This document shows, in pieces, positions 1 through 64,000 of a stretch of DNA of 64,000 nucleotides. A model generated the notes under the pieces. The model was not told the origin of the DNA, searched no databases, and saw nothing but the letters and a program-made list of their open reading frames with translations. The stretch is from a virus, in the IMG/VR virus record IMGVR_UViG_3300023202_000163, positions 1-64,000 of that record; one strand, given 5' to 3'. Positions within the stretch are counted from its first letter, which is position 1. Every line of letters starts with the position of its first letter. Both the position numbers and the translations under genes were made by a program.

Positions 1-273
1 GGGGTTAACGGCCCCCTACCGTGAGGTAAGTGACGGCAACAGAGACGAGTCATAAAAATTAGGTTCTCCAGGAGCGAGGGGGGATTAAACAGCGGCAGAA
101 ACAGCGGCCTAATTTGTATGGGTGAAACGGGCGACAGCGCAGGTGCAGCAATCGGAAGCAGAGGGCAATGATATGTGCCAAGGAGTCCTCGGGTGCCGAG
201 CAAAGAACTTGTTGGTAACAGCAAGTCAAGATAAATGATTGTCTATAACAGAATCCCGCTTATAGCCCTTCTC
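1..273 (+). ncRNA. rnpB: RNase P RNA (A-type), 5' end outside window
   Basis: This is the catalytic RNA of the ribonuclease that removes tRNA 5' leaders. The 3' part matches the bacterial A-type consensus: AGATAAATGATTGTC followed by ACAGAATCCCGCTTATAG (about 224-266) lines up with the final conserved block of E. coli RNase P RNA. CAACAGAGAC (about 37-46), GGGTGAAACGG (about 120-130) and GAGCAAAGAAC lie in the expected order, and the first 30 bases form two short hairpins like P8 and P9. The block containing GAGGAAAGTCC must lie before base 1, so roughly 80 bases are missing. The gene ends about 8 bases before a tRNA-Pro, suggesting co-transcription with its own substrates. No rnpA-like protein gene is in the window. 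Confidence 0.85.
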
Positions 274-280
274 CATACAT

Positions 281-355
281 CCGGGTGTAGCTCAGAGGCA
301 GAGCGCGCGCTTTGGGAGCGTGAGGTCGGGATTTCGATATTCCCCACCCGGACCA
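281..355 (+). tRNA. tRNA-Pro(UGG)
   Basis: The acceptor stem CCGGGTG pairs with CACCCGG, followed by an encoded ACCA. The anticodon loop TTTGGGA at 311-317 gives UGG. The D-stem GCTC/GAGC is intact; the T-stem has one weak pair. It directly follows the RNase P RNA. A second tRNA-Pro with the same anticodon lies at 1208-1281. Confidence 0.9.
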
Positions 356-360
356 TGATA

Positions 361-410
361 GGGGTTCCAGAACAGAAATTCTGGACGTAAGTTGCCGCAA
401 GGTTAGCCCC
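361..410 (+). ncRNA. Possible compact structured RNA
   Basis: GGGGTT (361-366) can pair with AGCCCC (405-410), enclosing a hairpin TCCAGAA/TTCTGGA (366-372 with 379-385) and a small stem capped by GCAA (397-400). The element lies between tRNA-Pro and the sulfotransferase-like gene, about 33 bases before its start. It could be a leader element, a decayed tRNA or a chance fold. No known riboswitch class is recognised. Confidence 0.25.
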
Positions 411-442
411 TTATAGAAACAAACTGTAGATAAAGGATTTTT

Positions 443-991
443 ATGCATGTAAGCATACACGGACATTTTAGAAGTGGAACTCATTACTTGCGACATGTAG
501 TAAGTGCTAACTTTTCTGTTATAATGCGTAACGATAGGCATCACGCCTTACCGGGACGATTTTTGACAGACGGACGAAAAGCACTCTATATCCGTAGAGA
601 CTTTGAAGATGTGGCTAAATCTATATGGGCTATGAAGGAACGTTTCGGGGCGGGGGCAGAGACTTTTGAAGAGTTCAAGGATATTCCTTGGCGCGAGCAA
701 TTTCGTGAATTTGATCCTTCGTTGTTGGAATTGGGTTCTTACTATAAGCGCCACAAGGCAGCCGTTAAGACAGATCGTTCACTTAGTAAGGAATCTCTTT
801 CTCCGAGAGAGTATCATGCCATGCACGTAGCCTCGTGGGAGAGTTGCCAATACGATAATGTATTAATAGTAGACTATGAAGCTATGGTATCTAGTTTTGA
901 AGAGGAAATGCGTAAAATTGCGGCATTACTGGAGTCTAATATATCGGAGTTTAAGAATATTCCTCGAACTGGGGTATGGAAAGTAAATTAG
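443..991 (+). CDS. Sulfotransferase-like protein
   Basis: The 182-residue protein has the layout of PAPS-dependent sulfotransferases. A glycine-poor P-loop-like RSGTHYL near residue 10 corresponds to the 5'-phosphosulfate loop. LYIRRDFEDVAKSIW near residue 50 matches the 3'-phosphate binding region. VLIVDYEAMV near residue 140 matches the usual 'YEDL' strand before the C-terminal helix. The family normally has 250-300 residues, so this is a compact version and its activity is uncertain. The start follows AAAGGA. The gene lies alone between tRNA genes and its stop is one base before tRNA-Lys(CUU). The acceptor substrate cannot be told; host surface glycans or virion components are possible. 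A distantly related P-loop kinase is the main alternative. Confidence 0.65.
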   Translation: MHVSIHGHFRSGTHYLRHVVSANFSVIMRNDRHHALPGRFLTDGRKALYIRRDFEDVAKSIWAMKERFGAGAETFEEFKDIPWREQFREFDPSLLELGSYYKRHKAAVKTDRSLSKESLSPREYHAMHVASWESCQYDNVLIVDYEAMVSSFEEEMRKIAALLESNISEFKNIPRTGVWKVN

Positions 992-992
992 C

Positions 993-1069
993 GGGCCCCT
1001 AGCTCAATAGGTTAGAGCGACGGTCTCTTAAACCGTAGGTTCTGGGTTCGATTCCCAGGGGGCTCACCA
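993..1069 (+). tRNA. tRNA-Lys(CUU)
   Basis: The acceptor GGGCCCC pairs with GGGGCTC (one G-T), with encoded ACCA. The anticodon stem ACGGT/ACCGT closes loop CTCTTAA, giving CUU. The T-arm CTGGG TTCGATT CCCAG is canonical. Confidence 0.9.
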
Positions 1070-1125
1070 CTAGTTTAGGATGTTTGTAGGAGTTAGAGTA
1101 TTATAAGATAAACTTTTAAGCATGT

Positions 1126-1201
1126 TGCTGGATAGCTCAATCGGTAGAGCACTGGTCTCTGAAACCAGGGGTTCTGGGTTCGAATCCCAGTCCGGCAACC
1201 A
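1126..1201 (+). tRNA. tRNA-Gln(CUG)
   Basis: Acceptor TGCTGGA/TCCGGCA with encoded ACCA. Anticodon stem CTGGT/ACCAG closes CTCTGAA, giving CUG. The T-arm CTGGG TTCGAAT CCCAG is canonical. A tRNA-Gln(UUG) lies at 1668-1744, so both Gln codons are covered. Confidence 0.9.
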
Positions 1202-1207
1202 TAATGA

Positions 1208-1281
1208 TTGGGCGTAGTGTAGGGGTAACACTGGTGCTTTGGGAGCATCCATCGGGAGTTCGAATCTCCCCGCCCGAACCA
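1208..1281 (+). tRNA. tRNA-Pro(UGG), second copy
   Basis: Acceptor TTGGGCG/CGCCCGA with encoded ACCA. The stem GGTGC/GCATC (one G-T) closes loop TTTGGGA, giving UGG. The T-arm GGGAG TTCGAAT CTCCC is canonical. The sequence differs widely from the tRNA-Pro at 281, so this is not a recent duplication. Confidence 0.85.
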
Positions 1282-1285
1282 GTTT

Positions 1286-1372
1286 GGACAGGTAGCAAAA
1301 TGGCTGAATGCGCCGGGCTTTTAACCCGGAGGAGAAATCCCGTTGTGGGTTCGAGTCCCACCCTGTTCACCA
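1286..1372 (+). tRNA. Class II tRNA with Lys(UUU) anticodon
   Basis: Acceptor GGACAGG/CCTGTTC, encoded ACCA, canonical T-arm GTGGG TTCGAGT CCCAC. The anticodon stem CCGGG/CCCGG is perfect and its loop CTTTTAA gives UUU, as in tRNA-Lys. The variable region between the anticodon and T stems is about 15 bases and can form a GGA/TCC stem, which belongs to the Leu/Ser/Tyr class and not to Lys. The discriminator is A, as in tRNA-Leu and tRNA-Lys, whereas the Ser tRNAs nearby have G. Charging with Lys is likeliest from the anticodon, but Leu cannot be excluded. Confidence 0.75.
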
Positions 1373-1379
1373 AATTTTA

Positions 1380-1469
1380 GGAGGAGTGGCAGATAGGAAT
1401 CGCGCACGTTTGCTAAACGTAGGCCGGGATTAAAATCCCGAGTGGGATCGTTACCCACCTCCTCCGCCA
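1380..1469 (+). tRNA. tRNA-Ser(GCU)
   Basis: Acceptor GGAGGAG/CTCCTCC, discriminator G, encoded CCA. Loop TTGCTAA closed by ACGT/ACGT gives GCU. The long variable arm (GGGATT/AATCCC type) fits serine. The T-loop is ATCGTTA, not TTCRANN: bases 54 and 58 are A and T instead of T and A. Confidence 0.85.
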
Positions 1470-1476
1470 TATACAC

Positions 1477-1562
1477 GGAAGGTACCGTACAGGGTACAAA
1501 CTGGTTTCGAACACCAGGGCACAGGTAAAACTGTGGGGGATCGTTACCTCTACCTTCCGCCA
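1477..1562 (+). tRNA. tRNA-Ser(CGA) with three-base D-loop
   Basis: Acceptor GGAAGGT/ACCTTCC, G discriminator, encoded CCA. Stem CTGGT/ACCAG closes loop TTCGAAC, giving CGA, and there is a long variable arm. The D-stem is GTAC/GTAC (1487-1490 with 1494-1497) around only AGG. The T-loop is ATCGTTA. The same design recurs at 1576 and 1849. Confidence 0.8.
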
Positions 1563-1575
1563 CGACAGGAGAAAT

Positions 1576-1661
1576 AGAGGGTACCGTGCAGGGCACAAAC
1601 TGGGTTTGAACCCCAGGGCACAGCGAGAGTTGTGGGGGATCGTTACCTCTACCCTCTGCCA
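1576..1661 (+). tRNA. tRNA-Ser(UGA) with three-base D-loop
   Basis: Acceptor AGAGGGT/ACCCTCT, G discriminator, encoded CCA. Stem CTGGG/CCCAG closes TTTGAAC, giving UGA, and there is a long variable arm. The D-stem GTGC/GCAC (1586-1589 with 1593-1596) encloses AGG. Compared with the tRNA at 1477 one D-stem pair changes from A-T to G-C, which keeps pairing. The T-loop is ATCGTTA. Confidence 0.8.
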
Positions 1662-1667
1662 GTTTTT

Positions 1668-1744
1668 TGGGGAGTAGCTCAGTTGGTTAGAGCGGTTGAC
1701 TTTGAATCAACAGGTCCTGGGTTCGAGTCCCAGCTTCCCACCCA
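1668..1744 (+). tRNA. tRNA-Gln(UUG)
   Basis: Acceptor TGGGGAG/CTTCCCA, discriminator C, encoded CCA. Stem GTTGA/TCAAC closes CTTTGAA, giving UUG. D-arm and T-arm (CTGGG TTCGAGT CCCAG) are canonical. Confidence 0.9.
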
Positions 1745-1751
1745 AAGTAAA

Positions 1752-1839
1752 GGAAGATTGCCGGAGAGGCCAAACGGGCTCGCTTGGAAAGCGATGCGGG
1801 GTAAAACCCACAGAGGTTCGAATCCTCTATCTTCCGCCA
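1752..1839 (+). tRNA. tRNA-Ser(GGA)
   Basis: Acceptor GGAAGAT/ATCTTCC, G discriminator, encoded CCA. Loop TTGGAAA gives GGA, with a long variable arm containing GGGGT/ACCC. Unlike its Ser neighbours it has a normal-sized D-loop and a canonical TTCGAAT T-loop, so it probably has a different origin. Confidence 0.9.
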
Positions 1840-1848
1840 CTTTACACG

Positions 1849-1933
1849 GGAAAGTACCGCGCAAGGCGCAAACGGGTTTCGAACATCCGGGGAGATTTAA
1901 AATCTCGGGGAGCGTTACCTCTACTTTCCGCCA
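1849..1933 (+). tRNA. tRNA-Ser(CGA), second copy, three-base D-loop
   Basis: Acceptor GGAAAGT/ACTTTCC, G discriminator, encoded CCA. Stem CGGGT/ATCCG closes TTCGAAC, giving CGA. The variable arm GAGATT/AATCTC is long. The D-stem GCGC/GCGC (1859-1862 with 1866-1869) encloses AAG. The T-loop AGCGTTA also departs from the canonical form. Confidence 0.8.
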
Positions 1934-1998
1934 TTTAGAAGCTAGACTAAAGTTTGGTTGCGTACTAGCCGAATAGACATAAATGAGAAGGAGCAAAT

Positions 1999-2088
1999 AT
2001 GTTAATCCGAGTCGCTAGCGATATTCATCCAGAGTTTGGAATGGATGATTACAATTTTATATTTCCGCCACAGGATTCAATAATCTAA
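1999..2088 (+). pseudogene. Truncated copy of the metallophosphoesterase 5' end
   Basis: Translation gives 29 residues that match the first 24 of the intact gene at 2432 with three substitutions (MLIRVASDIHPEFG here, MLIRLASDIHLEFG there), then five unrelated residues and a TAA. Its own AGGAG-like RBS remains at about 1988-1994. The second metal-binding motif and everything after it are absent, so no enzyme can be made. The copies are about 430 bases apart, with a small membrane ORF and tRNA-Trp between them. An unequal exchange or a local duplication followed by insertion would explain this. Confidence 0.85.
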
Positions 2089-2099
2089 AAAGAGGTTTT

Positions 2100-2279
2100 A
2101 TGTTGTTAATACTACGTGCTCTTCTGGCTCTTCTTACCCTATGTGGTTTCTGGATCGGAGGAGCCCAACTTGGAATACTGTTACTCGGTCCCGACAACGA
2201 TCTTATTATTCTATTTGGAAGTATAGGAATGTTCGTTGGTATAGCGGCGGCCCTTGAGATTCTCACGCCTAATGTCTAG
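2100..2279 (+). CDS. Small hydrophobic membrane protein (59 aa)
   Basis: The ATG at 2100 follows AAAAAGAGG and opens a 59-codon frame ending in TAG at 2277-2279. The product has two hydrophobic segments (about residues 2-30 and 35-56) separated by GPDND, so a two-pass inner-membrane hairpin is likely. Its stop overlaps the first bases of tRNA-Trp. No family is recognised. It begins 11 bases after the phosphoesterase fragment, so it may have arrived with the rearrangement that split that copy. Confidence 0.6.
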   Translation: MLLILRALLALLTLCGFWIGGAQLGILLLGPDNDLIILFGSIGMFVGIAAALEILTPNV

Positions 2280-2355
2280 GGGTATAGCTCAGTCTGGCCA
2301 GAGCAGCGGTCTCCAAAACCGCGTGTCGTGGGTTCGAATCCTACTGCCCCTGCCA
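2278..2355 (+). tRNA. tRNA-Trp(CCA)
   Basis: Acceptor AGGGGTA/TGCCCCT, G discriminator, encoded CCA. Stem GCGGT/ACCGC closes CTCCAAA, giving CCA. The T-arm GTGGG TTCGAAT CCTAC has one G-T pair. Confidence 0.9.
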
Positions 2356-2389
2356 GATAATAATAACTTAAGAGATAGAGCAAGTAACG

Positions 2390-2416
2390 AACCTTCTAAA
2401 TTCCCTACCCGGGCCA
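2390..2416 (+). other. Possible tRNA 3'-end remnant
   Basis: The stretch ending TTCCCTACCCGGGCCA resembles the T-arm, acceptor and CCA end of the tRNA-Pro at 281 (TTCCCCACCCGGACCA), but no matching 5' half is present upstream. It lies just before the intact phosphoesterase gene and may be a decayed tRNA. Confidence 0.35.
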
Positions 2417-2431
2417 TATATAGGTAAAAAC

Positions 2432-3208
2432 ATGTTAATTAGACTCGCGAGCGATATTCATCTAGAGTTTGGGATGGATGACTATAATTTTATACTTCCG
2501 CCTCTTCCGGAAGATCCTGAAACAGTACTAATTCTGGCTGGAGATATACATACAGGAACTTCAGCCACTGACGAATTTTTACCTTTCATGTCGTCTCGTT
2601 TTGCTCATGTTTTTTACGTTCTAGGAAATCATGAGTTTTACGGTTTTGATTTTAATACTGTAGCTGAAGATATTCGTTATAAAATAAATGATATTGCAAA
2701 CGTTACTCTACTGGACGATGACTATTTTATCCATAATGGAGTTCGTTTTGTTGGTTCCACTTTGTGGACAGATGTTAAAAAAAGAGATCCTCTGTCTATA
2801 ATGTTGGTTAGAAAAAGTATGAACGATTATAGAGCCATCAAAAAGGCAGGTTCTAGGTTGTCTGTGTATGATACAATTGATAAACATGAAGAGTCTGTAA
2901 AGTATTTGAAAAACACTTTGAATACTCCTTTTGATGGTCCTACTGTTGTTGTAACGCACCATGGACCAAGTTATCAGAGTGCTCATTATATGTACCGTGG
3001 AAATAAAGCGGAACAGCTAAATGTAGCTTACTATTCTGATCTAGAATACTTGATGCACGAGTATAATATCTCTTATTGGTTTCACGGACACACACATTCG
3101 ACCATGAGTTACGAAATAAACGGGTGCAAAGTTCGGATGAATCCTCGTGGATACGGAGAAGATCCTGAAAATCCTGACTACGACCCCATTTTTAGGGTAG
3201 AGGTTTAG
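2432..3208 (+). CDS. Calcineurin-like metallophosphoesterase
   Basis: The 258-residue protein has the complete metal-binding set of the metallophosphoesterase superfamily in order: SDIH (8-11), GDIH (37-40), GNHEFYG (65-71), VVVTHHGP near residue 177 and WFHGHTHS near 216. Such enzymes use a two-metal centre to cleave phosphomonoesters or phosphodiesters. The substrate cannot be read from sequence. The gene is four bases upstream of a small unknown gene that abuts rtcB, so a role in trimming RNA ends before ligation is a reasonable inference, but nucleotide phosphoesterase activity is equally possible. A truncated copy of its 5' end lies at 1999-2088. Confidence 0.85.
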   Translation: MLIRLASDIHLEFGMDDYNFILPPLPEDPETVLILAGDIHTGTSATDEFLPFMSSRFAHVFYVLGNHEFYGFDFNTVAEDIRYKINDIANVTLLDDDYFIHNGVRFVGSTLWTDVKKRDPLSIMLVRKSMNDYRAIKKAGSRLSVYDTIDKHEESVKYLKNTLNTPFDGPTVVVTHHGPSYQSAHYMYRGNKAEQLNVAYYSDLEYLMHEYNISYWFHGHTHSTMSYEINGCKVRMNPRGYGEDPENPDYDPIFRVEV

Positions 3209-3212
3209 CTAT

Positions 3213-3620
3213 ATGTTTAAAGTTAAGAATCAATACGGTATTGAAGAAGAGGTTGAAGATTTTTGGGAGCTTTTTGAAGTATTGTTCCCTGAAAGCTGTC
3301 AAAAAGGTCTATTGAGAGATAGGCCATATGATGGACAGAATCATACGAATCACGGAAAAAGAGGTAAAACAGAAATAAAGGACATAACTTTCAGAGACCT
3401 GCACGATTGCTTTATCAGAGCCTGCTGCTTAGCTTCTGGGGAAGATAAGTGGTATGAAGAGGCCCCTAAAGGGGAAAAGGCTATGCTGGCTGAGAATGAT
3501 CTGTATAAACTCCCGTGGGAAAATATGGATATTGTTGCGGTTGCTCAGAATCTAAGTTGCGAAGTTGAAAAGATTATGGGAATTTATCCTAATATTGATG
3601 ATAACGAGGAATCGGATTAG
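3213..3620 (+). CDS. Unknown small acidic protein
   Basis: No family is recognised. The 135-residue product is acidic at both ends, with a central segment rich in charged and aromatic residues and a CLASGEDKWYEEA stretch near residue 70. No signal peptide or membrane segment is visible. The start follows AGAGGT, and the stop directly adjoins the rtcB ATG, so the two are very likely translated together within a phosphoesterase, unknown, RtcB operon. Confidence 0.65.
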   Translation: MFKVKNQYGIEEEVEDFWELFEVLFPESCQKGLLRDRPYDGQNHTNHGKRGKTEIKDITFRDLHDCFIRACCLASGEDKWYEEAPKGEKAMLAENDLYKLPWENMDIVAVAQNLSCEVEKIMGIYPNIDDNEESD

Positions 3621-4853
3621 ATGAGTGATTATGATGTATATAAAAGCAGTAATGTCCCTATTAAGGCCTGGACAAGAGGTGTACCTGTAGAGGGTGCGGC
3701 TGTTGAACAGCTTAAAAATATAGCTTCATTGCCTTTTATACACAAACACGTAGCAGCCCTGCCGGACCTTCACCTAGGTAAAGGTGCAACTGTTGGGTCT
3801 GTTATACCTACTAAAGGAGCCATTATTCCTGCTGCTGTTGGGGTGGATTTATCGTGCGGCATGGTGGCTGTTCGCACAAGTATGTCTTCCAAAGACCTTC
3901 CGGATAGTCTTAGATCCTGGCGAACTGCGATCGAAGAGGCTGTACCTCACGGGGCGGTTAAGGGGGCATCTCACGATAAGGGCGGTTTCTTTTCAGAAGA
4001 TCTTCCAGAAATAAATCGTGAAGTGTGGGCACATAAATTAGAAGGTAAATATAAAGAAATTAACGAAAAGCATGGCAAGATTTTTCACAAAAAAGCACCT
4101 TTCCAGCTTGGAACTTTGGGGAGTGGTAATCACTTTATTGAGATCTGCTTAGATGAGAATGATCGTGTCTGGCTTATGCTACATTCTGGAAGTAGGGGTC
4201 CTGGTAACCTTATAGGACAATACTTTATAGAGCTAGCAAAAGAGGATATGAGAACCTATTTTATAAATTTACCAGATAAAGACCTTGCTTACTTCCCTGA
4301 GGGAACAAAGTATTTTGAAGACTATATTGAAGCCATAGATTGGGCCGGAGAGTTTGCCAAATATAATAGGGAACTTATGGTTTCTAGTGTATTTTCTGCT
4401 TTAAAGAAAGTAGAAGGAATACCTAAAGAAAAACTTATGGCCCAAGATATTGCAATAAATTGTCACCATAATTTTGTACAGAGAGAAAATCACTTTAAAG
4501 AAAATGTATGGGTTACAAGAAAAGGAGCTGTTTGTGCTAGAAAAGGTATGCTTGGCATAATCCCGGGCTCCATGGGGGCAAAGTCCTTCATTGTAGAAGG
4601 AAAAGGAAATCCTGAGAGCTTTGATTCCTGTAGCCACGGAGCAGGGCGCACTATGAGCAGGTCATTAGCAAAACAAGTTTTTACTTTAGACGATCATGTT
4701 AAAGCCACATCTGGAGTGGAGTGTCGAAAAGACGAAAGTGTTTTGGATGAGACTCCTGGAGCCTATAAGGACATAGATAAAGTAATGGCAGCACAATCTT
4801 CTTTGGTTGATGTAAAACATGTACTAAAACAGATTTTGTGTGTTAAGGGTTGA
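3621..4853 (+). CDS. rtcB: RtcB RNA-splicing ligase
   Basis: RtcB joins RNA ends bearing 2',3'-cyclic or 3' phosphate to 5'-OH ends, using GTP and manganese. At 410 residues it matches the length of the E. coli enzyme. Key motifs are present: GVDLSCGM (74-81, metal-binding Asp and Cys), LGSGNHFIE, LHSGSRGPGN, NCHHNF, GSMGAKSFIVEG and CSHGAGR, whose histidine is the guanylylated residue in the family. The ATG follows GAGGAATC in the end of the preceding gene. In a phage with RNase P RNA, tRNAs and a CCA enzyme, the likely role is to mend tRNAs cut by host anticodon nucleases or toxins; this is inference. Confidence 0.95.
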   Translation: MSDYDVYKSSNVPIKAWTRGVPVEGAAVEQLKNIASLPFIHKHVAALPDLHLGKGATVGSVIPTKGAIIPAAVGVDLSCGMVAVRTSMSSKDLPDSLRSWRTAIEEAVPHGAVKGASHDKGGFFSEDLPEINREVWAHKLEGKYKEINEKHGKIFHKKAPFQLGTLGSGNHFIEICLDENDRVWLMLHSGSRGPGNLIGQYFIELAKEDMRTYFINLPDKDLAYFPEGTKYFEDYIEAIDWAGEFAKYNRELMVSSVFSALKKVEGIPKEKLMAQDIAINCHHNFVQRENHFKENVWVTRKGAVCARKGMLGIIPGSMGAKSFIVEGKGNPESFDSCSHGAGRTMSRSLAKQVFTLDDHVKATSGVECRKDESVLDETPGAYKDIDKVMAAQSSLVDVKHVLKQILCVKG

Positions 4854-4872
4854 TAATAAATTGTTTTAATTA

Positions 4873-4914
4873 ATAACCCAAACATTGGGTTATATAACCT
4901 AATGTTTGGGTTAT
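4873..4914 (+). terminator. 42-base near-perfect palindrome after rtcB
   Basis: Arms ATAACCCAAACATT and AATGTTTGGGTTAT flank GGGTTATATAACCT; the whole 42 bases is self-complementary except for one position pair. It could fold as one long hairpin or as two short ones (AACCC/GGGTT and AACC/GGTT). It starts about 20 bases after the rtcB stop. There is no following T-run, so termination is only one possibility; a dimeric operator is another. Confidence 0.45.
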
Positions 4915-4935
4915 ACATGACATAAGTGGAACAAC

Positions 4936-4971
4936 TACACTAAAGAAGCTACGTTGTAGAAAATCTGCAAC
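4936..4971 (+). promoter_or_regulatory. TACACTAAAG motif plus leader hairpin
   Basis: TACACTAAAG at 4936-4945 is the first of five instances of this motif just upstream of gene starts in the window. It is followed by a seven-pair hairpin GTTGTAG/CTGCAAC with loop AAAAT (4953-4971), about 20 bases before the ATG at 4994. The arrangement suggests a promoter or 5' leader element for the secreted-protein operon. Confidence 0.35.
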
Positions 4972-4993
4972 ATAATTTTATGGAGATAAATAA

Positions 4994-5398
4994 ATGAAGG
5001 TCAAGTTTTTTGTTTTGTTTGGTTTGTTTTTTATTTTAACTTTCCCAGCATTTGCTGTGGACCCCGAGTGTGTAGATGTTACGCAAGCTGGTACTATTGA
5101 TTTTTCTGACGGTAACGGAGCTATCTGTACTTCAGCTACAGATGGAAATGGCGACCCCCTTTCAGAATCAAAAGTACTAACCTGTACGGTTACGTTTGTA
5201 GACAATGCTGGAAATGTTATTGGGACTGAAGAAGTTGTTGGTGGCCCTGGGGAATTTTTTACATTTAATACCCCTCGCGATGGTGTTGGCACTGCTTCTG
5301 CTGTTTGTGTAATGGATGAGCTTACCTCAGAAACAGCTTCGATAACAGCTATATTCCCAGCGGATGTAGCCCCAGCCCAGCCGGTTATTTTGCCTTAG
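4994..5398 (+). CDS. Secreted protein of unknown function
   Basis: A clear Sec signal peptide is present: Lys at 2 and 4, a hydrophobic core at about 5-18, and a likely cleavage after AFA near residue 22. The mature part of about 110 residues has several cysteines (VDPECV, GAICTS, LTCTVTF, AVCVMD) and alternating strands like a small Ig-like or beta-sandwich domain. CTVTFVDNAGNVIG resembles such folds, but no family is assigned. The ATG follows TGGAGATA. It heads a group with two lipoproteins and may be a periplasmic or surface protein made in the infected cell. Confidence 0.65.
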   Translation: MKVKFFVLFGLFFILTFPAFAVDPECVDVTQAGTIDFSDGNGAICTSATDGNGDPLSESKVLTCTVTFVDNAGNVIGTEEVVGGPGEFFTFNTPRDGVGTASAVCVMDELTSETASITAIFPADVAPAQPVILP

Positions 5399-5408
5399 GG
5401 TCTATTTG

Positions 5409-5744
5409 ATGAGAAATTTAATAATATTTCTGGTTTTCCTAGTAGGGTGCTCCGGAGGGTCTGTTCCTCCGGAGTCTCCTGCTCCTATAAGCTTAAATTT
5501 ATATCAACCTGTTTCTGAATGCCCGGCAGAGATAGAGTATCGTTGGATTAGTGCAAGCGGGGAGCAAAGAAGCTTTTTTTCCGGAGAGGGTGGGTTTTGT
5601 GCCTTACTTTCGGAAAAAGTTACAGGAAGCCCTGTAGAGGCTCGTTGTGTACTGCGAGACAGTGGTGGAACTGTCTTACAAAGTGGGCGGTGGGTGGCCG
5701 CTAGGCAAACTAATTTAGAGGAGTTTAGGGATTTATGCCCCTAA
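5409..5744 (+). CDS. Small lipoprotein
   Basis: The N-terminus has a hydrophobic run ending in a lipobox, FLVGCSGG, so the mature protein should be lipidated on Cys at about residue 14 and anchored in a membrane. The remaining 95 or so residues contain four further cysteines and a [20 protein letters not shown] segment like the CTVTFVDNAGNVIG strand of the preceding protein, so the two may share a fold. The ATG at 5409 is chosen over a TTG three bases earlier. Function is unknown. Confidence 0.65.
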
Positions 5745-5751
5745 ACGTAAT

Positions 5752-6144
5752 ATGACTATAGTTTTTACAAACGGCTGTTTTGATTTGCTGCATGTAGGCC
5801 ATGTGCGCTATTTAGACATGGCCAAGAAATTGGGAGATTATTTGATTGTGGGTTTAAATTCTGACGCGAGCTTTTTACGCTGTAAAAAGAGAGCGCCTAT
5901 AAATCCAGATAGGTTTAGAGCAGAAATGCTATCCGCTCTGAAGAGTGTAGATGAAGTAATAATATTTGAAGAAGATACTCCTTACAATTTGATAAAAAAG
6001 CTAACCCCAAATATATTGGTAAAGGGTGGGGATTACAAGGTTAATGATATTGTAGGTAACGAGCTGGTCGATTTTACCGTAGTCATAAGTAGCGGAATTA
6101 GTCTTCACACGTCTGATATTTTAAATAAAATTAAAGCAACATAG
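5752..6144 (+). CDS. HldE/RfaE-type nucleotidyltransferase
   Basis: The 130-residue protein is a stand-alone cytidylyltransferase-fold domain most like the C-terminal half of HldE (RfaE), which adenylylates heptose 1-phosphate to make ADP-heptose for [19 protein letters not shown] near the start holds the HxGH nucleotide-binding motif (14-17). GLNSDAS and [14 protein letters not shown] are also typical of HldE. Glycerol-3-phosphate cytidylyltransferase (TagD) is a related alternative. It starts six bases after the small lipoprotein gene. The heptosyltransferase-like domain at 60967-63801 is a plausible user of its product. Confidence 0.8.
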
Positions 6145-6154
6145 GAATATATAA

Positions 6155-7903
6155 ATGTTTAAAAATATACTAAAACTAACCTTCTTTACAATTGTACTCA
6201 TGTCATGTTCTGGCTTTAAGTGCAACCCTGCTGAAGAATGGAATCAGGTTTTTAATAGAAACTCTTTTGTGGCGGATTCTCGGGGTTGGGTTTCTGGAGA
6301 TGCTGCTCGGTTTACGAAACTCCCTAACGGTAAATTTTTATGGGCATTCGGAGACTCCAAGGTCACTAAAATAGACGTATCGTCTAATCAAGTTATAATA
6401 CAAAACCCCCGTAGTAGGGATGGTGTTTTTGGCACTATTTTAGCTATACAGGAAAGTTCACCTATTAATTCCAGTAATATTAGATTTTTTGCGAGATTTC
6501 TTGAAACTAACGCTGTACGAGATATTACTTCCGGCTTACCTTCTCTATTTTCCCAAGATGGCGGTTCCTCCAGTTTTTTTAACGAAGCTATACTAAATAT
6601 TCCAGATATTACTCCAAATACTTCTCCGGTATTCTGGCCGCATGGATTAGCTTGCATAGATTGTGAACATAACCCACAAGTAGTACTAATGCTAAAAGAG
6701 ACTGTTTTCTGCAACCCCCAGAATAGTATATATGATTGTCGGCCCTTTTGCGTACTGTCCAATATAGACGGAAGTACAGACTCTTCAACTACCTGCACCA
6801 ATGGATTAGCTTCTTTAAGAAATGTAATTGTAAAAATATTAAATCCAAATGATGATATAAAAAATTGGCAATTTCAATCGGTGATTGTTGAACCTGTTGC
6901 TACGACCGCCTGGGGCGTTGATTTTATGGAACGGTATGGTTGGGTATATGTGTACGGAACCCAGGAGAGGCCGGGAGGGGGAGTATTCGATATGATAGTT
7001 TCCCGAACTCTTAAAGAAAACGTAATGAACCCGAATGAGTGGGAGGTCCTGACGGAAAATGGGTGGGTCAAAAAATTAGAGAACCCGACACCAAAAATAG
7101 TAGCTACCGATGTATCTACAATGTTTAGTGTGGACTCTATCGTAAGTAATAATAGAGAAAATTTCTTACTGGTACACGACAGGCCTCTTAAAACCCATTT
7201 AACTTTTGTAAGACCAAGTAATAGTCAAATAAGTTGGGAAGACACAAACGAAAAAACTCCTAGAGTTGATAAATTTTCAGCGGATCTAACATTACAAAGT
7301 TCTGTGGAGTCTGCTATAGCTGCTGGAAACTGTTCACCATTTTTAGATATTATAACAGCAAAAACCTGTGTCCCAAGTTACCATGCATCTGTCTATAAAG
7401 AATTATCAGTTCCCCAAGGCGATCAGGATATTTTATTTCCAAGTGTAAAAACCCTTCTTTTTGGTTTTATAGTACCCAGAGGACCGGCTGATGGAAGTAA
7501 TAGTGCCGATTACGATAAACCAAGATTTGGTACTATTGATATAGCTAAAGTTAAACCTTGGTGTATCATCTCACATGAAAAATGTTGGAGAGGCGTAAAT
7601 CACGTATTCCCAGCCCTAGAGTTAACTGATAGTGAGATAACGTCAATAAACTTCAATGTAGTAGACAGCGATTCTTTTGTACTGGAATCGTTTTCTGATC
7701 TCTCTACATATAATTTAAGGGGCTTTGTTGATTTTGCAGAAGAAGTTGATATAGTTTGTGAATTTGATGAAAACACAGAAAGTAGTTTTTGTTTCGTAAA
7801 TAACTTAGAAGATAATAATGTATTTACACTACAACTTAGCTCAGTAGCACCTTTAACGATTATCACATTTAGAGCTAGTTATGACGGCAACGCGGGGATT
7901 TAA
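6155..7903 (+). CDS. Large lipoprotein, possible beta-propeller
   Basis: A 582-residue protein with an N-terminal lipoprotein signal (hydrophobic 6-16, lipobox LMSCSG). The mature part contains DSRGWVSGDAARFTKLPNG followed by LWAFGDSK, reminiscent of DUF4185-like propeller proteins whose blades carry a GDG..LWLFGD pattern; that assignment is tentative. Several cysteine pairs (CIDCEHN, CRPFC) fit an oxidising compartment. No catalytic motif is recognised. It ends convergently with the endolysin gene, their stops overlapping by four bases. It could be an envelope protein that alters receptors or superinfection. Confidence 0.6.
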   Translation: MFKNILKLTFFTIVLMSCSGFKCNPAEEWNQVFNRNSFVADSRGWVSGDAARFTKLPNGKFLWAFGDSKVTKIDVSSNQVIIQNPRSRDGVFGTILAIQESSPINSSNIRFFARFLETNAVRDITSGLPSLFSQDGGSSSFFNEAILNIPDITPNTSPVFWPHGLACIDCEHNPQVVLMLKETVFCNPQNSIYDCRPFCVLSNIDGSTDSSTTCTNGLASLRNVIVKILNPNDDIKNWQFQSVIVEPVATTAWGVDFMERYGWVYVYGTQERPGGGVFDMIVSRTLKENVMNPNEWEVLTENGWVKKLENPTPKIVATDVSTMFSVDSIVSNNRENFLLVHDRPLKTHLTFVRPSNSQISWEDTNEKTPRVDKFSADLTLQSSVESAIAAGNCSPFLDIITAKTCVPSYHASVYKELSVPQGDQDILFPSVKTLLFGFIVPRGPADGSNSADYDKPRFGTIDIAKVKPWCIISHEKCWRGVNHVFPALELTDSEITSINFNVVDSDSFVLESFSDLSTYNLRGFVDFAEEVDIVCEFDENTESSFCFVNNLEDNNVFTLQLSSVAPLTIITFRASYDGNAGI

Positions 7904-8481
7904 ATTATAGAGTTTATCTCTATTAAACAGGAATGAGTTCTTCGCATCCAGCCTTTTAGGAAAACTGACATTTTAGGTTTCCTTACAACTAGATTTGCTA
8001 ATAAATCAACTCTTCTAAGAACTATATTTTGTGCTATTTTTAGATTATCTTTTTGTTCACGCACTTTACTCAAAGTAGCTGGTCCTATGAGGCCGTCTGC
8101 TTTTGCCCCCACTTCTCTTTGTAGCGCCCTGGAGGACACACTCAAACCAGAATTTACTGCGTAGTCCATAACTGCTAGGGCTATGGTAGCTGGCAACTGA
8201 TCCCCCTTGATTTTATCCCAGTACTCCTTTTTATAGATTTTTTTGGCCCCTTCTTCTGTTAAATTTCTTATATCTACATCAGGATGGGATCTTTGAGCAA
8301 TACCAAAATTAGTAAGACCTCCAGGATCCGCTTCGTGATCTACTAGACCTCCTTCCCACTGTAAAACAAATTTCATAACTTTGTCAAACTTTTCCATTTC
8401 GATGTCCTTTATTTTTTCAATTAAGATATCTTCTTTTTTTCGCAAAAATATAGACAAGACTTTGTTCAGAAAAAGTCGCAT
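7900..8481 (-). CDS. GH108 endolysin (N-acetylmuramidase)
   Basis: The protein matches glycoside hydrolase family 108 phage lysozymes, which cleave the glycan backbone of peptidoglycan at lysis. VLQWEGGLVDHEADPGGLTNFG (residues 39-60) contains the catalytic Glu43 in WEGG and the DPGG-TNFG signature. AIALAVMDYAVNSG and the following repeat with DGLIGPATL form the usual C-terminal peptidoglycan-binding part. A second possible start is Met29 (base 8397), which has a better RBS (AAAGGAC) and begins right at the domain. The upstream start lies one base after the preceding stop. The 28-residue extension has no clear signal peptide, so export needs a holin. Confidence 0.9.
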   Translation of the reverse strand: MRLFLNKVLSIFLRKKEDILIEKIKDIEMEKFDKVMKFVLQWEGGLVDHEADPGGLTNFGIAQRSHPDVDIRNLTEEGAKKIYKKEYWDKIKGDQLPATIALAVMDYAVNSGLSVSSRALQREVGAKADGLIGPATLSKVREQKDNLKIAQNIVLRRVDLLANLVVRKPKMSVFLKGWMRRTHSCLIEINSII

Positions 8482-8482
8482 C

Positions 8483-11400
8483 TTATCTAGGTTCTTGTGT
8501 GTATTCTATGGTAAGACCAGAACGGCCCACCATATCCATAACTTGTTGCCACAAATCAACAGAATTACCCTTTTCAGATCCTTTATCAAGGGCCTCTAAT
8601 TTGGGCCCGATGCTCAAAAGCCAATCTGGAGGACCGTCCACTACAACCGCCCCGTAATCCTCAAAGCGTTGGCTTCTGAGCGCTTGTATGGCCGGGGAAA
8701 CTTCTGTGAAAAGTGGGGACATCATTACTATTTTTTCTCCTGGAGCCCCATTAGGATTTACAGCTATAGCTAATTTTTGATTAGGTATTAATTGTTGGTT
8801 TTGTTTCTGTAAAATACCGTCATCACCCTTTATAGGATCTGGCGCTACTTTTCTTTCATTTCTGTGCTTAGTGTTAGGCCCTACGGCGGGTTTTCCGGAT
8901 TGACCCCAATCTGGGTTGTGGTCATGGGGAAATATAGTACCGATTCTTCTATAGTCTTCCATAGTTCGAGAAGCGCTAGCTTTATAGATATTTTCTTTAG
9001 GTGGTTTTATAGACATGAATCCTGGTTTTTTACCTGTCCGGTCCATATCCCAGTGTTCTCTGCTTTTATCATCACCATTAGGACTCCCCTTTCCTGTTTT
9101 GTTCCTTGTCATAGGCACTTCTGGATTAGGGTCTTGACCTCCTCTGCCAAAATCTGGAGAACCTTCTATAGATTCAAGTTCTGGGGCTATTTTTGGGTTC
9201 TTGGCTTTATTTGGTATGGAGTCCAAATTATGTCTTGGTTTTTTACTGTAAAATTTAGGATCTTTTCTTAAATTTTCTACAGCAGTGTCTTTATCTTCTT
9301 TGAATTCATCAAGAGCCAATTTTAACTCATGCTGGTCTACGTGAGAATCCAAATTTGATTTAAACATATTTCTTCCCGGTTCTGGGTAATTAACTACAGG
9401 CAAAAATCCAGTAGGTTTAGGCTCCCCTTGGGGTCTTACCATAGGTGCCCTGTCTAGGCCCCCACCTCCTGGATATCTTGTAAATTTTCCAGGTGAGCTT
9501 GACTCTCTGGATTCTTCAGCTTTCATGGGGGATAGATGAGGATCTTTCCCATGAACATCTAATACTTGGGGTATAGGTAGCTCCACTGCTAAAAAGCCTG
9601 CACCCTTATCCGCAGGGTAGTGTGTAGCAGGTAATTGGTCTGCTCCGGGAAATTCGTCCCGATGTTCTGGGCCAATATCTGCCGAAACAACAGGCTCATC
9701 CCACGTAAATAAATCCACAGAAGATGTACTTTCTTTTTTCAAACCATGCAAATCATAGTCTCCAGGGATACCGTCTTCTGGCGTAACCGATTGCCATTGG
9801 GGGTGATCTTTGGGTATAGGGGGAGGCCCAGAATGTTCCTGCTCCGGAGGTACAAATGGAAGAGATCCACTAAATCCATCTCTGCTACCTCTTCCCCGAG
9901 ATGGTCGCTCAGACCACTTTGTTCCCGAATTAAACCACCTAGGTTGAAATTTTAAAGATCTTTCGTGCTGTCTTTGAGGTTCGGCCTCGACTTTAGCATG
10001 GTGAGTAAGCGGACGTGCTGGTCCGAGACCTGGATGGTGTGCTTTTTCTCCTTCTGGGTCTTTCCATGCCCAGTCAAAGTGGCTTCTCCACAGGATATGG
10101 TCACTTTGATCTTCGTCAGGGTGTGTACGAAATTCACTGGGACCCTGACTACTCTTTGTGATACCCTTTTTTCGGGCGTCTCGATAGTTTCCGTCATAGC
10201 AGGTCTCTCCGGGTCTAATATGGCTATCACCACATTTATTTTTATCTTCGTTTGTCATATCTTTTCTACTCTCTAGAAAACGAGTTGCTAATTCTATAAT
10301 TTTATCCGCATCTTTTATCCCTGTTTCGTCTTCAATAGCACGAGTTAACTCTAAAAATTTACCCATCTGCGGCCCAGGTTTCATACCGCGCGCAATCAAA
10401 TCTTTTCCTGTAACAGCATCCGTAAGCTTGCTTTGTCCAGGTTCTATAAAATTTGTTACATACTCTTTATATTCTTCTAGGAATTTATCAGCTCTACTAG
10501 TATCTCGCCTTACAGCTTTTTCTGTAGTTCTTCCCAAAGTATCTGCTTTTGAGACGGCAGCCAATAGCTCCGGACTTACTTTTGCAGCATCTAAAACCCT
10601 ATTTAATCTTCTATAGCCTTTTCGGCCCGCTCTCTCTGGCATAAGTTGGGGGCGTAAGTGCGTGGCTACTAATGTGGCAACTTGTTTCGTTAGGTCATTT
10701 GGCGCTTTCATTCTTTTCATAAAAGTTACAGTGGGCTCATAACCGCCTTCTTCGTGCCCGAGTGCTCTAATCTTTCCGCCTTCTTCTACTTGTGTATTTT
10801 CCGGTTTTCCAAAATCATGAGATAATGCACCGAACATTAGCGGCATGTCAAATTCAGGATCTCCTGTTCTTTGTTTTGCCGCTTCATCAATTACCATTAA
10901 AGTGTGAACGTACACGTCACCTTCAGGATGGTGGTCAGGGTCTTGCGGAACCCCCTGTAGTTTTTCTATTTCGGGAAAATATCTTAAAAGATTAGACTGT
11001 CTAAGAACTTCTAAACCTTTTGACGGTTTTTTACCCTTTAAAAGCATTTTAGAAAATTCAGGAAATATTCTTTCTCCTGGTAATTGTTCAAGTGGTTGGG
11101 CAGCTATTAATTCTAAAGTTTTAGGCTCTACCTCAAAATCGAAACGGGCAGCAAATTGGGCTGCTCGCAAGGCGCGCAAAGGGTCTTCTCCGAAAGTATT
11201 TGGATCCGCTGCTCTTAGGATTCCGTTTCTTAAATCAGACATTCCTCCTAACGGGTCTATTATTTCCCCAGTCAGGGGGTCTTTACTCATAGCATTTATG
11301 GTTAAATCTCTTCTTCTTGCCGCCTCTTCTAGTGTCATGTTAGGGTCGGGTACTACATCAAAACCTTTATGTCCCTCTCCTTTTTTCTTTTCCCTCCTAG

Positions 11401-11662
11401 GGAGAGCTATATCCCAATCCAACTCATTTATATGTAAAACTCCAAATTGCTGTCCTACTTCCTTAACATTTCCGAAATTAGTTAAAATTTCTTTTAATTT
11501 ATCCGGCTGAAGACCAAAAACTTCAAAATCAAAATCTTTTTGCGGTAGGCCTAGTAATTCATCGCGTACTATTCCACCGACTAGATACACCTTTCCCCCG
11601 TATTTTTCTACCATTCTGGCAAAGGCTTGAACCATTGCATTATTTGCAATTGTTAAATTCAT
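8483..11662 (-). CDS. CCA-adding enzyme fused to a long disordered tail
   Basis: Residues 1 to about 465 form a complete tRNA nucleotidyltransferase with HD domain. LVGGIVRDELLG (27-38), the catalytic DFD (43-45), RRRDLTINAM (116-125) and LRALRAAQFAARF match class II CCA enzymes. HTLMVIDEAA and LSHDFGKPE (HD at 282-283) match the phosphohydrolase domain found in the E. coli type. The remaining 590 or so residues are hydrophilic, rich in Pro, Gly, His and Lys, and unlike any tRNA enzyme. They begin MTNEDKNKCGDSHIRPGETC at Met469. The final 150 residues are more ordered. The tail could be a separate fused virion or packaging protein. The ATG overlaps the stop of the upstream gene by four bases. 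Confidence 0.85.
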   Translation of the reverse strand: MNLTIANNAMVQAFARMVEKYGGKVYLVGGIVRDELLGLPQKDFDFEVFGLQPDKLKEILTNFGNVKEVGQQFGVLHINELDWDIALPRREKKKGEGHKGFDVVPDPNMTLEEAARRRDLTINAMSKDPLTGEIIDPLGGMSDLRNGILRAADPNTFGEDPLRALRAAQFAARFDFEVEPKTLELIAAQPLEQLPGERIFPEFSKMLLKGKKPSKGLEVLRQSNLLRYFPEIEKLQGVPQDPDHHPEGDVYVHTLMVIDEAAKQRTGDPEFDMPLMFGALSHDFGKPENTQVEEGGKIRALGHEEGGYEPTVTFMKRMKAPNDLTKQVATLVATHLRPQLMPERAGRKGYRRLNRVLDAAKVSPELLAAVSKADTLGRTTEKAVRRDTSRADKFLEEYKEYVTNFIEPGQSKLTDAVTGKDLIARGMKPGPQMGKFLELTRAIEDETGIKDADKIIELATRFLESRKDMTNEDKNKCGDSHIRPGETCYDGNYRDARKKGITKSSQGPSEFRTHPDEDQSDHILWRSHFDWAWKDPEGEKAHHPGLGPARPLTHHAKVEAEPQRQHERSLKFQPRWFNSGTKWSERPSRGRGSRDGFSGSLPFVPPEQEHSGPPPIPKDHPQWQSVTPEDGIPGDYDLHGLKKESTSSVDLFTWDEPVVSADIGPEHRDEFPGADQLPATHYPADKGAGFLAVELPIPQVLDVHGKDPHLSPMKAEESRESSSPGKFTRYPGGGGLDRAPMVRPQGEPKPTGFLPVVNYPEPGRNMFKSNLDSHVDQHELKLALDEFKEDKDTAVENLRKDPKFYSKKPRHNLDSIPNKAKNPKIAPELESIEGSPDFGRGGQDPNPEVPMTRNKTGKGSPNGDDKSREHWDMDRTGKKPGFMSIKPPKENIYKASASRTMEDYRRIGTIFPHDHNPDWGQSGKPAVGPNTKHRNERKVAPDPIKGDDGILQKQNQQLIPNQKLAIAVNPNGAPGEKIVMMSPLFTEVSPAIQALRSQRFEDYGAVVVDGPPDWLLSIGPKLEALDKGSEKGNSVDLWQQVMDMVGRSGLTIEYTQEPR

Positions 11663-13422
11663 CGTGGTCTCTTTAGAAAAACTGTTCTTATAAATTCTGA
11701 ATCAATGTGATTCTGTACTTGGGCACTTGCTCCTAGTTGTATACTAGAAGCCGATAAGGTTGTCAAGCCTACAGGAAGTGTGGTTGTAGTGTCCTCTAGT
11801 AAAATTTCTCCATCTACTGAAATTCTAAGCAAGGGGGCAGACGTTCTCCATTCTGCTACAATTTCGTGTATTTTTCCAGATACCCAATTGGTCGGAGTGC
11901 TTGTAGTTGCCGTAGCTGTAGTAGTTTCATCAGATACATTTAGAGTTAAAGTTCCGTTCGCGTTTACTTTAAACGAAATGCCTTTATTTAAAGTTATAGG
12001 GTCCCTTGTGTCAAATATATATTTGTCTTCAAAAGGAGCCCCATCAAAGCCTACGGCTACATTAAATACAGCAGCTCCTTCTTCTACAGAGAAAGGGGTT
12101 TCTGGTATATAGCTTAAGTTATCTGATACTCTTATTTGTTCCGTTAATACCTGACTTGTTGCAAACTGTGTGTTGGTTACGCTAGGTAAGGCTGTTAAAA
12201 CAGTTATAAAATCCGCTTGTTCGATCGAACCTATTTCTAGACGCCATGTAAATTTTTCTGCACTCAGAGGGTGCTGAGAGGGTTGCGATTGTATACTAAA
12301 AGGCCTTAAGGGTCTAGCGTTGAATAAATCATCTGGATTTAGAATTTTAGTAATGGACGGAAGTTGTCTATCTGCAAAATCAAAGAAATTAAAAACCAAT
12401 TTAGCTTTAGTGATATCGGATTCTGGGGAATTTTTTTCCATTCCTGCAAGTAAAGACAAAGCAATTGGCTTTGTAGCATCGAATGGTACAGGAGACGCTA
12501 AGCCTATACTTGCTTCTGTAAAAGGAGAAATACCTGGAGGGCTTGCTCCATTTAATTTTAATGCCCACACCTTTGCGTCAAAACCTTCACCCTGTAACTT
12601 CAATAAAGAGCTATTTACTATTTTTATTCCGGGAGAATCCATAGTATATTTGGCGGGAAAATTTTTACATATAGAATTATTAAGTTCTGTATCTATGTAG
12701 GTGTTATTAGGAAGTAGTTGTATTGATCCCTGCTCTGAAAACGTGGAGGCTCCCAATTCCCACCCAGGCGTATCTATATTCTGAAAAACTAATACTCCCA
12801 GGCGAGGCAATAGTCTACCGCCGCCTCCTAGATAAATTAGCTGGCCGTCAAGAAAATCTGCTGATTTTTTTTCTGCAAGCTCTTCAAATTTTATATCCAC
12901 GATAGCCCTGTTTGATGCCTCTTCCTTGATAACTACGGTTTGATTTTCCCCTAATTCTATTGGGTTATGGGGAGAGATGTTTTGGAAAGGCTCGTCTCTT
13001 TCCTTTTCGGGGTCGAGATGCCAAGATCTGTTCACAGCATTCCCTATTACAGAATTTTGTGGGGAATCACTGAATGTCCCTGCGTCGGCTAAAACCATAG
13101 TTGCTGACGTTACTTCGCCTTGGCCTTCCAGCTCTAAAGTAGCTCTCGCTTCTAGATTAGTGTTCACCGCAGGATTTACAAAAAATATATTAAAAAAACC
13201 ATCTTTGTTGGCATGGCTTTTGTCGAAGTCTACCTGCTCTAATGGAATTTGTTGCAGCCCTACTGCTGGCGTGTTAAATACGTTAAATAGTCGGACTTTT
13301 CCATTTACGACAACTTCTGGATGAAAATTTGGGTCGCATTCATCAGTAATAAATAGTTGAACTCTAATTACATTAGAGTCTACATTATAATGGGCCGCTA
13401 TTTTAGCATTTTTTGTTGTCAC
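11659..13422 (-). CDS. LamG-like domain protein, probable virion or adhesin
   Basis: A 587-residue protein with a GTG start preceded by AGAGG. The last 150 or so residues look like a concanavalin/LamG jelly roll: SYIPETPFSVEEGAAVFNVA, FKVNANGTLTLNV, KIHEIVAEWR and LRISVDGEILLEDTT are typical strands. The first two-thirds is beta-rich with no recognised family. No signal peptide is present, which favours a virion component such as a fibre or baseplate decoration over a secreted protein. It follows a strong terminator and runs directly into the CCA-enzyme gene. Confidence 0.55.
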   Translation of the reverse strand: MTTKNAKIAAHYNVDSNVIRVQLFITDECDPNFHPEVVVNGKVRLFNVFNTPAVGLQQIPLEQVDFDKSHANKDGFFNIFFVNPAVNTNLEARATLELEGQGEVTSATMVLADAGTFSDSPQNSVIGNAVNRSWHLDPEKERDEPFQNISPHNPIELGENQTVVIKEEASNRAIVDIKFEELAEKKSADFLDGQLIYLGGGGRLLPRLGVLVFQNIDTPGWELGASTFSEQGSIQLLPNNTYIDTELNNSICKNFPAKYTMDSPGIKIVNSSLLKLQGEGFDAKVWALKLNGASPPGISPFTEASIGLASPVPFDATKPIALSLLAGMEKNSPESDITKAKLVFNFFDFADRQLPSITKILNPDDLFNARPLRPFSIQSQPSQHPLSAEKFTWRLEIGSIEQADFITVLTALPSVTNTQFATSQVLTEQIRVSDNLSYIPETPFSVEEGAAVFNVAVGFDGAPFEDKYIFDTRDPITLNKGISFKVNANGTLTLNVSDETTTATATTSTPTNWVSGKIHEIVAEWRTSAPLLRISVDGEILLEDTTTTLPVGLTTLSASSIQLGASAQVQNHIDSEFIRTVFLKRPR

Positions 13423-13435
13423 GGAACCTCTGAAT

Positions 13436-13475
13436 AAAAAAGCCAGACAGAAGAGATTCCCCTGACTGGCTTTTT
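13436..13475 (-). terminator. Rho-independent terminator
   Basis: On the minus strand AGCCAGTCAG pairs with CTGTCTGGCT (one mismatch), with an 11-base loop and a following run of six T. The plus strand also ends in a T-run, so it may act both ways. It separates the possible holin gene from the LamG protein gene. Confidence 0.8.
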
Positions 13476-13521
13476 AAATTTAAAGAAAGTTATTCCCTGT
13501 TGTAGCGATTAACACTTTTTC

Positions 13522-13737
13522 TTAATTATCGGAATTATTTTCTTTTTTTACGCCGTCTTGGTTAGGCAGAAGAGAAGAAGCTCCGAGTGTAAGAAGTTTT
13601 CCGCCGATATCAATGATTTTAACAATGACGGTATCATCCTTAGTTCCCGGAATAACTCTTTTCAAAACTTCTAGTACAGCAACCACTGCTGCCCAGATCA
13701 TACCTACCACATCGTAATTATTGGCAAGCCATTCCAT
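13522..13737 (-). CDS. Small membrane protein, possible holin
   Basis: The 71-residue product has one clear hydrophobic segment (about 10-28, VGMIWAAVVAVLEVL), a basic and acidic middle, a second moderately hydrophobic stretch (about 40-57) and a charged tail ending KKENNSDN. Size and pattern fit a small phage holin-like protein, and the endolysin lies downstream on the same strand, though five kilobases away. The start follows GGAG eight bases upstream. A 13-base inverted repeat TGCGGTTACCGCA (13752-13764) precedes the RBS. The holin role is inference only. Confidence 0.5.
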   Translation of the reverse strand: MEWLANNYDVVGMIWAAVVAVLEVLKRVIPGTKDDTVIVKIIDIGGKLLTLGASSLLPNQDGVKKENNSDN

Positions 13738-13878
13738 TATTTTCTCCTTTTTGCGGTTACCGCACTTTTAAAGTGGGGTTTTAAATCCTTGTGGATCTTT
13801 TACATAAATAAGACTACTTTCAAGAAATTTTAGGCCATTTTCTAGCCAGTTCTGGGGTGGGGATTTTGTGCAGAGTTT

Positions 13879-14079
13879 TTAGTATTTTCTCTGCTCTGGA
13901 TCCAATAATTCCTTTTGTTTTTGCGTTTGTCTTGTCAACTTTTCTCTGTTTTCAGGTTCAGGGAGATCTCTGGTCCATCTCCAAATTGTTTGCCTAAGTG
14001 TACCAGTGTTTTGTATGATTTCTTTAACAGAAATTCCTTGAGACCATAATTTTCTAACTTCTTCTTTCCTTGATAACAT
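13879..14079 (-). CDS. Small helix-turn-helix protein
   Basis: The 66-residue product contains a likely helix-turn-helix: KLWSQGISVKEIIQNTG for the first helix and turn, then LRQTIWRWTRDL as recognition helix (about residues 9-40). The tail is charged (EKLTRQTQKQKELLDPEQ). It resembles resolvase-type or terminase-small-type HTH domains. It could be a regulator or DNA-binding packaging factor. It has its own sigma70-like promoter candidate at 14114-14142 and the motif TACACTAAAG in its leader. Confidence 0.6.
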   Translation of the reverse strand: MLSRKEEVRKLWSQGISVKEIIQNTGTLRQTIWRWTRDLPEPENREKLTRQTQKQKELLDPEQRKY

Positions 14080-14096
14080 ATTATACCTCTACAGGT

Positions 14097-14106
14097 CTTT
14101 AGTGTA
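14097..14106 (-). promoter_or_regulatory. TACACTAAAG motif
   Basis: On the minus strand ATACACTAAAGAC lies 18 bases upstream of the HTH gene start and just downstream of the -10 candidate, so it would fall in the early transcribed region. It is one of five instances in the window. Confidence 0.35.
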
Positions 14107-14113
14107 TTTCTTT

Positions 14114-14142
14114 AATATATTAAATAAACTAAATTGTGTCAG
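14114..14142 (-). promoter_or_regulatory. Sigma70-like promoter candidate
   Basis: Minus strand CTGACA (14137-14142), 17-base spacer, TATATT (14114-14119). This would start transcription about 30 bases before the HTH gene at 14079. Confidence 0.45.
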
Positions 14143-14172
14143 CAACTAAAGCTATAAGTACTTGATTTTACT

Positions 14173-17055
14173 CTATAAAATACCTATCGAGGATAAAGTT
14201 TGAATAATATCTCCCGACTGAAAGCTTTGAAGAGGAAAAGTAAATCTGTGTAAGGCTCTGAAGCCAAGGGGTTTTCCACTAAATACACCCACTGAACTAG
14301 TAGCTCGTATGAACGCTACCTTGGCAGGCGTTACAGCATTATCCAGATAATCTCGGAACCTATTTATAGCTTCAGCAAGCATAGGAGCGTGGTCATAATC
14401 GAGTGTTACTGTTTGACCAGAATTATGAACAATTATTCCACCTGCCGTAAATCCGTGGTCTAATAATTTAGGCCCCCCTTCCAGAGAGATATCCACAACA
14501 TTAACTTCTCCGTATGTTTCTATACTTTTTACTGGCATCCATAAAATATTGTGATTTAGGAGAAAATTTACTTTATTCGAAAAGTCTGGATCTGTGTCCT
14601 CAAAGTATTCTTCAGCGCTTTCCCACCATTTTCGTAGACGGGCCTTGGTAACATGTTTCGAATACCAGTCTCCCCCAGAACGGTGCCATGATATTTTAGC
14701 TCGCTTTCTCTCACCTGTGCGCGTTACGTACCATCCTTTGTTACTGGATACTGTTTTGGTTTTTTCTCTAATTGTTTCAATAACAGGAAAAGGAATTATT
14801 TCTCTTTTGGTATAAAATCTATTTGTTTTTAATATTTCTCCGTTTTTGTGAAGAAATCCAATTTTATTTATATATTTAGATAAACTAGTGCCTCTTATAG
14901 TCACCCGGTCACGTCCGTTATCGCGAGATACTATTCCAAATCGCAAAAGCACTGCTTGAAGTTGATTTCTCCACTTCTCTGAATAGCTTGTAAAAATTAT
15001 CTCATTTTTACCTATGCACCCGTCACCATCAAAATGAGCTTTAAGGTATTCCCCAACTGTTTCAAGTGGGGCTTGTAGTATGCACCAAGGTATTTCTTTT
15101 TCTTTTGATTTATAATAGCCCAAGCCTACGGAAGCAAGGAATCGTCTAAGTGTTGCTCCGTGGGCCAGGAGATATCGCATTCTCGTAGAATCCCCACCGA
15201 AGCCTGTATCATAGTCTTTAGAGCTTTCTTTTATTTTTAATTCCCTTCCAGGAAATACATGTTCAAAATCTTTTTTATACTGCTCAAGCATTTTGGCCCC
15301 AACTTCTGTGTCTTTATAGCAGCCGAATAAAATTTCACTATTTGACGAGTGTGCTCCCTCAGAAGTTAAGTATCCAAGTACCCTTGCTAGTTCTGGGGTC
15401 AGTCTATTAGGATACGTCCATTCTTTAGAATTTCTAGAAGAAGGTGTATCTAAATAACTAACATCTTCAAAGTTTATTTCCCAGTATTTATCATCTTCAG
15501 GTGTTGTGTCCAAGGCTATTAAATCACCTATTTCCATATCTCTTAAGGGTTTCCACACACAATCTAGAGATTTTTCATTTAGTGTTAAAAATCCGTGATT
15601 TTTTGTTGCTTTTATGATGTAACCCAGATTAGTTTTTACAGAAAACACCTCAGATTTGTTTTGTTCAATAAATTTAGTTACAGACTTAGATTGACCTAAA
15701 GAATTAACTTGATACTTTATGGTTTGTTTTTCGTTTTCCTCTACTAGTCCATAGGGTTTTAAAATATCCTCAAATTTAGACAAATCCCAAACCCAATGAC
15801 TTGAATTTTGTTCGTCTCTGTTTCTTACTGCTGATAATTTAAATCTAGAGAATAGCTTTCCAAGTTGTTCTGCGCTGAGATCAAAATCAAATTTTTCTAG
15901 TATCTCTGAACAACGAAGATTTTCTTTATTTTCTTTTATCGCATTAAAAATATTTTTTACATCTTCAGTTAATAATTTTTCGCTTGCTAGATATGAAGAT
16001 TTAATTCCTTTCATGTCTTTTATTTTGACTAAACCTCTATTTGTATGAACTAAAGAGTTCTCTTCCAAACAAAAAGCAAAGCCCAAGTCAACTTCGGTCA
16101 AATACTGTGCATTTAGGCCATACCAAGCAGCGCCTAATAATATGAATGAAGTAAATTGTGAGTTTCCTGCGAAAGACATTTGCCAAGATGTAATGGGATG
16201 CGCTAGGTTTATAATATCTAAGCCTCTATCTAAATACTCTATAAGATCAGAATCTTCGTAAGCCTGAACCCTACCGCGCTGTTTCTGAAATTTATCTATT
16301 AACTGTCTTAATTGTACAGTCATATTTAAAATTTGGCCGTCTACTGTGCGTATCAGCGTAAATTGCTTTTCCTCAGCAGCGGCTATATTTTGTCTAATAG
16401 TCCAAAGGGCAATGTATTGGCAATTTGGTGCCTTCAGAGCGCCCTCTGGAATGTCATAAAAATATATAAAGCTGTCTCCATTAGGAACTTCTTGTATTTG
16501 GCCGTTCGATAAGGTTACTTCTGTAGTAGTGCCCTGTGGTCCTATGGGCACGTAGCCGTTTTTACTGGCCGTATTTCCAAGTATTACCTGTAGCTTCAAA
16601 GAACCAAAATTATCTAGGTCTATTCGTTCCGTACACCTAATCATTGCTCGAAATTCACACCCCGCTAGTGATATATGACATTGGCTTCTATCTTCTGTCG
16701 CTGTTACTACTACATCCTGCACATCAAATTCGTGCGTAATTTCAGCTTGTTCGTTTACATTGGTGACGATAAACGCTGTGAATTGGTAGCGATTATTTGG
16801 GTTAGATAAGGTTGCATCGCTAGGTACGGTCCAGTTTGTAGAGTATTCTCCAACACCCCCGTCTGATTGCAGAACACCAGACTGAACAGTCACTCCGTTA
16901 GGGTCTTTTATTTCGTAAGAGGGATATCTAAGAGGGTCTTTAGGAATAAGAGGAATAGTTTTAGATCCATCTGTAAAAAAACCTATTCTGAATGTTTGAC
17001 TAGTTCCTCGTGTAAGGAGCCTAGGTATGTCGTCGGATTCTGTTAAAAACGCCAC
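14173..17055 (-). CDS. Probable virion protein interrupted by an intein
   Basis: The 960-residue precursor has a 328-residue N-extein and an 82-residue C-extein, so the mature protein is 410 residues. The N-extein begins with about 120 residues like a beta-sandwich (TFRIGFFTDG, YEIKDPNGVTVQSG, YSTNWTVPSD), then a second beta-rich part, then a helical region with QLIDKFQKQRGRVQAY. The C-extein is helical with IQTLSSIGIL at its end. No named family is recognised; baseplate or tail attachment roles would fit. It starts immediately after the stop of the gene at 17056-17730, in a block of tightly packed minus-strand structural-type genes. Confidence 0.7.
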   Translation of the reverse strand: MAFLTESDDIPRLLTRGTSQTFRIGFFTDGSKTIPLIPKDPLRYPSYEIKDPNGVTVQSGVLQSDGGVGEYSTNWTVPSDATLSNPNNRYQFTAFIVTNVNEQAEITHEFDVQDVVVTATEDRSQCHISLAGCEFRAMIRCTERIDLDNFGSLKLQVILGNTASKNGYVPIGPQGTTTEVTLSNGQIQEVPNGDSFIYFYDIPEGALKAPNCQYIALWTIRQNIAAAEEKQFTLIRTVDGQILNMTVQLRQLIDKFQKQRGRVQAYEDSDLIEYLDRGLDIINLAHPITSWQMSFAGNSQFTSFILLGAAWYGLNAQYLTEVDLGFAFCLEENSLVHTNRGLVKIKDMKGIKSSYLASEKLLTEDVKNIFNAIKENKENLRCSEILEKFDFDLSAEQLGKLFSRFKLSAVRNRDEQNSSHWVWDLSKFEDILKPYGLVEENEKQTIKYQVNSLGQSKSVTKFIEQNKSEVFSVKTNLGYIIKATKNHGFLTLNEKSLDCVWKPLRDMEIGDLIALDTTPEDDKYWEINFEDVSYLDTPSSRNSKEWTYPNRLTPELARVLGYLTSEGAHSSNSEILFGCYKDTEVGAKMLEQYKKDFEHVFPGRELKIKESSKDYDTGFGGDSTRMRYLLAHGATLRRFLASVGLGYYKSKEKEIPWCILQAPLETVGEYLKAHFDGDGCIGKNEIIFTSYSEKWRNQLQAVLLRFGIVSRDNGRDRVTIRGTSLSKYINKIGFLHKNGEILKTNRFYTKREIIPFPVIETIREKTKTVSSNKGWYVTRTGERKRAKISWHRSGGDWYSKHVTKARLRKWWESAEEYFEDTDPDFSNKVNFLLNHNILWMPVKSIETYGEVNVVDISLEGGPKLLDHGFTAGGIIVHNSGQTVTLDYDHAPMLAEAINRFRDYLDNAVTPAKVAFIRATSSVGVFSGKPLGFRALHRFTFPLQSFQSGDIIQTLSSIGIL
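14422..16071 (-). mobile_element. LAGLIDADG intein 1 (550 aa)
   Basis: Residues 329-878 of the precursor. It starts CLEENSLVHTNRGLVKI (block A) and ends GGIIVHN before Ser879, the expected Cys..HN/Ser splice set. The block B region is KATKNHGFLT. LAGLIDADG helices are LARVLGYLTSEG and VGEYLKAHFDGDG. Junction codons are TGT at 16069-16071 and AAT at 14422-14424. About 130 residues lie between blocks A and B, more than in most inteins, with a probable extra domain (LRCSEILEKFDFDLSAEQLG). Confidence 0.93.
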
Positions 17056-17730
17056 TTATAACTCCTTGGGGACTGAACGTGAAGCAAGGTATGTACTCTC
17101 TGGAATAAAAACTATTCCAATTTTATTGTGGTCAGTAAATACCCTGTGTCTTAATTTATCTTTATTTTTTATTGCCACAGAAACATCGTTTTTCATAGAA
17201 TTTAAAAGTCTATCGGAAAAGCCCTGAAATATCCCACCTCTAAAATCTACATCGTGGGGGAAATCTTCTGCTTGTACAGTTATAGTGATAGTATCCCCCC
17301 ATGCATCTACGTCTCCGTATTTGCCTTTTAATTTATTTAAATTAGTTTTAATAGCCAATCCTTCCAATTCGAAATAAGGCAATAAACTAAACGCCATAAA
17401 CTTTTTTACTACTTCCGCTGCATAGTTTATGGATGGCATAGGATATACATTTAATTCACAAGCGGGTATTTTATGTCTTGTTATAGTAAAACCTATATCT
17501 TGGTTACCGCGTTCATCTAATTTATAAACGATTGCTACCCATAAATCAGTTTTCATACTTACAAGATTTTTTAGATCTTGCATATGGATGTAAAACGCAG
17601 AACACAGCACATAGTCCATATCCACGCCTTGGTCTGATTCGTAGGAAACATTCATAGGAACTCTGGCCTCAGACATAAGTGTATGGGCCAGAGTAATTCC
17701 TATGCGTTGTACCACATGAGCGGCATCCAT
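17056..17730 (-). CDS. Unknown, probable structural protein
   Basis: A 224-residue protein of unknown family, with alternating strands and helices: VQRIGITLAHTLMSEARVP at the start, DMDYVLCSAFYIHMQDLKNLV, LWVAIVYKLDE and ITITVQAEDFPHDV. It has no signal peptide or membrane segment. It lies between a 373-residue unknown gene and the intein-bearing gene at 14173, all without gaps that could hold promoters. A neck or tail-completion role would fit its size and place but is inference. Confidence 0.6.
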   Translation of the reverse strand: MDAAHVVQRIGITLAHTLMSEARVPMNVSYESDQGVDMDYVLCSAFYIHMQDLKNLVSMKTDLWVAIVYKLDERGNQDIGFTITRHKIPACELNVYPMPSINYAAEVVKKFMAFSLLPYFELEGLAIKTNLNKLKGKYGDVDAWGDTITITVQAEDFPHDVDFRGGIFQGFSDRLLNSMKNDVSVAIKNKDKLRHRVFTDHNKIGIVFIPESTYLASRSVPKEL

Positions 17731-17748
17731 AAACCCAGTCTCCTAGGG

Positions 17749-18870
17749 TTAAGGATTGTTACGAATTAAATCAGATAGCAGGTCTGGATGAAGCACCACA
17801 GCTACAGGGTTTGTATCGTTTATGGAATTTAGAATTCTAACAACACCAAACTGGAAAGTCCCGTATCGGATATTCGTTAGGCGATCTATTGAGGCTGCAT
17901 CAAGCTCCACCAGCTCGCTACCTGTGGGGGAAACCGAAGCACTGCCCAGAGTGGCTCCGGTAGCTCCCTCTACGGCGAAGCCTAGCACAGTATTTTCTTC
18001 GGTAACGTCTATTGTACCTCCAAGATCTTGGGAGCGTAGTACAACCTGAGATCCTTTTTGGGCTAAGGCCTGTCTTTTAGCTTTGTCTTGGATTATTTGA
18101 GAGTTACCTACAAGCAGGGCCCTGTCCGTTGACAACACACCGCCTACAAATTCTAATGTAGCTCCACCTAACCCGTCTACGTTAACTCCGAGATCCTCGT
18201 CTGTAGCAAAATCAAAACTTTCTCCTGTTACCCCCACTAGCATAGCTTCAGATCTTACATCAATGAGGTCTGGTAGATTAAGATTTACACCGTGTACCTC
18301 TCCTGTAGCACCTCCTCCTCCGATTCTATCATTGTTCAGTGCTCGAACATCAAAATTCTGAGTCTCTGCTACAATTTCTTGAGTAATATCGCGAACAGCA
18401 AAAAGACTTCCATCTGCCCTCAGTTTCGCGGCTCGTCCTACTAGTCCTCGACCTGCATTTTTCGTCTGTTGTGAATTGTTTACCCCAGCAACAAAGTCGA
18501 TAAGATCGAAAGGTTCTTTGGCGAAACCGTTTACATCTATATCTGTATACTTTCTACTAGGGGGAGTGGAGAATGCAGCTTCAGCCCCTGCGTAGTTTGC
18601 AATTAAGCTCGAATATCTTGCGTAACTTATTAATTTAGCTACTGGATTGGAAGTTGTTATACCGATGTTAGATACCTTAGTGGAATTACCTCCACCTGTT
18701 CTTCTTCTTTTTATGTCTACGCCAGCACCATTAGCTAGAGAAGCGAAGGGTTCTCTATTTTCTTGGATATCTTTGAGAATTTTTGGCAAACGAGATTTTC
18801 CGTTTGCGTAGCCTTCGTAAATTTCTTCATAAGTAAGGTCTGTTCTAGCGTTTAAAGTCTTGAATCCCAT
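17749..18870 (-). CDS. Unknown, probable structural protein
   Basis: A 373-residue protein of unknown family. The first 40 residues are charged and helical (LTYEEIYEGYANGKSRLPK). The rest is rich in Gly, Val, Ala and Asp with beta-strand character (DVNGFAKEPFDLIDFVAGV, GVNVDGLGGATLEFVGGVL). The base composition is more GC-rich than its neighbours, as for the capsid genes near 44-46 kb, which suggests high expression. A strong hairpin lies directly upstream of its RBS (GGGGGAAAAA). A tail-tube or other abundant virion part is possible. Confidence 0.6.
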   Translation of the reverse strand: MGFKTLNARTDLTYEEIYEGYANGKSRLPKILKDIQENREPFASLANGAGVDIKRRRTGGGNSTKVSNIGITTSNPVAKLISYARYSSLIANYAGAEAAFSTPPSRKYTDIDVNGFAKEPFDLIDFVAGVNNSQQTKNAGRGLVGRAAKLRADGSLFAVRDITQEIVAETQNFDVRALNNDRIGGGGATGEVHGVNLNLPDLIDVRSEAMLVGVTGESFDFATDEDLGVNVDGLGGATLEFVGGVLSTDRALLVGNSQIIQDKAKRQALAQKGSQVVLRSQDLGGTIDVTEENTVLGFAVEGATGATLGSASVSPTGSELVELDAASIDRLTNIRYGTFQFGVVRILNSINDTNPVAVVLHPDLLSDLIRNNP

Positions 18871-18879
18871 TTTTTCCCC

Positions 18880-18917
18880 CAGAACGCATCTGGACCATCG
18901 CCAGCAGCGTCGTTCTG
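18880..18917 (-). promoter_or_regulatory. Stem-loop just upstream of RBS
   Basis: CAGAACG (18880-18886) pairs with CGTTCTG (18911-18917), and an inner CTGG/CCAG stem extends the hairpin. It ends two bases before the GGGGG Shine-Dalgarno of the gene at 17749-18870. Such 5' hairpins can stabilise mRNA or control initiation. A second inverted repeat, ATACAGA/TCTGTAT, lies at 18934-18952. Confidence 0.45.
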
Positions 18918-19002
18918 AATTTAAACTAAAAATATACAGATAATTTCTGTATTAATTTTAATTTTTCCCATTAATTGGGTATGCTAATATATAAGACATA
19001 CA

Positions 19003-21246
19003 TTAACTTCCACCGATTGGCACCCTAACATAGGGCTCAAAGGTCTGAACCAGCCTTAAACTAACGTCGTGGCTTGTTAATATATCCAAAGGCCTATTAG
19101 GGCTAGAGTCTACCACTTTCCATAATTCTTGGTCCCTGCATCTAAATACAAAATCTTCAACTCCTACTTTCTGAACAGTGCTGTCAAAATAGGCAGTAAT
19201 AGTTTGAAAACTATCATAAATTCCGAATTCGGCTAGAGTGATACTTTCTCTATCTCTGGGTATGTCTACTCTTACTTTCAAATCTTCTATAAGCTTGGCC
19301 CTCATAAAAAAATGTGATAATATAGGATTAGCGTCACTTAATGTCCTTCTATTAAACTCTATTCTAATTGTTAATTTTTGGTAACTTATTCTAGAATTTA
19401 AAGAATCGTAAGTAATAGGCACAAAATCAATTTCTGAGGGAGTTTTCACAAAAGCCCTAATGCTGTTGTTTTGGGTAAGGCTGGTAGTTCTAGTAATTAA
19501 ATTAAAAGTGTCTACAATTCCTGTAGATTGGCGTATTTCTATATCTGTGTCTATAAATCCATAAGTAGCGTTATTTTCTAGGCCTAGTAGAACGGGTCTG
19601 GTTTGTAGTTCGAATAGTGGCCTAACATTCAATGTTCGTAGACCTGGGTGAGTTACATCTATTGTGTGGTCTACTGTGCCAAATTTTGTGTATCCGCCCA
19701 CTATTCCTGTTCCGTGACAATTGTGAGTAACAATTCCGTTCACTACGTATGTATGGTCCCCCTCTACTTCTAAATTATATACAGGACCGCAGTAGTCTAC
19801 AAAACCTACATCTTTGATTCTAGTTAGGACTTCCTTATTTTTGAAGAACCATCCATTTTTTCTGTTTTTATGTTTTAATGTGTCTTCGGCCCAACTAATA
19901 CAATATGCTAATTTTCTTTTGTTTCCTTTAGGAGTCAACTTATTAGAAATCTGTTGACGAACCAATGGTTGCTCCCCAAGTCTATGTAATATTTCCGCTA
20001 ATTGCAAAGCAAGTATTTCTGATGTTTGTGTTATTTCATTACTACTTTTTGAACCATCCCCGTCAAATACTCCCAATAATATGTGTCTTAATTTTTTAAC
20101 AGGAAGACGCATTAATTCTTCTGGGATTTTTTTTATGTGACAATATTTACCCAACCAATCTGGAAACCATTGGGCTAGCGTGGTGCTTCTTACGCAGACA
20201 TCTATTCCATTGTCTGAAGACTTTTTTATTACAGGATTATATCCATGTTTAGAGAAAAAATTTATTAAGCGTTGTTGAAATTCTTTTTCTTTTCTATGTA
20301 GAGAGAAAAATATTTCCCGATTTCCTGCACTACCTTCTGCCAAGTACATTCCCAACATCCACAAGAAATCAACACTCATCCCAAATTGATTAGGTCCAAA
20401 TCTTTCTTTACTATATTCAGTTTGTTTAGTGTATTTTACAGGTATAGAAATTTCTTTTAGATCTTCTTCTTTTAAGGGCCATTTAGCCGTAAGCCAATCT
20501 TTTTCTTCTAGTTCCTTGGCTTCTTTCCAAATTAGCTCATGACCTAATTTTATGTTTTCTATTTTATATTTGTTTACAGCCTCTATAGCTTCTTCTCTTG
20601 TGTCGAAAGTACCAATAGCTTTTCGATTTTTTCCGTAAATTTGCGCACGAGCATGCCATCTACCGCTTTTTATTTGATGAACGTCTAAATTTCTTGAATT
20701 TCCGTCCCCCATATTTATATACTTATCACATTTGGGGCCGCACCCAGTACTTACCTTACGTTGACCACGCATGACCAAAAAAGGATGATCTGGTGTTGTA
20801 AAAATAGGTTTAGTTGAGACATGAGAGTATATTTTAATTAGTTCTCCCGTATAGGATGTTTTAAAGGTATTTGTAACTTTGTGAAATTTACCGTCAGAGG
20901 ATAAAACATTATCTCCAATTTTTATATTTTCTATCGGTATATATCCATTTTCTGCTCGTACTAAAGTTCCAGGTATGAAACAAATTTGACATTGGCCGTC
21001 AGGGGAGGACTCTACTAAAAAACAGGAGCATCTTCTTCCGTTGGTTTTTCTTTGAAAAAATAGAGTATCTACGCGATCTACAGAAAGGGCATCTCTCGCC
21101 CGGGATTGTATTCTAGGAACTAAATCCCGCAGGGCAATTTCGTGAGGAAAGTCTTCTTTGTGTTGAGTCTTATCAAAAACCCAATTATCTCGGTTTACCT
21201 GCTTAGAGGCTGTTCCTCTAACATTGTTTGCTTTTCTCAGAGACAC
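19003..21246 (-). CDS. Zinc-finger virion-type protein interrupted by an intein
   Basis: The 747-residue precursor yields a mature protein of 326 residues (88 + 238). Around the junction the joined sequence reads CSCFLV..DGQCQI|CHGTGIVGGY, which forms a CxC..CxxCHGTG zinc-binding motif like a DnaJ-type knuckle, so the intein disrupts a metal site until it is spliced. The C-extein is beta-rich (IDVTHPGLRTLNVRPL, LTIRIEFNRRTL, LEDLKVRVDIP-type strands). No family is named; a tail or baseplate wedge part is possible. It is the first gene of the minus-strand block and diverges from the plus-strand genes at 21321. Confidence 0.7.
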   Translation of the reverse strand: MSLRKANNVRGTASKQVNRDNWVFDKTQHKEDFPHEIALRDLVPRIQSRARDALSVDRVDTLFFQRKTNGRRCSCFLVESSPDGQCQICFIPGTLVRAENGYIPIENIKIGDNVLSSDGKFHKVTNTFKTSYTGELIKIYSHVSTKPIFTTPDHPFLVMRGQRKVSTGCGPKCDKYINMGDGNSRNLDVHQIKSGRWHARAQIYGKNRKAIGTFDTREEAIEAVNKYKIENIKLGHELIWKEAKELEEKDWLTAKWPLKEEDLKEISIPVKYTKQTEYSKERFGPNQFGMSVDFLWMLGMYLAEGSAGNREIFFSLHRKEKEFQQRLINFFSKHGYNPVIKKSSDNGIDVCVRSTTLAQWFPDWLGKYCHIKKIPEELMRLPVKKLRHILLGVFDGDGSKSSNEITQTSEILALQLAEILHRLGEQPLVRQQISNKLTPKGNKRKLAYCISWAEDTLKHKNRKNGWFFKNKEVLTRIKDVGFVDYCGPVYNLEVEGDHTYVVNGIVTHNCHGTGIVGGYTKFGTVDHTIDVTHPGLRTLNVRPLFELQTRPVLLGLENNATYGFIDTDIEIRQSTGIVDTFNLITRTTSLTQNNSIRAFVKTPSEIDFVPITYDSLNSRISYQKLTIRIEFNRRTLSDANPILSHFFMRAKLIEDLKVRVDIPRDRESITLAEFGIYDSFQTITAYFDSTVQKVGVEDFVFRCRDQELWKVVDSSPNRPLDILTSHDVSLRLVQTFEPYVRVPIGGS
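19720..20982 (-). mobile_element. LAGLIDADG intein 2 (421 aa)
   Basis: Residues 89-509 of the precursor. Block A is CFIPGTLVRAENGYIPI, block B is FTTPDHPFLV, block F/G is VEGDHTYVVNGIVTHN, followed by Cys. LAGLIDADG helices are FLWMLGMYLAEG and LRHILLGVFDGDG. Junction codons are TGT at 20980-20982 and AAT at 19720-19722. Between blocks B and C there is a segment GKNRKAIGTFDTREEAI that resembles an AP2-type DNA-binding repeat. Confidence 0.93.
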
Positions 21247-21320
21247 AGTAACCCCTATATTTCTTTTCTCTATAAATATATATAAGTATATACATTATCT
21301 TTATCCTATGGAGGTGTAGT
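21247..21320. promoter_or_regulatory. Divergent AT-rich intergenic region
   Basis: These 74 bases separate the minus-strand virion block from plus-strand genes. TATAAATA at 21271-21278 matches the T4-type late promoter consensus on the plus strand, and TATATAAGTATATAC follows. GGAGG at 21310-21314 is the RBS of the next gene. Promoter assignment rests on this short match only. Confidence 0.3.
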
Positions 21321-21716
21321 TTGCCTAAAAATGCTACATATTTTGAAAACGAAGATGATGAACCTAGAAATAAGGACCATAGTCCTACACCTAACGAGTG
21401 GTTTGGTTCGGATAGAAAAAAATTTCGTAAAAAATCTTCTTCTCCTACTTTCTCTACAGAAATGAGAGAGTACGATAGAAGCTCCGACTGGCGGGATTGG
21501 TTTCAGGGACATAAAAGAGAACCTTTGTGGAATCCTCTCCTGCCGTCTGAAAAAAAGAACGAAGCTATAAAGTTTAGAGATGAAAAGAATGATTCCAGAG
21601 GTCTAATATTTGTTCTGGAAAACGCAGCGGAGTTGTTCGAAGAGGCCGGGCATATAGATTTAGCTGCTGAATGTGAAAGAATATGCGAAAAAATTTACGA
21701 AGAAGAGAAATCATGA
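21321..21716 (+). CDS. Unknown charged protein
   Basis: A 131-residue protein with a TTG start placed six bases after GGAGG. The first 85 residues are highly charged and low in hydrophobics (NEWFGSDRKKFRKKSSSP), probably disordered. The last 45 form a helical segment (FVLENAAELFEEAGHIDLAAECERICEKIYEEE) like a small coiled or TPR-like hairpin. No family recognised. Its stop overlaps the start of the next gene (ATGA). Confidence 0.6.
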   Translation: MPKNATYFENEDDEPRNKDHSPTPNEWFGSDRKKFRKKSSSPTFSTEMREYDRSSDWRDWFQGHKREPLWNPLLPSEKKNEAIKFRDEKNDSRGLIFVLENAAELFEEAGHIDLAAECERICEKIYEEEKS

Positions 21717-22057
21717 ATAAATTTATATTTACTTTATTAATTTTTTTATTTTCTTGCGCTAGTTATAACCCTGAAGCCATAGAGGCACTTTCGTCTAAGC
21801 AAAAAAGTTTATCTAATATAAACAAGGAACTTTGTCAAGACTTTTATGAAGGAGCGGAGGCCTTTAAGTCAGGGCCCGAGAAAGCTTGGCCCTTTTTAGG
21901 AAGAGCTAGAGAAATAGATGATATGTATGTAATTATGAAAAAACAAGGAGCAGCTTGTTTTGAAGTCGAATCTAGGGATCTAAGTAGTGAATTGGAAAAT
22001 CGTGCCTTGGAGGCTTTTAAGCTTACGTGGGAAGAAGCGTTAAGGATAGTGCAATGA
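21713..22057 (+). CDS. Small lipoprotein, possible spanin-type
   Basis: The start is the ATG of an ATGA overlap with the preceding gene. The 114-residue product starts MNKFIFTLLIFLFSCAS, a short lipoprotein signal with lipobox LFSC. The mature part is alpha-helical and charged, with two further cysteines (KELCQDFYEG, GAACFEVES). An outer-membrane spanin or envelope lipoprotein would have this form, but the genes around it give no firm support. It overlaps the next gene by four bases. Confidence 0.6.
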   Translation: MNKFIFTLLIFLFSCASYNPEAIEALSSKQKSLSNINKELCQDFYEGAEAFKSGPEKAWPFLGRAREIDDMYVIMKKQGAACFEVESRDLSSELENRALEAFKLTWEEALRIVQ

Positions 22058-22557
22058 AATTTATAAACTGGCTTTTAGAAATAATAAAAACCTTAATAGC
22101 TTACTTTTCTGTGAAGAATAGAAGTAAAGATGAAATTGTGTCAGATTTTACTGAATTCCTGGGAAACAAAACTGTAGGCTTAGATGGGGTGGAAAAAGCT
22201 TTAGCGGATGCAGGTATAGAGTTAGGGAGTGCTGTGTTAGGAGAAGCGCTAGGTTTTGCTAAAAAACACAAAACTTCTTTATTTTCTATGACTAAGGAAG
22301 AAATGAGTTTTGTTTGGGGCAAAATATTTAAAAGAGAAGGAAATTTTGACGAAGCTATCTATAAAGATTTGTTAAAATCTCTAGATGACGAGGCGTTAGT
22401 GGCAGAAATTGAAGCTAATGCTGCGGACGCAAATAAAATTAAAATAAGGGTTCAAGATAAGAAAGAAATGTTAAAGGATCTAAAGGAAAATCTCTCTACT
22501 TTAGCAAGATTTGCTTTGGCGAAAGCCATTAGTGTTGCGTCTCACGGAATTCTTTAA
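22054..22557 (+). CDS. Unknown protein with N-terminal hydrophobic helix
   Basis: The ATG overlaps the stop of the lipoprotein gene (ATGA). The 167-residue product has one hydrophobic amphipathic stretch at the start (MKFINWLLEIIKTLIAYFSV), then soluble helices (KALADAGIELGSAVLGEALG, LKENLSTLARFALAKAI). It may be an inner-membrane partner of the lipoprotein just upstream. Family unknown. Its stop overlaps the stop of the RuvC-like gene on the other strand. Confidence 0.6.
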   Translation: MKFINWLLEIIKTLIAYFSVKNRSKDEIVSDFTEFLGNKTVGLDGVEKALADAGIELGSAVLGEALGFAKKHKTSLFSMTKEEMSFVWGKIFKREGNFDEAIYKDLLKSLDDEALVAEIEANAADANKIKIRVQDKKEMLKDLKENLSTLARFALAKAISVASHGIL

Positions 22558-23081
22558 TTATTTTTTGGTGCCTTTCCTGCGTGCGGGTATTTTCTTAGTC
22601 TTCTAACTCTTTTTAATATCTTACCTTTTTGATCCAATTCATTCTCTAGACAATAAACAGCCAAAGCTGTTGCGTCAGCTTCGTGTACTGATAAATGAGG
22701 AAAATGACTTTTCATGCTGTCTACAGCTCCGTATCTAGAGTTTATATAATTTTTCCACTGAGCACTTGTTACTAAATGCGTAGGCACTCCTTTAGACGCA
22801 TTTATAGTAGTTATAACCCCCAACATGATATTGATATATTCCCCGACAGCCCCTTGCTGAACTCCGGGTCTTGCCATAAATCTTTCGGCGATCACGCAGT
22901 CTGGATCTATTTTTGTTAAAAAATTAAAATAATTTTTTCTAAATGCTTCAGATTCCTTATTAAAATCATCCCACTTTAGAGATTTAATTGGCTCTATATA
23001 ACAAGTTTCCAGTATTTTGGCGTCCTCCATAACGGCGGCGGCAAAATTATTTTTACCTGGATCAAGTGCAATAATTTTCAT
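22554..23081 (-). CDS. RuvC-like Holliday junction resolvase
   Basis: The protein starts MKIIALDPGKNNFAAAV, the first RNase H-fold strand with the catalytic Asp as in RuvC. CVIAERFMARPGVQQG carries the conserved Glu with a helix like that of RuvC. SVHEADATALAVYCLE holds the C-terminal acidic pair HEADA. These resolvases cut four-way junctions and help debranch replicating phage DNA before packaging. An in-frame GTG 15 bases upstream could add five residues; ATG at 23081 was chosen because the fold starts there. It is a lone minus-strand gene between plus-strand blocks. Confidence 0.8.
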   Translation of the reverse strand: MKIIALDPGKNNFAAAVMEDAKILETCYIEPIKSLKWDDFNKESEAFRKNYFNFLTKIDPDCVIAERFMARPGVQQGAVGEYINIMLGVITTINASKGVPTHLVTSAQWKNYINSRYGAVDSMKSHFPHLSVHEADATALAVYCLENELDQKGKILKRVRRLRKYPHAGKAPKNN

Positions 23082-23091
23082 GTGAGTCCGA

Positions 23092-23101
23092 TACACTAAA
23101 G
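23092..23101 (+). promoter_or_regulatory. TACACTAAAG motif
   Basis: ATACACTAAAGTTT lies 37 bases upstream of the start at 23138 and directly after the resolvase start on the opposite strand, so it sits in a divergent promoter region. Confidence 0.35.
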
Positions 23102-23137
23102 TTTAACGTAAGCTTTCATTTAAAGATAAGAGGAAGT

Positions 23138-23734
23138 ATGTCAAAAAAATCAAACAATTCCGATATATTAGACCTTTTGCACAGAACTTCGAACATGACG
23201 CCCTCTGAGGTACAAAAAACTATAGATAGTTTAGCGGACATGGGAATAGAGCCCCTGGACGAGACTTTAACACGCCCCGGAATAACTTGCCCATTTACTG
23301 ATACACAGCTTGTAGTACCCTGCTCTATGGAGAAATGTTCCTTTTATATAAAAAATGTGTGGTCTAAAAACTGTCTTTTACAGTATATGGACAATCAGAA
23401 CGCAGATTCGCTTTCTGTCGAAGAAATTGCATTTTTATACGAAACTAATACAAAAACTGTGGAAAACTCTATAAAAAATTCTATGGAACATCTAAAGGAA
23501 GGGTCAGAGGAATCCTTGGGGATCTCAGGAGATTTTGTAAAAAAAGAAAAAATAACATTTAAAATTAATACATCTTTTAAAGAGACAGAAATTAATTCCC
23601 ATGCCTTATCTCCTCCTTTTATAGAAAACTTAAATAGTCGGCTAATTAGAATAATTCCAGACGAAGAGGTTGTAAAGCACCCCGCAGCTCGATTCTTAGC
23701 GGCTTTGGATGTAATTATATCGGAACTTGAGTAA
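23138..23734 (+). CDS. Possible HTH regulator or packaging accessory
   Basis: The 198-residue product has a cysteine-bearing N-terminal half (GITCPFTDTQLVVPCSMEKC and KNCLLQY) that could bind a metal. It is followed by SLSVEEIAFLYETNTKTVENSIKNSM, which resembles a sigma region 4-type helix-turn-helix near residues 90-120. The remainder is unassigned. GAGGAAGT precedes the start. It could regulate late transcription or act in packaging. Confidence in function is low. Confidence 0.55.
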   Translation: MSKKSNNSDILDLLHRTSNMTPSEVQKTIDSLADMGIEPLDETLTRPGITCPFTDTQLVVPCSMEKCSFYIKNVWSKNCLLQYMDNQNADSLSVEEIAFLYETNTKTVENSIKNSMEHLKEGSEESLGISGDFVKKEKITFKINTSFKETEINSHALSPPFIENLNSRLIRIIPDEEVVKHPAARFLAALDVIISELE

Positions 23735-23790
23735 AATTTAGGTATTATATACATATAGGACTAACGCTATCCGCGCGGGAGAAATATACT

Positions 23791-24594
23791 ATGAGTTCAA
23801 TTCCAGAATCTAGCCAAAGCCGAGAACATCGCATGTTAGCAAGACTGCGAGGTAAGATGCAAAGTAAAGTAGGCCACCGTGCTGATCTATACCTTGGAGA
23901 CTACAGAGCTATAAATAACGCAACGGCTCAGTTACTTATAGGCTACGACAGCCGTTTTGGATCCCCCTCAGGAAACGACCTTTCCGAGTTTATGGTTAAA
24001 AGCTTCTCCGGGCAGGTGGTTCCACAAATGGCTACAGCAAAAGTTCACAAAGATATAGAAGCTGTCTCTATCGTAGCAGAACTGTACAGACCGACTAGAA
24101 GACTCGAAGATTCCAGATCTATGGTCACCATAGCCTCTACTTTGTACGTAGATAGCGATATGGGGGAAACCTGGGAAGTAATGGGCGATGAAGATACAAA
24201 ATATTTAGCTCGTGTAATGAAAGACGATATTTCTGCTATCTTACAAGAAAGAAGAAATAGAATGCAATCTCAATTTTCTGGAAAAGTTACACTGGCTAAT
24301 GCTCTATCCGCAGGTATAAATCAAGTAGATCAAGGTGCGTTGGTTCGTTTTTACTGGAATGGTAATATTCTTCAAGGAGAAGTAACTCAGGTCCAAGAGC
24401 ATGGCGTTAAAATTAATGCTGACGATGGGGGTTCTTTTACCGTACCTAGAGAATCTGTTACTGAGGTTTTGCGTTACGGGGATAAAACCGAAAGTAATTT
24501 AAAAAATACCCTAAGCCAATATTTTGCAGATGCCTACGGATTTGAAGATTACGGCCAACAAATTGCGAGAGATTTAAACGGAAAGTTTAGATAA
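23791..24594 (+). CDS. Unknown conserved-type protein (267 aa)
   Basis: No family is recognised. Residues 20-150 are mixed alpha/beta with many arginines (ARLRGKMQSKVGHRADLYLG, LYRPTRRLEDSRSMV). Near residues 180-225 a small beta-barrel-like segment is visible (GALVRFYWNGNILQGEVTQVQ then GGSFTVPRESVTEVL), which resembles an SH3 or KOW-type module. The start follows GGGAGAAA. It is the first gene in a co-directional run that leads into the terminase. Confidence 0.6.
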   Translation: MSSIPESSQSREHRMLARLRGKMQSKVGHRADLYLGDYRAINNATAQLLIGYDSRFGSPSGNDLSEFMVKSFSGQVVPQMATAKVHKDIEAVSIVAELYRPTRRLEDSRSMVTIASTLYVDSDMGETWEVMGDEDTKYLARVMKDDISAILQERRNRMQSQFSGKVTLANALSAGINQVDQGALVRFYWNGNILQGEVTQVQEHGVKINADDGGSFTVPRESVTEVLRYGDKTESNLKNTLSQYFADAYGFEDYGQQIARDLNGKFR

Positions 24595-24617
24595 AACTAC
24601 GTTGGGAAGTATTAAAC

Positions 24618-25133
24618 ATGCCCAAACGTGCTTTACCAAAACCCCCAAGGATACCAAAAACAGATCCGATTGAGAGACCTCCACAGTTAAATGCGCCGGA
24701 CGAAGTGTCCCGGCCTAAGCCCTTAGATAGGGCGGAACTTCGTCTGTCCAGAAGGCCTAAAAGAGACGACTCTCTTCGTGGTCAGCCTGGAGGTCCTTTC
24801 ATCTCTCCTTATATGCACAAACAAAGACAAGACCCCTCTCGACAAAATCGAGAGGATAGTGAACAGTTTCGCGAATTGCAGGAACTAAATAAACAAAAAA
24901 AAGAAATCGATGATAAAATAAACGAAATAAGAAATAGAGATACTCGGATAAACCCTTATAATGTGAACAAACATGTTTCAGAGACTGTCAACTCTATTAT
25001 AGCAGATTTGCGGAATATGGAGCAAGCTCCATGGAGTGGAAATCTAGACGGTTTTTACGAATATTCTCCTTTACATAGTTTATTTAAAAATCAATTTAGC
25101 ATATCTGAAGAAGAAAATGAAGAAGAAAAATAA
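24618..25133 (+). CDS. Proline-rich basic protein with coiled coil
   Basis: The 171-residue product begins with about 80 residues rich in Pro, Arg and Lys (LPKPPRIPKTDP), then a charged coiled-coil segment (FRELQELNKQKKEIDDKINE, about 90-115), and an acidic end. It is probably a disordered assembly or scaffold-type protein. No family recognised. It lies between two unknown genes in the run leading to the terminase. Confidence 0.55.
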   Translation: MPKRALPKPPRIPKTDPIERPPQLNAPDEVSRPKPLDRAELRLSRRPKRDDSLRGQPGGPFISPYMHKQRQDPSRQNREDSEQFRELQELNKQKKEIDDKINEIRNRDTRINPYNVNKHVSETVNSIIADLRNMEQAPWSGNLDGFYEYSPLHSLFKNQFSISEEENEEEK

Positions 25134-25158
25134 AGTGGATGTACAGACAAGGAAATAG

Positions 25159-25506
25159 ATGAGCTATTTTTTAACTATAGATGATTTAAATTCAGGACGT
25201 AAAGTACTATTGGGGGGAAGGATCGTTACTCCTATAGGCATGTACGGAGATATGGTAAAAATAGCAGAAGATGGGAAATGGCACCCTCATTTATCGCTGA
25301 AACCATTGACTGAAGAACAGTTCCATGAAGCAGAACTCGAAAAGATGTCCGAGGCTGTTTCTGGCCTTCCTATAGTAAAGGCAAAAGCAAAAGGCAGAGG
25401 GTTTGAGTTTATATTGGAAGACAATACTCGTGTAGGGTTAATGTATTCTACCGAACAGGGTATAGAGTTATTTGTCTATGACTCAGAAGGTAAAAGGATT
25501 ATATAA
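25159..25506 (+). CDS. Unknown small beta-rich protein
   Basis: A 115-residue product of unknown family. Its start is after AAGGAAATAG. A beta-rich N-terminus (FLTIDDLNSGRKVLLGG, IVTPIGMYGDMVKIA) is followed by a helix (TEEQFHEAELEKMSEAV) and further strands (GFEFILEDNTRVGLM, IELFVYDSEGKR). It overlaps the following gene by one base (TAATG). Confidence 0.6.
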   Translation: MSYFLTIDDLNSGRKVLLGGRIVTPIGMYGDMVKIAEDGKWHPHLSLKPLTEEQFHEAELEKMSEAVSGLPIVKAKAKGRGFEFILEDNTRVGLMYSTEQGIELFVYDSEGKRII

Positions 25507-26150
25507 TGCCAGTCCCCAAGAAAATGCATAAAAAGAAAAAAAGTATAGACGAGGCTTCTGAAGCCCTATTAAAAGAACTATCCTCTAACGGGGATTACGC
25601 AGAAGAAAGAGAAGAAAAGAAAGACGATCCTTTTGTTGATGAAGAAGGGGATTTACTGGTAGTGCCTACTATGGAGAGTCTTTCTGAATTGGTAGAGCAT
25701 GAGGGGTCCGCTAATAACGTTCCTGTAGTGGAGATACTTAGAAGAAACTTAAGAGTAACTCTACGTGCTATAGAGATGGCGGAACTCGCTTATCATATAA
25801 CCCCCAAGCAAGGAACGGCAACTGCCCTCACGCAAATGCAAAATATGGCAAAAGAATTGATGAAATCGATGGAAGATCATCAAGATCCGGAAGCTTTTGC
25901 AAATGAACTTTGTGAGACTATATTAAAACCCATGTGCATGACTTTCGTTAAAACGTTAACCACAGAAATTGATAGAAAAAGAGCATCTCTAATGTCTATA
26001 ATAGATGCTGAACGGGCGGGAGTTGTGCGTCATGAGTTATCTGACCTTCTACAGGGAACTTCTAAGGGCTTAGATGAAGGTTATGAAGATGCCAGAAGAC
26101 GGTTATATGAGATTCTTTCTGGAAAGCGAGATAAAAAAGGCAAGAAATAA
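25506..26150 (+). CDS. Candidate terminase small subunit or packaging cofactor
   Basis: The 214-residue product has a basic N-terminus (KKMHKKKKSIDEASEALL), an acidic segment, then a long helical region with NLRVTLRAIEMAELAYH, MQNMAKELMKSMEDHQD and LYEILSGKRDKKGKK at the end. It ends right before the terminase large-subunit ATG. Position and mixed charge suggest a small terminase-like role, but no HTH or family signature is seen, so the call rests on synteny. Confidence 0.45.
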   Translation: MPVPKKMHKKKKSIDEASEALLKELSSNGDYAEEREEKKDDPFVDEEGDLLVVPTMESLSELVEHEGSANNVPVVEILRRNLRVTLRAIEMAELAYHITPKQGTATALTQMQNMAKELMKSMEDHQDPEAFANELCETILKPMCMTFVKTLTTEIDRKRASLMSIIDAERAGVVRHELSDLLQGTSKGLDEGYEDARRRLYEILSGKRDKKGKK

Positions 26151-29100
26151 ATGGCAGAGGAATGGTCTCCATCAAGCCTAATAAGCAAAGCATTAGCTTC
26201 CGATATGGACCCTGGTGTTTTTTCTGTTCTAAACGAAGACGATATACCCAAAGCCAAAAATTTTGCTGAATTTTGTCTAGGGAAAAAATTTCTCAATGTT
26301 GTACCCTACCCGAGACAGTTACAAATTGGTTTAGGTTTGTTCGAGGACCATTGTCCTTCTTGTACTAATCCTGATTGGGTACACGGAGAAGAGAAAACCT
26401 TAGATCTATTCGATCAGCCCATTTCAGAGATACTAGATAACGTTCAGTTTCTAGAATTCGGTAAATGCCCTAAATGTGGCTCTAATAGGAATGACTTTGT
26501 AAAAAAAGGTTACTTTCATAACCCAACGGAGTTAGCGGCCTGTTGCGGGCAGAGGTGTGTGACCGGGGAAACACTCGTCTTAACGGATAGGGGATTGGCA
26601 AGGATAGACGAATTTGTTAATAAAGCCCTGCCGAAACTTTCTGATCGCTCTGGTAATTTGCAAGAAACTACTAAATTTTTTAATGTTGCTCCCGAATATA
26701 CCTATAGGGTTAATTTTTCTAATGGTACTTATATTGAAGGGACAAAAGATCATCCAATACTAACTAATAGAGGTTTTGTAAAACTTTCTGATATTAAACA
26801 AGGAGACGAGATACCTATTAGTTTTGGTCAAAATATCTGGGGAAACAAAATAGCTTCTTATGACGACATTCATATCACCTTTGAAAAAGAATTTGAAGAA
26901 TGGAGAATGAAAACTAATTTTTGGAAAGTTAAAAACCACGATATTCCTAGAGGAAAACTTTCTCTAGAAGATGCTATGTTTTTAGGTTATTGGGTTTCTG
27001 AAGGAAGTGCTGGAGCTGTCATAACTAATAAAAACCCTAAAATACGAGACTTATGCATCAAAGTTTTAAATAGTTGGTTCTCTACGGATTTATACTATCA
27101 TAATTTGTCTTTTGGTTTGCGCACAGAGAAAGCAAAATTATGGATGAGCACGTTATTAGGTTACGCCTCAACGGGAACAAGTGTAGATAAAAAAATTCCA
27201 GCAGTAATTAAACAAGCTCCTAGAGAATATGTAATTGCTTTTTTATCTGCGTTATATGATGGAGACGGGAACGTCGGTAAATCTATTGACTATGACACTA
27301 TTTCTCCTACTTTGGCTATGGAAATCTTTTCTTTATTATCCAACCTTGGAATACCCTCAAAGATATATACTTCTTATAAATCCGCCACTAATGGAACAAA
27401 TAACCAGATACCGGTTCTCTCCTATAGAGTTGTAATAGAAGGACCTGCTGTACAGAAATTTCAAGAAATTATTGGTTTCAACATAGATTATAAAATAGAG
27501 AAAACAAAAAAACTAATAGAGGCTCATAATAATAAAAAGCTAAATATGCCTTATTGGTATGAAAAAGCCCCCTTTTCAAAGAAGCTTGAATTTATAAAGT
27601 TGGTTAAAAAAATTCAGAAATGTTTGCATGAAAATGTTCAACCTTTATCCCATAAAGCAAGAGTTTTTGGACTTCGGAGTGCATTGGGTAGGAAAGGTGT
27701 TGATCTATTTAAAAGGATGAAGGCGGAAAATGTAGCTTTGTCTAAAACTAAGATAAAAGATATATTGTATCCTCTATTGCGTTATAAATATGCATTTACT
27801 GAAGATATTATTAAAGAAATTGAGGATTTCTTGGCATACGCCGAATCTAATGACGCTTATGCGACAGTAAAGTCTATAGTAAAAAGTGACAGCCAAAAAC
27901 CCACTTATGATTTCCATGTTCCTGGAAAACATGAATTCTGGAGTAACGGAGTAACTTCTCACAATAGCGGAAAAAGCGCCGTAACCGCTATGATCGCTGC
28001 TTATGTGTTACATCGCTACTTGTCTATACCCGATCCTATTAATTACCTTAGTTTGCTTTCCTCATCTCAACTTTATATGAGTATGACTGCTATTTCCGCT
28101 GGTCAGGCGGAGGCCTCTTTATGGGCCCCTTTTCGAGAATATGTAGACGCAGCACCCTGGTTTAAAGATTATCATCAATTGTTGCAAGATGCAGGAGAAA
28201 GATTAGGGACAGAACTTTTACATAGACCTAGAACGTTTTTGGTCTATAAACATAAAAGAATTGTTTGCATGTACGAAGCGCCCAACAAAAGACGCCTCCG
28301 TGGTAAGACTAGAATTTTTTGTGTATCTGGAGATACGCAAGTAACAACTAATTTAGGTAGTTTCAGAATAGAAGATTTATTTGCTCCTGTTCAATCTAAC
28401 TTGGATCGTATCGATAAAGTAAAAGATTTAACAGTAGCCTCTCCCGCTGGTTTCGAGAAAGCTACACATTTACTCCAGTATAAAAATGTTCCTGGAGTAA
28501 AAATAGAAGGCGAAGATGGAACACAGCTAACAGGAACACCTGTACATCCTGTTTATATCTACAACCCTATAAATGGTTTTGAGATGAAAAAACTAGGAGA
28601 TATAAGGCCAGACTTAGATTATCTTGTATTACAGCCCCCAAAATACGATGCGTTCCCTACCGAAATACCTTTATTTAATTATAAATATAACCGAAACAGA
28701 GGAGGCGGGGAAAGGTCTCCGGCCCAGTTAGACGTTATGGATAGTAGAACGCATTCTATCTTCCCTTCCATGCTAACAACAGAATTAGCAGAGCTTATGG
28801 GTTTTTTGTGGGCGGAGGGCTCCCTTACAAAAAATTACAGAAAAAATAGAAAATGTTATACATATAGATTGAGATTTACGTCCAGTGATGTGTATTGCAT
28901 TGAAAGATATAAAAAATTATTCCTTTCTTGCTTCGGTGTGGAACCTAAATTCGCTAAAGCTGCTGGAGAATCTTGGAATTTAGATAATCAAAGTGCCTCT
29001 ATATGTCAATTTATGAATTATCTAGGGTACGAATATGAAGGTTGTCGTGTCAAAGATGTCCCCTGGCCCATACGAAAAGCCCCTAAAGAGATGGCTGTAG

Positions 29101-30983
29101 CCTTCTTACGAAGCTTTTTTGATGGGGATGGTATGGCGACCGCTACACAAGTAAGTTGCGACCTAAGTGCCCCTAAACTAGCAGAAGGGATTAAATTACT
29201 TCTATTCAACTTAGGAATTTTGTCTAGAATTTGCAGATACACAAGAAAAGGAAAAAATTACTACAAAGTAAGCATGTATGGTAAAAATAGAATGCTCTTC
29301 TTTGAAAAAATAGGTTTTGGTCTAGAAAGAAAACATAAATTTTCTGAGATAATTACATCTGAATATTCTTCTAAAAACGAGATGTTACCTATCGATGTAA
29401 CTAATTTAAGTAATAGTATAGAAAATAAAAACAAACGTATATGGAAAACTTGGAAAAATGAAAAAATAGAATTACCGGCAGGGTGTCTGGTAGAAATGCA
29501 TACATTAATGAGAGCTGTTGATGATAGATTTGATGAGCCTGAAAAAAGAATGAAAACAGTTAACCCCAGAAAATTATCCTCTGATTTTATGAAAAATTTA
29601 AAATGTATTGATGAAAAATTATATGATATTTTGGAGAAAGCCAGGGATGGTTTGTATTTTTCTAAAGTTAAATCTAAAAAAGACGTTGGTAATATTAACG
29701 TATACGATTTTACTATTCAACCCTCTCATTTATTTATGGCTAACGGGTTGGTCAATGGAAATTCAAGCGTCGATGAATTGGGCTGGCTAGAGGCAGACGC
29801 TTCCAAACAATCTGTTACTTTGTCCGCAGACGAAATTTCTGCTGCTTTGGATAATTCTCTCCGTACTGTAAGAAGTGCTGCACAATTAAAAAGAAAACAA
29901 GGTCTTTATAATTCTGTAGATGCTTACGCATGTAATATATCAAGTCCTTCAGAAAAAGACGATAAAATGATGCGCAATGTACGAGCTGCCCGCACTAATA
30001 GAAATATATACGCTTGTCATTATCCTACGTGGGAAGCCAATCCGACAATTACAAGGGAGAGTTTACAATCAGAATTTGACAAAAGTAGGATGGTAGCCGA
30101 GAGAGATTTTGGGGCTGTTCCTCCTCTGGCCAACGATCCTTTTATCGATAATCCAAACTGTATAGATTTAATGATAGATCCAAAACATGCTCATAATTTG
30201 ATACAGGTTAAAATAAATTACCACACAGACGACTTCGGTAATAAAACTAAATACGCTTCCGTTAATATTCCTCAAATAGACAAGAGAAAACCTAGAATGT
30301 TATTAGTAGACGCGGGAGAAAAAAGAAATCATTTCGCTGTAATGCTTATGACGTGGGATTCTCAAAGAAACCGACCAAGAGTAGATTACGTTTTCGATGT
30401 ATCGCCAGAAGAGGGCATTCCCATAAATTTTGCCTTGATGTGGGAGCACTGTTTTCAGCCTCTTATTAGGGGATTACTAATAAAGCACATGTTTTCCGAT
30501 ACTTGGAACTCCACTGACCTAGTACAGAATTTAAGACAAGCTAAAGTTATGTCCGAGCAGTATTCTCTAAAATTTCAAGATTTTGTGGAAATAGCCTCCA
30601 GACTTTCTTCTGGCGAGCTTATATTACCCAAACCAGAGCTTCCTGTGGAGGATCTTAGACTTACGTATGAAAACCCAATAGAATTTGTCCAAGGAAAACC
30701 TATATTAACATTAATTCTACAGATGTTAACCGTAAGGCAAGTAGGTAGAAGAATTACTAAACCTATTAATGGAGAGGATGATATGTTTAGGGCGTTGTGT
30801 CTGGGAATGTATCATATAGTCCAGCCTCAATATAAAAAATTGTACGCTGTTGATGCAGCCGGAGGCGCGGGAGGAAATCTTGGGGTTATTTTATCAAAGA
30901 GCGCAGGATCTGCTGGGTTAGATGGTAGAAAAACTACCCCAGGGGCTAGAATTGCTACAAAAAGAGGCTACAGGGCCAGATAG
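26151..30983 (+). CDS. terL: Terminase large subunit with two inteins
   Basis: The 1610-residue precursor yields a 659-residue packaging motor, a normal size for TerL. Joining the exteins restores CCGQR|SGKSAVTAMIA, the Walker A loop, and RIF|SSVDELGWLE, which carries the Walker B acidic pair. An N-terminal zinc ribbon (CPSC at 68-71, CPKC at 106-109) precedes the ATPase. The nuclease domain includes MLLVDAGEKRNHFAVMLM and a GEDDMFRALCLGMYH segment with likely metal-binding Asp residues. TerL translocates DNA into the prohead and cuts it. Because both inteins lie at ATPase motifs, packaging activity depends on splicing. Confidence 0.95.
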   Translation: MAEEWSPSSLISKALASDMDPGVFSVLNEDDIPKAKNFAEFCLGKKFLNVVPYPRQLQIGLGLFEDHCPSCTNPDWVHGEEKTLDLFDQPISEILDNVQFLEFGKCPKCGSNRNDFVKKGYFHNPTELAACCGQRCVTGETLVLTDRGLARIDEFVNKALPKLSDRSGNLQETTKFFNVAPEYTYRVNFSNGTYIEGTKDHPILTNRGFVKLSDIKQGDEIPISFGQNIWGNKIASYDDIHITFEKEFEEWRMKTNFWKVKNHDIPRGKLSLEDAMFLGYWVSEGSAGAVITNKNPKIRDLCIKVLNSWFSTDLYYHNLSFGLRTEKAKLWMSTLLGYASTGTSVDKKIPAVIKQAPREYVIAFLSALYDGDGNVGKSIDYDTISPTLAMEIFSLLSNLGIPSKIYTSYKSATNGTNNQIPVLSYRVVIEGPAVQKFQEIIGFNIDYKIEKTKKLIEAHNNKKLNMPYWYEKAPFSKKLEFIKLVKKIQKCLHENVQPLSHKARVFGLRSALGRKGVDLFKRMKAENVALSKTKIKDILYPLLRYKYAFTEDIIKEIEDFLAYAESNDAYATVKSIVKSDSQKPTYDFHVPGKHEFWSNGVTSHNSGKSAVTAMIAAYVLHRYLSIPDPINYLSLLSSSQLYMSMTAISAGQAEASLWAPFREYVDAAPWFKDYHQLLQDAGERLGTELLHRPRTFLVYKHKRIVCMYEAPNKRRLRGKTRIFCVSGDTQVTTNLGSFRIEDLFAPVQSNLDRIDKVKDLTVASPAGFEKATHLLQYKNVPGVKIEGEDGTQLTGTPVHPVYIYNPINGFEMKKLGDIRPDLDYLVLQPPKYDAFPTEIPLFNYKYNRNRGGGERSPAQLDVMDSRTHSIFPSMLTTELAELMGFLWAEGSLTKNYRKNRKCYTYRLRFTSSDVYCIERYKKLFLSCFGVEPKFAKAAGESWNLDNQSASICQFMNYLGYEYEGCRVKDVPWPIRKAPKEMAVAFLRSFFDGDGMATATQVSCDLSAPKLAEGIKLLLFNLGILSRICRYTRKGKNYYKVSMYGKNRMLFFEKIGFGLERKHKFSEIITSEYSSKNEMLPIDVTNLSNSIENKNKRIWKTWKNEKIELPAGCLVEMHTLMRAVDDRFDEPEKRMKTVNPRKLSSDFMKNLKCIDEKLYDILEKARDGLYFSKVKSKKDVGNINVYDFTIQPSHLFMANGLVNGNSSVDELGWLEADASKQSVTLSADEISAALDNSLRTVRSAAQLKRKQGLYNSVDAYACNISSPSEKDDKMMRNVRAARTNRNIYACHYPTWEANPTITRESLQSEFDKSRMVAERDFGAVPPLANDPFIDNPNCIDLMIDPKHAHNLIQVKINYHTDDFGNKTKYASVNIPQIDKRKPRMLLVDAGEKRNHFAVMLMTWDSQRNRPRVDYVFDVSPEEGIPINFALMWEHCFQPLIRGLLIKHMFSDTWNSTDLVQNLRQAKVMSEQYSLKFQDFVEIASRLSSGELILPKPELPVEDLRLTYENPIEFVQGKPILTLILQMLTVRQVGRRITKPINGEDDMFRALCLGMYHIVQPQYKKLYAVDAAGGAGGNLGVILSKSAGSAGLDGRKTTPGARIATKRGYRAR
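26556..27965 (+). mobile_element. LAGLIDADG intein 3 in TerL Walker A (470 aa)
   Basis: Residues 136-605. Block A is CVTGETLVLTDRGLARI, block B is GTKDHPILTNRG, and the end is FWSNGVTSHN before Ser606. LAGLIDADG helices are AMFLGYWVSEGSAG and VIAFLSALYDGDGNVG. The insertion is between GQR and SGKS of the P-loop. Junction codons are TGT at 26556-26558 and AAT at 27963-27965. Confidence 0.95.
28320..29762 (+). mobile_element. LAGLIDADG intein 4 in TerL near Walker B (481 aa)
   Basis: Residues 724-1204. Block A is CVSGDTQVTTNLGSFRI, block B is LTGTPVHPVYIY. The end is LFMANGLVNGN before Ser1205, with Gly instead of the usual His before the terminal Asn. LAGLIDADG helices are LAELMGFLWAEGSL and AVAFLRSFFDGDGMA. 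Junction codons are TGT at 28320-28322 and AAT at 29760-29762. Confidence 0.93.
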
Positions 30984-30992
30984 GGGATAATT

Positions 30993-31301
30993 ATGAGCAC
31001 GATTTTAGCAAAAGTAGTGGAAAGACTAAAGCTATCTGAGGAGATGTCTAGAAAACTTCGAACAACTTCAGAAATTGCTGAAGCTGATACAGAAGAAAAA
31101 ATAATGGCTGTATTGGCCGGAATCAAGGAAGGTGAGCAATTTTCAGTAAGAGCAAAACAATTTTTACAAAAACCTGTAGAATACCCACAAAGAGTAGATG
31201 AGTGCCCTATTTGTTATGCTCATATGCACCCCGTGACTTTGGCCTCTGATAGAGAAGCTTATTTCTGTCCTGTACATAATGTATGTATGCCAGCCCAATA
31301 G
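30993..31301 (+). CDS. Small zinc-ribbon protein
   Basis: The 102-residue product is helical in its first 65 residues and ends with a metal site: ECPICYAHMHPVTLAS then YFCPVHNVCMPAQ, giving CxxC, His and CxxH residues for zinc. It lies between terminase and portal, so an accessory role in packaging or in the head-packaging interface is plausible. No family is recognised. The start is preceded by GGGGATAATT. Confidence 0.65.
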   Translation: MSTILAKVVERLKLSEEMSRKLRTTSEIAEADTEEKIMAVLAGIKEGEQFSVRAKQFLQKPVEYPQRVDECPICYAHMHPVTLASDREAYFCPVHNVCMPAQ

Positions 31302-31327
31302 TATAAAGGGTCTAAAGAAAGTATTAA

Positions 31328-34300
31328 ATGAAGTTTAATTTTGAAAATTCGCATCATTCTAGAAAAAGTGCCTACGGCAGAAGAGATTCTAGGGAAGGTC
31401 TGGGGAAAGTTGTACAGGCCAATATAGGTGGGTCTCGCGGCACCGGCGGTACCGGTGGTGGCGGGGGTGGTGGCTTTCCTGGGAGTGGTTCAGGAAATAA
31501 TTTGACCTCAGGGGGACAATATGATGTCACTAGGTATAACCCTGTACATGACCATCTAGAAATAGGATCATTAATTGAAGACTGGATGCCCCGAGACGCC
31601 TCAGGGCTTCATCAGATGTGGAGATTAATATATTTAAGAGATGCTATTGTAGGGCCTTCTATAGACCTATACAGCAATCTTCCGTACAGCGAATACAGAC
31701 TAACAGGTATAGATGATCCGGAAATACTTCGCGTATACCAAGATACGATGGAGCGATTGGACATTTCTACAATGATGCCTGAATTAGTTAAAGAGTTCCT
31801 AACTATAGGAAAATTTTGTTCCTCTTTAATTTTTGATAGTAAGCAAGGATCGTTTATTGATTGGACCCACCACGATCCGGACTTTCTTAGGATAGAGCCT
31901 ATTCCAGTTAGGGGTTTTGATCCTAAAGTTGATTTGGTGGCATCGCCCGCTTTAAAGAATTTTATTCATTCTATGGATGATAGAGATTTAGCCGTAAAGG
32001 AGCAGTTACCTGAAGAGTATTTGAGAGAACTAGAAAAGCAAGGTACGTACAAATTAAATCCGTTAAGCACTTTGTTCGTACCGAGAAGAGCGTCTCCTTA
32101 TGATTTTGTAGGTTGTGTTACTGGTGACACTTTATTGTCCACGGATAAGGGCTTTATCCGTATTTCTGAAATCCCTAATATTTATCCTTCTCGTGGAGAT
32201 GGCAAACTGGAAGCGGTTTCAATACAGGTTCCCGCTATTGCTGGGCAGGATACGGCTACGCACTGGGTAGACAAAGGAGAGCAGCCCACTAAAGGGCTTA
32301 TTACAGAGCATGGATATAGACTTACAGGGACATTGGACCACCCCGTGCTAACCCTAGACACCAGAACTTGTCAATCCTGTTGGGTTCCGTTGTCTGAAAT
32401 TAGTGAGGGCTCTATTATTGCTTTGAATAAGAAAGAAATTTGGCCGGATATAGACGTTGTGTTTGAGAGTACTCCTGTACAGCCTTCAGCAAATAACGCC
32501 AAAATTCACGTAATCCCACAGACTATGACACAGGAGCTTGCTTTAATTTTAGGTTATCTAACTTCCGAAGGTTATGTGAGAGAGGATAAAATCTCTTTTT
32601 CTAATTCAAACCCAGAAGTGCTTGAGGATTTCTTGTCTGCTTTCAGGTTATGTTTTCCTACATATGAGCCTTGTGTGGGCAAACCCAGAGAAAATGGACT
32701 AAAAGAAATAACGATAGCAAGCGTGCATATAACGCGCTTTTTGCATAGTCTTGGACTAGCTCCAGTTAGGGCACACCAGAAGGAAATTCCCTGGTCCGTT
32801 CTACAATCCACTAAGAATAGTATGGCAGCTTATCTGTCTGGACTATTTGAAGGAGATGGGACAACACGAGCAGACGAATGCGGTCTTACGTCTAAATCTG
32901 AAGAACTTATTAGACAAACTCAAGTAGTTCTGTTGAACTTTGGTATACTGTGCAGTATTTCTTCTCCTTTGGAAGGAGTGTGGTTCTTGCGCATGAGCGG
33001 CTCACAGTACGACCTGTTTCACAAGAAAATAGGCTTTAGAAGCTCCGCCAAAACGCACGAGTCTACACGCCGTGGTAGACGACCTAAAGGATTTAATAAA
33101 CTTCCAGGTCTAGAGGCTTATGTAAGGAAATTGGTAAAAGACAGGAGAGTGTCTGTTGGTACTTATATAAACGATGAAGGTAATACAGTAAAAGCTTCTG
33201 TAAAAACTAAAACATATGGTTGGTTTAATACTCGCTCTAACGTGTATAGAGGAATTTCTTGGCTTCGTTCTATTTCGGTATCTGAAGCCAACAAAGTACA
33301 GAATTTTGTTGACCAAACTTTGCACTGGGAAATGGTTTCCGAAACCTCGGACGAAGGCACACAGCGTGTTTATGATTTAGTTGTGCCCAATTCTCACGCT
33401 TTTACGTCAAACGGTATTGTTAGTCATAACACAAGTTTTCTTACAAGGATTGTCTCCTTCTGGGCCCTAGAAAAATCTCTAATCGAAAGCACGGTTACCA
33501 ACGCCAGAAGACGTACTCGCTCTATACTTCACGTAAACGCAGGTTTAGAAAATTTGTGGGAACCAACAGAAGAAGAGCTAGAAGCTATTTCTGGACTATT
33601 TATTCAAGCGGACGAGGATCCGGTTGGGGCTGTTGTTACCACCCGCACAGGGGTTGAGACAAGTGAAATACGAGGAGGAGGAGATTTCTGGAAACTTTCA
33701 GATGAGTGGGCATTTTTGACTGAAGGTAAAATGAGAGCACTTGGTATTTCAGATGCGTTCCTTTGTCTGTCAGGAGATACGTATATTCCTACGGTTGACA
33801 GAGGTATTGTAAAGATTAGAGATTTCTTAGATAAAACTAGAATTAAAAATTTCAAAGAATCTATACCTGTAGACGCTAGAAATATCACTGTAAGCTCACA
33901 ATACGGTCTTGGCCATGTAGATTCTTGGGTTTACAGCGGAAAGAAAAAAGTATACAAGTTAACTACGGATTTTGGTTATGGTCTTAGTGCAACCAAAGAG
34001 CACCGTTTTCCAGTTCTTCGTGATGGGGGCGTTACATGGGAGCCTTTGGAAAATATTCAAAAGAATGACCATGTGATAATACCCACCAACAAATGTGTTA
34101 GAAATACTCCGCTATCCTTGGATAGGAAAATAAAAAGGAGCTGCATAGAAAAAATTCCCAACTCCAAGAAGATAAACTTACCGACTGAAATGACCCCTAG
34201 TTTGGCCTTTTTACTAGGGGGCGTGGTTTCCGAAGGTGTTATTTTCGATAAGCATATAAGATTTACCAACAGCTCTCAAAAATTTATTAAAAGCTTTAAT

Positions 34301-36106
34301 GATAAGGTTAAAGAAGTTTTAGGAATAGAGTGCTCTTTTTACACTAAAAAAGCTGTTGGGGACCTGTATATAAACGGCATTAAAACAGTTAGTGGAAAAG
34401 ATTGTGTGGAGGCCAGTATACATAGTGTGAAAGCTGTTGAATTATTTGCTAACTTGGGTGCTAAAAAGAATACAAACGGCTTAGGGCGTAAAAACTCTCA
34501 TGTAAAGAACATCCCTTGGTCTATTATGGAAGCCGATGAGCAATCTCAATTATCGTTTTTAGCCGCGTATCTTGAAGGAGACGGTACTGTTTCTACTAGT
34601 AAAAGAACTATAGCTTTCTATTCATTCTCTGATGAAATTAGGAAACAAATTCAAGTTATGTTAGCAACCCACGGAATTATATCAGTACGGAGAGGAAAAG
34701 CCGTTTCTGTGCATGGTCCATTTGCTATTCGTCTTATGACTATGTTGAGGCCATATCTTTTAGACAAAAACAAAGAGTTTAAAGCATTAAAGCTTCATCA
34801 CAATAGATTTGGAATACCCTCTAAACAATTTATTGAAAAACTTGAAAAAAGAATCGTGAAAGTAACTAATAGGGGTGTTCATTTCTTAGACGATGAAGGG
34901 GGAGATATTTTTATTAAAAATTGGGTGGCTTCACTGCCACCAGAAATTTTGAACTATGAGAAGTATACAGAAGGGGAATATACAGATTGGCTTAATATGG
35001 TGAGAAAGGTTGATAAAACTGTCTATGGAACCTTAATAAATCTTTTTGAACAAGAATACTTCTTTGACACTGTTAGTTCGGTGGAGTACGACAGAGAAAT
35101 AGATACTTATGACTTAATGATGAATTCGAATTATGATCGCTCTTTTGTGGCTTCTGGAATTTTGACACATAATAGTGGAGATGCAAGTTACAATAACATG
35201 GAAACCGCCCTGTCGGTATTTATGGAAACTCTCAGAACGCTGAGAACATATATGGATCGTCGTATTTTTTACGAGAAGATTTTTGCTACCCTGGCTAGGG
35301 TACACGGTTTCACGAAAAAAGACGCAAAAAGCAGAGGACCGAATAATCTTCGAAGAACGATGAATTATAAGAAGGCTTTAAGTATTCCAAAAGAAGATCT
35401 TCTTATGCCTAAAATTGTCTGGGATAAAAAACTTCAGCCCGAAGGTGATATGAACTTTATGGAAATGCTTCGAACGGCGGATGAGGCTGGAGTACCTGTT
35501 ACTATGAAACAATGGGCCTCAGGAGCTGGATTAAATCTTGAAGAAATGATGGAAGATTTGAACGAAGACGCGCAATATAGAAAAAAAATTGCTGAATGGA
35601 GAAAACAGTTTACTGGCGATCAAGCAATGGAGCAAGAAGTATTATCTGGAGAAGGGCTACGTTCAATTCCTATATGGGACGAAAAAAATAACTTTGTTGC
35701 TCTGTCTTCTACAGAAGCTATAGATATTTTAGAGCATTTCATGGAAAATAGAAGAAACATGCTAAAGCTGACAAGTGCTGACGAGACGATGCGTACTATT
35801 AGCGCCATGGTTGACGGGCACGCTCTGAAAACTGAATTAATGGCATATCTATTAAGAAGGCTTGGAGTAAAAACTGATCTTCCTATAGAAGAAAGAGCAG
35901 TGGACGCAATAGGGGAACATCTTCTTAAGATAGGAAAATCTTCCGAGTCCTCTAAAGTTAAAAAAGCAGTACATGCGGAGTTTCAGACTTTAGCTCGCGT
36001 TATGTCTAAAGATATACCTAAGGAAAGAAAACTAGCCTTGTTGGAGGGGATGTCAAACCGTCAAGATATGTCTCCATTCACACCGAAAGCCGTTACTGGA
36101 GTATAG
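31328..36106 (+). CDS. Portal protein with two inteins
   Basis: The 1592-residue precursor yields a mature protein of 683 residues. A flexible Gly-rich segment occupies about residues 35-60 (TGGTGGGGGGGFPGSGSG). It continues with LRDAIVGPSIDLYSNLPYSE and YDPHHPDFLRIEP-type segments seen in portal proteins of large myoviruses. After splicing, RALGISDAFL|SGDASYNNMETALSVFME restores a signature region of such portals. The portal forms the dodecameric vertex through which DNA enters. Position after terL and before the prohead protease and capsid genes supports the call. Both inteins must splice for assembly. Confidence 0.88.
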   Translation: MKFNFENSHHSRKSAYGRRDSREGLGKVVQANIGGSRGTGGTGGGGGGGFPGSGSGNNLTSGGQYDVTRYNPVHDHLEIGSLIEDWMPRDASGLHQMWRLIYLRDAIVGPSIDLYSNLPYSEYRLTGIDDPEILRVYQDTMERLDISTMMPELVKEFLTIGKFCSSLIFDSKQGSFIDWTHHDPDFLRIEPIPVRGFDPKVDLVASPALKNFIHSMDDRDLAVKEQLPEEYLRELEKQGTYKLNPLSTLFVPRRASPYDFVGCVTGDTLLSTDKGFIRISEIPNIYPSRGDGKLEAVSIQVPAIAGQDTATHWVDKGEQPTKGLITEHGYRLTGTLDHPVLTLDTRTCQSCWVPLSEISEGSIIALNKKEIWPDIDVVFESTPVQPSANNAKIHVIPQTMTQELALILGYLTSEGYVREDKISFSNSNPEVLEDFLSAFRLCFPTYEPCVGKPRENGLKEITIASVHITRFLHSLGLAPVRAHQKEIPWSVLQSTKNSMAAYLSGLFEGDGTTRADECGLTSKSEELIRQTQVVLLNFGILCSISSPLEGVWFLRMSGSQYDLFHKKIGFRSSAKTHESTRRGRRPKGFNKLPGLEAYVRKLVKDRRVSVGTYINDEGNTVKASVKTKTYGWFNTRSNVYRGISWLRSISVSEANKVQNFVDQTLHWEMVSETSDEGTQRVYDLVVPNSHAFTSNGIVSHNTSFLTRIVSFWALEKSLIESTVTNARRRTRSILHVNAGLENLWEPTEEELEAISGLFIQADEDPVGAVVTTRTGVETSEIRGGGDFWKLSDEWAFLTEGKMRALGISDAFLCLSGDTYIPTVDRGIVKIRDFLDKTRIKNFKESIPVDARNITVSSQYGLGHVDSWVYSGKKKVYKLTTDFGYGLSATKEHRFPVLRDGGVTWEPLENIQKNDHVIIPTNKCVRNTPLSLDRKIKRSCIEKIPNSKKINLPTEMTPSLAFLLGGVVSEGVIFDKHIRFTNSSQKFIKSFNDKVKEVLGIECSFYTKKAVGDLYINGIKTVSGKDCVEASIHSVKAVELFANLGAKKNTNGLGRKNSHVKNIPWSIMEADEQSQLSFLAAYLEGDGTVSTSKRTIAFYSFSDEIRKQIQVMLATHGIISVRRGKAVSVHGPFAIRLMTMLRPYLLDKNKEFKALKLHHNRFGIPSKQFIEKLEKRIVKVTNRGVHFLDDEGGDIFIKNWVASLPPEILNYEKYTEGEYTDWLNMVRKVDKTVYGTLINLFEQEYFFDTVSSVEYDREIDTYDLMMNSNYDRSFVASGILTHNSGDASYNNMETALSVFMETLRTLRTYMDRRIFYEKIFATLARVHGFTKKDAKSRGPNNLRRTMNYKKALSIPKEDLLMPKIVWDKKLQPEGDMNFMEMLRTADEAGVPVTMKQWASGAGLNLEEMMEDLNEDAQYRKKIAEWRKQFTGDQAMEQEVLSGEGLRSIPIWDEKNNFVALSSTEAIDILEHFMENRRNMLKLTSADETMRTISAMVDGHALKTELMAYLLRRLGVKTDLPIEERAVDAIGEHLLKIGKSSESSKVKKAVHAEFQTLARVMSKDIPKERKLALLEGMSNRQDMSPFTPKAVTGV
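32114..33430 (+). mobile_element. LAGLIDADG intein 5 in portal (439 aa)
   Basis: Residues 263-701. Block A is CVTGDTLLSTDKGFIRI, block B is LTGTLDHPVLTL, and the end is HAFTSNGIVSHN before Thr702. LAGLIDADG helices are LALILGYLTSEGYV and MAAYLSGLFEGDGTT. Junction codons are TGT at 32114-32116 and AAC at 33428-33430. Threonine as the +1 residue is a permitted but less usual choice. Confidence 0.95.
33764..35173 (+). mobile_element. LAGLIDADG intein 6 in portal (470 aa)
   Basis: Residues 813-1282. Block A is CLSGDTYIPTVDRGIVKI, block B is ATKEHRFPVLRDG, and the end is SFVASGILTHN before Ser1283. LAGLIDADG helices are LAFLLGGVVSEGVI and LSFLAAYLEGDGTVS. Junction codons are TGT at 33764-33766 and AAT at 35171-35173. 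Confidence 0.95.
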
Positions 36107-36109
36107 ATA

Positions 36110-37087
36110 GTGGAACCTAAAAAATATCAATTTAAAAATATAGCACCAGAATTAAGCGTTAAGATGTTTGAAGATCATGCCCTATTGTATGAATCTTACG
36201 TTGAGCGCTTAAACAGCACTATGGAGAAACTTTCTAACCCTTACGACCCAGAATTAATCAGATCGGCAGCTACTTCTGGGGGCCCATTCCGCGGGATGCA
36301 TGAGGACAGAACATATTTAACCAACGCTGTTTTATTGCACGAATTGTTTTTTGAAAACGTTATACTACCTCCTGATAGCCCGCCTATGACTGTAGGTCCT
36401 ATGTTTTCTTCCTTGCTTCAGGAATATTATCCTAATTTAAAAGCTTCTGACTTTTGGTCCCATATAGTGAAACCTATTGCCAAAGCAGCAAGAGGTTGGT
36501 GTATAGTAGGCTGGGATACTATTCAAGCCAAATTAACGGTTTGCATGATAGACGATCATAATACTAATATAATTATAGGGTGCTATCCATTATTGGTAAT
36601 TGATGTCTGGGAACACGCTTACACACAGCAATATGGAATTGATATAGGAACCTATTTAGACCATCTTTATCGAAGCGTAAATTGGAGCGTAGTGGAACAC
36701 AGAGTTGCTACGGTACATAGTGCTTCCGAAATGATGCGAACGGCTGTGCCTGAGGAAGCTGAGGATTATATCAGGGATATGCAGAAGCAACACAGAGAAG
36801 ATTCTGAATTTGGCTTCCCTGATGAAAATTATTTTGAAAGTGGAGAACTGCCGCAAGGAGGAGGGCTGGATACTAGGCAAGAAGAGGCTATTAAACAAAA
36901 CCCCAGAGTACATAGTTCTGTAACCACCGCAGATTTGGAAGCTGCTTACGATAAAATTAAATTATTAAGTAAGGTAAGTTTTTCTCAAACTTTTGAAGAT
37001 TTATTTGACTCTGAGGTGAGAGGAAAAGATAAAGATTTTAGAGAAAAATTATGGTCTATGTTAAGAGAAGAACAGGAAGATAAATAA
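36110..37087 (+). CDS. Unknown head-module protein
   Basis: A 325-residue protein with a GTG start three bases after the portal stop. It is mostly helical; the middle has WSHIVKPIAKAARGWCIVGWD and IDDHNTNIIIGCYPLLVIDVWEHAY. The C-terminal third is acidic and charged. No family is recognised. Its tight coupling to the portal gene suggests a head or neck assembly part. Confidence 0.6.
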   Translation: MEPKKYQFKNIAPELSVKMFEDHALLYESYVERLNSTMEKLSNPYDPELIRSAATSGGPFRGMHEDRTYLTNAVLLHELFFENVILPPDSPPMTVGPMFSSLLQEYYPNLKASDFWSHIVKPIAKAARGWCIVGWDTIQAKLTVCMIDDHNTNIIIGCYPLLVIDVWEHAYTQQYGIDIGTYLDHLYRSVNWSVVEHRVATVHSASEMMRTAVPEEAEDYIRDMQKQHREDSEFGFPDENYFESGELPQGGGLDTRQEEAIKQNPRVHSSVTTADLEAAYDKIKLLSKVSFSQTFEDLFDSEVRGKDKDFREKLWSMLREEQEDK

Positions 37088-37089
37088 AG

Positions 37090-38025
37090 ATGAGCATCCA
37101 AAAAATTACACAGTTAGCGGGGCAAGCCATAGCCCTAGGATTTTCTGAAGAAATTATCAAATTAAACGAAGTTTTGGCGTTTGATATGAGATTCAATCTT
37201 AGACATCCTAAAATCGCAGCTATTTATATGCTAGAAACTCCTATAAACGGATGCCATTTTGAGGTAGTGAAAAGAGACGGAAATAGATATCACGTTGGCG
37301 GGGACATAGCTGCTAAAATTCTAGGCGAAGAAAAGGCATATATGTCTACGCTAGAAAATATAGCAAATCAAGCTAAGGAGCAGGCTGGCCTTATAAAACA
37401 ATTTTGCAGAAAATGTAGTTTATTTGATAAACTTTATCCCGAAGAGGCGCACGAACAAGCCATAAAAGAACGAGCCAAAGCTATGGAGGAGGAATATTTA
37501 AACGAAGCTGGAGGTATAATGGCAAGGCTTTCTAAAGCCGATACTATTCTTCCAAAAGCTCCCGTTCCCAATAAACCAAAAATAAATATTGCTCCCGAAG
37601 TAGCAGAAAGACTTCAAGCAAAGATTAGAGCGCACTGTGAAATACAATTTGCGGTTGCTCAGGCCCATATTCCTCATTGGATCGATTTCTTAATAAGCAA
37701 AGAAAAACAAGTTTTGGGGTCTAAAGAGTATTTTAAAGATTCGGACCCCACAGGGGTTTTGAGGTTGGAAGCTAGTGGTGGGAAAATAACTTTAACAAGA
37801 GAAGAAGAAATTATTGGGGAGTGGGATAATTATCAAGAGGCTAAAAATTTTCTAAGCCTTGGTCTGAATGCCCTCCCTAATGCCGTTCTTCCCGCGACAA
37901 AAACTTCCTACAAAAGAATTGTAGAGTCTATTTCTGCTGACGAAAATACATTAAAAAATGCTATAAGTGCGCAATTATCGAAAAATAATTGCTCCTCTGA
38001 GCTTTGGAATTATTTAAACGCATAA
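37090..38025 (+). CDS. Unknown head-module protein
   Basis: A 311-residue protein starting two bases after the previous stop. The first half is helical and ends in a possible metal site (FCRKCSLFDKLYPEEAHEQ). A long helical middle (AKAMEEEYLNEAGGIMARL) follows, and then a segment rich in Pro. The C-terminal part has strands (GVLRLEASGGKITLTREEE). Family unknown; head assembly is inferred from position. Confidence 0.55.
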   Translation: MSIQKITQLAGQAIALGFSEEIIKLNEVLAFDMRFNLRHPKIAAIYMLETPINGCHFEVVKRDGNRYHVGGDIAAKILGEEKAYMSTLENIANQAKEQAGLIKQFCRKCSLFDKLYPEEAHEQAIKERAKAMEEEYLNEAGGIMARLSKADTILPKAPVPNKPKINIAPEVAERLQAKIRAHCEIQFAVAQAHIPHWIDFLISKEKQVLGSKEYFKDSDPTGVLRLEASGGKITLTREEEIIGEWDNYQEAKNFLSLGLNALPNAVLPATKTSYKRIVESISADENTLKNAISAQLSKNNCSSELWNYLNA

Positions 38026-38077
38026 TTTACAGGCGAAGCTCTTATATCTACTGTAGTACATACTGCGGGAGATAAAA

Positions 38078-38821
38078 GTGTCTAATGAGCCCCATATAGT
38101 GTTAGGTGAGGTAGTGTCTGCTACTTCCACGGTAGAAGCATACAAAAAAAATTATAAATATGAGAAAAGTAACGGAATTACCGCCAGCGTTTTGGAGGGT
38201 AAAAATACTTCCGCTTCCGGATCTTTTAAAAGAGATATTGATGTTTCTTGGTTAGCAGCCGCTGCCGATACTTATCATATAAGCGCGGATATAAATGATT
38301 ACGTTATTGTTGACATACCTTCTGTTACAATAGATATACCTAATAGAAATCTACAAGCATTTCCTTACGAAGAAGTATCATACTTCGATAATATGCAAGG
38401 AAGTCTAGTTTACCAGACTTTTGTTGGCAGGCCTACGCATATAGACCACCAAAATTCCAACCCCGTGGAGGCCAAAGGTGTACATTTCGATGCCGCCTTG
38501 CAGTATGTCCCTAAATACAATGTTTGGAAAATACGAACGCTTGCGGGCTTTGATAGAACCAAAGATCATAAACTTGTGGCTGACATATTAAGTGGGCGCA
38601 GCAATGGTTATTCTATGGGAGCACTTGTCCAAAATTTCGTCTGTTCTAACTGCGGGAAAGTAGAAACTGTGAAAAACCCATGTAGATGTATGGCAATGGG
38701 AAAGGGTTCTATAATCGATGGAAGACTAGTTTACCAGCTTTGTGCTGGCGTGCAATATTTTGAACAATCTTCTGTATCCGATCCAGCAGATCCCACAGCT
38801 ATTTCAGACTCTGTGCGGTAA
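38078..38821 (+). CDS. Probable prohead maturation protease
   Basis: The 247-residue product starts at a GTG. The region VGRPTHIDHQNSNPVEAKG (about 117-135) resembles the catalytic His motif of phage prohead proteases (D/N-H-N followed by a small-residue strand with KG). GRSNGYSMGALVQ (about 178-190) resembles the catalytic Ser motif (SMG). A possible zinc site (VCSNCGKV and CRC) follows. These proteases cleave scaffold and capsid during maturation. Its place between portal and scaffold/capsid genes fits. The match is by motif and synteny only. Confidence 0.6.
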   Translation: MSNEPHIVLGEVVSATSTVEAYKKNYKYEKSNGITASVLEGKNTSASGSFKRDIDVSWLAAAADTYHISADINDYVIVDIPSVTIDIPNRNLQAFPYEEVSYFDNMQGSLVYQTFVGRPTHIDHQNSNPVEAKGVHFDAALQYVPKYNVWKIRTLAGFDRTKDHKLVADILSGRSNGYSMGALVQNFVCSNCGKVETVKNPCRCMAMGKGSIIDGRLVYQLCAGVQYFEQSSVSDPADPTAISDSVR

Positions 38822-38840
38822 TTACAGGAAATTTAACCTA

Positions 38841-40028
38841 ATGTCATATAATCCTGAAAAAATAGAGGCTGGAAAAGGACCTACCAGAACACAAGGGCCT
38901 GGAAAGGCTAGTGACACTGTTAGAACTATGCGGAAAGTTAGCCGCGAACAAAATATGGGAGGTCCATCAGGAGGCCCTCAGGGCACAAAAAAAGGGAAAA
39001 AGGGCTATACACGAAAACAAAAACATAAGGGGCAAGATACCGCGCAGAGCGGAGAGCTTACAGAAGTGGATGAGACTTTTAGGCATATGAATTTTCCCCT
39101 TGCCCAAAACTGGGATGATTACGCTGAAGCAAGGCCTTGTGGCGAAGGAGAAGATCCTAGAATTGGGCACTGTAATCCCAATACTTCTCCTCCTAGTGAG
39201 CCTGAAGAAATTATGCTGGAAGATGAATATGTACCTGAAGAAATTATGCTGGAAGATGAATATGTACCTGATGATAAATTAATAAATTTGATAGAAAGCC
39301 CCAGCGAATGGAAGCAACCTTCACCCAGAGATAGAGGGAGAGATGACATGAGTTTTTACGATAGAACCACATTACATGGTAATAAAATTTCCGCCAATTG
39401 GGGAAGTCTCGTAGAATCTCGTCCTTGTGGGGACCAAGAAAAGTATCCAGAAAAGTGCGGAGAAGACTCTGATGGATCTTCTAATTATCCAGCTATAAAA
39501 GCCCCCAAAGCTCCCTCTTATCCGCAGCAAACCGGTAGACCTCCTCGACCTCTTAACGATTACGATAGGCAATGGCACGATGTTGCTTATTACTTAGGCG
39601 ATACAGATTCGTATTCAGAACTAAAAGAGAGGGCTGAGGATTTAGGCCTGCACGGAACAGACACCGAAGAACTTGTAGATTATTTGGTTGACGAACAAAT
39701 GCCAGTTTATGAAGCTTTAGAAATTTTACAAGATCATTATCAAGAAAAATGGGAAAAAGAAAATCCTGATCCATATAAAGGAACAGCCATGTTTAGAATA
39801 GCAGCAGATCTTAGTTGGTCTACTCATAAACCAGAAACTTTTGAAGATACAGGAGAGGATGGTTCCTTTCCCGCCTGGGGACTTAAATCTATCATAGACA
39901 GAGGCGTAAAGCCTCACGAGAAGCCCAAGGGTGATAAGAATATAAATCCGGATACGCAAACACAAAGGAGAAAGATTTCTAAGAAAAGTTTTAAATCTTA
40001 TTCAATGTTTGAAGATTTTAATGAGTAA
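38841..40028 (+). CDS. Unknown acidic, low-complexity structural protein
   Basis: A 395-residue protein; the ATG at 38841, after ACAGGAAA, is chosen because the longer frame overlaps the protease gene. The first 150 residues are Gly, Lys and Pro rich. A perfect tandem duplication EEIMLEDEYVP occurs near residues 126-147 (39206-39271). Two segments RPCGEGEDPRIGHC and RPCGDQEKYPEKCG repeat a C-G-[D/E]..C pattern that is also seen in the tail of the CCA-enzyme fusion. The C-terminal part is helical (YSELKERAEDLGLHG, DYLVDEQMPVYEALEIL). Function is unknown. Confidence 0.6.
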   Translation: MSYNPEKIEAGKGPTRTQGPGKASDTVRTMRKVSREQNMGGPSGGPQGTKKGKKGYTRKQKHKGQDTAQSGELTEVDETFRHMNFPLAQNWDDYAEARPCGEGEDPRIGHCNPNTSPPSEPEEIMLEDEYVPEEIMLEDEYVPDDKLINLIESPSEWKQPSPRDRGRDDMSFYDRTTLHGNKISANWGSLVESRPCGDQEKYPEKCGEDSDGSSNYPAIKAPKAPSYPQQTGRPPRPLNDYDRQWHDVAYYLGDTDSYSELKERAEDLGLHGTDTEELVDYLVDEQMPVYEALEILQDHYQEKWEKENPDPYKGTAMFRIAADLSWSTHKPETFEDTGEDGSFPAWGLKSIIDRGVKPHEKPKGDKNINPDTQTQRRKISKKSFKSYSMFEDFNE

Positions 40029-40094
40029 TAATTAAAGTTTCGTTTTAATTTACCGATAAGTAAATATATTTTAATTTGGGGATTTGAGGATTTA

Positions 40095-40742
40095 ATGATG
40101 AATGATAAAAAACCTTATGGAATTATTTACGTTTTAACAAGTCCGAGTGGGAAGCAATATGTTGGGCAGACTGTGCAGTCTGTGGAAAAAAGACTACTGT
40201 CTCACAAATCAGAAGCTAAAAAAAGTAGATCTGAACATTTACCTTTATACAGAGCAATAAAAAAATATGGAATAAATGCATTCACTTATGAAACTATAGA
40301 TAAAGCGTATAGTAGAGAAGAGTTGGATTTCTTAGAAAAACACCATATTTCTACATTAGGTACGCAAGAAACTGGATTAAACGTAGATGCGGGAGGCAGA
40401 GGCCGAAGCGGATTTAAACTAAATGATAAACAGACAGAGGCATTATATATATCAAACAGTAAACCAAAAACAAAAGAGCATAAAGCTAATATATCTAGGT
40501 CACACAAAGGAATGAAAAAACCTTGGGTTTGTACTCGAAATAAACAAGGATTAAGCAAAGAAACAAGACAAAAAATTAGTGAAACTCTTAAACAGTTTAA
40601 TTCTAAAAGAAAAGAAAATGAAATATTTCCACATGGTGAACCTCGTGGATATTGGCGCGGGTGTAAATGTGTTATGTGTAAAAAGGCGGCAGCCTCTTAT
40701 GCTTTGAACAATAAAAAGAATAGGAAAAGAAGAAATGGATGA
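40095..40742 (+). CDS. GIY-YIG homing endonuclease
   Basis: The 215-residue protein opens with the GIY-YIG nuclease fold: GIIYVLTSPSGKQYVGQT (9-26) holds the GIY and YVG motifs, followed by LYRAIKKYGINAFTYE. The middle has NUMOD3-like DNA-binding repeats (KTKEHKANISRSHKG and SKETRQKISETLKQF). The end has CKCVMCKKAA, a possible zinc knuckle. It resembles T4 Seg-type free-standing homing endonucleases. The 66-base gap upstream is AT-rich. Its stop overlaps a 46-codon ORF. Since no intron is evident, it is probably a free-standing mobile gene in the head module. Confidence 0.88.
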   Translation: MMNDKKPYGIIYVLTSPSGKQYVGQTVQSVEKRLLSHKSEAKKSRSEHLPLYRAIKKYGINAFTYETIDKAYSREELDFLEKHHISTLGTQETGLNVDAGGRGRSGFKLNDKQTEALYISNSKPKTKEHKANISRSHKGMKKPWVCTRNKQGLSKETRQKISETLKQFNSKRKENEIFPHGEPRGYWRGCKCVMCKKAAASYALNNKKNRKRRNG

Positions 40743-40875
40743 ACGATCAAAAAAATTAGCTGGTGGTCTTAAGTGGAGTGTTTTAGGATACGGACATGGC
40801 GGGCAGCACTACAACCCCCACGTCTCAAAACCCGTTGCTTTGGAACCTATCGGCGAAGAAGGCGGCTATCATTGA
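40735..40875 (+). CDS. 46-codon ORF, possible 5' part of a split gene
   Basis: ATG at 40735 follows AGGAAAAGAAGA, a good RBS, and overlaps the endonuclease stop (ATGGATGA). The 46-residue product begins MDERSKKLAGGLKWSVLGYG and ends EEGGYH at a TGA that lies inside a perfect palindrome. It is rich in Gly and aromatic residues, like the in-frame sequence upstream of the zinc-ribbon ORF downstream (PPPDYGGSYGLYSDGD). The simplest reading is a short gene; the more interesting one is the N-terminal part of a protein continued at 40904-41239. Confidence 0.5.
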   Translation: MDERSKKLAGGLKWSVLGYGHGGQHYNPHVSKPVALEPIGEEGGYH

Positions 40876-40896
40876 CCCCGCGGGGTCAATGATAGC
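40865..40896. repeat. Perfect 32-base palindrome over a stop codon
   Basis: GCTATCATTGACCCC is followed directly by its reverse complement GGGGTCAATGATAGC with GC between them, giving a 16-pair self-complementary element. It contains the TGA (40873-40875) of the preceding ORF. It lacks an immediate T-run, so it is not a standard terminator. Confidence 0.9.
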
Positions 40897-40903
40897 TTCT
40901 TAA

Positions 40904-41239
40904 AGGTTTTTAGTTTATTATTTCGGTCCGCCCCCCGATTACGGGGGCTCATACGGTCTCTATAGCGATGGGGACACTACCATATCTTGCCCAATGGCGC
41001 AAGAAGTGTACAGCCCTATGAACGGCAAGCCCATGAAATACGTGGGACCTACTTCTGTTGAGGACGTTAAAAAAGCCTTATCTGGCTCTAAATTTTCGAA
41101 ATTGTTACATTCTTGCCCAGAATGCTCCCATTCCTATGTTACTTCATCTGACTATGTTAAGGCACTTTCTTGCCCTGCTTGCGGCACAGCAAACGAGTAC
41201 GGATCCGCCTTAATGAGGGGGAGAAAAAGCAGAGCATAG
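40904..41239 (+). CDS. Zinc-ribbon protein, possible 3' part of a split gene
   Basis: The frame is open from 40904 to the stop at 41237-41239; the first ATG is at 40994 (81 residues) but has no Shine-Dalgarno. Before that ATG the frame reads GPPPDYGGSYGLYSDGDTTI, which looks like real protein. The C-terminal part has CPECSHSYVTSSDYVKALSC followed by PAC, a four-cysteine zinc ribbon, and a basic end (RGRKSRA). No start codon is seen between 40904 and 40994. Expression would therefore need initiation at a weak site, or bypass from the ORF ending at 40875. Function unknown. Confidence 0.5.
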   Translation, partial: RFLVYYFGPPPDYGGSYGLYSDGDTTISCPMAQEVYSPMNGKPMKYVGPTSVEDVKKALSGSKFSKLLHSCPECSHSYVTSSDYVKALSCPACGTANEYGSALMRGRKSRA

Positions 41240-41281
41240 CAAAAGTATTTTAGCTATTATATTTACTTAGCAGTCTAACCC

Positions 41282-41378
41282 ACCTGCAAAGTTTCAGGCT
41301 CAGGTGTGGGTCCATAAAAGTCTTATTGTGCCTGAAAGGCAAAGTTTAAAAAGTATTATATTACAGTAATAATTACTG
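41282..41378 (+). promoter_or_regulatory. Inverted repeats upstream of scaffold-type gene
   Basis: The 185-base gap before 41425 holds CACCTG/CAGGTG as a hairpin with 14-base loop, and the 15-base palindrome CAGTAATAATTACTG (41364-41378). The surrounding sequence is AT-rich. A regulator site or leader structure for the highly expressed capsid operon is possible. No clear -35/-10 pair is seen. Confidence 0.3.
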
Positions 41379-41424
41379 TGCAATCCTGAGCCCATAGAAA
41401 TAGTTCAATAAGGACAAAAAAACA

Positions 41425-43719
41425 ATGGATCTAAACAAAGTACGAAAAGCTCTAGGACATGATGTTAAAGCAGGGACCCCCGGAGAACTTGACCCCGCTG
41501 TCGGGCCCGGTGGCGGAACCCATAACACCGATATAGAAATTGCCGACGATGTGGTGAAACTAGTAGACACTAATTCCCCCGACACGAAAGACCTTGAGAC
41601 TCGTGCATACGAAGGAGGAACCGAAGAAGACGGAACTCTTCCTCCTTATGACGGAGAATCTAGTGTTGATGGAATTCCCACTATCCCGGACACACTAGCG
41701 GCTGCCGAAGGTAGCGACGCTGGGGACAAACAAAAAAATAAAGGTGGCGGTGGTCCTTCAGTACAACTGCCCGATACATTGGAGGATGAAGTGGCCGTGG
41801 ATCCTAAAGACCCTCACGCATCTGCCGCAGTTGCACTAACAACTGACGACGTTTCAGATCTTAGAAAAATTATGGCAGAGCCTACTTCTGAGAATATCAA
41901 GAGGGCTGTAGCGGCTCTACAGTGGTTAGACAGAAATCCTCGCCACGCCAAGCGTTCCACAGTGCAGGCCGGCATCGACAATTGGCAGCCTACTTTAGCA
42001 CAGGCTAATGAGACCCAGGCTCGCTATGGTTTCGAATATTTACATACAGAAGCTGCTGCGGAAAAGGGTAATTCTGAAAAAACTAAAAAAGTAATGTCTT
42101 GGCTGAAGAAATATCTAACATCCAAAAAGATTTCTATAGCCCGAGAATTTCTCTCTTCCGAAGAGGCTAAAACCAACAAAGAACTAGCACGACAGATAAG
42201 AGCATGGCTTGTAGAGGCTGTGGATCAGGTTACTGAAAATAAAGAAGATGTAGGACTGGAAGACATCACTCTGTACGGGCCTCAAAATGGAAGCTCTGCT
42301 CATCTACCAGGAAAGGAAGATGGTGGTTTTACAGAGCCTAAAGTTGTGTCTGTTGAGGACGTACCGTTTAAAGACCCCGCCCGACACCCCGCAGAAGCAG
42401 GAGCAGAGGTAGACGAGCAAACAGGTTCTCCTTCCCAGGATCCTGAGGCTGTTGATTCTGACTCTTTCAAAGCAAAAAATCACGATCGAGCCAAAGAAAC
42501 TCATACACCGACTGCTGGCAAGAAAGCCCATGCTATGGGTATGGGTATGGACATGGGGCATGCTATGCCGGAAGAAGTAACAGAACCTCCTGTTCCTGGC
42601 ATGCCCGGACCGATGGGTGCTCCCGAAGAGGCTCCGCTTCCTCAGATGCCGGGCATGGATCCTGGTATGGACCATGGTTTAGGACTAGAGCCACAAGAAG
42701 GCCTACCCCCAGTCCTTCCTGAAGAAGGCGACCCTGCTGCGGCTATGGGCCCAATGGGTGGTCACGGCGGAGGTGCTCCTATGGCTCCGGCCGCTGGACC
42801 GGACGCAGATCACAATATGGGAGATATGGGCCAATCCCTAGAGGAATGGCTACAGGAGGAGCTTATGGAACCCGGTCACCAGGACCCTGCTGAGTCCGCT
42901 CATGTAGAAATGCTTTCTAACTTTGATGAAATTGGCCCTGTTACTTCTGATGATGTTGTAATGGCCCTTTACGGTGAGGATCAGGAGAATCCACACTGGA
43001 ATATCGACATCAAGGGAAGACCAGTGGCTCGCGTTGAGCTGTCAGATCAGCCCAAGCCTGAGGAAGTAAGAAGTACATTCCTAAGTGCTCCTTACGCTGA
43101 GAATATCGCCCAAGCCATGGCAAAGGTAGGTGTTTCTGAGGTTCTTGAAGCTATCAATGCTAAGCCCTATGCTGCTAAAGTAGAAGTAGGTGCCTTGGCG
43201 GATAAAATCCGAGCTAAGGTGGCTGCGGAACACGAAGCTAAGTACGCAAAAGCAGTAGGGGAACTTAGAGAAAGATTCTTGACTGCTGCTAAAATTGCCC
43301 TATCTGGTTATAACTCTAATTTCTTCAGAGGTGAAGATCATCAACTCAAAGCTGCTCTTTGGAGCGAGCTGAAGAGACTCGGTGTTCGTGATGCTGCTGG
43401 AGTTATAGAAGCTTCTTTTGAGGAAGGAGCAGTACCGTTCTTTGAGGCGGTACTCTCCAAGGCTGAAGAACTGATGGATCTGCCTACGGAGGCTCGCGAA
43501 GCCATTGCTAGAGCTATCCCTCAGAGTAATGCCCTTGTGGCGGCAAGTGCCGACTCCGGGGAAGAATTGCCCGAGCACGAGACTCTCGCCTCTGTTCTGG
43601 AATCGGGGAATGTACCTTTTACAGCTCCTAGAGCTGACAATCAGGTAATTTCTTCTCGATCCGAGTTCCGAGACGGTCTACGAGCCCGGGTTCGTCTATC
43701 AACGTATCGGTCTAGCTAA
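41425..43719 (+). CDS. Probable scaffold or prohead core protein
   Basis: A 764-residue acidic protein just before the capsid genes. Residues 1-130 are Gly, Asp and Pro rich. Around 130-275 is a helical region (SDLRKIMAEPTSENIKRAVAA). Residues about 365-475 are a low-complexity Met/Gly/His/Pro segment (AMGMGMDMGHAMPEE). The last 300 residues are helical with coiled-coil character (ADKIRAKVAAEHEAKYAKAV). Codon use is more GC-rich than in neighbouring genes, as in the capsid gene, suggesting high expression. Order protease, this gene, capsid supports a scaffold role; a decoration protein is the alternative. No sequence family is recognised. Confidence 0.5.
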   Translation: MDLNKVRKALGHDVKAGTPGELDPAVGPGGGTHNTDIEIADDVVKLVDTNSPDTKDLETRAYEGGTEEDGTLPPYDGESSVDGIPTIPDTLAAAEGSDAGDKQKNKGGGGPSVQLPDTLEDEVAVDPKDPHASAAVALTTDDVSDLRKIMAEPTSENIKRAVAALQWLDRNPRHAKRSTVQAGIDNWQPTLAQANETQARYGFEYLHTEAAAEKGNSEKTKKVMSWLKKYLTSKKISIAREFLSSEEAKTNKELARQIRAWLVEAVDQVTENKEDVGLEDITLYGPQNGSSAHLPGKEDGGFTEPKVVSVEDVPFKDPARHPAEAGAEVDEQTGSPSQDPEAVDSDSFKAKNHDRAKETHTPTAGKKAHAMGMGMDMGHAMPEEVTEPPVPGMPGPMGAPEEAPLPQMPGMDPGMDHGLGLEPQEGLPPVLPEEGDPAAAMGPMGGHGGGAPMAPAAGPDADHNMGDMGQSLEEWLQEELMEPGHQDPAESAHVEMLSNFDEIGPVTSDDVVMALYGEDQENPHWNIDIKGRPVARVELSDQPKPEEVRSTFLSAPYAENIAQAMAKVGVSEVLEAINAKPYAAKVEVGALADKIRAKVAAEHEAKYAKAVGELRERFLTAAKIALSGYNSNFFRGEDHQLKAALWSELKRLGVRDAAGVIEASFEEGAVPFFEAVLSKAEELMDLPTEAREAIARAIPQSNALVAASADSGEELPEHETLASVLESGNVPFTAPRADNQVISSRSEFRDGLRARVRLSTYRSS

Positions 43720-43775
43720 TTATACTTATAGTTATAATTAAAAGTTAGCCACAAGAAAAGGAAAAGGAATACAAT

Positions 43776-44495
43776 ATGTCCTACGATCTTAAACGAAGTC
43801 ATTTCTCTATAATTCTAGAGAAAGAAGTTCTTCCTGGTGAGGTTCTTACCGAGGAAGGTGTCCTATTAACTGCTTCTCTAGACCCTGCTACAGGCACTGA
43901 GAAGGTGGCAGCCACCGCCGGTTTAGCTACTGACGTTGTTGCTGGTTTTGCTATCCGCGATAACGCGGACAATGCTACAACCTCAGAAGTAGAGGAACTG
44001 ACTGTTCCTTCTGCTCCGAATCCTCTTGTCGTGCAGCTTAGCAACAATAACCTTGTTGCTACCCAGGTTAGAGTAGTTGCTGAAACCACAGGCGCTTTGA
44101 CTGAGGGTAACCCTGCTAACGCAGGTGAGTTCTCCGCTAACGATGCTACTGGTGTCCTAACCTTCAATGCTGCTGAAGCTGGTCAGGCTATTACGGTAAC
44201 TTACCGCTATAACCTAACTGTAGCAGAAGCAAGACTGAAGTTCTTCCAGAGAAACATCAACAACGAGGCAAGCGCTCTGTTTGGTCAGGTAGGCGTTGGC
44301 CATGGTCACGGTGAAATCTTCACAGACCAGTTTGATGCTTCTGTGGATTGGGCAAGTGCTGCTACTATTAACTCTGGAGCAGGTGGTCAGGTAACATCTG
44401 GTGGAACAGGCGTGGAACTAGACGCTCGTGTTATCAGTGTGCCTAATGTTAACAACCCACTCTTGGGTATCGCATTCGATCTTGGTGGGAACTAA
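43776..44495 (+). CDS. Probable capsid decoration or head fibre protein
   Basis: A 239-residue protein with a start after AAGGAAAAGGAA. It has a beta-rich, Ala, Val and Thr dominated composition (LVVQLSNNNLVATQVRVVAE, TGVLTFNAAEAGQAITVTYR), typical of small capsid decoration proteins. VGVGHGHGEIF near residue 172 is a distinct Gly/His turn. Codon use resembles that of the capsid gene. It is followed by a hairpin and then the capsid gene. Its N-terminus (SIILEKEVLPGEVLTEEGVL) is like the D-type head decoration proteins, but this is tentative. Confidence 0.55.
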   Translation: MSYDLKRSHFSIILEKEVLPGEVLTEEGVLLTASLDPATGTEKVAATAGLATDVVAGFAIRDNADNATTSEVEELTVPSAPNPLVVQLSNNNLVATQVRVVAETTGALTEGNPANAGEFSANDATGVLTFNAAEAGQAITVTYRYNLTVAEARLKFFQRNINNEASALFGQVGVGHGHGEIFTDQFDASVDWASAATINSGAGGQVTSGGTGVELDARVISVPNVNNPLLGIAFDLGGN

Positions 44496-44514
44496 CACCA
44501 ATATTGAGTAACAT

Positions 44515-44545
44515 TACCCCAGGGGTAGGAAACTACCCCTGGGTA
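44515..44545 (+). terminator. Hairpin with GAAA loop after decoration gene
   Basis: CCAGGGGTAG pairs with CTACCCCTGG around GAAA (44529-44532), 11 base pairs. It begins about 20 bases after the stop of the gene at 43776. The downstream tract TATTTAAAAA is a poor T-run, so it may be a weak terminator or an RNA-stabilising hairpin. It has the same TAG-GAAA-CTA top as the hairpin after the capsid gene. Confidence 0.55.
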
Positions 44546-44674
44546 TTTAAAAACCTAGGGAGAGCAACTAGGCTGACTTATCAAGGATTATCTCGTAGCG
44601 TGACAAGTTACGAAAACGCTCATGGTGCAAACAGTAATTATTAACTCTTAGCTTTAATAGAGGAGAAAAAACAA

Positions 44675-45811
44675 ATGGCTAAGAATCCTTATTTAGCACG
44701 TCCGGCTTATGTCGGTCGTAATGGGGACGCCCTAACCGACGGCGGCGCTCGGGCTGGTCGGCGTAATCCGCGTTCCGGCACCATGATTCAGTCTTCTACT
44801 GAGTCACTAGTTGCAGGTAACGGTGAATTAAATGCCGGCTCTAAGCGTGAGCTTATGCAGGCAATTGCGTCTCTACAGAACATGGTACAGGCTGGCGATG
44901 TACGCAGAGCCACCCCACAGGAGCAGTACGGTGATATCGTACAGGCTCGTAGAGAACTTGTAGAAGCAGCTTACGCTGATAAAAACGGCGAGGGTTGGCA
45001 AGTTCTAGGTGAAGTAATCGGTGAAGAAATCTGGGAAACCTTAGGACGTGAAGGTTTCGCTCGGAAGACCCTTCTTATCAAGCCTCTGGGCAAAGGTGAG
45101 ACTGGTCGTCTGCGCGTTCGACGTAAGGATGTTATCTCGTTCTTCGTAACGAGTGACCCTAACGTGATTGCGTCTCAGGTTCGCCAGTTCTACATCTACC
45201 CACCCGAGTTCTATCTGATTGCGCACATCACGCTTGAGGACAAAGAAATCGAGCAGGCTTCCGGAGACCTTCTGGACGACAAGTACCAGGACGGACTTGA
45301 GCAGATCATGGTTCGTGAGGACAACGTATGGCGTAATCTAATTAACGCTGCTGCGGGTGCTTCTAACGACTTGTTCCTGTTCAACACCTTTACACCGACT
45401 GTGTTCTCTACCATGAGAACGCAGATTGCTCGGTGGGGTATTCCGGTAACCGGTGCAATCATTGCATTCGATCTCTGGGACGACATCATTGCTGACACCG
45501 AGTTCAGCACTTGGTTCGACCCGGTATCCAAGCACGAGCTTGTTCTTGAAGGCTCTCTTGGTAACATCCTTGGTGTTAACCTCATCACGGACGCTTTCCG
45601 ACACGATACCTTGCAGGTTCTACAGCCCGGCGAAGTTTACTTCGTAGGTGCTCCGCAGACCCTTGGTGGTATCACTCAGCGGAAAGAGCTAGCTACCGAG
45701 TCCATCAACAAGTACAATCAGGGTAAACCTGAGCGTGGTTGGTTCATGGAAACCATCGAGGGCATGTCAATTGTGAACTCAAGAGCTGTCACAAGGGGCA
45801 ATAGAGTCTAA
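44675..45811 (+). CDS. Major capsid protein (HK97-type fold likely)
   Basis: The 378-residue protein follows a strong RBS (AGAGGAGA). N-terminal 60 residues are basic and Gly/Ser rich. A helical segment (GELNAGSKRELMQAIASLQN) leads into the core: EEIWETLGREGFARKTLLIK, DKEIEQASGDLLDDKYQDGL, and a P-domain-like strand set with GNILGVNLITDAFRHDTLQV. Codon use is strongly biased to GC-ending codons compared with the AT-rich neighbours, as expected of the most abundant virion protein. It is flanked on both sides by related hairpins. Position after protease and scaffold supports the call. Confidence 0.8.
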   Translation: MAKNPYLARPAYVGRNGDALTDGGARAGRRNPRSGTMIQSSTESLVAGNGELNAGSKRELMQAIASLQNMVQAGDVRRATPQEQYGDIVQARRELVEAAYADKNGEGWQVLGEVIGEEIWETLGREGFARKTLLIKPLGKGETGRLRVRRKDVISFFVTSDPNVIASQVRQFYIYPPEFYLIAHITLEDKEIEQASGDLLDDKYQDGLEQIMVREDNVWRNLINAAAGASNDLFLFNTFTPTVFSTMRTQIARWGIPVTGAIIAFDLWDDIIADTEFSTWFDPVSKHELVLEGSLGNILGVNLITDAFRHDTLQVLQPGEVYFVGAPQTLGGITQRKELATESINKYNQGKPERGWFMETIEGMSIVNSRAVTRGNRV

Positions 45812-45901
45812 GCAATTTCAATGACTTAAAGCTATATTTGCTTATTATGGTAAAAATAGTTACGAGTTTAGTTGCACATAGACAAATAAAGACCTAAGTG
45901 G

Positions 45902-45937
45902 GGCCGGGATAGGAAACTATCCCGGCCTTATCTTTTT
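45902..45937 (+). terminator. Rho-independent terminator after capsid gene
   Basis: GGCCGGGATAG pairs perfectly with CTATCCCGGCC around a GAAA loop (45913-45916), followed by TTATCTTTTT. It is a strong intrinsic terminator that isolates the capsid gene from the HNH gene. Confidence 0.85.
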
Positions 45938-45970
45938 AAGGCGGAAAATAAAGAAATTTGCTTTTAAGGG

Positions 45971-45998
45971 TTGCATCTATCGTAATCTGTGCTATAAT
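45971..45998 (+). promoter_or_regulatory. Sigma70-like promoter for HNH gene
   Basis: TTGCAT (45971-45976), 16-base spacer, TATAAT (45993-45998). The -10 is perfect. It lies 39 bases upstream of the HNH start and after a terminator, so the endonuclease has its own host-type promoter. Confidence 0.65.
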
Positions 45999-46037
45999 AT
46001 CTTAGAAATATTGTTAATTTTGACTTAGGAGTTATAT

Positions 46038-47138
46038 ATGGCTAAAGCAGATCGTGGACATGCTGATAAATTCAAAGAAATTGATGGAGAATTAAATAAA
46101 ATATGCCCTACTTGTGAAAGTAGAAATAGAGATCCATGGCATCCTCTTACAGGAGCTTATTATGGGGTGAGGAAACACGCATCAACTGGTTTTCAATCCA
46201 GATGTAAAAAATGTTTCTACGAAGATCGGAAAGTTAAAAGATCTACCCAATCCGTGAGTCAGCTAGAAAAGCCTCTAAAGAAAACCTGTAAGAACTGTCC
46301 TAAATGTAAGCAATGGAAACCCCATGCCGAGTTTTATAAAAACAAAAATAAAGCAGATGATCTATCTTCTGAGTGTAAAGAATGCAATAAAAAAGCTGTT
46401 GCTGCTAACACCAAAAAGAAGAGACAAGCCAAAATATTAGAGCTTTCTAAACAATCCCCTAAGACCACAAAGTTTTGTCCTGATTGCGGCGAAGAAAGAC
46501 CGTTTTCGGAATTCGGAAAACGTTCAGACAGAAAAGACGGATTTAAGCCCTATTGTAAGAAACACACGAACGAGAGACAAAAACAATATTATCACGAAAA
46601 CCCAGAATTTGCTGATAAAAATAGAGCTGCTTCTCGAAAATGGGCTAAGGACAATCCAGAAAAGCACAACGCTAAAACTAAACGGTGGTACCACGAGAAC
46701 GAAGATAATATCGCTAAGAGAAACAAAATATCTCTTGAATGGCACTCTCAAAACAAAGAAAGAGTTAGAACTAGGCAGAGAGTATACGAAAAAGAAAGAT
46801 ACAATTCAGACCCTAACTACAAACTTAGAAAGCTCCTGCGCAGTCGAATTTATAACATTTTTCGGTCCGCAGCTAGAACAGGCGACAAAGCAGGCTCTCA
46901 CGTAAAAGATCTAGGATGTTCTATCGAGGAGCTTATTTCTTACATAGAAGCCAAATTTGCCCCTGGAATGTCTTGGGACAATCATGGAACTGTCTGGGAA
47001 TTGGATCACATTGAGCCGTTGGCTTCGTTTGATCTAACAGACAGAGACCAATTTTTGGAGGCATGCTGCTACACTAATTTGCAGCCTCTTACTATCGAAG
47101 AGCATTTAGAAAAAACCAGTAAAGAAGTTGGCAGATAA
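46038..47138 (+). CDS. HNH endonuclease with repeated zinc ribbons
   Basis: The 366-residue protein starts with three cysteine pairs in repeated modules: ICPTCES..CKKC, NCPKCKQWKPHAEFYKNK..CKEC and FCPDCGEERPFSEFGKR..C, each a CxxC..CxxC-type knuckle. The middle is highly charged. The C-terminal part has WELDHIEPLASFDLTDRDQF and EACCYTNLQPLT, the HNH signature with His and Asn residues. It is a free-standing homing-type endonuclease placed directly after the capsid terminator, with its own promoter. AT-rich codon use contrasts with the capsid gene. It probably targets a capsid-region allele. Confidence 0.85.
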   Translation: MAKADRGHADKFKEIDGELNKICPTCESRNRDPWHPLTGAYYGVRKHASTGFQSRCKKCFYEDRKVKRSTQSVSQLEKPLKKTCKNCPKCKQWKPHAEFYKNKNKADDLSSECKECNKKAVAANTKKKRQAKILELSKQSPKTTKFCPDCGEERPFSEFGKRSDRKDGFKPYCKKHTNERQKQYYHENPEFADKNRAASRKWAKDNPEKHNAKTKRWYHENEDNIAKRNKISLEWHSQNKERVRTRQRVYEKERYNSDPNYKLRKLLRSRIYNIFRSAARTGDKAGSHVKDLGCSIEELISYIEAKFAPGMSWDNHGTVWELDHIEPLASFDLTDRDQFLEACCYTNLQPLTIEEHLEKTSKEVGR

Positions 47139-47212
47139 TCTTTAGAATCTCTTATTTCTTATTTAGAAGTTGACCGCAAAAATGAATAAAATAGGGAAAT
47201 AATTATATTAAA

Positions 47213-47365
47213 TCTCTAATCTCTATTAGAGACATGTCGTTAAAAACCTACAACCATTATTTACAAATGGTCACAAATATAAACCCGAATAACCAATATT
47301 TGTGCATTTGTTAGAAATATGGTACAATTAGATATACTAATCTCTTATGTATAGACTAAGAGATT
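47213..47365 (+). promoter_or_regulatory. Cluster of inverted repeats in intergenic region
   Basis: In the 243-base gap between HNH gene and the next gene: TCTCTAAT/ATTAGAGA (47213-47232, loop four); CACAAATAT/ATATTTGTG (47272-47304), whose second arm overlaps the -35 of the promoter at 47300; AATCTCTTA/TAAGAGATT (47339-47365), just before the RBS. All three are perfect. This suggests an operator and a leader hairpin for the gene at 47382. Confidence 0.5.
47300..47328 (+). promoter_or_regulatory. Sigma70-like promoter
   Basis: TTGTGC (47300-47305), 17-base spacer, TACAAT (47323-47328). The transcript would start near 47335, about 47 bases before the ATG at 47382. The -35 is overlapped by an inverted-repeat arm. 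Confidence 0.55.
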
Positions 47366-47381
47366 TGAATAGGAGAAAAAT

Positions 47382-47708
47382 ATGACCCGGGCACGTAGAC
47401 TTCTTACTCTGGCTTACAGAGCCAATCAGAGAGGCGAAACAGAAATTGCTTCAAGAATTGCTACTATGGCATTCGCCCAAGAAGATGCTGCTTCTTTGTT
47501 CGAAGAAATTAACTCCGAAACAGAAATAGCAGACGAGTCAGTCAGTACGGTACGAAAAGCGGAAGCTTTGCTACGAACAGCAGAAGCCTCCACGGATGGA
47601 GATGTTCTTACTGCTGAAGGTAAAAGAAGTATCTTAGCTATTGCAGAAAAAGCACATAAAGCAGGATTTCCTAAAGTTGCGAAATCTTTAGTTCGTGTAG
47701 CCTATTAA
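47382..47708 (+). CDS. Small helical protein with two related halves
   Basis: The 108-residue product begins MTRARRLLTLAYRANQRGET and ends ILAIAEKAHKAGFPKVAKSL followed by VRVAY. The first 27 and last 28 residues are alike (aliphatic-AYRANQRG-EIASRIA versus aliphatic-EKAHKAG-KVAKSLV), so an internal duplication of a helical hairpin is likely. The middle is acidic. It has its own promoter candidate and a structured leader. No family recognised. It sits between the capsid region and the fibre genes and could be a minor virion protein. Confidence 0.6.
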   Translation: MTRARRLLTLAYRANQRGETEIASRIATMAFAQEDAASLFEEINSETEIADESVSTVRKAEALLRTAEASTDGDVLTAEGKRSILAIAEKAHKAGFPKVAKSLVRVAY

Positions 47709-47743
47709 TTTATATTAAAGGAAAGACGAAATAAGAAAAGGCA

Positions 47744-47763
47744 GCCTTATCCTGTTATAAGGT
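47744..47763 (+). terminator. Weak hairpin after small helical gene
   Basis: GCCTTAT pairs with ATAAGGT around CCTGTT, 36 bases after the stop at 47708. It is followed by GCTTTAG, so it is at best a weak terminator before the collagen-like genes. Confidence 0.3.
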
Positions 47764-47793
47764 GCTTTAGAATAAGAGTAAAGGACGATATAA

Positions 47794-48981
<1,188 letters not shown>

Positions 48982-49084
48982 TAGAGTATAAACAGAACCA
49001 ATGCTTATGTTTATTATAGTGAATGCGAGCCCTGCCGCTTGATAGCAGAGGCGCATTAGAATATAACGCTCAATGCGAGACTAG

Positions 49085-54942
<5,858 letters not shown>

Positions 54943-54948
54943 GAGATA

Positions 54949-55854
54949 GTGAGTAATAATCTGATTTATATTCCATCTTCCTTTATTTCTTTGCCGGAAA
55001 ATCAGGTTTCGTTGCTGATAAATGAAGACAGAACTTTAGAGACTTTCACAGGCAGTCAGGGAAACCCCACACCTGGAGAAGGTAAGCACAATTTAAATAC
55101 TGCGGTAGGCGGAGAACAAAACCTTGGTTTTGGTGACGGGTCTACTCTAAGTATGTGGTTAAAATCTACATTTGCGGGCCCTAGCGCCCCAGAAAGATGG
55201 TCATTTACCTTAGAATCCGTTTTTTCCATGATTATCGATAATTCTACTAAGGTTACAGAGATTAATTATGGCTCATTAGTGCGAGATACACAATTTTTCG
55301 CTGATTTTTTTGAAAGCCAAAATTTGAGTAATTATCCTTTCAGTACTAGTGGCGTTTGGTCTCACGTTGTAATACAAACCCCAATTTTTCCAGATAATAA
55401 CATAAGAGTATGGTCTAATGGTACAGAGCTTACGCCGAATTCTATTTCCTTTTTTGGCAATGCTGGAATTTCTTTCGCCCCACGCGCTGTTGTGCTAGGA
55501 AACACCGGACCTTTTGCACCTGGTTTTGGTCCGACCAATCAACCTTTCCGAGGAAATTTAGGGCACATTGCGATGTGGAATGTACAATTAGACCAAACAA
55601 ATATAAATGAAATATTTAACCCTTCGGTTGGAAAACCATTCGATTTAGATTTGAACAGTAATTCTGGTGGTTATAATCAGTCAGCGAACTTAGTCCAATA
55701 TTGGAAGCCCGGAGCCATTAACAATATAAATCAATTTGGGGATTCTTTTAAAACCGGAGGACATAACCTACAGAATGGCTCTGACTTCAATGGATTAACC
55801 GCTTGGACCGTACAGATCCCATTAGTAAATCGTGTAGCTGACGTGCCTGTATAA
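54949..55854 (+). CDS. LamG-like protein, possible fibre tip or adhesin
   Basis: The 301-residue protein has a GTG start after a strong AGGAG. Residues 45-245 resemble a laminin G/concanavalin jelly roll: STLSMWLKSTFAG, GVWSHVVIQTPIFP, IRVWSNGTELTPN and FRGNLGHIAMWNVQLDQT are the usual strand signatures, and NINEIFNPSVG is the typical end. Such domains bind carbohydrate. It lacks a signal peptide and lies between fibre genes, so it is probably a virion component that contacts host glycans. Confidence 0.7.
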   Translation: MSNNLIYIPSSFISLPENQVSLLINEDRTLETFTGSQGNPTPGEGKHNLNTAVGGEQNLGFGDGSTLSMWLKSTFAGPSAPERWSFTLESVFSMIIDNSTKVTEINYGSLVRDTQFFADFFESQNLSNYPFSTSGVWSHVVIQTPIFPDNNIRVWSNGTELTPNSISFFGNAGISFAPRAVVLGNTGPFAPGFGPTNQPFRGNLGHIAMWNVQLDQTNINEIFNPSVGKPFDLDLNSNSGGYNQSANLVQYWKPGAINNINQFGDSFKTGGHNLQNGSDFNGLTAWTVQIPLVNRVADVPV

Positions 55855-55941
55855 TTGCTAATACAAATTAAAGGACTCCGTAGCCCTATAGTATTATTTA
55901 ATATAGGAAGAACAAAATTAAATAAAGAGTTTAATAATTTA

Positions 55942-56259
55942 ATGGAACCAACTAAGCGATACATAGTAGTTGTACTGGAGCCTGTAAAAAAAACCAGGAC
56001 GAGCGAAGTTGTCGGTAATTTAGGGCAAGCTTTAAGAACTGCTGATATTTATCCAACAAGGCCCAGCGTAATATTTAGCGGCCCTACTAAAATGTTGGTA
56101 CACGCAAAAGAAGCTTTGACCATACCTAAACAAAAATGGTTAAACACAAAAACATTTTTAGCACATTGTTACGCTATCGCTGCACTATTTGGGTTTAAGG
56201 TAGAAGTTATACAAAATGCAACAACATGGGACGTAAACAAAGCTAAGGAAATTGTATAA
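55942..56259 (+). CDS. Unknown small protein between fibre genes
   Basis: The 105-residue product starts [20 protein letters not shown]; a longer frame from a TTG at 55855 is possible but its first 29 residues lack an RBS and look non-coding. It has an alpha/beta pattern ([38 protein letters not shown]). No family recognised. The stop overlaps the next ATG by one base (TAATG). A small chaperone for the neighbouring fibres is possible. Confidence 0.55.
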
Positions 56260-58487
56260 TGGCACAAAACCCAGAAGATGCATTCGATACAGAAGAGGGG
56301 GCTTTAGGGGGTGGAGGCAGCGGCGGAAGCAGCCCAACAGCCTCTACTTCAGGACCTACTCCGCACAGAACACCAGTTTCTGACTTAACAGCACTTCAAG
56401 CAATATCCGATGGCAGAACAGGAGAAGTAGTTCTTGTTATCTCCAACAATACACTATATTCTCTGAACACCGATTTAACTTCTGCTCCTACAGGCTCTGT
56501 GCCAAGCCAAAGTGGTGGCTTTTGGGTTCCTGTCGGTACTGTCGGACCTACAGGTCCCCCAGGACCTCCGGGCGCGCCCACAGGAGAGACAGGAGAACGA
56601 GGACCTACTGGACCACAAGGAGTAGGTTTAGTTGGTCCTACCGGAGTTACTGGAGATGTTGGCCCCACGGGACCTAGAGGTTTCCGCGGCTTAGCAGGCT
56701 CAACGGGAAATTCCGGCACTACAGGACCTACTGGAGTATCGGTTACTGGGCCCACAGGATCTACTGGCTCTACGGGAGTTACAGGGACTACTGGAAATCC
56801 TGGACCTATGGGCCCTCCCGGACAAATAGGAAACACTGGGGCAGGAGAGACAGGAGCCACGGGACCTACAGGTTCTCAAGGACTTCAAGGCTCTACCGGT
56901 TTTACAGGCCCCCCAGGACCTCCTGGAGCAACAAACGGAAGCACAGGCCCGACCGGCCCCACAGGTCCTACGGGCTCTACTGGCCCTACCGGCCCGACCG
57001 GTCTACAGGGAGTTACAGGAGAAAAAGGCGCTACTGACGGCGCAACCGGAGCTACCGGCCCTACTGGAAATGATGGAAACACTGGACCCCAGGGTCCGGT
57101 AGGCTCTATTGGACCTACCGGAGAGACAGGAGCCAAAGGAGAGACAGGACCTATAGGCCCTCAAGGAAATACCGGAGAGGCTCCTCCTAATATTGTTTTA
57201 ACGGACGGATCTACTCCTATTTTAAGCACACAAGAAATACAGGACGGTATAGGTATAGGCACCTCTATTGTGTCCTCTAATCAAGCTATCAATTCCTTAA
57301 AAACCTCTACATCTTCCTTAGCAATTTTTAGAACCTCTAATCCAGGTTCCAATTCTGTCTTAGAATTGCGTTCTCAAGACGGCTCTGAAATATTTAGATT
57401 TTCAAAAAACAGTACTAAATGGAGTCTTAGAAACGACGAAACTGATAATTTTAGAATTGATAATCCCGGGGGATCAGCAATTTTTCAAATAGAGCCAGGA
57501 ATTACGCAAAAAGCTATACATATAGATTCCACAGGAGAAGTAGGCATAGGTACTTCCAACCCAGTCACAAAACTGGATGTAAACGGTGGAATCACTTCCA
57601 GAGGAAATTTAGTAGTTCAGAATAATTCTGGTGCTCCCGAAACAACATCCACAATAAAAATTGATAGCGGTTTAAGTAATGTACAAAATTCCGATTTAGC
57701 TTTGTCTGATAGAGGTACAAATAATTGGACTCTACGAAAAAATGTATTTAACGATTTTGTGCTAGTAGATAACGTAAATGGGCTATTCCCCTTAGTTGTG
57801 GTGAAGGGTGCAGCTACAAATACAATTAGAGTTGCCGCCAACAGTACTGTTGGTATAGGTACAGACACTCCTACAGCAAAATTAGAAGTCATCGGATCCT
57901 TTAAAGCGACGAGTGCAGAAATTGGTGGAAATTTAAGTTCTTCTGGATTTTTTGCAACCAACATAACAGCTCTAAATATTTTAACTTTAACTGCCGGAAC
58001 TATTAGTGACGGAGCGTCGAAAAATATAAATATATTTGAATCTGTAGTACCTTCAGGAGCTGTGCTGCCTTTTGCTAGTAATACAGTGCCTAATGGTTGG
58101 ATTCTTTGTGATGGACAAGCAATTAGTAGAGCAGGGTTTTCGGGGTTATTTTCCGCAATTGGAACAACCTACGGTGCAGGGGATGGAATTACTACATTTA
58201 ACGTACCTGATTTAAGATCCAGAGTACCTGTTGGTAAATTAACGGGCGATTCTGATTTTAATGCACTTAATGACCAAGGAGGAGAGAAGACACATACTCT
58301 TACTGAGCAGGAAATGCCTTCTCACACCCACGATATTCAAACTAATACAAGTAATTTTAATGGTTCTTTCACTCTTACAGGATTTAATGTTCAAGGACCC
58401 AATACCCAAACACTGGCCGCTGGTGGAGACCAGCCGCACAATAATCTTCAACCCTTTATCGTTTTAAATTACATTATAAAAACGTAG
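56259..58487 (+). CDS. Collagen-like fibre with phage tail collar domain
   Basis: The 742-residue protein has the shared head module (about 40-95, [28 protein letters not shown]), a collagen array (about 100-305), fibre repeats with [17 protein letters not shown] and [16 protein letters not shown], and a C-terminal phage tail collar domain. The latter is shown by [40 protein letters not shown] and DLRSRVPVG, then [15 protein letters not shown] and the usual [15 protein letters not shown] end. The collar domain often binds receptors, so this is a good candidate for host recognition. Confidence 0.9.
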
Positions 58488-58529
58488 ATTATCCTTTATC
58501 AAGAGAGCCAAAAACAGGTAGATGCGTAA

Positions 58530-60380
58530 ATGAGTGAAATAGGACCAACAGGGCCAATAGGGCCTACAGGACCAACGGGTCCGGCAGGGCCGCAAGGGGC
58601 TCCGGGCCCTTCCTTGCCGGGAGCTACAGGCGCTACGGGAGCTACGGGAACTTCGCCCCCTGCCATCCCTGGCCCAAAGGGGGATAAGGGTGGAACAGGG
58701 TCTACCGGACCTACAGGTTCTGCTGGTATACCTGGACCTGCTGGCGCTAAAGGAGATCGCGGTGCTCAGGGCCCTATAGGCGTTAAAGGAAACTCTATAA
58801 CCGGAGCAACCGGACCAACAGGCCCCCCAGGCCCCGCAGGCATAGGCTTGGCTGGAGCAAAGGGTAATACGGGCAACACCGGTTTAACGGGCCCTGTGGG
58901 CACAACAGGAGCTACAGGAAGAACTGGAAATACGGGCCCCACAGGGGCCAAAGGGGCCACAGGAGTAGGCCTAGTGGGGCCCACTGGAGCTACTTCTGGC
59001 TCTACCGGGGCCACAGGAGCCCAAGGCAACACAGGGGCTACAGGAATAGCCGGACCTACTGGTCCTCAAGGAATTCAAGGAAATCAAGGAATCCAGGGAG
59101 AGACAGGACATCAAGGATTATTAGGACCTACTGGTCCGCAGGGGGAGACAGGGCCACAGGGTCCTGCCGGAGGGCCGACCGGACCCACCGGGGAGGGATC
59201 TGCTGGCCCTACCGGACCCACCGGACCCACTGGGGGAATTACTATACATGCTCAACTATCTAACCTTTCTGCCGATGACCACCCTCAATACGTTTTAACC
59301 GATGGAAGCAGAGGCCTTGCTAACAATAACAATGCAGGTTTGCGATTAATAATTGATTCTGGATTGACCTCTTCGCAACTATCTGTTATAGACTTTCAAG
59401 ACAGAGGCTCGGATGCTTGGCGTCTTGGGAAGAATAGTGCAAATTCTTTTTTCCTACAAAATACAAATTTAGGGAATACCACTGTAATTATACAGGATGA
59501 AGCTCCTACAAATTCTTTAGTGATACTGGATTCTGGAAATGTAGGGTTAGGTACCGGGTCTCCTGCACAAAAACTCCATGTAATAGGGAGCGCTAGAGTT
59601 CAAGGCGACGAACTTAGAGTAGACAATAATGCAGATAATGACACTACTGTAACCATAGATAGTGGTTCCGCCGCTCCTCAGCATTCTCATTTAGTCTTCT
59701 CTGATAGAAACTTTGCGCAATGGTTCCTATGTAAGCCCCCGGATAATACTTTTTTCTTACAGCACGTACCTGATGGCTCCCCCTTAATTACATTTAGACC
59801 TAATCATACAATAGATCTTAATGCCAATACTGTATTTCAGAAGGCTTCTTCTGATAATATGGATATACATGCGCACGCAGCAAGACATGCTCCCGGTGGG
59901 CAAGACCCTATAGATTTTTCAGGGGCTCAGCAAATAGGGCTAATAGGGCAAAATTCAGTAGAATCGTTAAATATTGCAATAGGTAATAATTGGACAGATT
60001 TAACAGGACCTTCTGTAGGTTTAGGGCAAGATTTAGTTTTTGATTTCTCTTCTCGTAGTGCAAATACAATAATTAAAATAGAATATTTTATGACGTTTGC
60101 AGAAGCGGGGGGTGCGGGAGATACATGGTCAGCCGAGGGGAGACTAGTACGTATTGATTCGTTTGGTACTACCCAAGAAGGTCCTGGAATCTTTGGAACA
60201 GGAGTTTCTAGTAATCAGGGCCCACAAAACATAGAAGGAGTTACTGTTAGTGGTTCTCGTTACGTAATAACTCCTCCTGAACTTGTGACGTTTAGACTAC
60301 AAGCCAGGGAATCTAACACGGAAACCATATGTATCATGACCTCTTTTGTTTTCACAGAACTACGTAACGTATCTCTATAA
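58530..60380 (+). CDS. Collagen-like fibre protein (616 aa)
   Basis: Unlike the others this protein begins directly with the collagen array ([19 protein letters not shown] from residue 5) and lacks the head module, so it may attach to another fibre. The array runs to about residue 235. Then come fibre repeats ([19 protein letters not shown]), an HDPQ-like segment ([20 protein letters not shown]) common in phage fibres, and a C-terminal beta-sandwich of about 130 residues ([33 protein letters not shown]). Confidence 0.85.
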
Positions 60381-60405
60381 TATTATATATCCTTAGGAGA
60401 AAAAT

Positions 60406-60948
60406 ATGGCCGTTTCTATAAGAATTCATCCAAACGCTTTTGATGCTGGCGGCCCCTTAGAGGGTTTTGACGTTAGAGCCAATCCTCCATTTGCTAATAC
60501 TTTATCCAGCCCAAGGGTTCCTAGTTTCAATAATCCAGAAGGAAGCCCATTAGCCCCTAAGCCTGGGTTTATTGCAAGCGCCTCTCCCTTGACCCATAGA
60601 ACCAACATAAATGAGGACGGCACTTCAGCACCTGCCGCGCCTTCTGCCACCAGAAACGAAGCGCAAGATGTTCGTGTACATATATCCCCCACAACCGGTT
60701 CTTCTATTCTGCGCGGAAGGCCATTCCAGCCAGGGAACGTGGAATTTGATCTTGCTTATGGAATAGATGTGGGTATAGCCCCCTCTTCAATAGATGAAAA
60801 TTTGTTTGAAACCGCTTTGTTGGACACTGTTGGTAGACAGTTTATGGCAACTCTCCAAGACTTGATTATGCGACAAATAATCGAAGTTAGGGATCAAAAT
60901 GGGGTTGTACTAACTGCTCAGACATTAGCAGACTTTTCTGTAACATAA
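60406..60948 (+). CDS. Unknown, probable virion protein
   Basis: The 180-residue product follows AGGAGAAA. It has little regular secondary structure in the first 100 residues (Pro, Ala, Asn and Ser rich) with a more ordered C-terminal part (GNVEFDLAYGIDVGIAP and LLDTVGRQFMATLQDLIM). No family recognised. Position after the fibre genes suggests a structural role. Confidence 0.55.
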   Translation: MAVSIRIHPNAFDAGGPLEGFDVRANPPFANTLSSPRVPSFNNPEGSPLAPKPGFIASASPLTHRTNINEDGTSAPAAPSATRNEAQDVRVHISPTTGSSILRGRPFQPGNVEFDLAYGIDVGIAPSSIDENLFETALLDTVGRQFMATLQDLIMRQIIEVRDQNGVVLTAQTLADFSVT

Positions 60949-60949
60949 C

Positions 60950-60959
60950 TACACTAAAG
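60950..60959 (+). promoter_or_regulatory. TACACTAAAG motif
   Basis: ACTACACTAAAGAC lies only seven bases before the ATG of the glycosyltransferase gene, so here it occupies the RBS position. It shares 14 bases (AACTACACTAAAGA) with the instance at 4936. Confidence 0.35.
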
Positions 60960-60966
60960 ACTTTGC

Positions 60967-63801
60967 ATGAAAAACATTTGTTTTCTATGCGAAAGTACAG
61001 AATTTTACTCAGCAGTTTCAACTAGTGGTGAGAATACGCCTTATTTAGTTTGTGGTGGCTGTGGGGTATGGGCACAATTTCCTGAAAAATCCTTTAAAAG
61101 AAGTTCAGTCTTACTAGAGGATTCAGAACTATCAGAAAATTATAAATTAATAAACCAAGACTTGGCTGAGAGGCTTGCAGCAAAGCATAAACCCGAAAGC
61201 GTTTTAGACATAGGCCCCAAATCCCTTCATTTCACAGAGTGTTTTAAGGGTTTAGGGATAAATAAAGTTATAAGTATAGATGATTGCGAGACAAAAAAAT
61301 ATAAAATAGAAAAAAACTCTAACAAAATTGTAGGGGATTTTCTAAGCTATAATTTTAATGGACAAAAATTTGATCTTATAACTTTAGTTCATTCTATCGA
61401 GAGATTTAAAAATCCTGTTTCTTTATTTAAAAAAATAAAAAGTATTTTGACAGATAAAGGAGTTGTTTACGTTAGAACTCCATTATCTGAATCGGTAGGT
61501 TTGCCTACTCACCTAAAAAAAGAAAATTATAAGAAAAATTCAATTATTTTTTCAAAAAAATCCTTTAAAGCTTTATGTAAAAAAGAAGGTTTTGTAATTT
61601 TTGATGAATGGGAACAACCTGGTCTTGGCCAAATTGATTGGCAATTGAAAATTGCTGATGATATTAGAGTTTCTTTTGCTGTAATTTCACACAACGAAGA
61701 AAAAATTATAGGTAGAATGCTCGACAGTATCTCCCCCATAGCTTGGGAGGTAGTAGTGTATTTAAATAATTGCAGCGACAACACACCACAAGTTATAAAA
61801 GATTTTAGTAAAAGAACAGGAATTAAAATAAAAATTATAGAAGGGTTTTGGGACAATAACTTCGCCCGCGCTAAAAATGAGGCTATAATGGCCTGTGAGG
61901 GTACACACGTAGCTTGGATGGATTGTGATGATGTGTTATCCCCAGATGCCCCAGAAAAAATTATTAAGCTTTTACAAGAAAAACCCGACCATCCTCAGGA
62001 TTGGAGACTTATATACGGCGGAGACACATTTTTCCATCTAAGGTTATGGAAGAATGAAGCCAGAGACGACGGTAAAGGAAATGTCTATAAACCACATTTT
62101 CACGATAAATGCCATGAATATGTACAATTAGGTGCTTATGGTAGTATGAAGATTAAATGTGACACTATTACGCTAAAACATATTCCCCAGCCAAAAGATG
62201 CGTCTGGCAGAAACATAGAAATACTAACTGAAGCTGAAAAGGTAGGACCTACGCCTTGTCCATATTGCCCAGGAGAATTTGATGGCAAAAGCAGAACTCT
62301 TTTTTATCTTGGTAACGGATTAAGAGAAGCTGGTCGGTATGAAGAAGCATTAAAGAGGTACGATACATATCTAATAAACAATATGGGGTGGCACGACGAG
62401 AGATTCTGGGCTTGGATGTATAAGGGCCAGTGTCATCAAGGGCTAAACCAAAAAGAAGAAGCTTTAAAAGCATATTGCCAAGCCATAGCTACCAATTCTC
62501 ATTGGGCTGAGCCTTACCTCGCTATAGCAAGAATGAAGTATCAAGAGGGTGCAGATACAAAAGAAGTAGCAAAATTCCAGCAAGCTATATCTTGGGCAGT
62601 ACACGCAGCAACAAATCCAATACCAAACACTTTAATGTTTTTGAATATGGGGGCTTATAAAGACCAACCATGGAGGTTAATAAGCTGGTGTTGGGAACAT
62701 CTAGGAGATTTCGAGAAAGCTCTTAATTATGGTATAATAGCAAAAGAAAAAATAGGCGGGGAAGATCAATCTTGGGATGATCGTTTAAATAGGTTGCGTA
62801 CCAGTTTAAATAAAAGTTCGCCCTCTGTCTCCAATGCTTCAAATAAAATAGTTCAAATATGCAGACCCGGCGCATTAGGTGATATTATCATGTCCACGGC
62901 TGCGTGCAAAGGTTTAAAAGAACAGGGTTATTACGTTCGTTATGTATGCCATCCCAGTTCTATAGAAGCAATATCCAATAATCCTTTTGTTGACGAAGTA
63001 ATTACGGTTTCTGATAATAATTATCCTAAAATTGTAGAAGCTACAAAGAATCTTGAAAAACCAGAAAAGTTTATACTTATGCAGTATCCTATGAATGAAG
63101 GCTATCCGGATAAACCTATGCAAAAACATCTATCTCATTATTTTTGCGAGCAAGCCGGGGTACCGCAGACTACTGATTTAAGTTTAGGTCTTACTCAGGA
63201 ACATTTAAATTACGGGGCTGAGAATGGTTTCGGTAAAGTAGTTGTGCACACTACCGCAGGTTGGTCCCCGTTAAAAAATTGGCCTATAAATTGGTACGAA
63301 AAATTAGCCAAAATGATAAAAGAAGAACTAGGCTTGGATGTAATACAGATAGGAGCAGAGAGGGATGTCCCTGTAGGGGGGATTACTAAGCTGGTAACTC
63401 CTTCAATAAAACATGCTGCGGCGGTGCAGAAATTCTGTACTCTTTTTATTGGCGGGGATTCAGTATTTAATCATACCTCTCGCGCAATGAATAAGAGATC
63501 CATTATTATATGGGGGTCTACTCATCCTCTTGGTTCTGGCTACGACCAGAATATAAATTTAGTAAATGGAGAAAAATGGACAAGAGACATGGGAAACGGG
63601 GGACCCACTAAAGAGTGTCAACCGTGCTATAAGGAGTTTAATCACATGTCTGTACACCCCAAACCTCCCTGTCCTAACTTAGTCGCGCATGATATCTCTA
63701 CTCTTCCCAGAGAAGACTACCCAGAAAAGACATTAAATAGCTGTATGTCAAAAAATACTGTAAATCTTGTATGGAAATACACTAAAGAACTTTTATCTTA
63801 G
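60967..63801 (+). CDS. Methyltransferase, GT2, TPR and GT9 fusion protein
   Basis: A 944-residue multidomain enzyme. Residues 5-32 hold a zinc ribbon (CFLC..CGGC). Residues 75-215 look like a SAM-dependent methyltransferase (VLDIGPKSLHF, DLITLVHSIERFKNP). Residues 233-345 are a family 2 glycosyltransferase (FAVISHNEEKIIGRMLDS, DxD-type WMDCDD at 317-322). Residues 440-600 have TPR-like helices (LREAGRYEEALKRYDTYL). Residues 627-944 match family 9 heptosyltransferases (ICRPGALGDIIMSTAA, HTTAGWSPLKNWP, FIGGDSVFNH). Such proteins build or modify glycans. Together with the HldE-type gene at 5752 a heptose-containing modification is likely. The acceptor, host LPS or virion fibres, is unknown. Confidence 0.88.
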   Translation: MKNICFLCESTEFYSAVSTSGENTPYLVCGGCGVWAQFPEKSFKRSSVLLEDSELSENYKLINQDLAERLAAKHKPESVLDIGPKSLHFTECFKGLGINKVISIDDCETKKYKIEKNSNKIVGDFLSYNFNGQKFDLITLVHSIERFKNPVSLFKKIKSILTDKGVVYVRTPLSESVGLPTHLKKENYKKNSIIFSKKSFKALCKKEGFVIFDEWEQPGLGQIDWQLKIADDIRVSFAVISHNEEKIIGRMLDSISPIAWEVVVYLNNCSDNTPQVIKDFSKRTGIKIKIIEGFWDNNFARAKNEAIMACEGTHVAWMDCDDVLSPDAPEKIIKLLQEKPDHPQDWRLIYGGDTFFHLRLWKNEARDDGKGNVYKPHFHDKCHEYVQLGAYGSMKIKCDTITLKHIPQPKDASGRNIEILTEAEKVGPTPCPYCPGEFDGKSRTLFYLGNGLREAGRYEEALKRYDTYLINNMGWHDERFWAWMYKGQCHQGLNQKEEALKAYCQAIATNSHWAEPYLAIARMKYQEGADTKEVAKFQQAISWAVHAATNPIPNTLMFLNMGAYKDQPWRLISWCWEHLGDFEKALNYGIIAKEKIGGEDQSWDDRLNRLRTSLNKSSPSVSNASNKIVQICRPGALGDIIMSTAACKGLKEQGYYVRYVCHPSSIEAISNNPFVDEVITVSDNNYPKIVEATKNLEKPEKFILMQYPMNEGYPDKPMQKHLSHYFCEQAGVPQTTDLSLGLTQEHLNYGAENGFGKVVVHTTAGWSPLKNWPINWYEKLAKMIKEELGLDVIQIGAERDVPVGGITKLVTPSIKHAAAVQKFCTLFIGGDSVFNHTSRAMNKRSIIIWGSTHPLGSGYDQNINLVNGEKWTRDMGNGGPTKECQPCYKEFNHMSVHPKPPCPNLVAHDISTLPREDYPEKTLNSCMSKNTVNLVWKYTKELLS
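63778..63787 (+). promoter_or_regulatory. TACACTAAAG motif
   Basis: ATACACTAAAGAAC overlaps the last codons of the glycosyltransferase gene and lies 34 bases before the next start at 63822. Confidence 0.3.
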
Positions 63802-63821
63802 ATTTTAAAGGATTTTAAAGG

Positions 63822-64000
63822 ATGACAGAAGAAATTATGAATATTGAAAGTGTTATATTCGACCCATCAGATAATGCTGAAGAAGATAAAACCATAAATG
63901 GGGTTCCTGCGGGGTATATGAGTCCAAATTATCCAAGAATGATAGACGAGAAAGGGGAACAATCCTCTATTGATTTATCTGTTATCGTTTCCCGTTTCCA
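63822..64000 (+). CDS. Start of unknown gene, cut by window end
   Basis: The ATG follows a duplicated ATTTTAAAGG Shine-Dalgarno (63802-63821). The visible 59 codons begin MTEEIMNIESVIFDPSDNAE and are acidic, then YMSPNYPRMIDEKGEQSSID. No stop occurs before the window ends. The family cannot be recognised from this fragment. Confidence 0.65.
   Translation, partial: MTEEIMNIESVIFDPSDNAEEDKTINGVPAGYMSPNYPRMIDEKGEQSSIDLSVIVSRF

Follow-up and report, generated by a model that had tools for sequence, protein, structure and literature searches.

A phage-encoded RNase P RNA located in a tRNA block and conserved in related phages

The tRNA cluster of bacteriophage T4 is processed by the RNase P of its host (PMC11143913, PMC9697503), and the translation genes of huge phages include large tRNA sets, a CCA-adding enzyme and tRNA ligation (Al-Shayeb et al. 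2020, PMC7162821). The main text of that survey leaves RNase P unmentioned, and the Rfam RNAs of two megaphages of ~0.5 Mb are tRNAs and one tmRNA only (Lui et al. 2021, PMC8172020). In cells the RNA subunit of RNase P is near-universal and its presence serves to check assembled cellular genomes (PMC8172020); in the candidate phyla radiation it lacks P13/P14 and gives low covariance scores (PMC8172020).

The locus described here opens the window, a stretch of 64,000 nucleotides (positions 1 to 64,000 of the IMG/VR record IMGVR_UViG_3300023202_000163), and holds the 3' portion of a class A RNase P RNA gene. The RNA resembles that of bacteria (RF00010, E. coli M1 RNA) in CR-II to CR-V, with CR-I seen in relatives, and in P4, P15 with its GGU and P18; it differs in being phage-encoded within a tRNA block, with no rnpA and no P13/P14 and, in the window and one relative (G077), with an insert in P12. 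Like T4, the phage carries close-spaced tRNAs that need RNase P, but T4 relies on the host RNA and its genome has no RF00010 match. The window shares with the huge phages a large tRNA set, a CCA-adding enzyme and tRNA ligation. With the candidate phyla radiation RNAs it shares the missing P13/P14 and the low covariance score; those are, however, cellular genes, and about two thirds of them are without the UGG/GGU motif that the window RNA retains. What appears new is an RNase P RNA that is viral, is embedded among tRNAs and comes without the gene for its protein.

Identity of the RNA and of its genome

A cmscan of positions 1-400 matched RF00010 (RNaseP_bact_a) with 87.0 bits (E = 3.7e-27), so that the sequence-only reading, which had recognised a 3' conserved block and internal segments in their proper order, is borne out by a significant covariance match in whose alignment CR-II, CR-III, L15 GGGU, P18, CR-IV and CR-V with the 3' strand of P4 are legible in that order (Table 1). 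The match is flagged as 5'-truncated, the contig edge having removed the 5' part, and its score lies below the RF00010 gathering score of 100 bits, a cut-off that three relatives exceed. Because the part lying off the contig costs score, a full-window Rfam scan at the gathering score listed tRNAs alone and no RF00010; a covariance search of the entire record gave 56.4 bits (E = 3.9e-18) with a second piece at 1-30. The cmscan alignment deletes 43 model positions where P13/P14 would lie, which is no defining loss, these helices being optional in bacteria. By predicted structure the window RNA falls among ordinary RNase P RNAs of class A, every tested feature being present except the optional P13/P14. 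The record, of 78,116 b, does not carry the 5' part of rnpB at its right end; circular closure was thus rejected, and the record is linear and incomplete.

The genome, read from the letters alone as phage-type, is that of a tailed phage, with genes for the large subunit of terminase, for a major head protein and for tail fibres. The proposed position of the RNA ahead of a tRNA-Pro and a tRNA array also holds: tRNA-Pro(TGG) begins 2 nt past the point where the modelled RNase P RNA ends, and a further ten tRNAs bring the array to 2355, with a spacing in the 993-1839 cluster of mostly 4-13 nt.

Table 1. Features of the window, with position, strand and basis of assignment
Feature	Position	Strand	Basis
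RNase P RNA class A (rnpB), 3' part, model 74-367	1..278	+	cmscan; full-length homologues G027, G077, G079; four-way alignment
P8 and P9 stem-loops, GGGGUUAACGGCCCC and CCUACCGUGAGGUAAG	1..30	+	cmscan alignment; pair counts
CR-II, ACAGAGA	39..45	+	cmscan alignment
P12 bearing ~55-nt insert; arms CAUAAAAAUUAGG / CCUAAUUUGUAUG pair	50..120	+	four-way alignment, fold, flank comparison
CR-III, GGGUGAAAC	120..128	+	cmscan alignment
L15 GGGU	191..194	+	cmscan alignment; role from established knowledge
P18 hairpin	206..227	+	pair counts
CR-IV and P2 3' strand, AGAUAAAUGAUUGUC	229..243	+	cmscan alignment
CR-V, ACAGAAUCCCGCUUA; 254-261 is the P4 3' strand	248..262	+	cmscan alignment; P4 pairing in relatives
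tRNA-Pro(TGG), CCA encoded	281..355	+	ARAGORN; Rfam tRNA
tRNA cluster Lys, Gln, Pro, Lys, Ser, Ser, Ser, Gln, Ser (993-1839), Trp (2278-2355)	993..2355	+	ARAGORN
Metallophosphoesterase; order shared with G027	2432..3208	+	Pfam PF00149, phrog_1649; G027 ORF
RtcB RNA ligase; also in G027, G077, G079	3621..4853	+	Pfam PF01139, E = 5e-124
CCA-adding tRNA nucleotidyltransferase (N-terminal part of 1059-aa protein)	8483..11662	-	phrog_2244, E = 4.5e-88; PF01743, PF12627
Terminase large subunit, 1610-aa frame	26151..30983	+	phrog_17415, E = 6e-176 in three stretches; translation
Major capsid (major head) protein	44675..45811	+	phrog_2522, E = 1.1e-63; 92-95% identical in G027, G077, G079

Several further features of the genome were observed. 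The terminase frame and the next large, portal-like protein (31328-36106) each apparently carry two intein-like insertions, Pfam intein domains match the proteins at 14173-17055 and 19003-21246, and a group I intron (RF00028, 75.3 bits) lies between tail-region ORFs near the right end of the record (76785-77055). Long collagen-like repeat proteins of the GATGPTGxTG type with tail-fibre family matches occur at 47794-50794 and toward the right end of the record (1145 aa; local coordinates 9271-12708), and a 325-aa protein (36110-37087) has an iron/manganese superoxide dismutase C-terminal domain. An endolysin-like protein at 7900-8481 combines GH108 and PG_binding_3, which suggests a Gram-negative host.

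Given that the RNA sits at the extreme edge of the record, it is conceivable that a bacterial rnpB was joined to a phage contig during assembly, the refutation that the sequence-only reading had itself named. Relatives were located in IMG/VR via the major capsid protein of the window. Three records, G027 (266,640 b), G077 (210,369 b) and G079 (184,111 b), have capsid proteins 92-95% identical to that of the window and carry full-length RNase P RNAs scoring 149.4, 155.4 and 147.8 bits respectively against RF00010; in all three, tRNAs surround the RNA and RtcB is nearby, and in G027 the order RNase P RNA, tRNAs, metallophosphoesterase and RtcB is that of the window. An assembly chimera is vanishingly improbable for two reasons: first, these related records, which come from other metagenomes, hold the RNA internally, 5-22 kb from an end. 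Second, a tRNA of the phage block starts 2 nt downstream of the window RNA. For the family as a whole, a chimeric edge is excluded by the three relatives. Three further capsid relatives (28, 21 and 93 kb; short or distant) gave no RNA match, fragments of this kind carrying weak information. Within the four-phage family the P12 insert of ~55 nt (window 50-110) is shared by the window with G077 only and is absent from G027 and G079. Its arms pair through different bases in the two phages and its core, GGGATTAAACAGCGGCAGAAACAGCGGCC, is identical; the idea that the insert is a mobile element was rejected, the 21-base core recurring elsewhere only in an unrelated repeat.

Conservation of the fold and kinship of the phage RNAs

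Pairing was scored in a four-way alignment of the window, G027, G077 and G079 on the Rfam structure, to which P4, the active-site helix, was added separately since the Rfam pairing leaves it out. Over the whole alignment pairing is kept in 95.9% of pair cells, and both sides have changed in 13 of the 77 pairs, figures that flatter the structure to the extent that the four sequences are related and the structure was derived partly from one of them. None of 500 shuffles reached either the pairing or the number of double changes, and when the partner was slid by 1-3 columns pairing fell to ~40% and double changes to 0-1. Thirteen double changes among four sequences, against 0-1 in the slid alignments, is strong evidence, and together with the 95.9% of cells that pair and the shuffles it indicates that the RNase P RNA fold is under selection. 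P18 alone accounts for changes on both sides in five of its eight pairs.

The window holds only the 3' strand of P4, and both CR-I and the 5' strand are known from the relatives; P4 is invariant within this family. The proposed check on CR-I and P4 thus succeeds in part: all three close relatives have CR-I (GAGGAAAGTCGGGAC in G027 and G079, GAAGAAAGTCGGGAC in G077) and a paired P4, and in the window CR-I lies beyond the edge. CR-I with an intact P4 helix and its bulged U is present in the three relatives and, in all, in 40 of the 45 scorable phage RNAs (50 records tried, a few identical sequences being counted twice), where the loci had been chosen by a pattern on one P4 strand, so that the opposite strand is the independent side of the test. 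Two P4 pairs show compensatory change among the 45: pair 71:356 is G-C in 33 and C-G in 12, and pair 74:353 is G-C in 23, A-U in 19 and unpaired in 3. The remaining five RNAs carry one or two mismatches. G105 and G096 share one RNase P RNA in which the P4 3' strand, CCACTCTT, has two mismatches; the copy may have been damaged or interrupted, or CR-V may have been misplaced by the search expression. At 71:356 the phage relatives have G-C where E. coli has C-G, a flip that also occurs in bacteria, among them Bacteroidales and Acidimicrobiia; it was rejected as a phage-specific mark because a majority of the 116 bacterial loci searched share it.

In blastn comparisons the window RNA gave 185-269 bits against its three phage relatives, 100 against G096/G105 and 62 against the best sampled bacterial RNA, and in a FastTree analysis of the sequence alignment it fell within an all-phage clade of 17 (support 0.989). 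Limited as it is by the shortness of the RNA, bias in the bacterial sampling and the use of midpoint rooting, the tree shows kinship among phage RNAs and not the number of acquisitions. These comparisons bear on the possibility that the RNA is a passenger of no use to the phage, acquired from a host rnpB through recombination at tRNA genes. tRNA genes are common recombination sites, which would favour such a capture. Nevertheless, we hold it to be highly improbable, given that divergent copies preserve the fold through paired changes, that the window RNA belongs to the all-phage clade and that it lies much nearer its phage relatives than any bacterial RNA sampled.

Distribution, tRNA adjacency and the protein subunit

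IMG/VR was scanned with CR-V and CR-I patterns, and the records were then searched with the covariance model; the scans do not amount to a census but gave many carriers. The analysis took in 51 records including the window, up to 463 kb in length and with 45 distinct RNA sequences; since six pairs of records have identical RNAs, the number of records does not give the number of independent events. Capsid or terminase genes were matched on 13 of the 51, comprising capsid matches in the window (G000), G027, G077 and G079 and terminase (TerL) matches in G012, G019, G059, G085, G099, G101, G107, G109 and G118; the phage status of the others is given by the IMG/VR classification and tRNA context, which makes the total provisional. 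Tail-sheath PF04984 was dropped as a phage marker, its matches being weak and sub-threshold. Eight short records (L005, L006, L016, L017, L021, L024, L025 and L027) were omitted as probable prophage host flanks: their near-identical RNAs, of 327-334 bits and within ~150 bases of a contig end, are probably host rnpB beside prophages of one bacterial group. One phage contig, G054 (202,737 b), has 63 tRNAs and a tmRNA in 19 kb, and its RNase P RNA lies mid-array, followed after 2 nt by a tRNA-Leu.

The rarity that had been supposed for such RNAs in phages agrees with the isolates and not with the metagenomes: a covariance search with RF00010 found no match in ten isolate phages (BcepSauron, GR11A, Peetri, JA29, G, Atu_ph07, phiKZ, RaK2, T4 and Byblos), and about fifty IMG/VR records carry the RNA. 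All matches of five of the phage RNAs in a blastn search of a phage collection were to seemingly bacterial assemblies or faecal contigs, or were due to chance. Microcystis phage MaAM05 (MW495066.1, 273,876 b) was rejected as a carrier, since its rnpB stands beside fabI, engB and mtgA and looks bacterial. Among CC-licensed papers no phage-encoded RNase P RNA was found; its occurrence in many huge-phage contigs is provisionally regarded as unreported in the openly licensed literature.

A tRNA lies within 10 nt of 20 of the 45 distinct phage RNAs and of none of 65 bacterial controls, and the mean number of tRNAs within 3 kb on either side is 9.8 against 0.08, the controls being mostly loci with one CR-I variant and not a random sample. 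The nearest tRNA neighbour is always on the same strand as the phage RNA, and in some records tRNAs abut both sides, at distances of 0 and -1 nt in G040, 0 and 1 in G034, and 6 and 6 in both G006 and G042. Between genes packed so tightly a separate promoter or terminator for the RNA would not fit, and the RNA is therefore likely to be excised from the tRNA transcript. In the window, with 2 nt between the modelled end and the tRNA, cleavage at this neighbour would form the 3' end of the RNA. Release by a neighbouring tRNA cannot be general, however, since the distance to the next tRNA runs to hundreds of bases in some phages; G027 and G079 have their first downstream tRNA at ~450 nt, and other nucleases must act there.

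The protein subunit RnpA (PF00825) is absent from all 26 phage records tested, some of which may be incomplete, and the same search was positive in 10 control genomes. This uniform absence points to a reliance on host RnpA. RnpA from one bacterial species is able to work with the RNase P RNA of another.

Proposed role during infection

From sequence, we infer that the RNA is expressed, binds host RnpA, is catalytic and is released from the tRNA transcript. Transcribed inside the phage tRNA block, the class A RNA would bind host RnpA in the infected cell to give a hybrid RNase P, which would remove the 5' leaders of the close-packed phage tRNAs and probably of host tRNAs too, so that the supply of tRNA would stay high while host transcription declines; the cut at the adjoining tRNA would also create the 3' end of the RNase P RNA itself. 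That the phage RNA acts with host RnpA on the phage's own tRNA precursors, and is freed from the same transcript, is in our judgement probable. The covariance match, the three full-length homologues and the gene order common to the window and G027 argue for this reading, as does a fold kept under selection through 13 double changes in 77 pairs that no shuffle equalled. The L15 GGGU motif pairs with the tRNA 3' CCA in bacterial RNase P; its retention in the window RNA, where the phage tRNAs encode CCA, is a further argument, and a CCA-adding enzyme and RtcB are also phage-encoded. The close tRNAs of 20 phage RNAs against none in the controls, the P4 helix paired in 40 of 45 with compensatory change at 71:356 and 74:353, and the want of RnpA in 26 records, which would make the host protein the partner, point in the same direction. 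Of the two purposes that the sequence-only reading had offered, maturation of the phage's own tRNAs thus appears the best supported; the other, a steering of the host protein subunit, would agree with the absence of RnpA from the 26 records.

Given that there is no phage RnpA, any product of the locus must engage the host protein, and seizing host tRNA processing is a plausible aim; it follows that the RNA could be a decoy that ties up host RnpA and halts or slows host RNase P with no processing of tRNAs. This is unlikely for two reasons: first, a decoy has no need of an active site, yet P4 with its compensatory changes, CR-V and the L15 GGGU have been retained. Second, the RNA lies inside a phage tRNA block that itself requires RNase P. 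Slightly less probable again is a phage enzyme whose substrates have shifted, for example to phage or host mRNAs, with tRNA processing as a by-product. The specificity domain does vary, with P13/P14 missing and, in the window and G077, an insert in P12. P13/P14 are nevertheless lacking in many bacterial RNase P RNAs as well (PMC8172020), and the close adjacency of tRNAs points to tRNAs as substrates.

Processing of the phage's own tRNAs with host RnpA is accordingly the reading that we prefer. Beyond it we suggest, tentatively and a little short of calling it likely, that these RNAs may form an old and widespread lineage of huge-phage RNase P RNAs which resides in tRNA transcripts, frees itself via cleavage at neighbouring tRNAs and takes over host RnpA, controlling tRNA maturation during infection. 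The presence of RNase P RNA in phages weakens rnpB as a marker of a bacterial contig and provides natural RNAs for probing how one RNA subunit works with foreign RnpA. It offers an opportunity to test whether the ends of an RNase P RNA can arise from the processing of neighbouring tRNAs, and it widens the viral repertoire to include the RNA catalyst of tRNA maturation.
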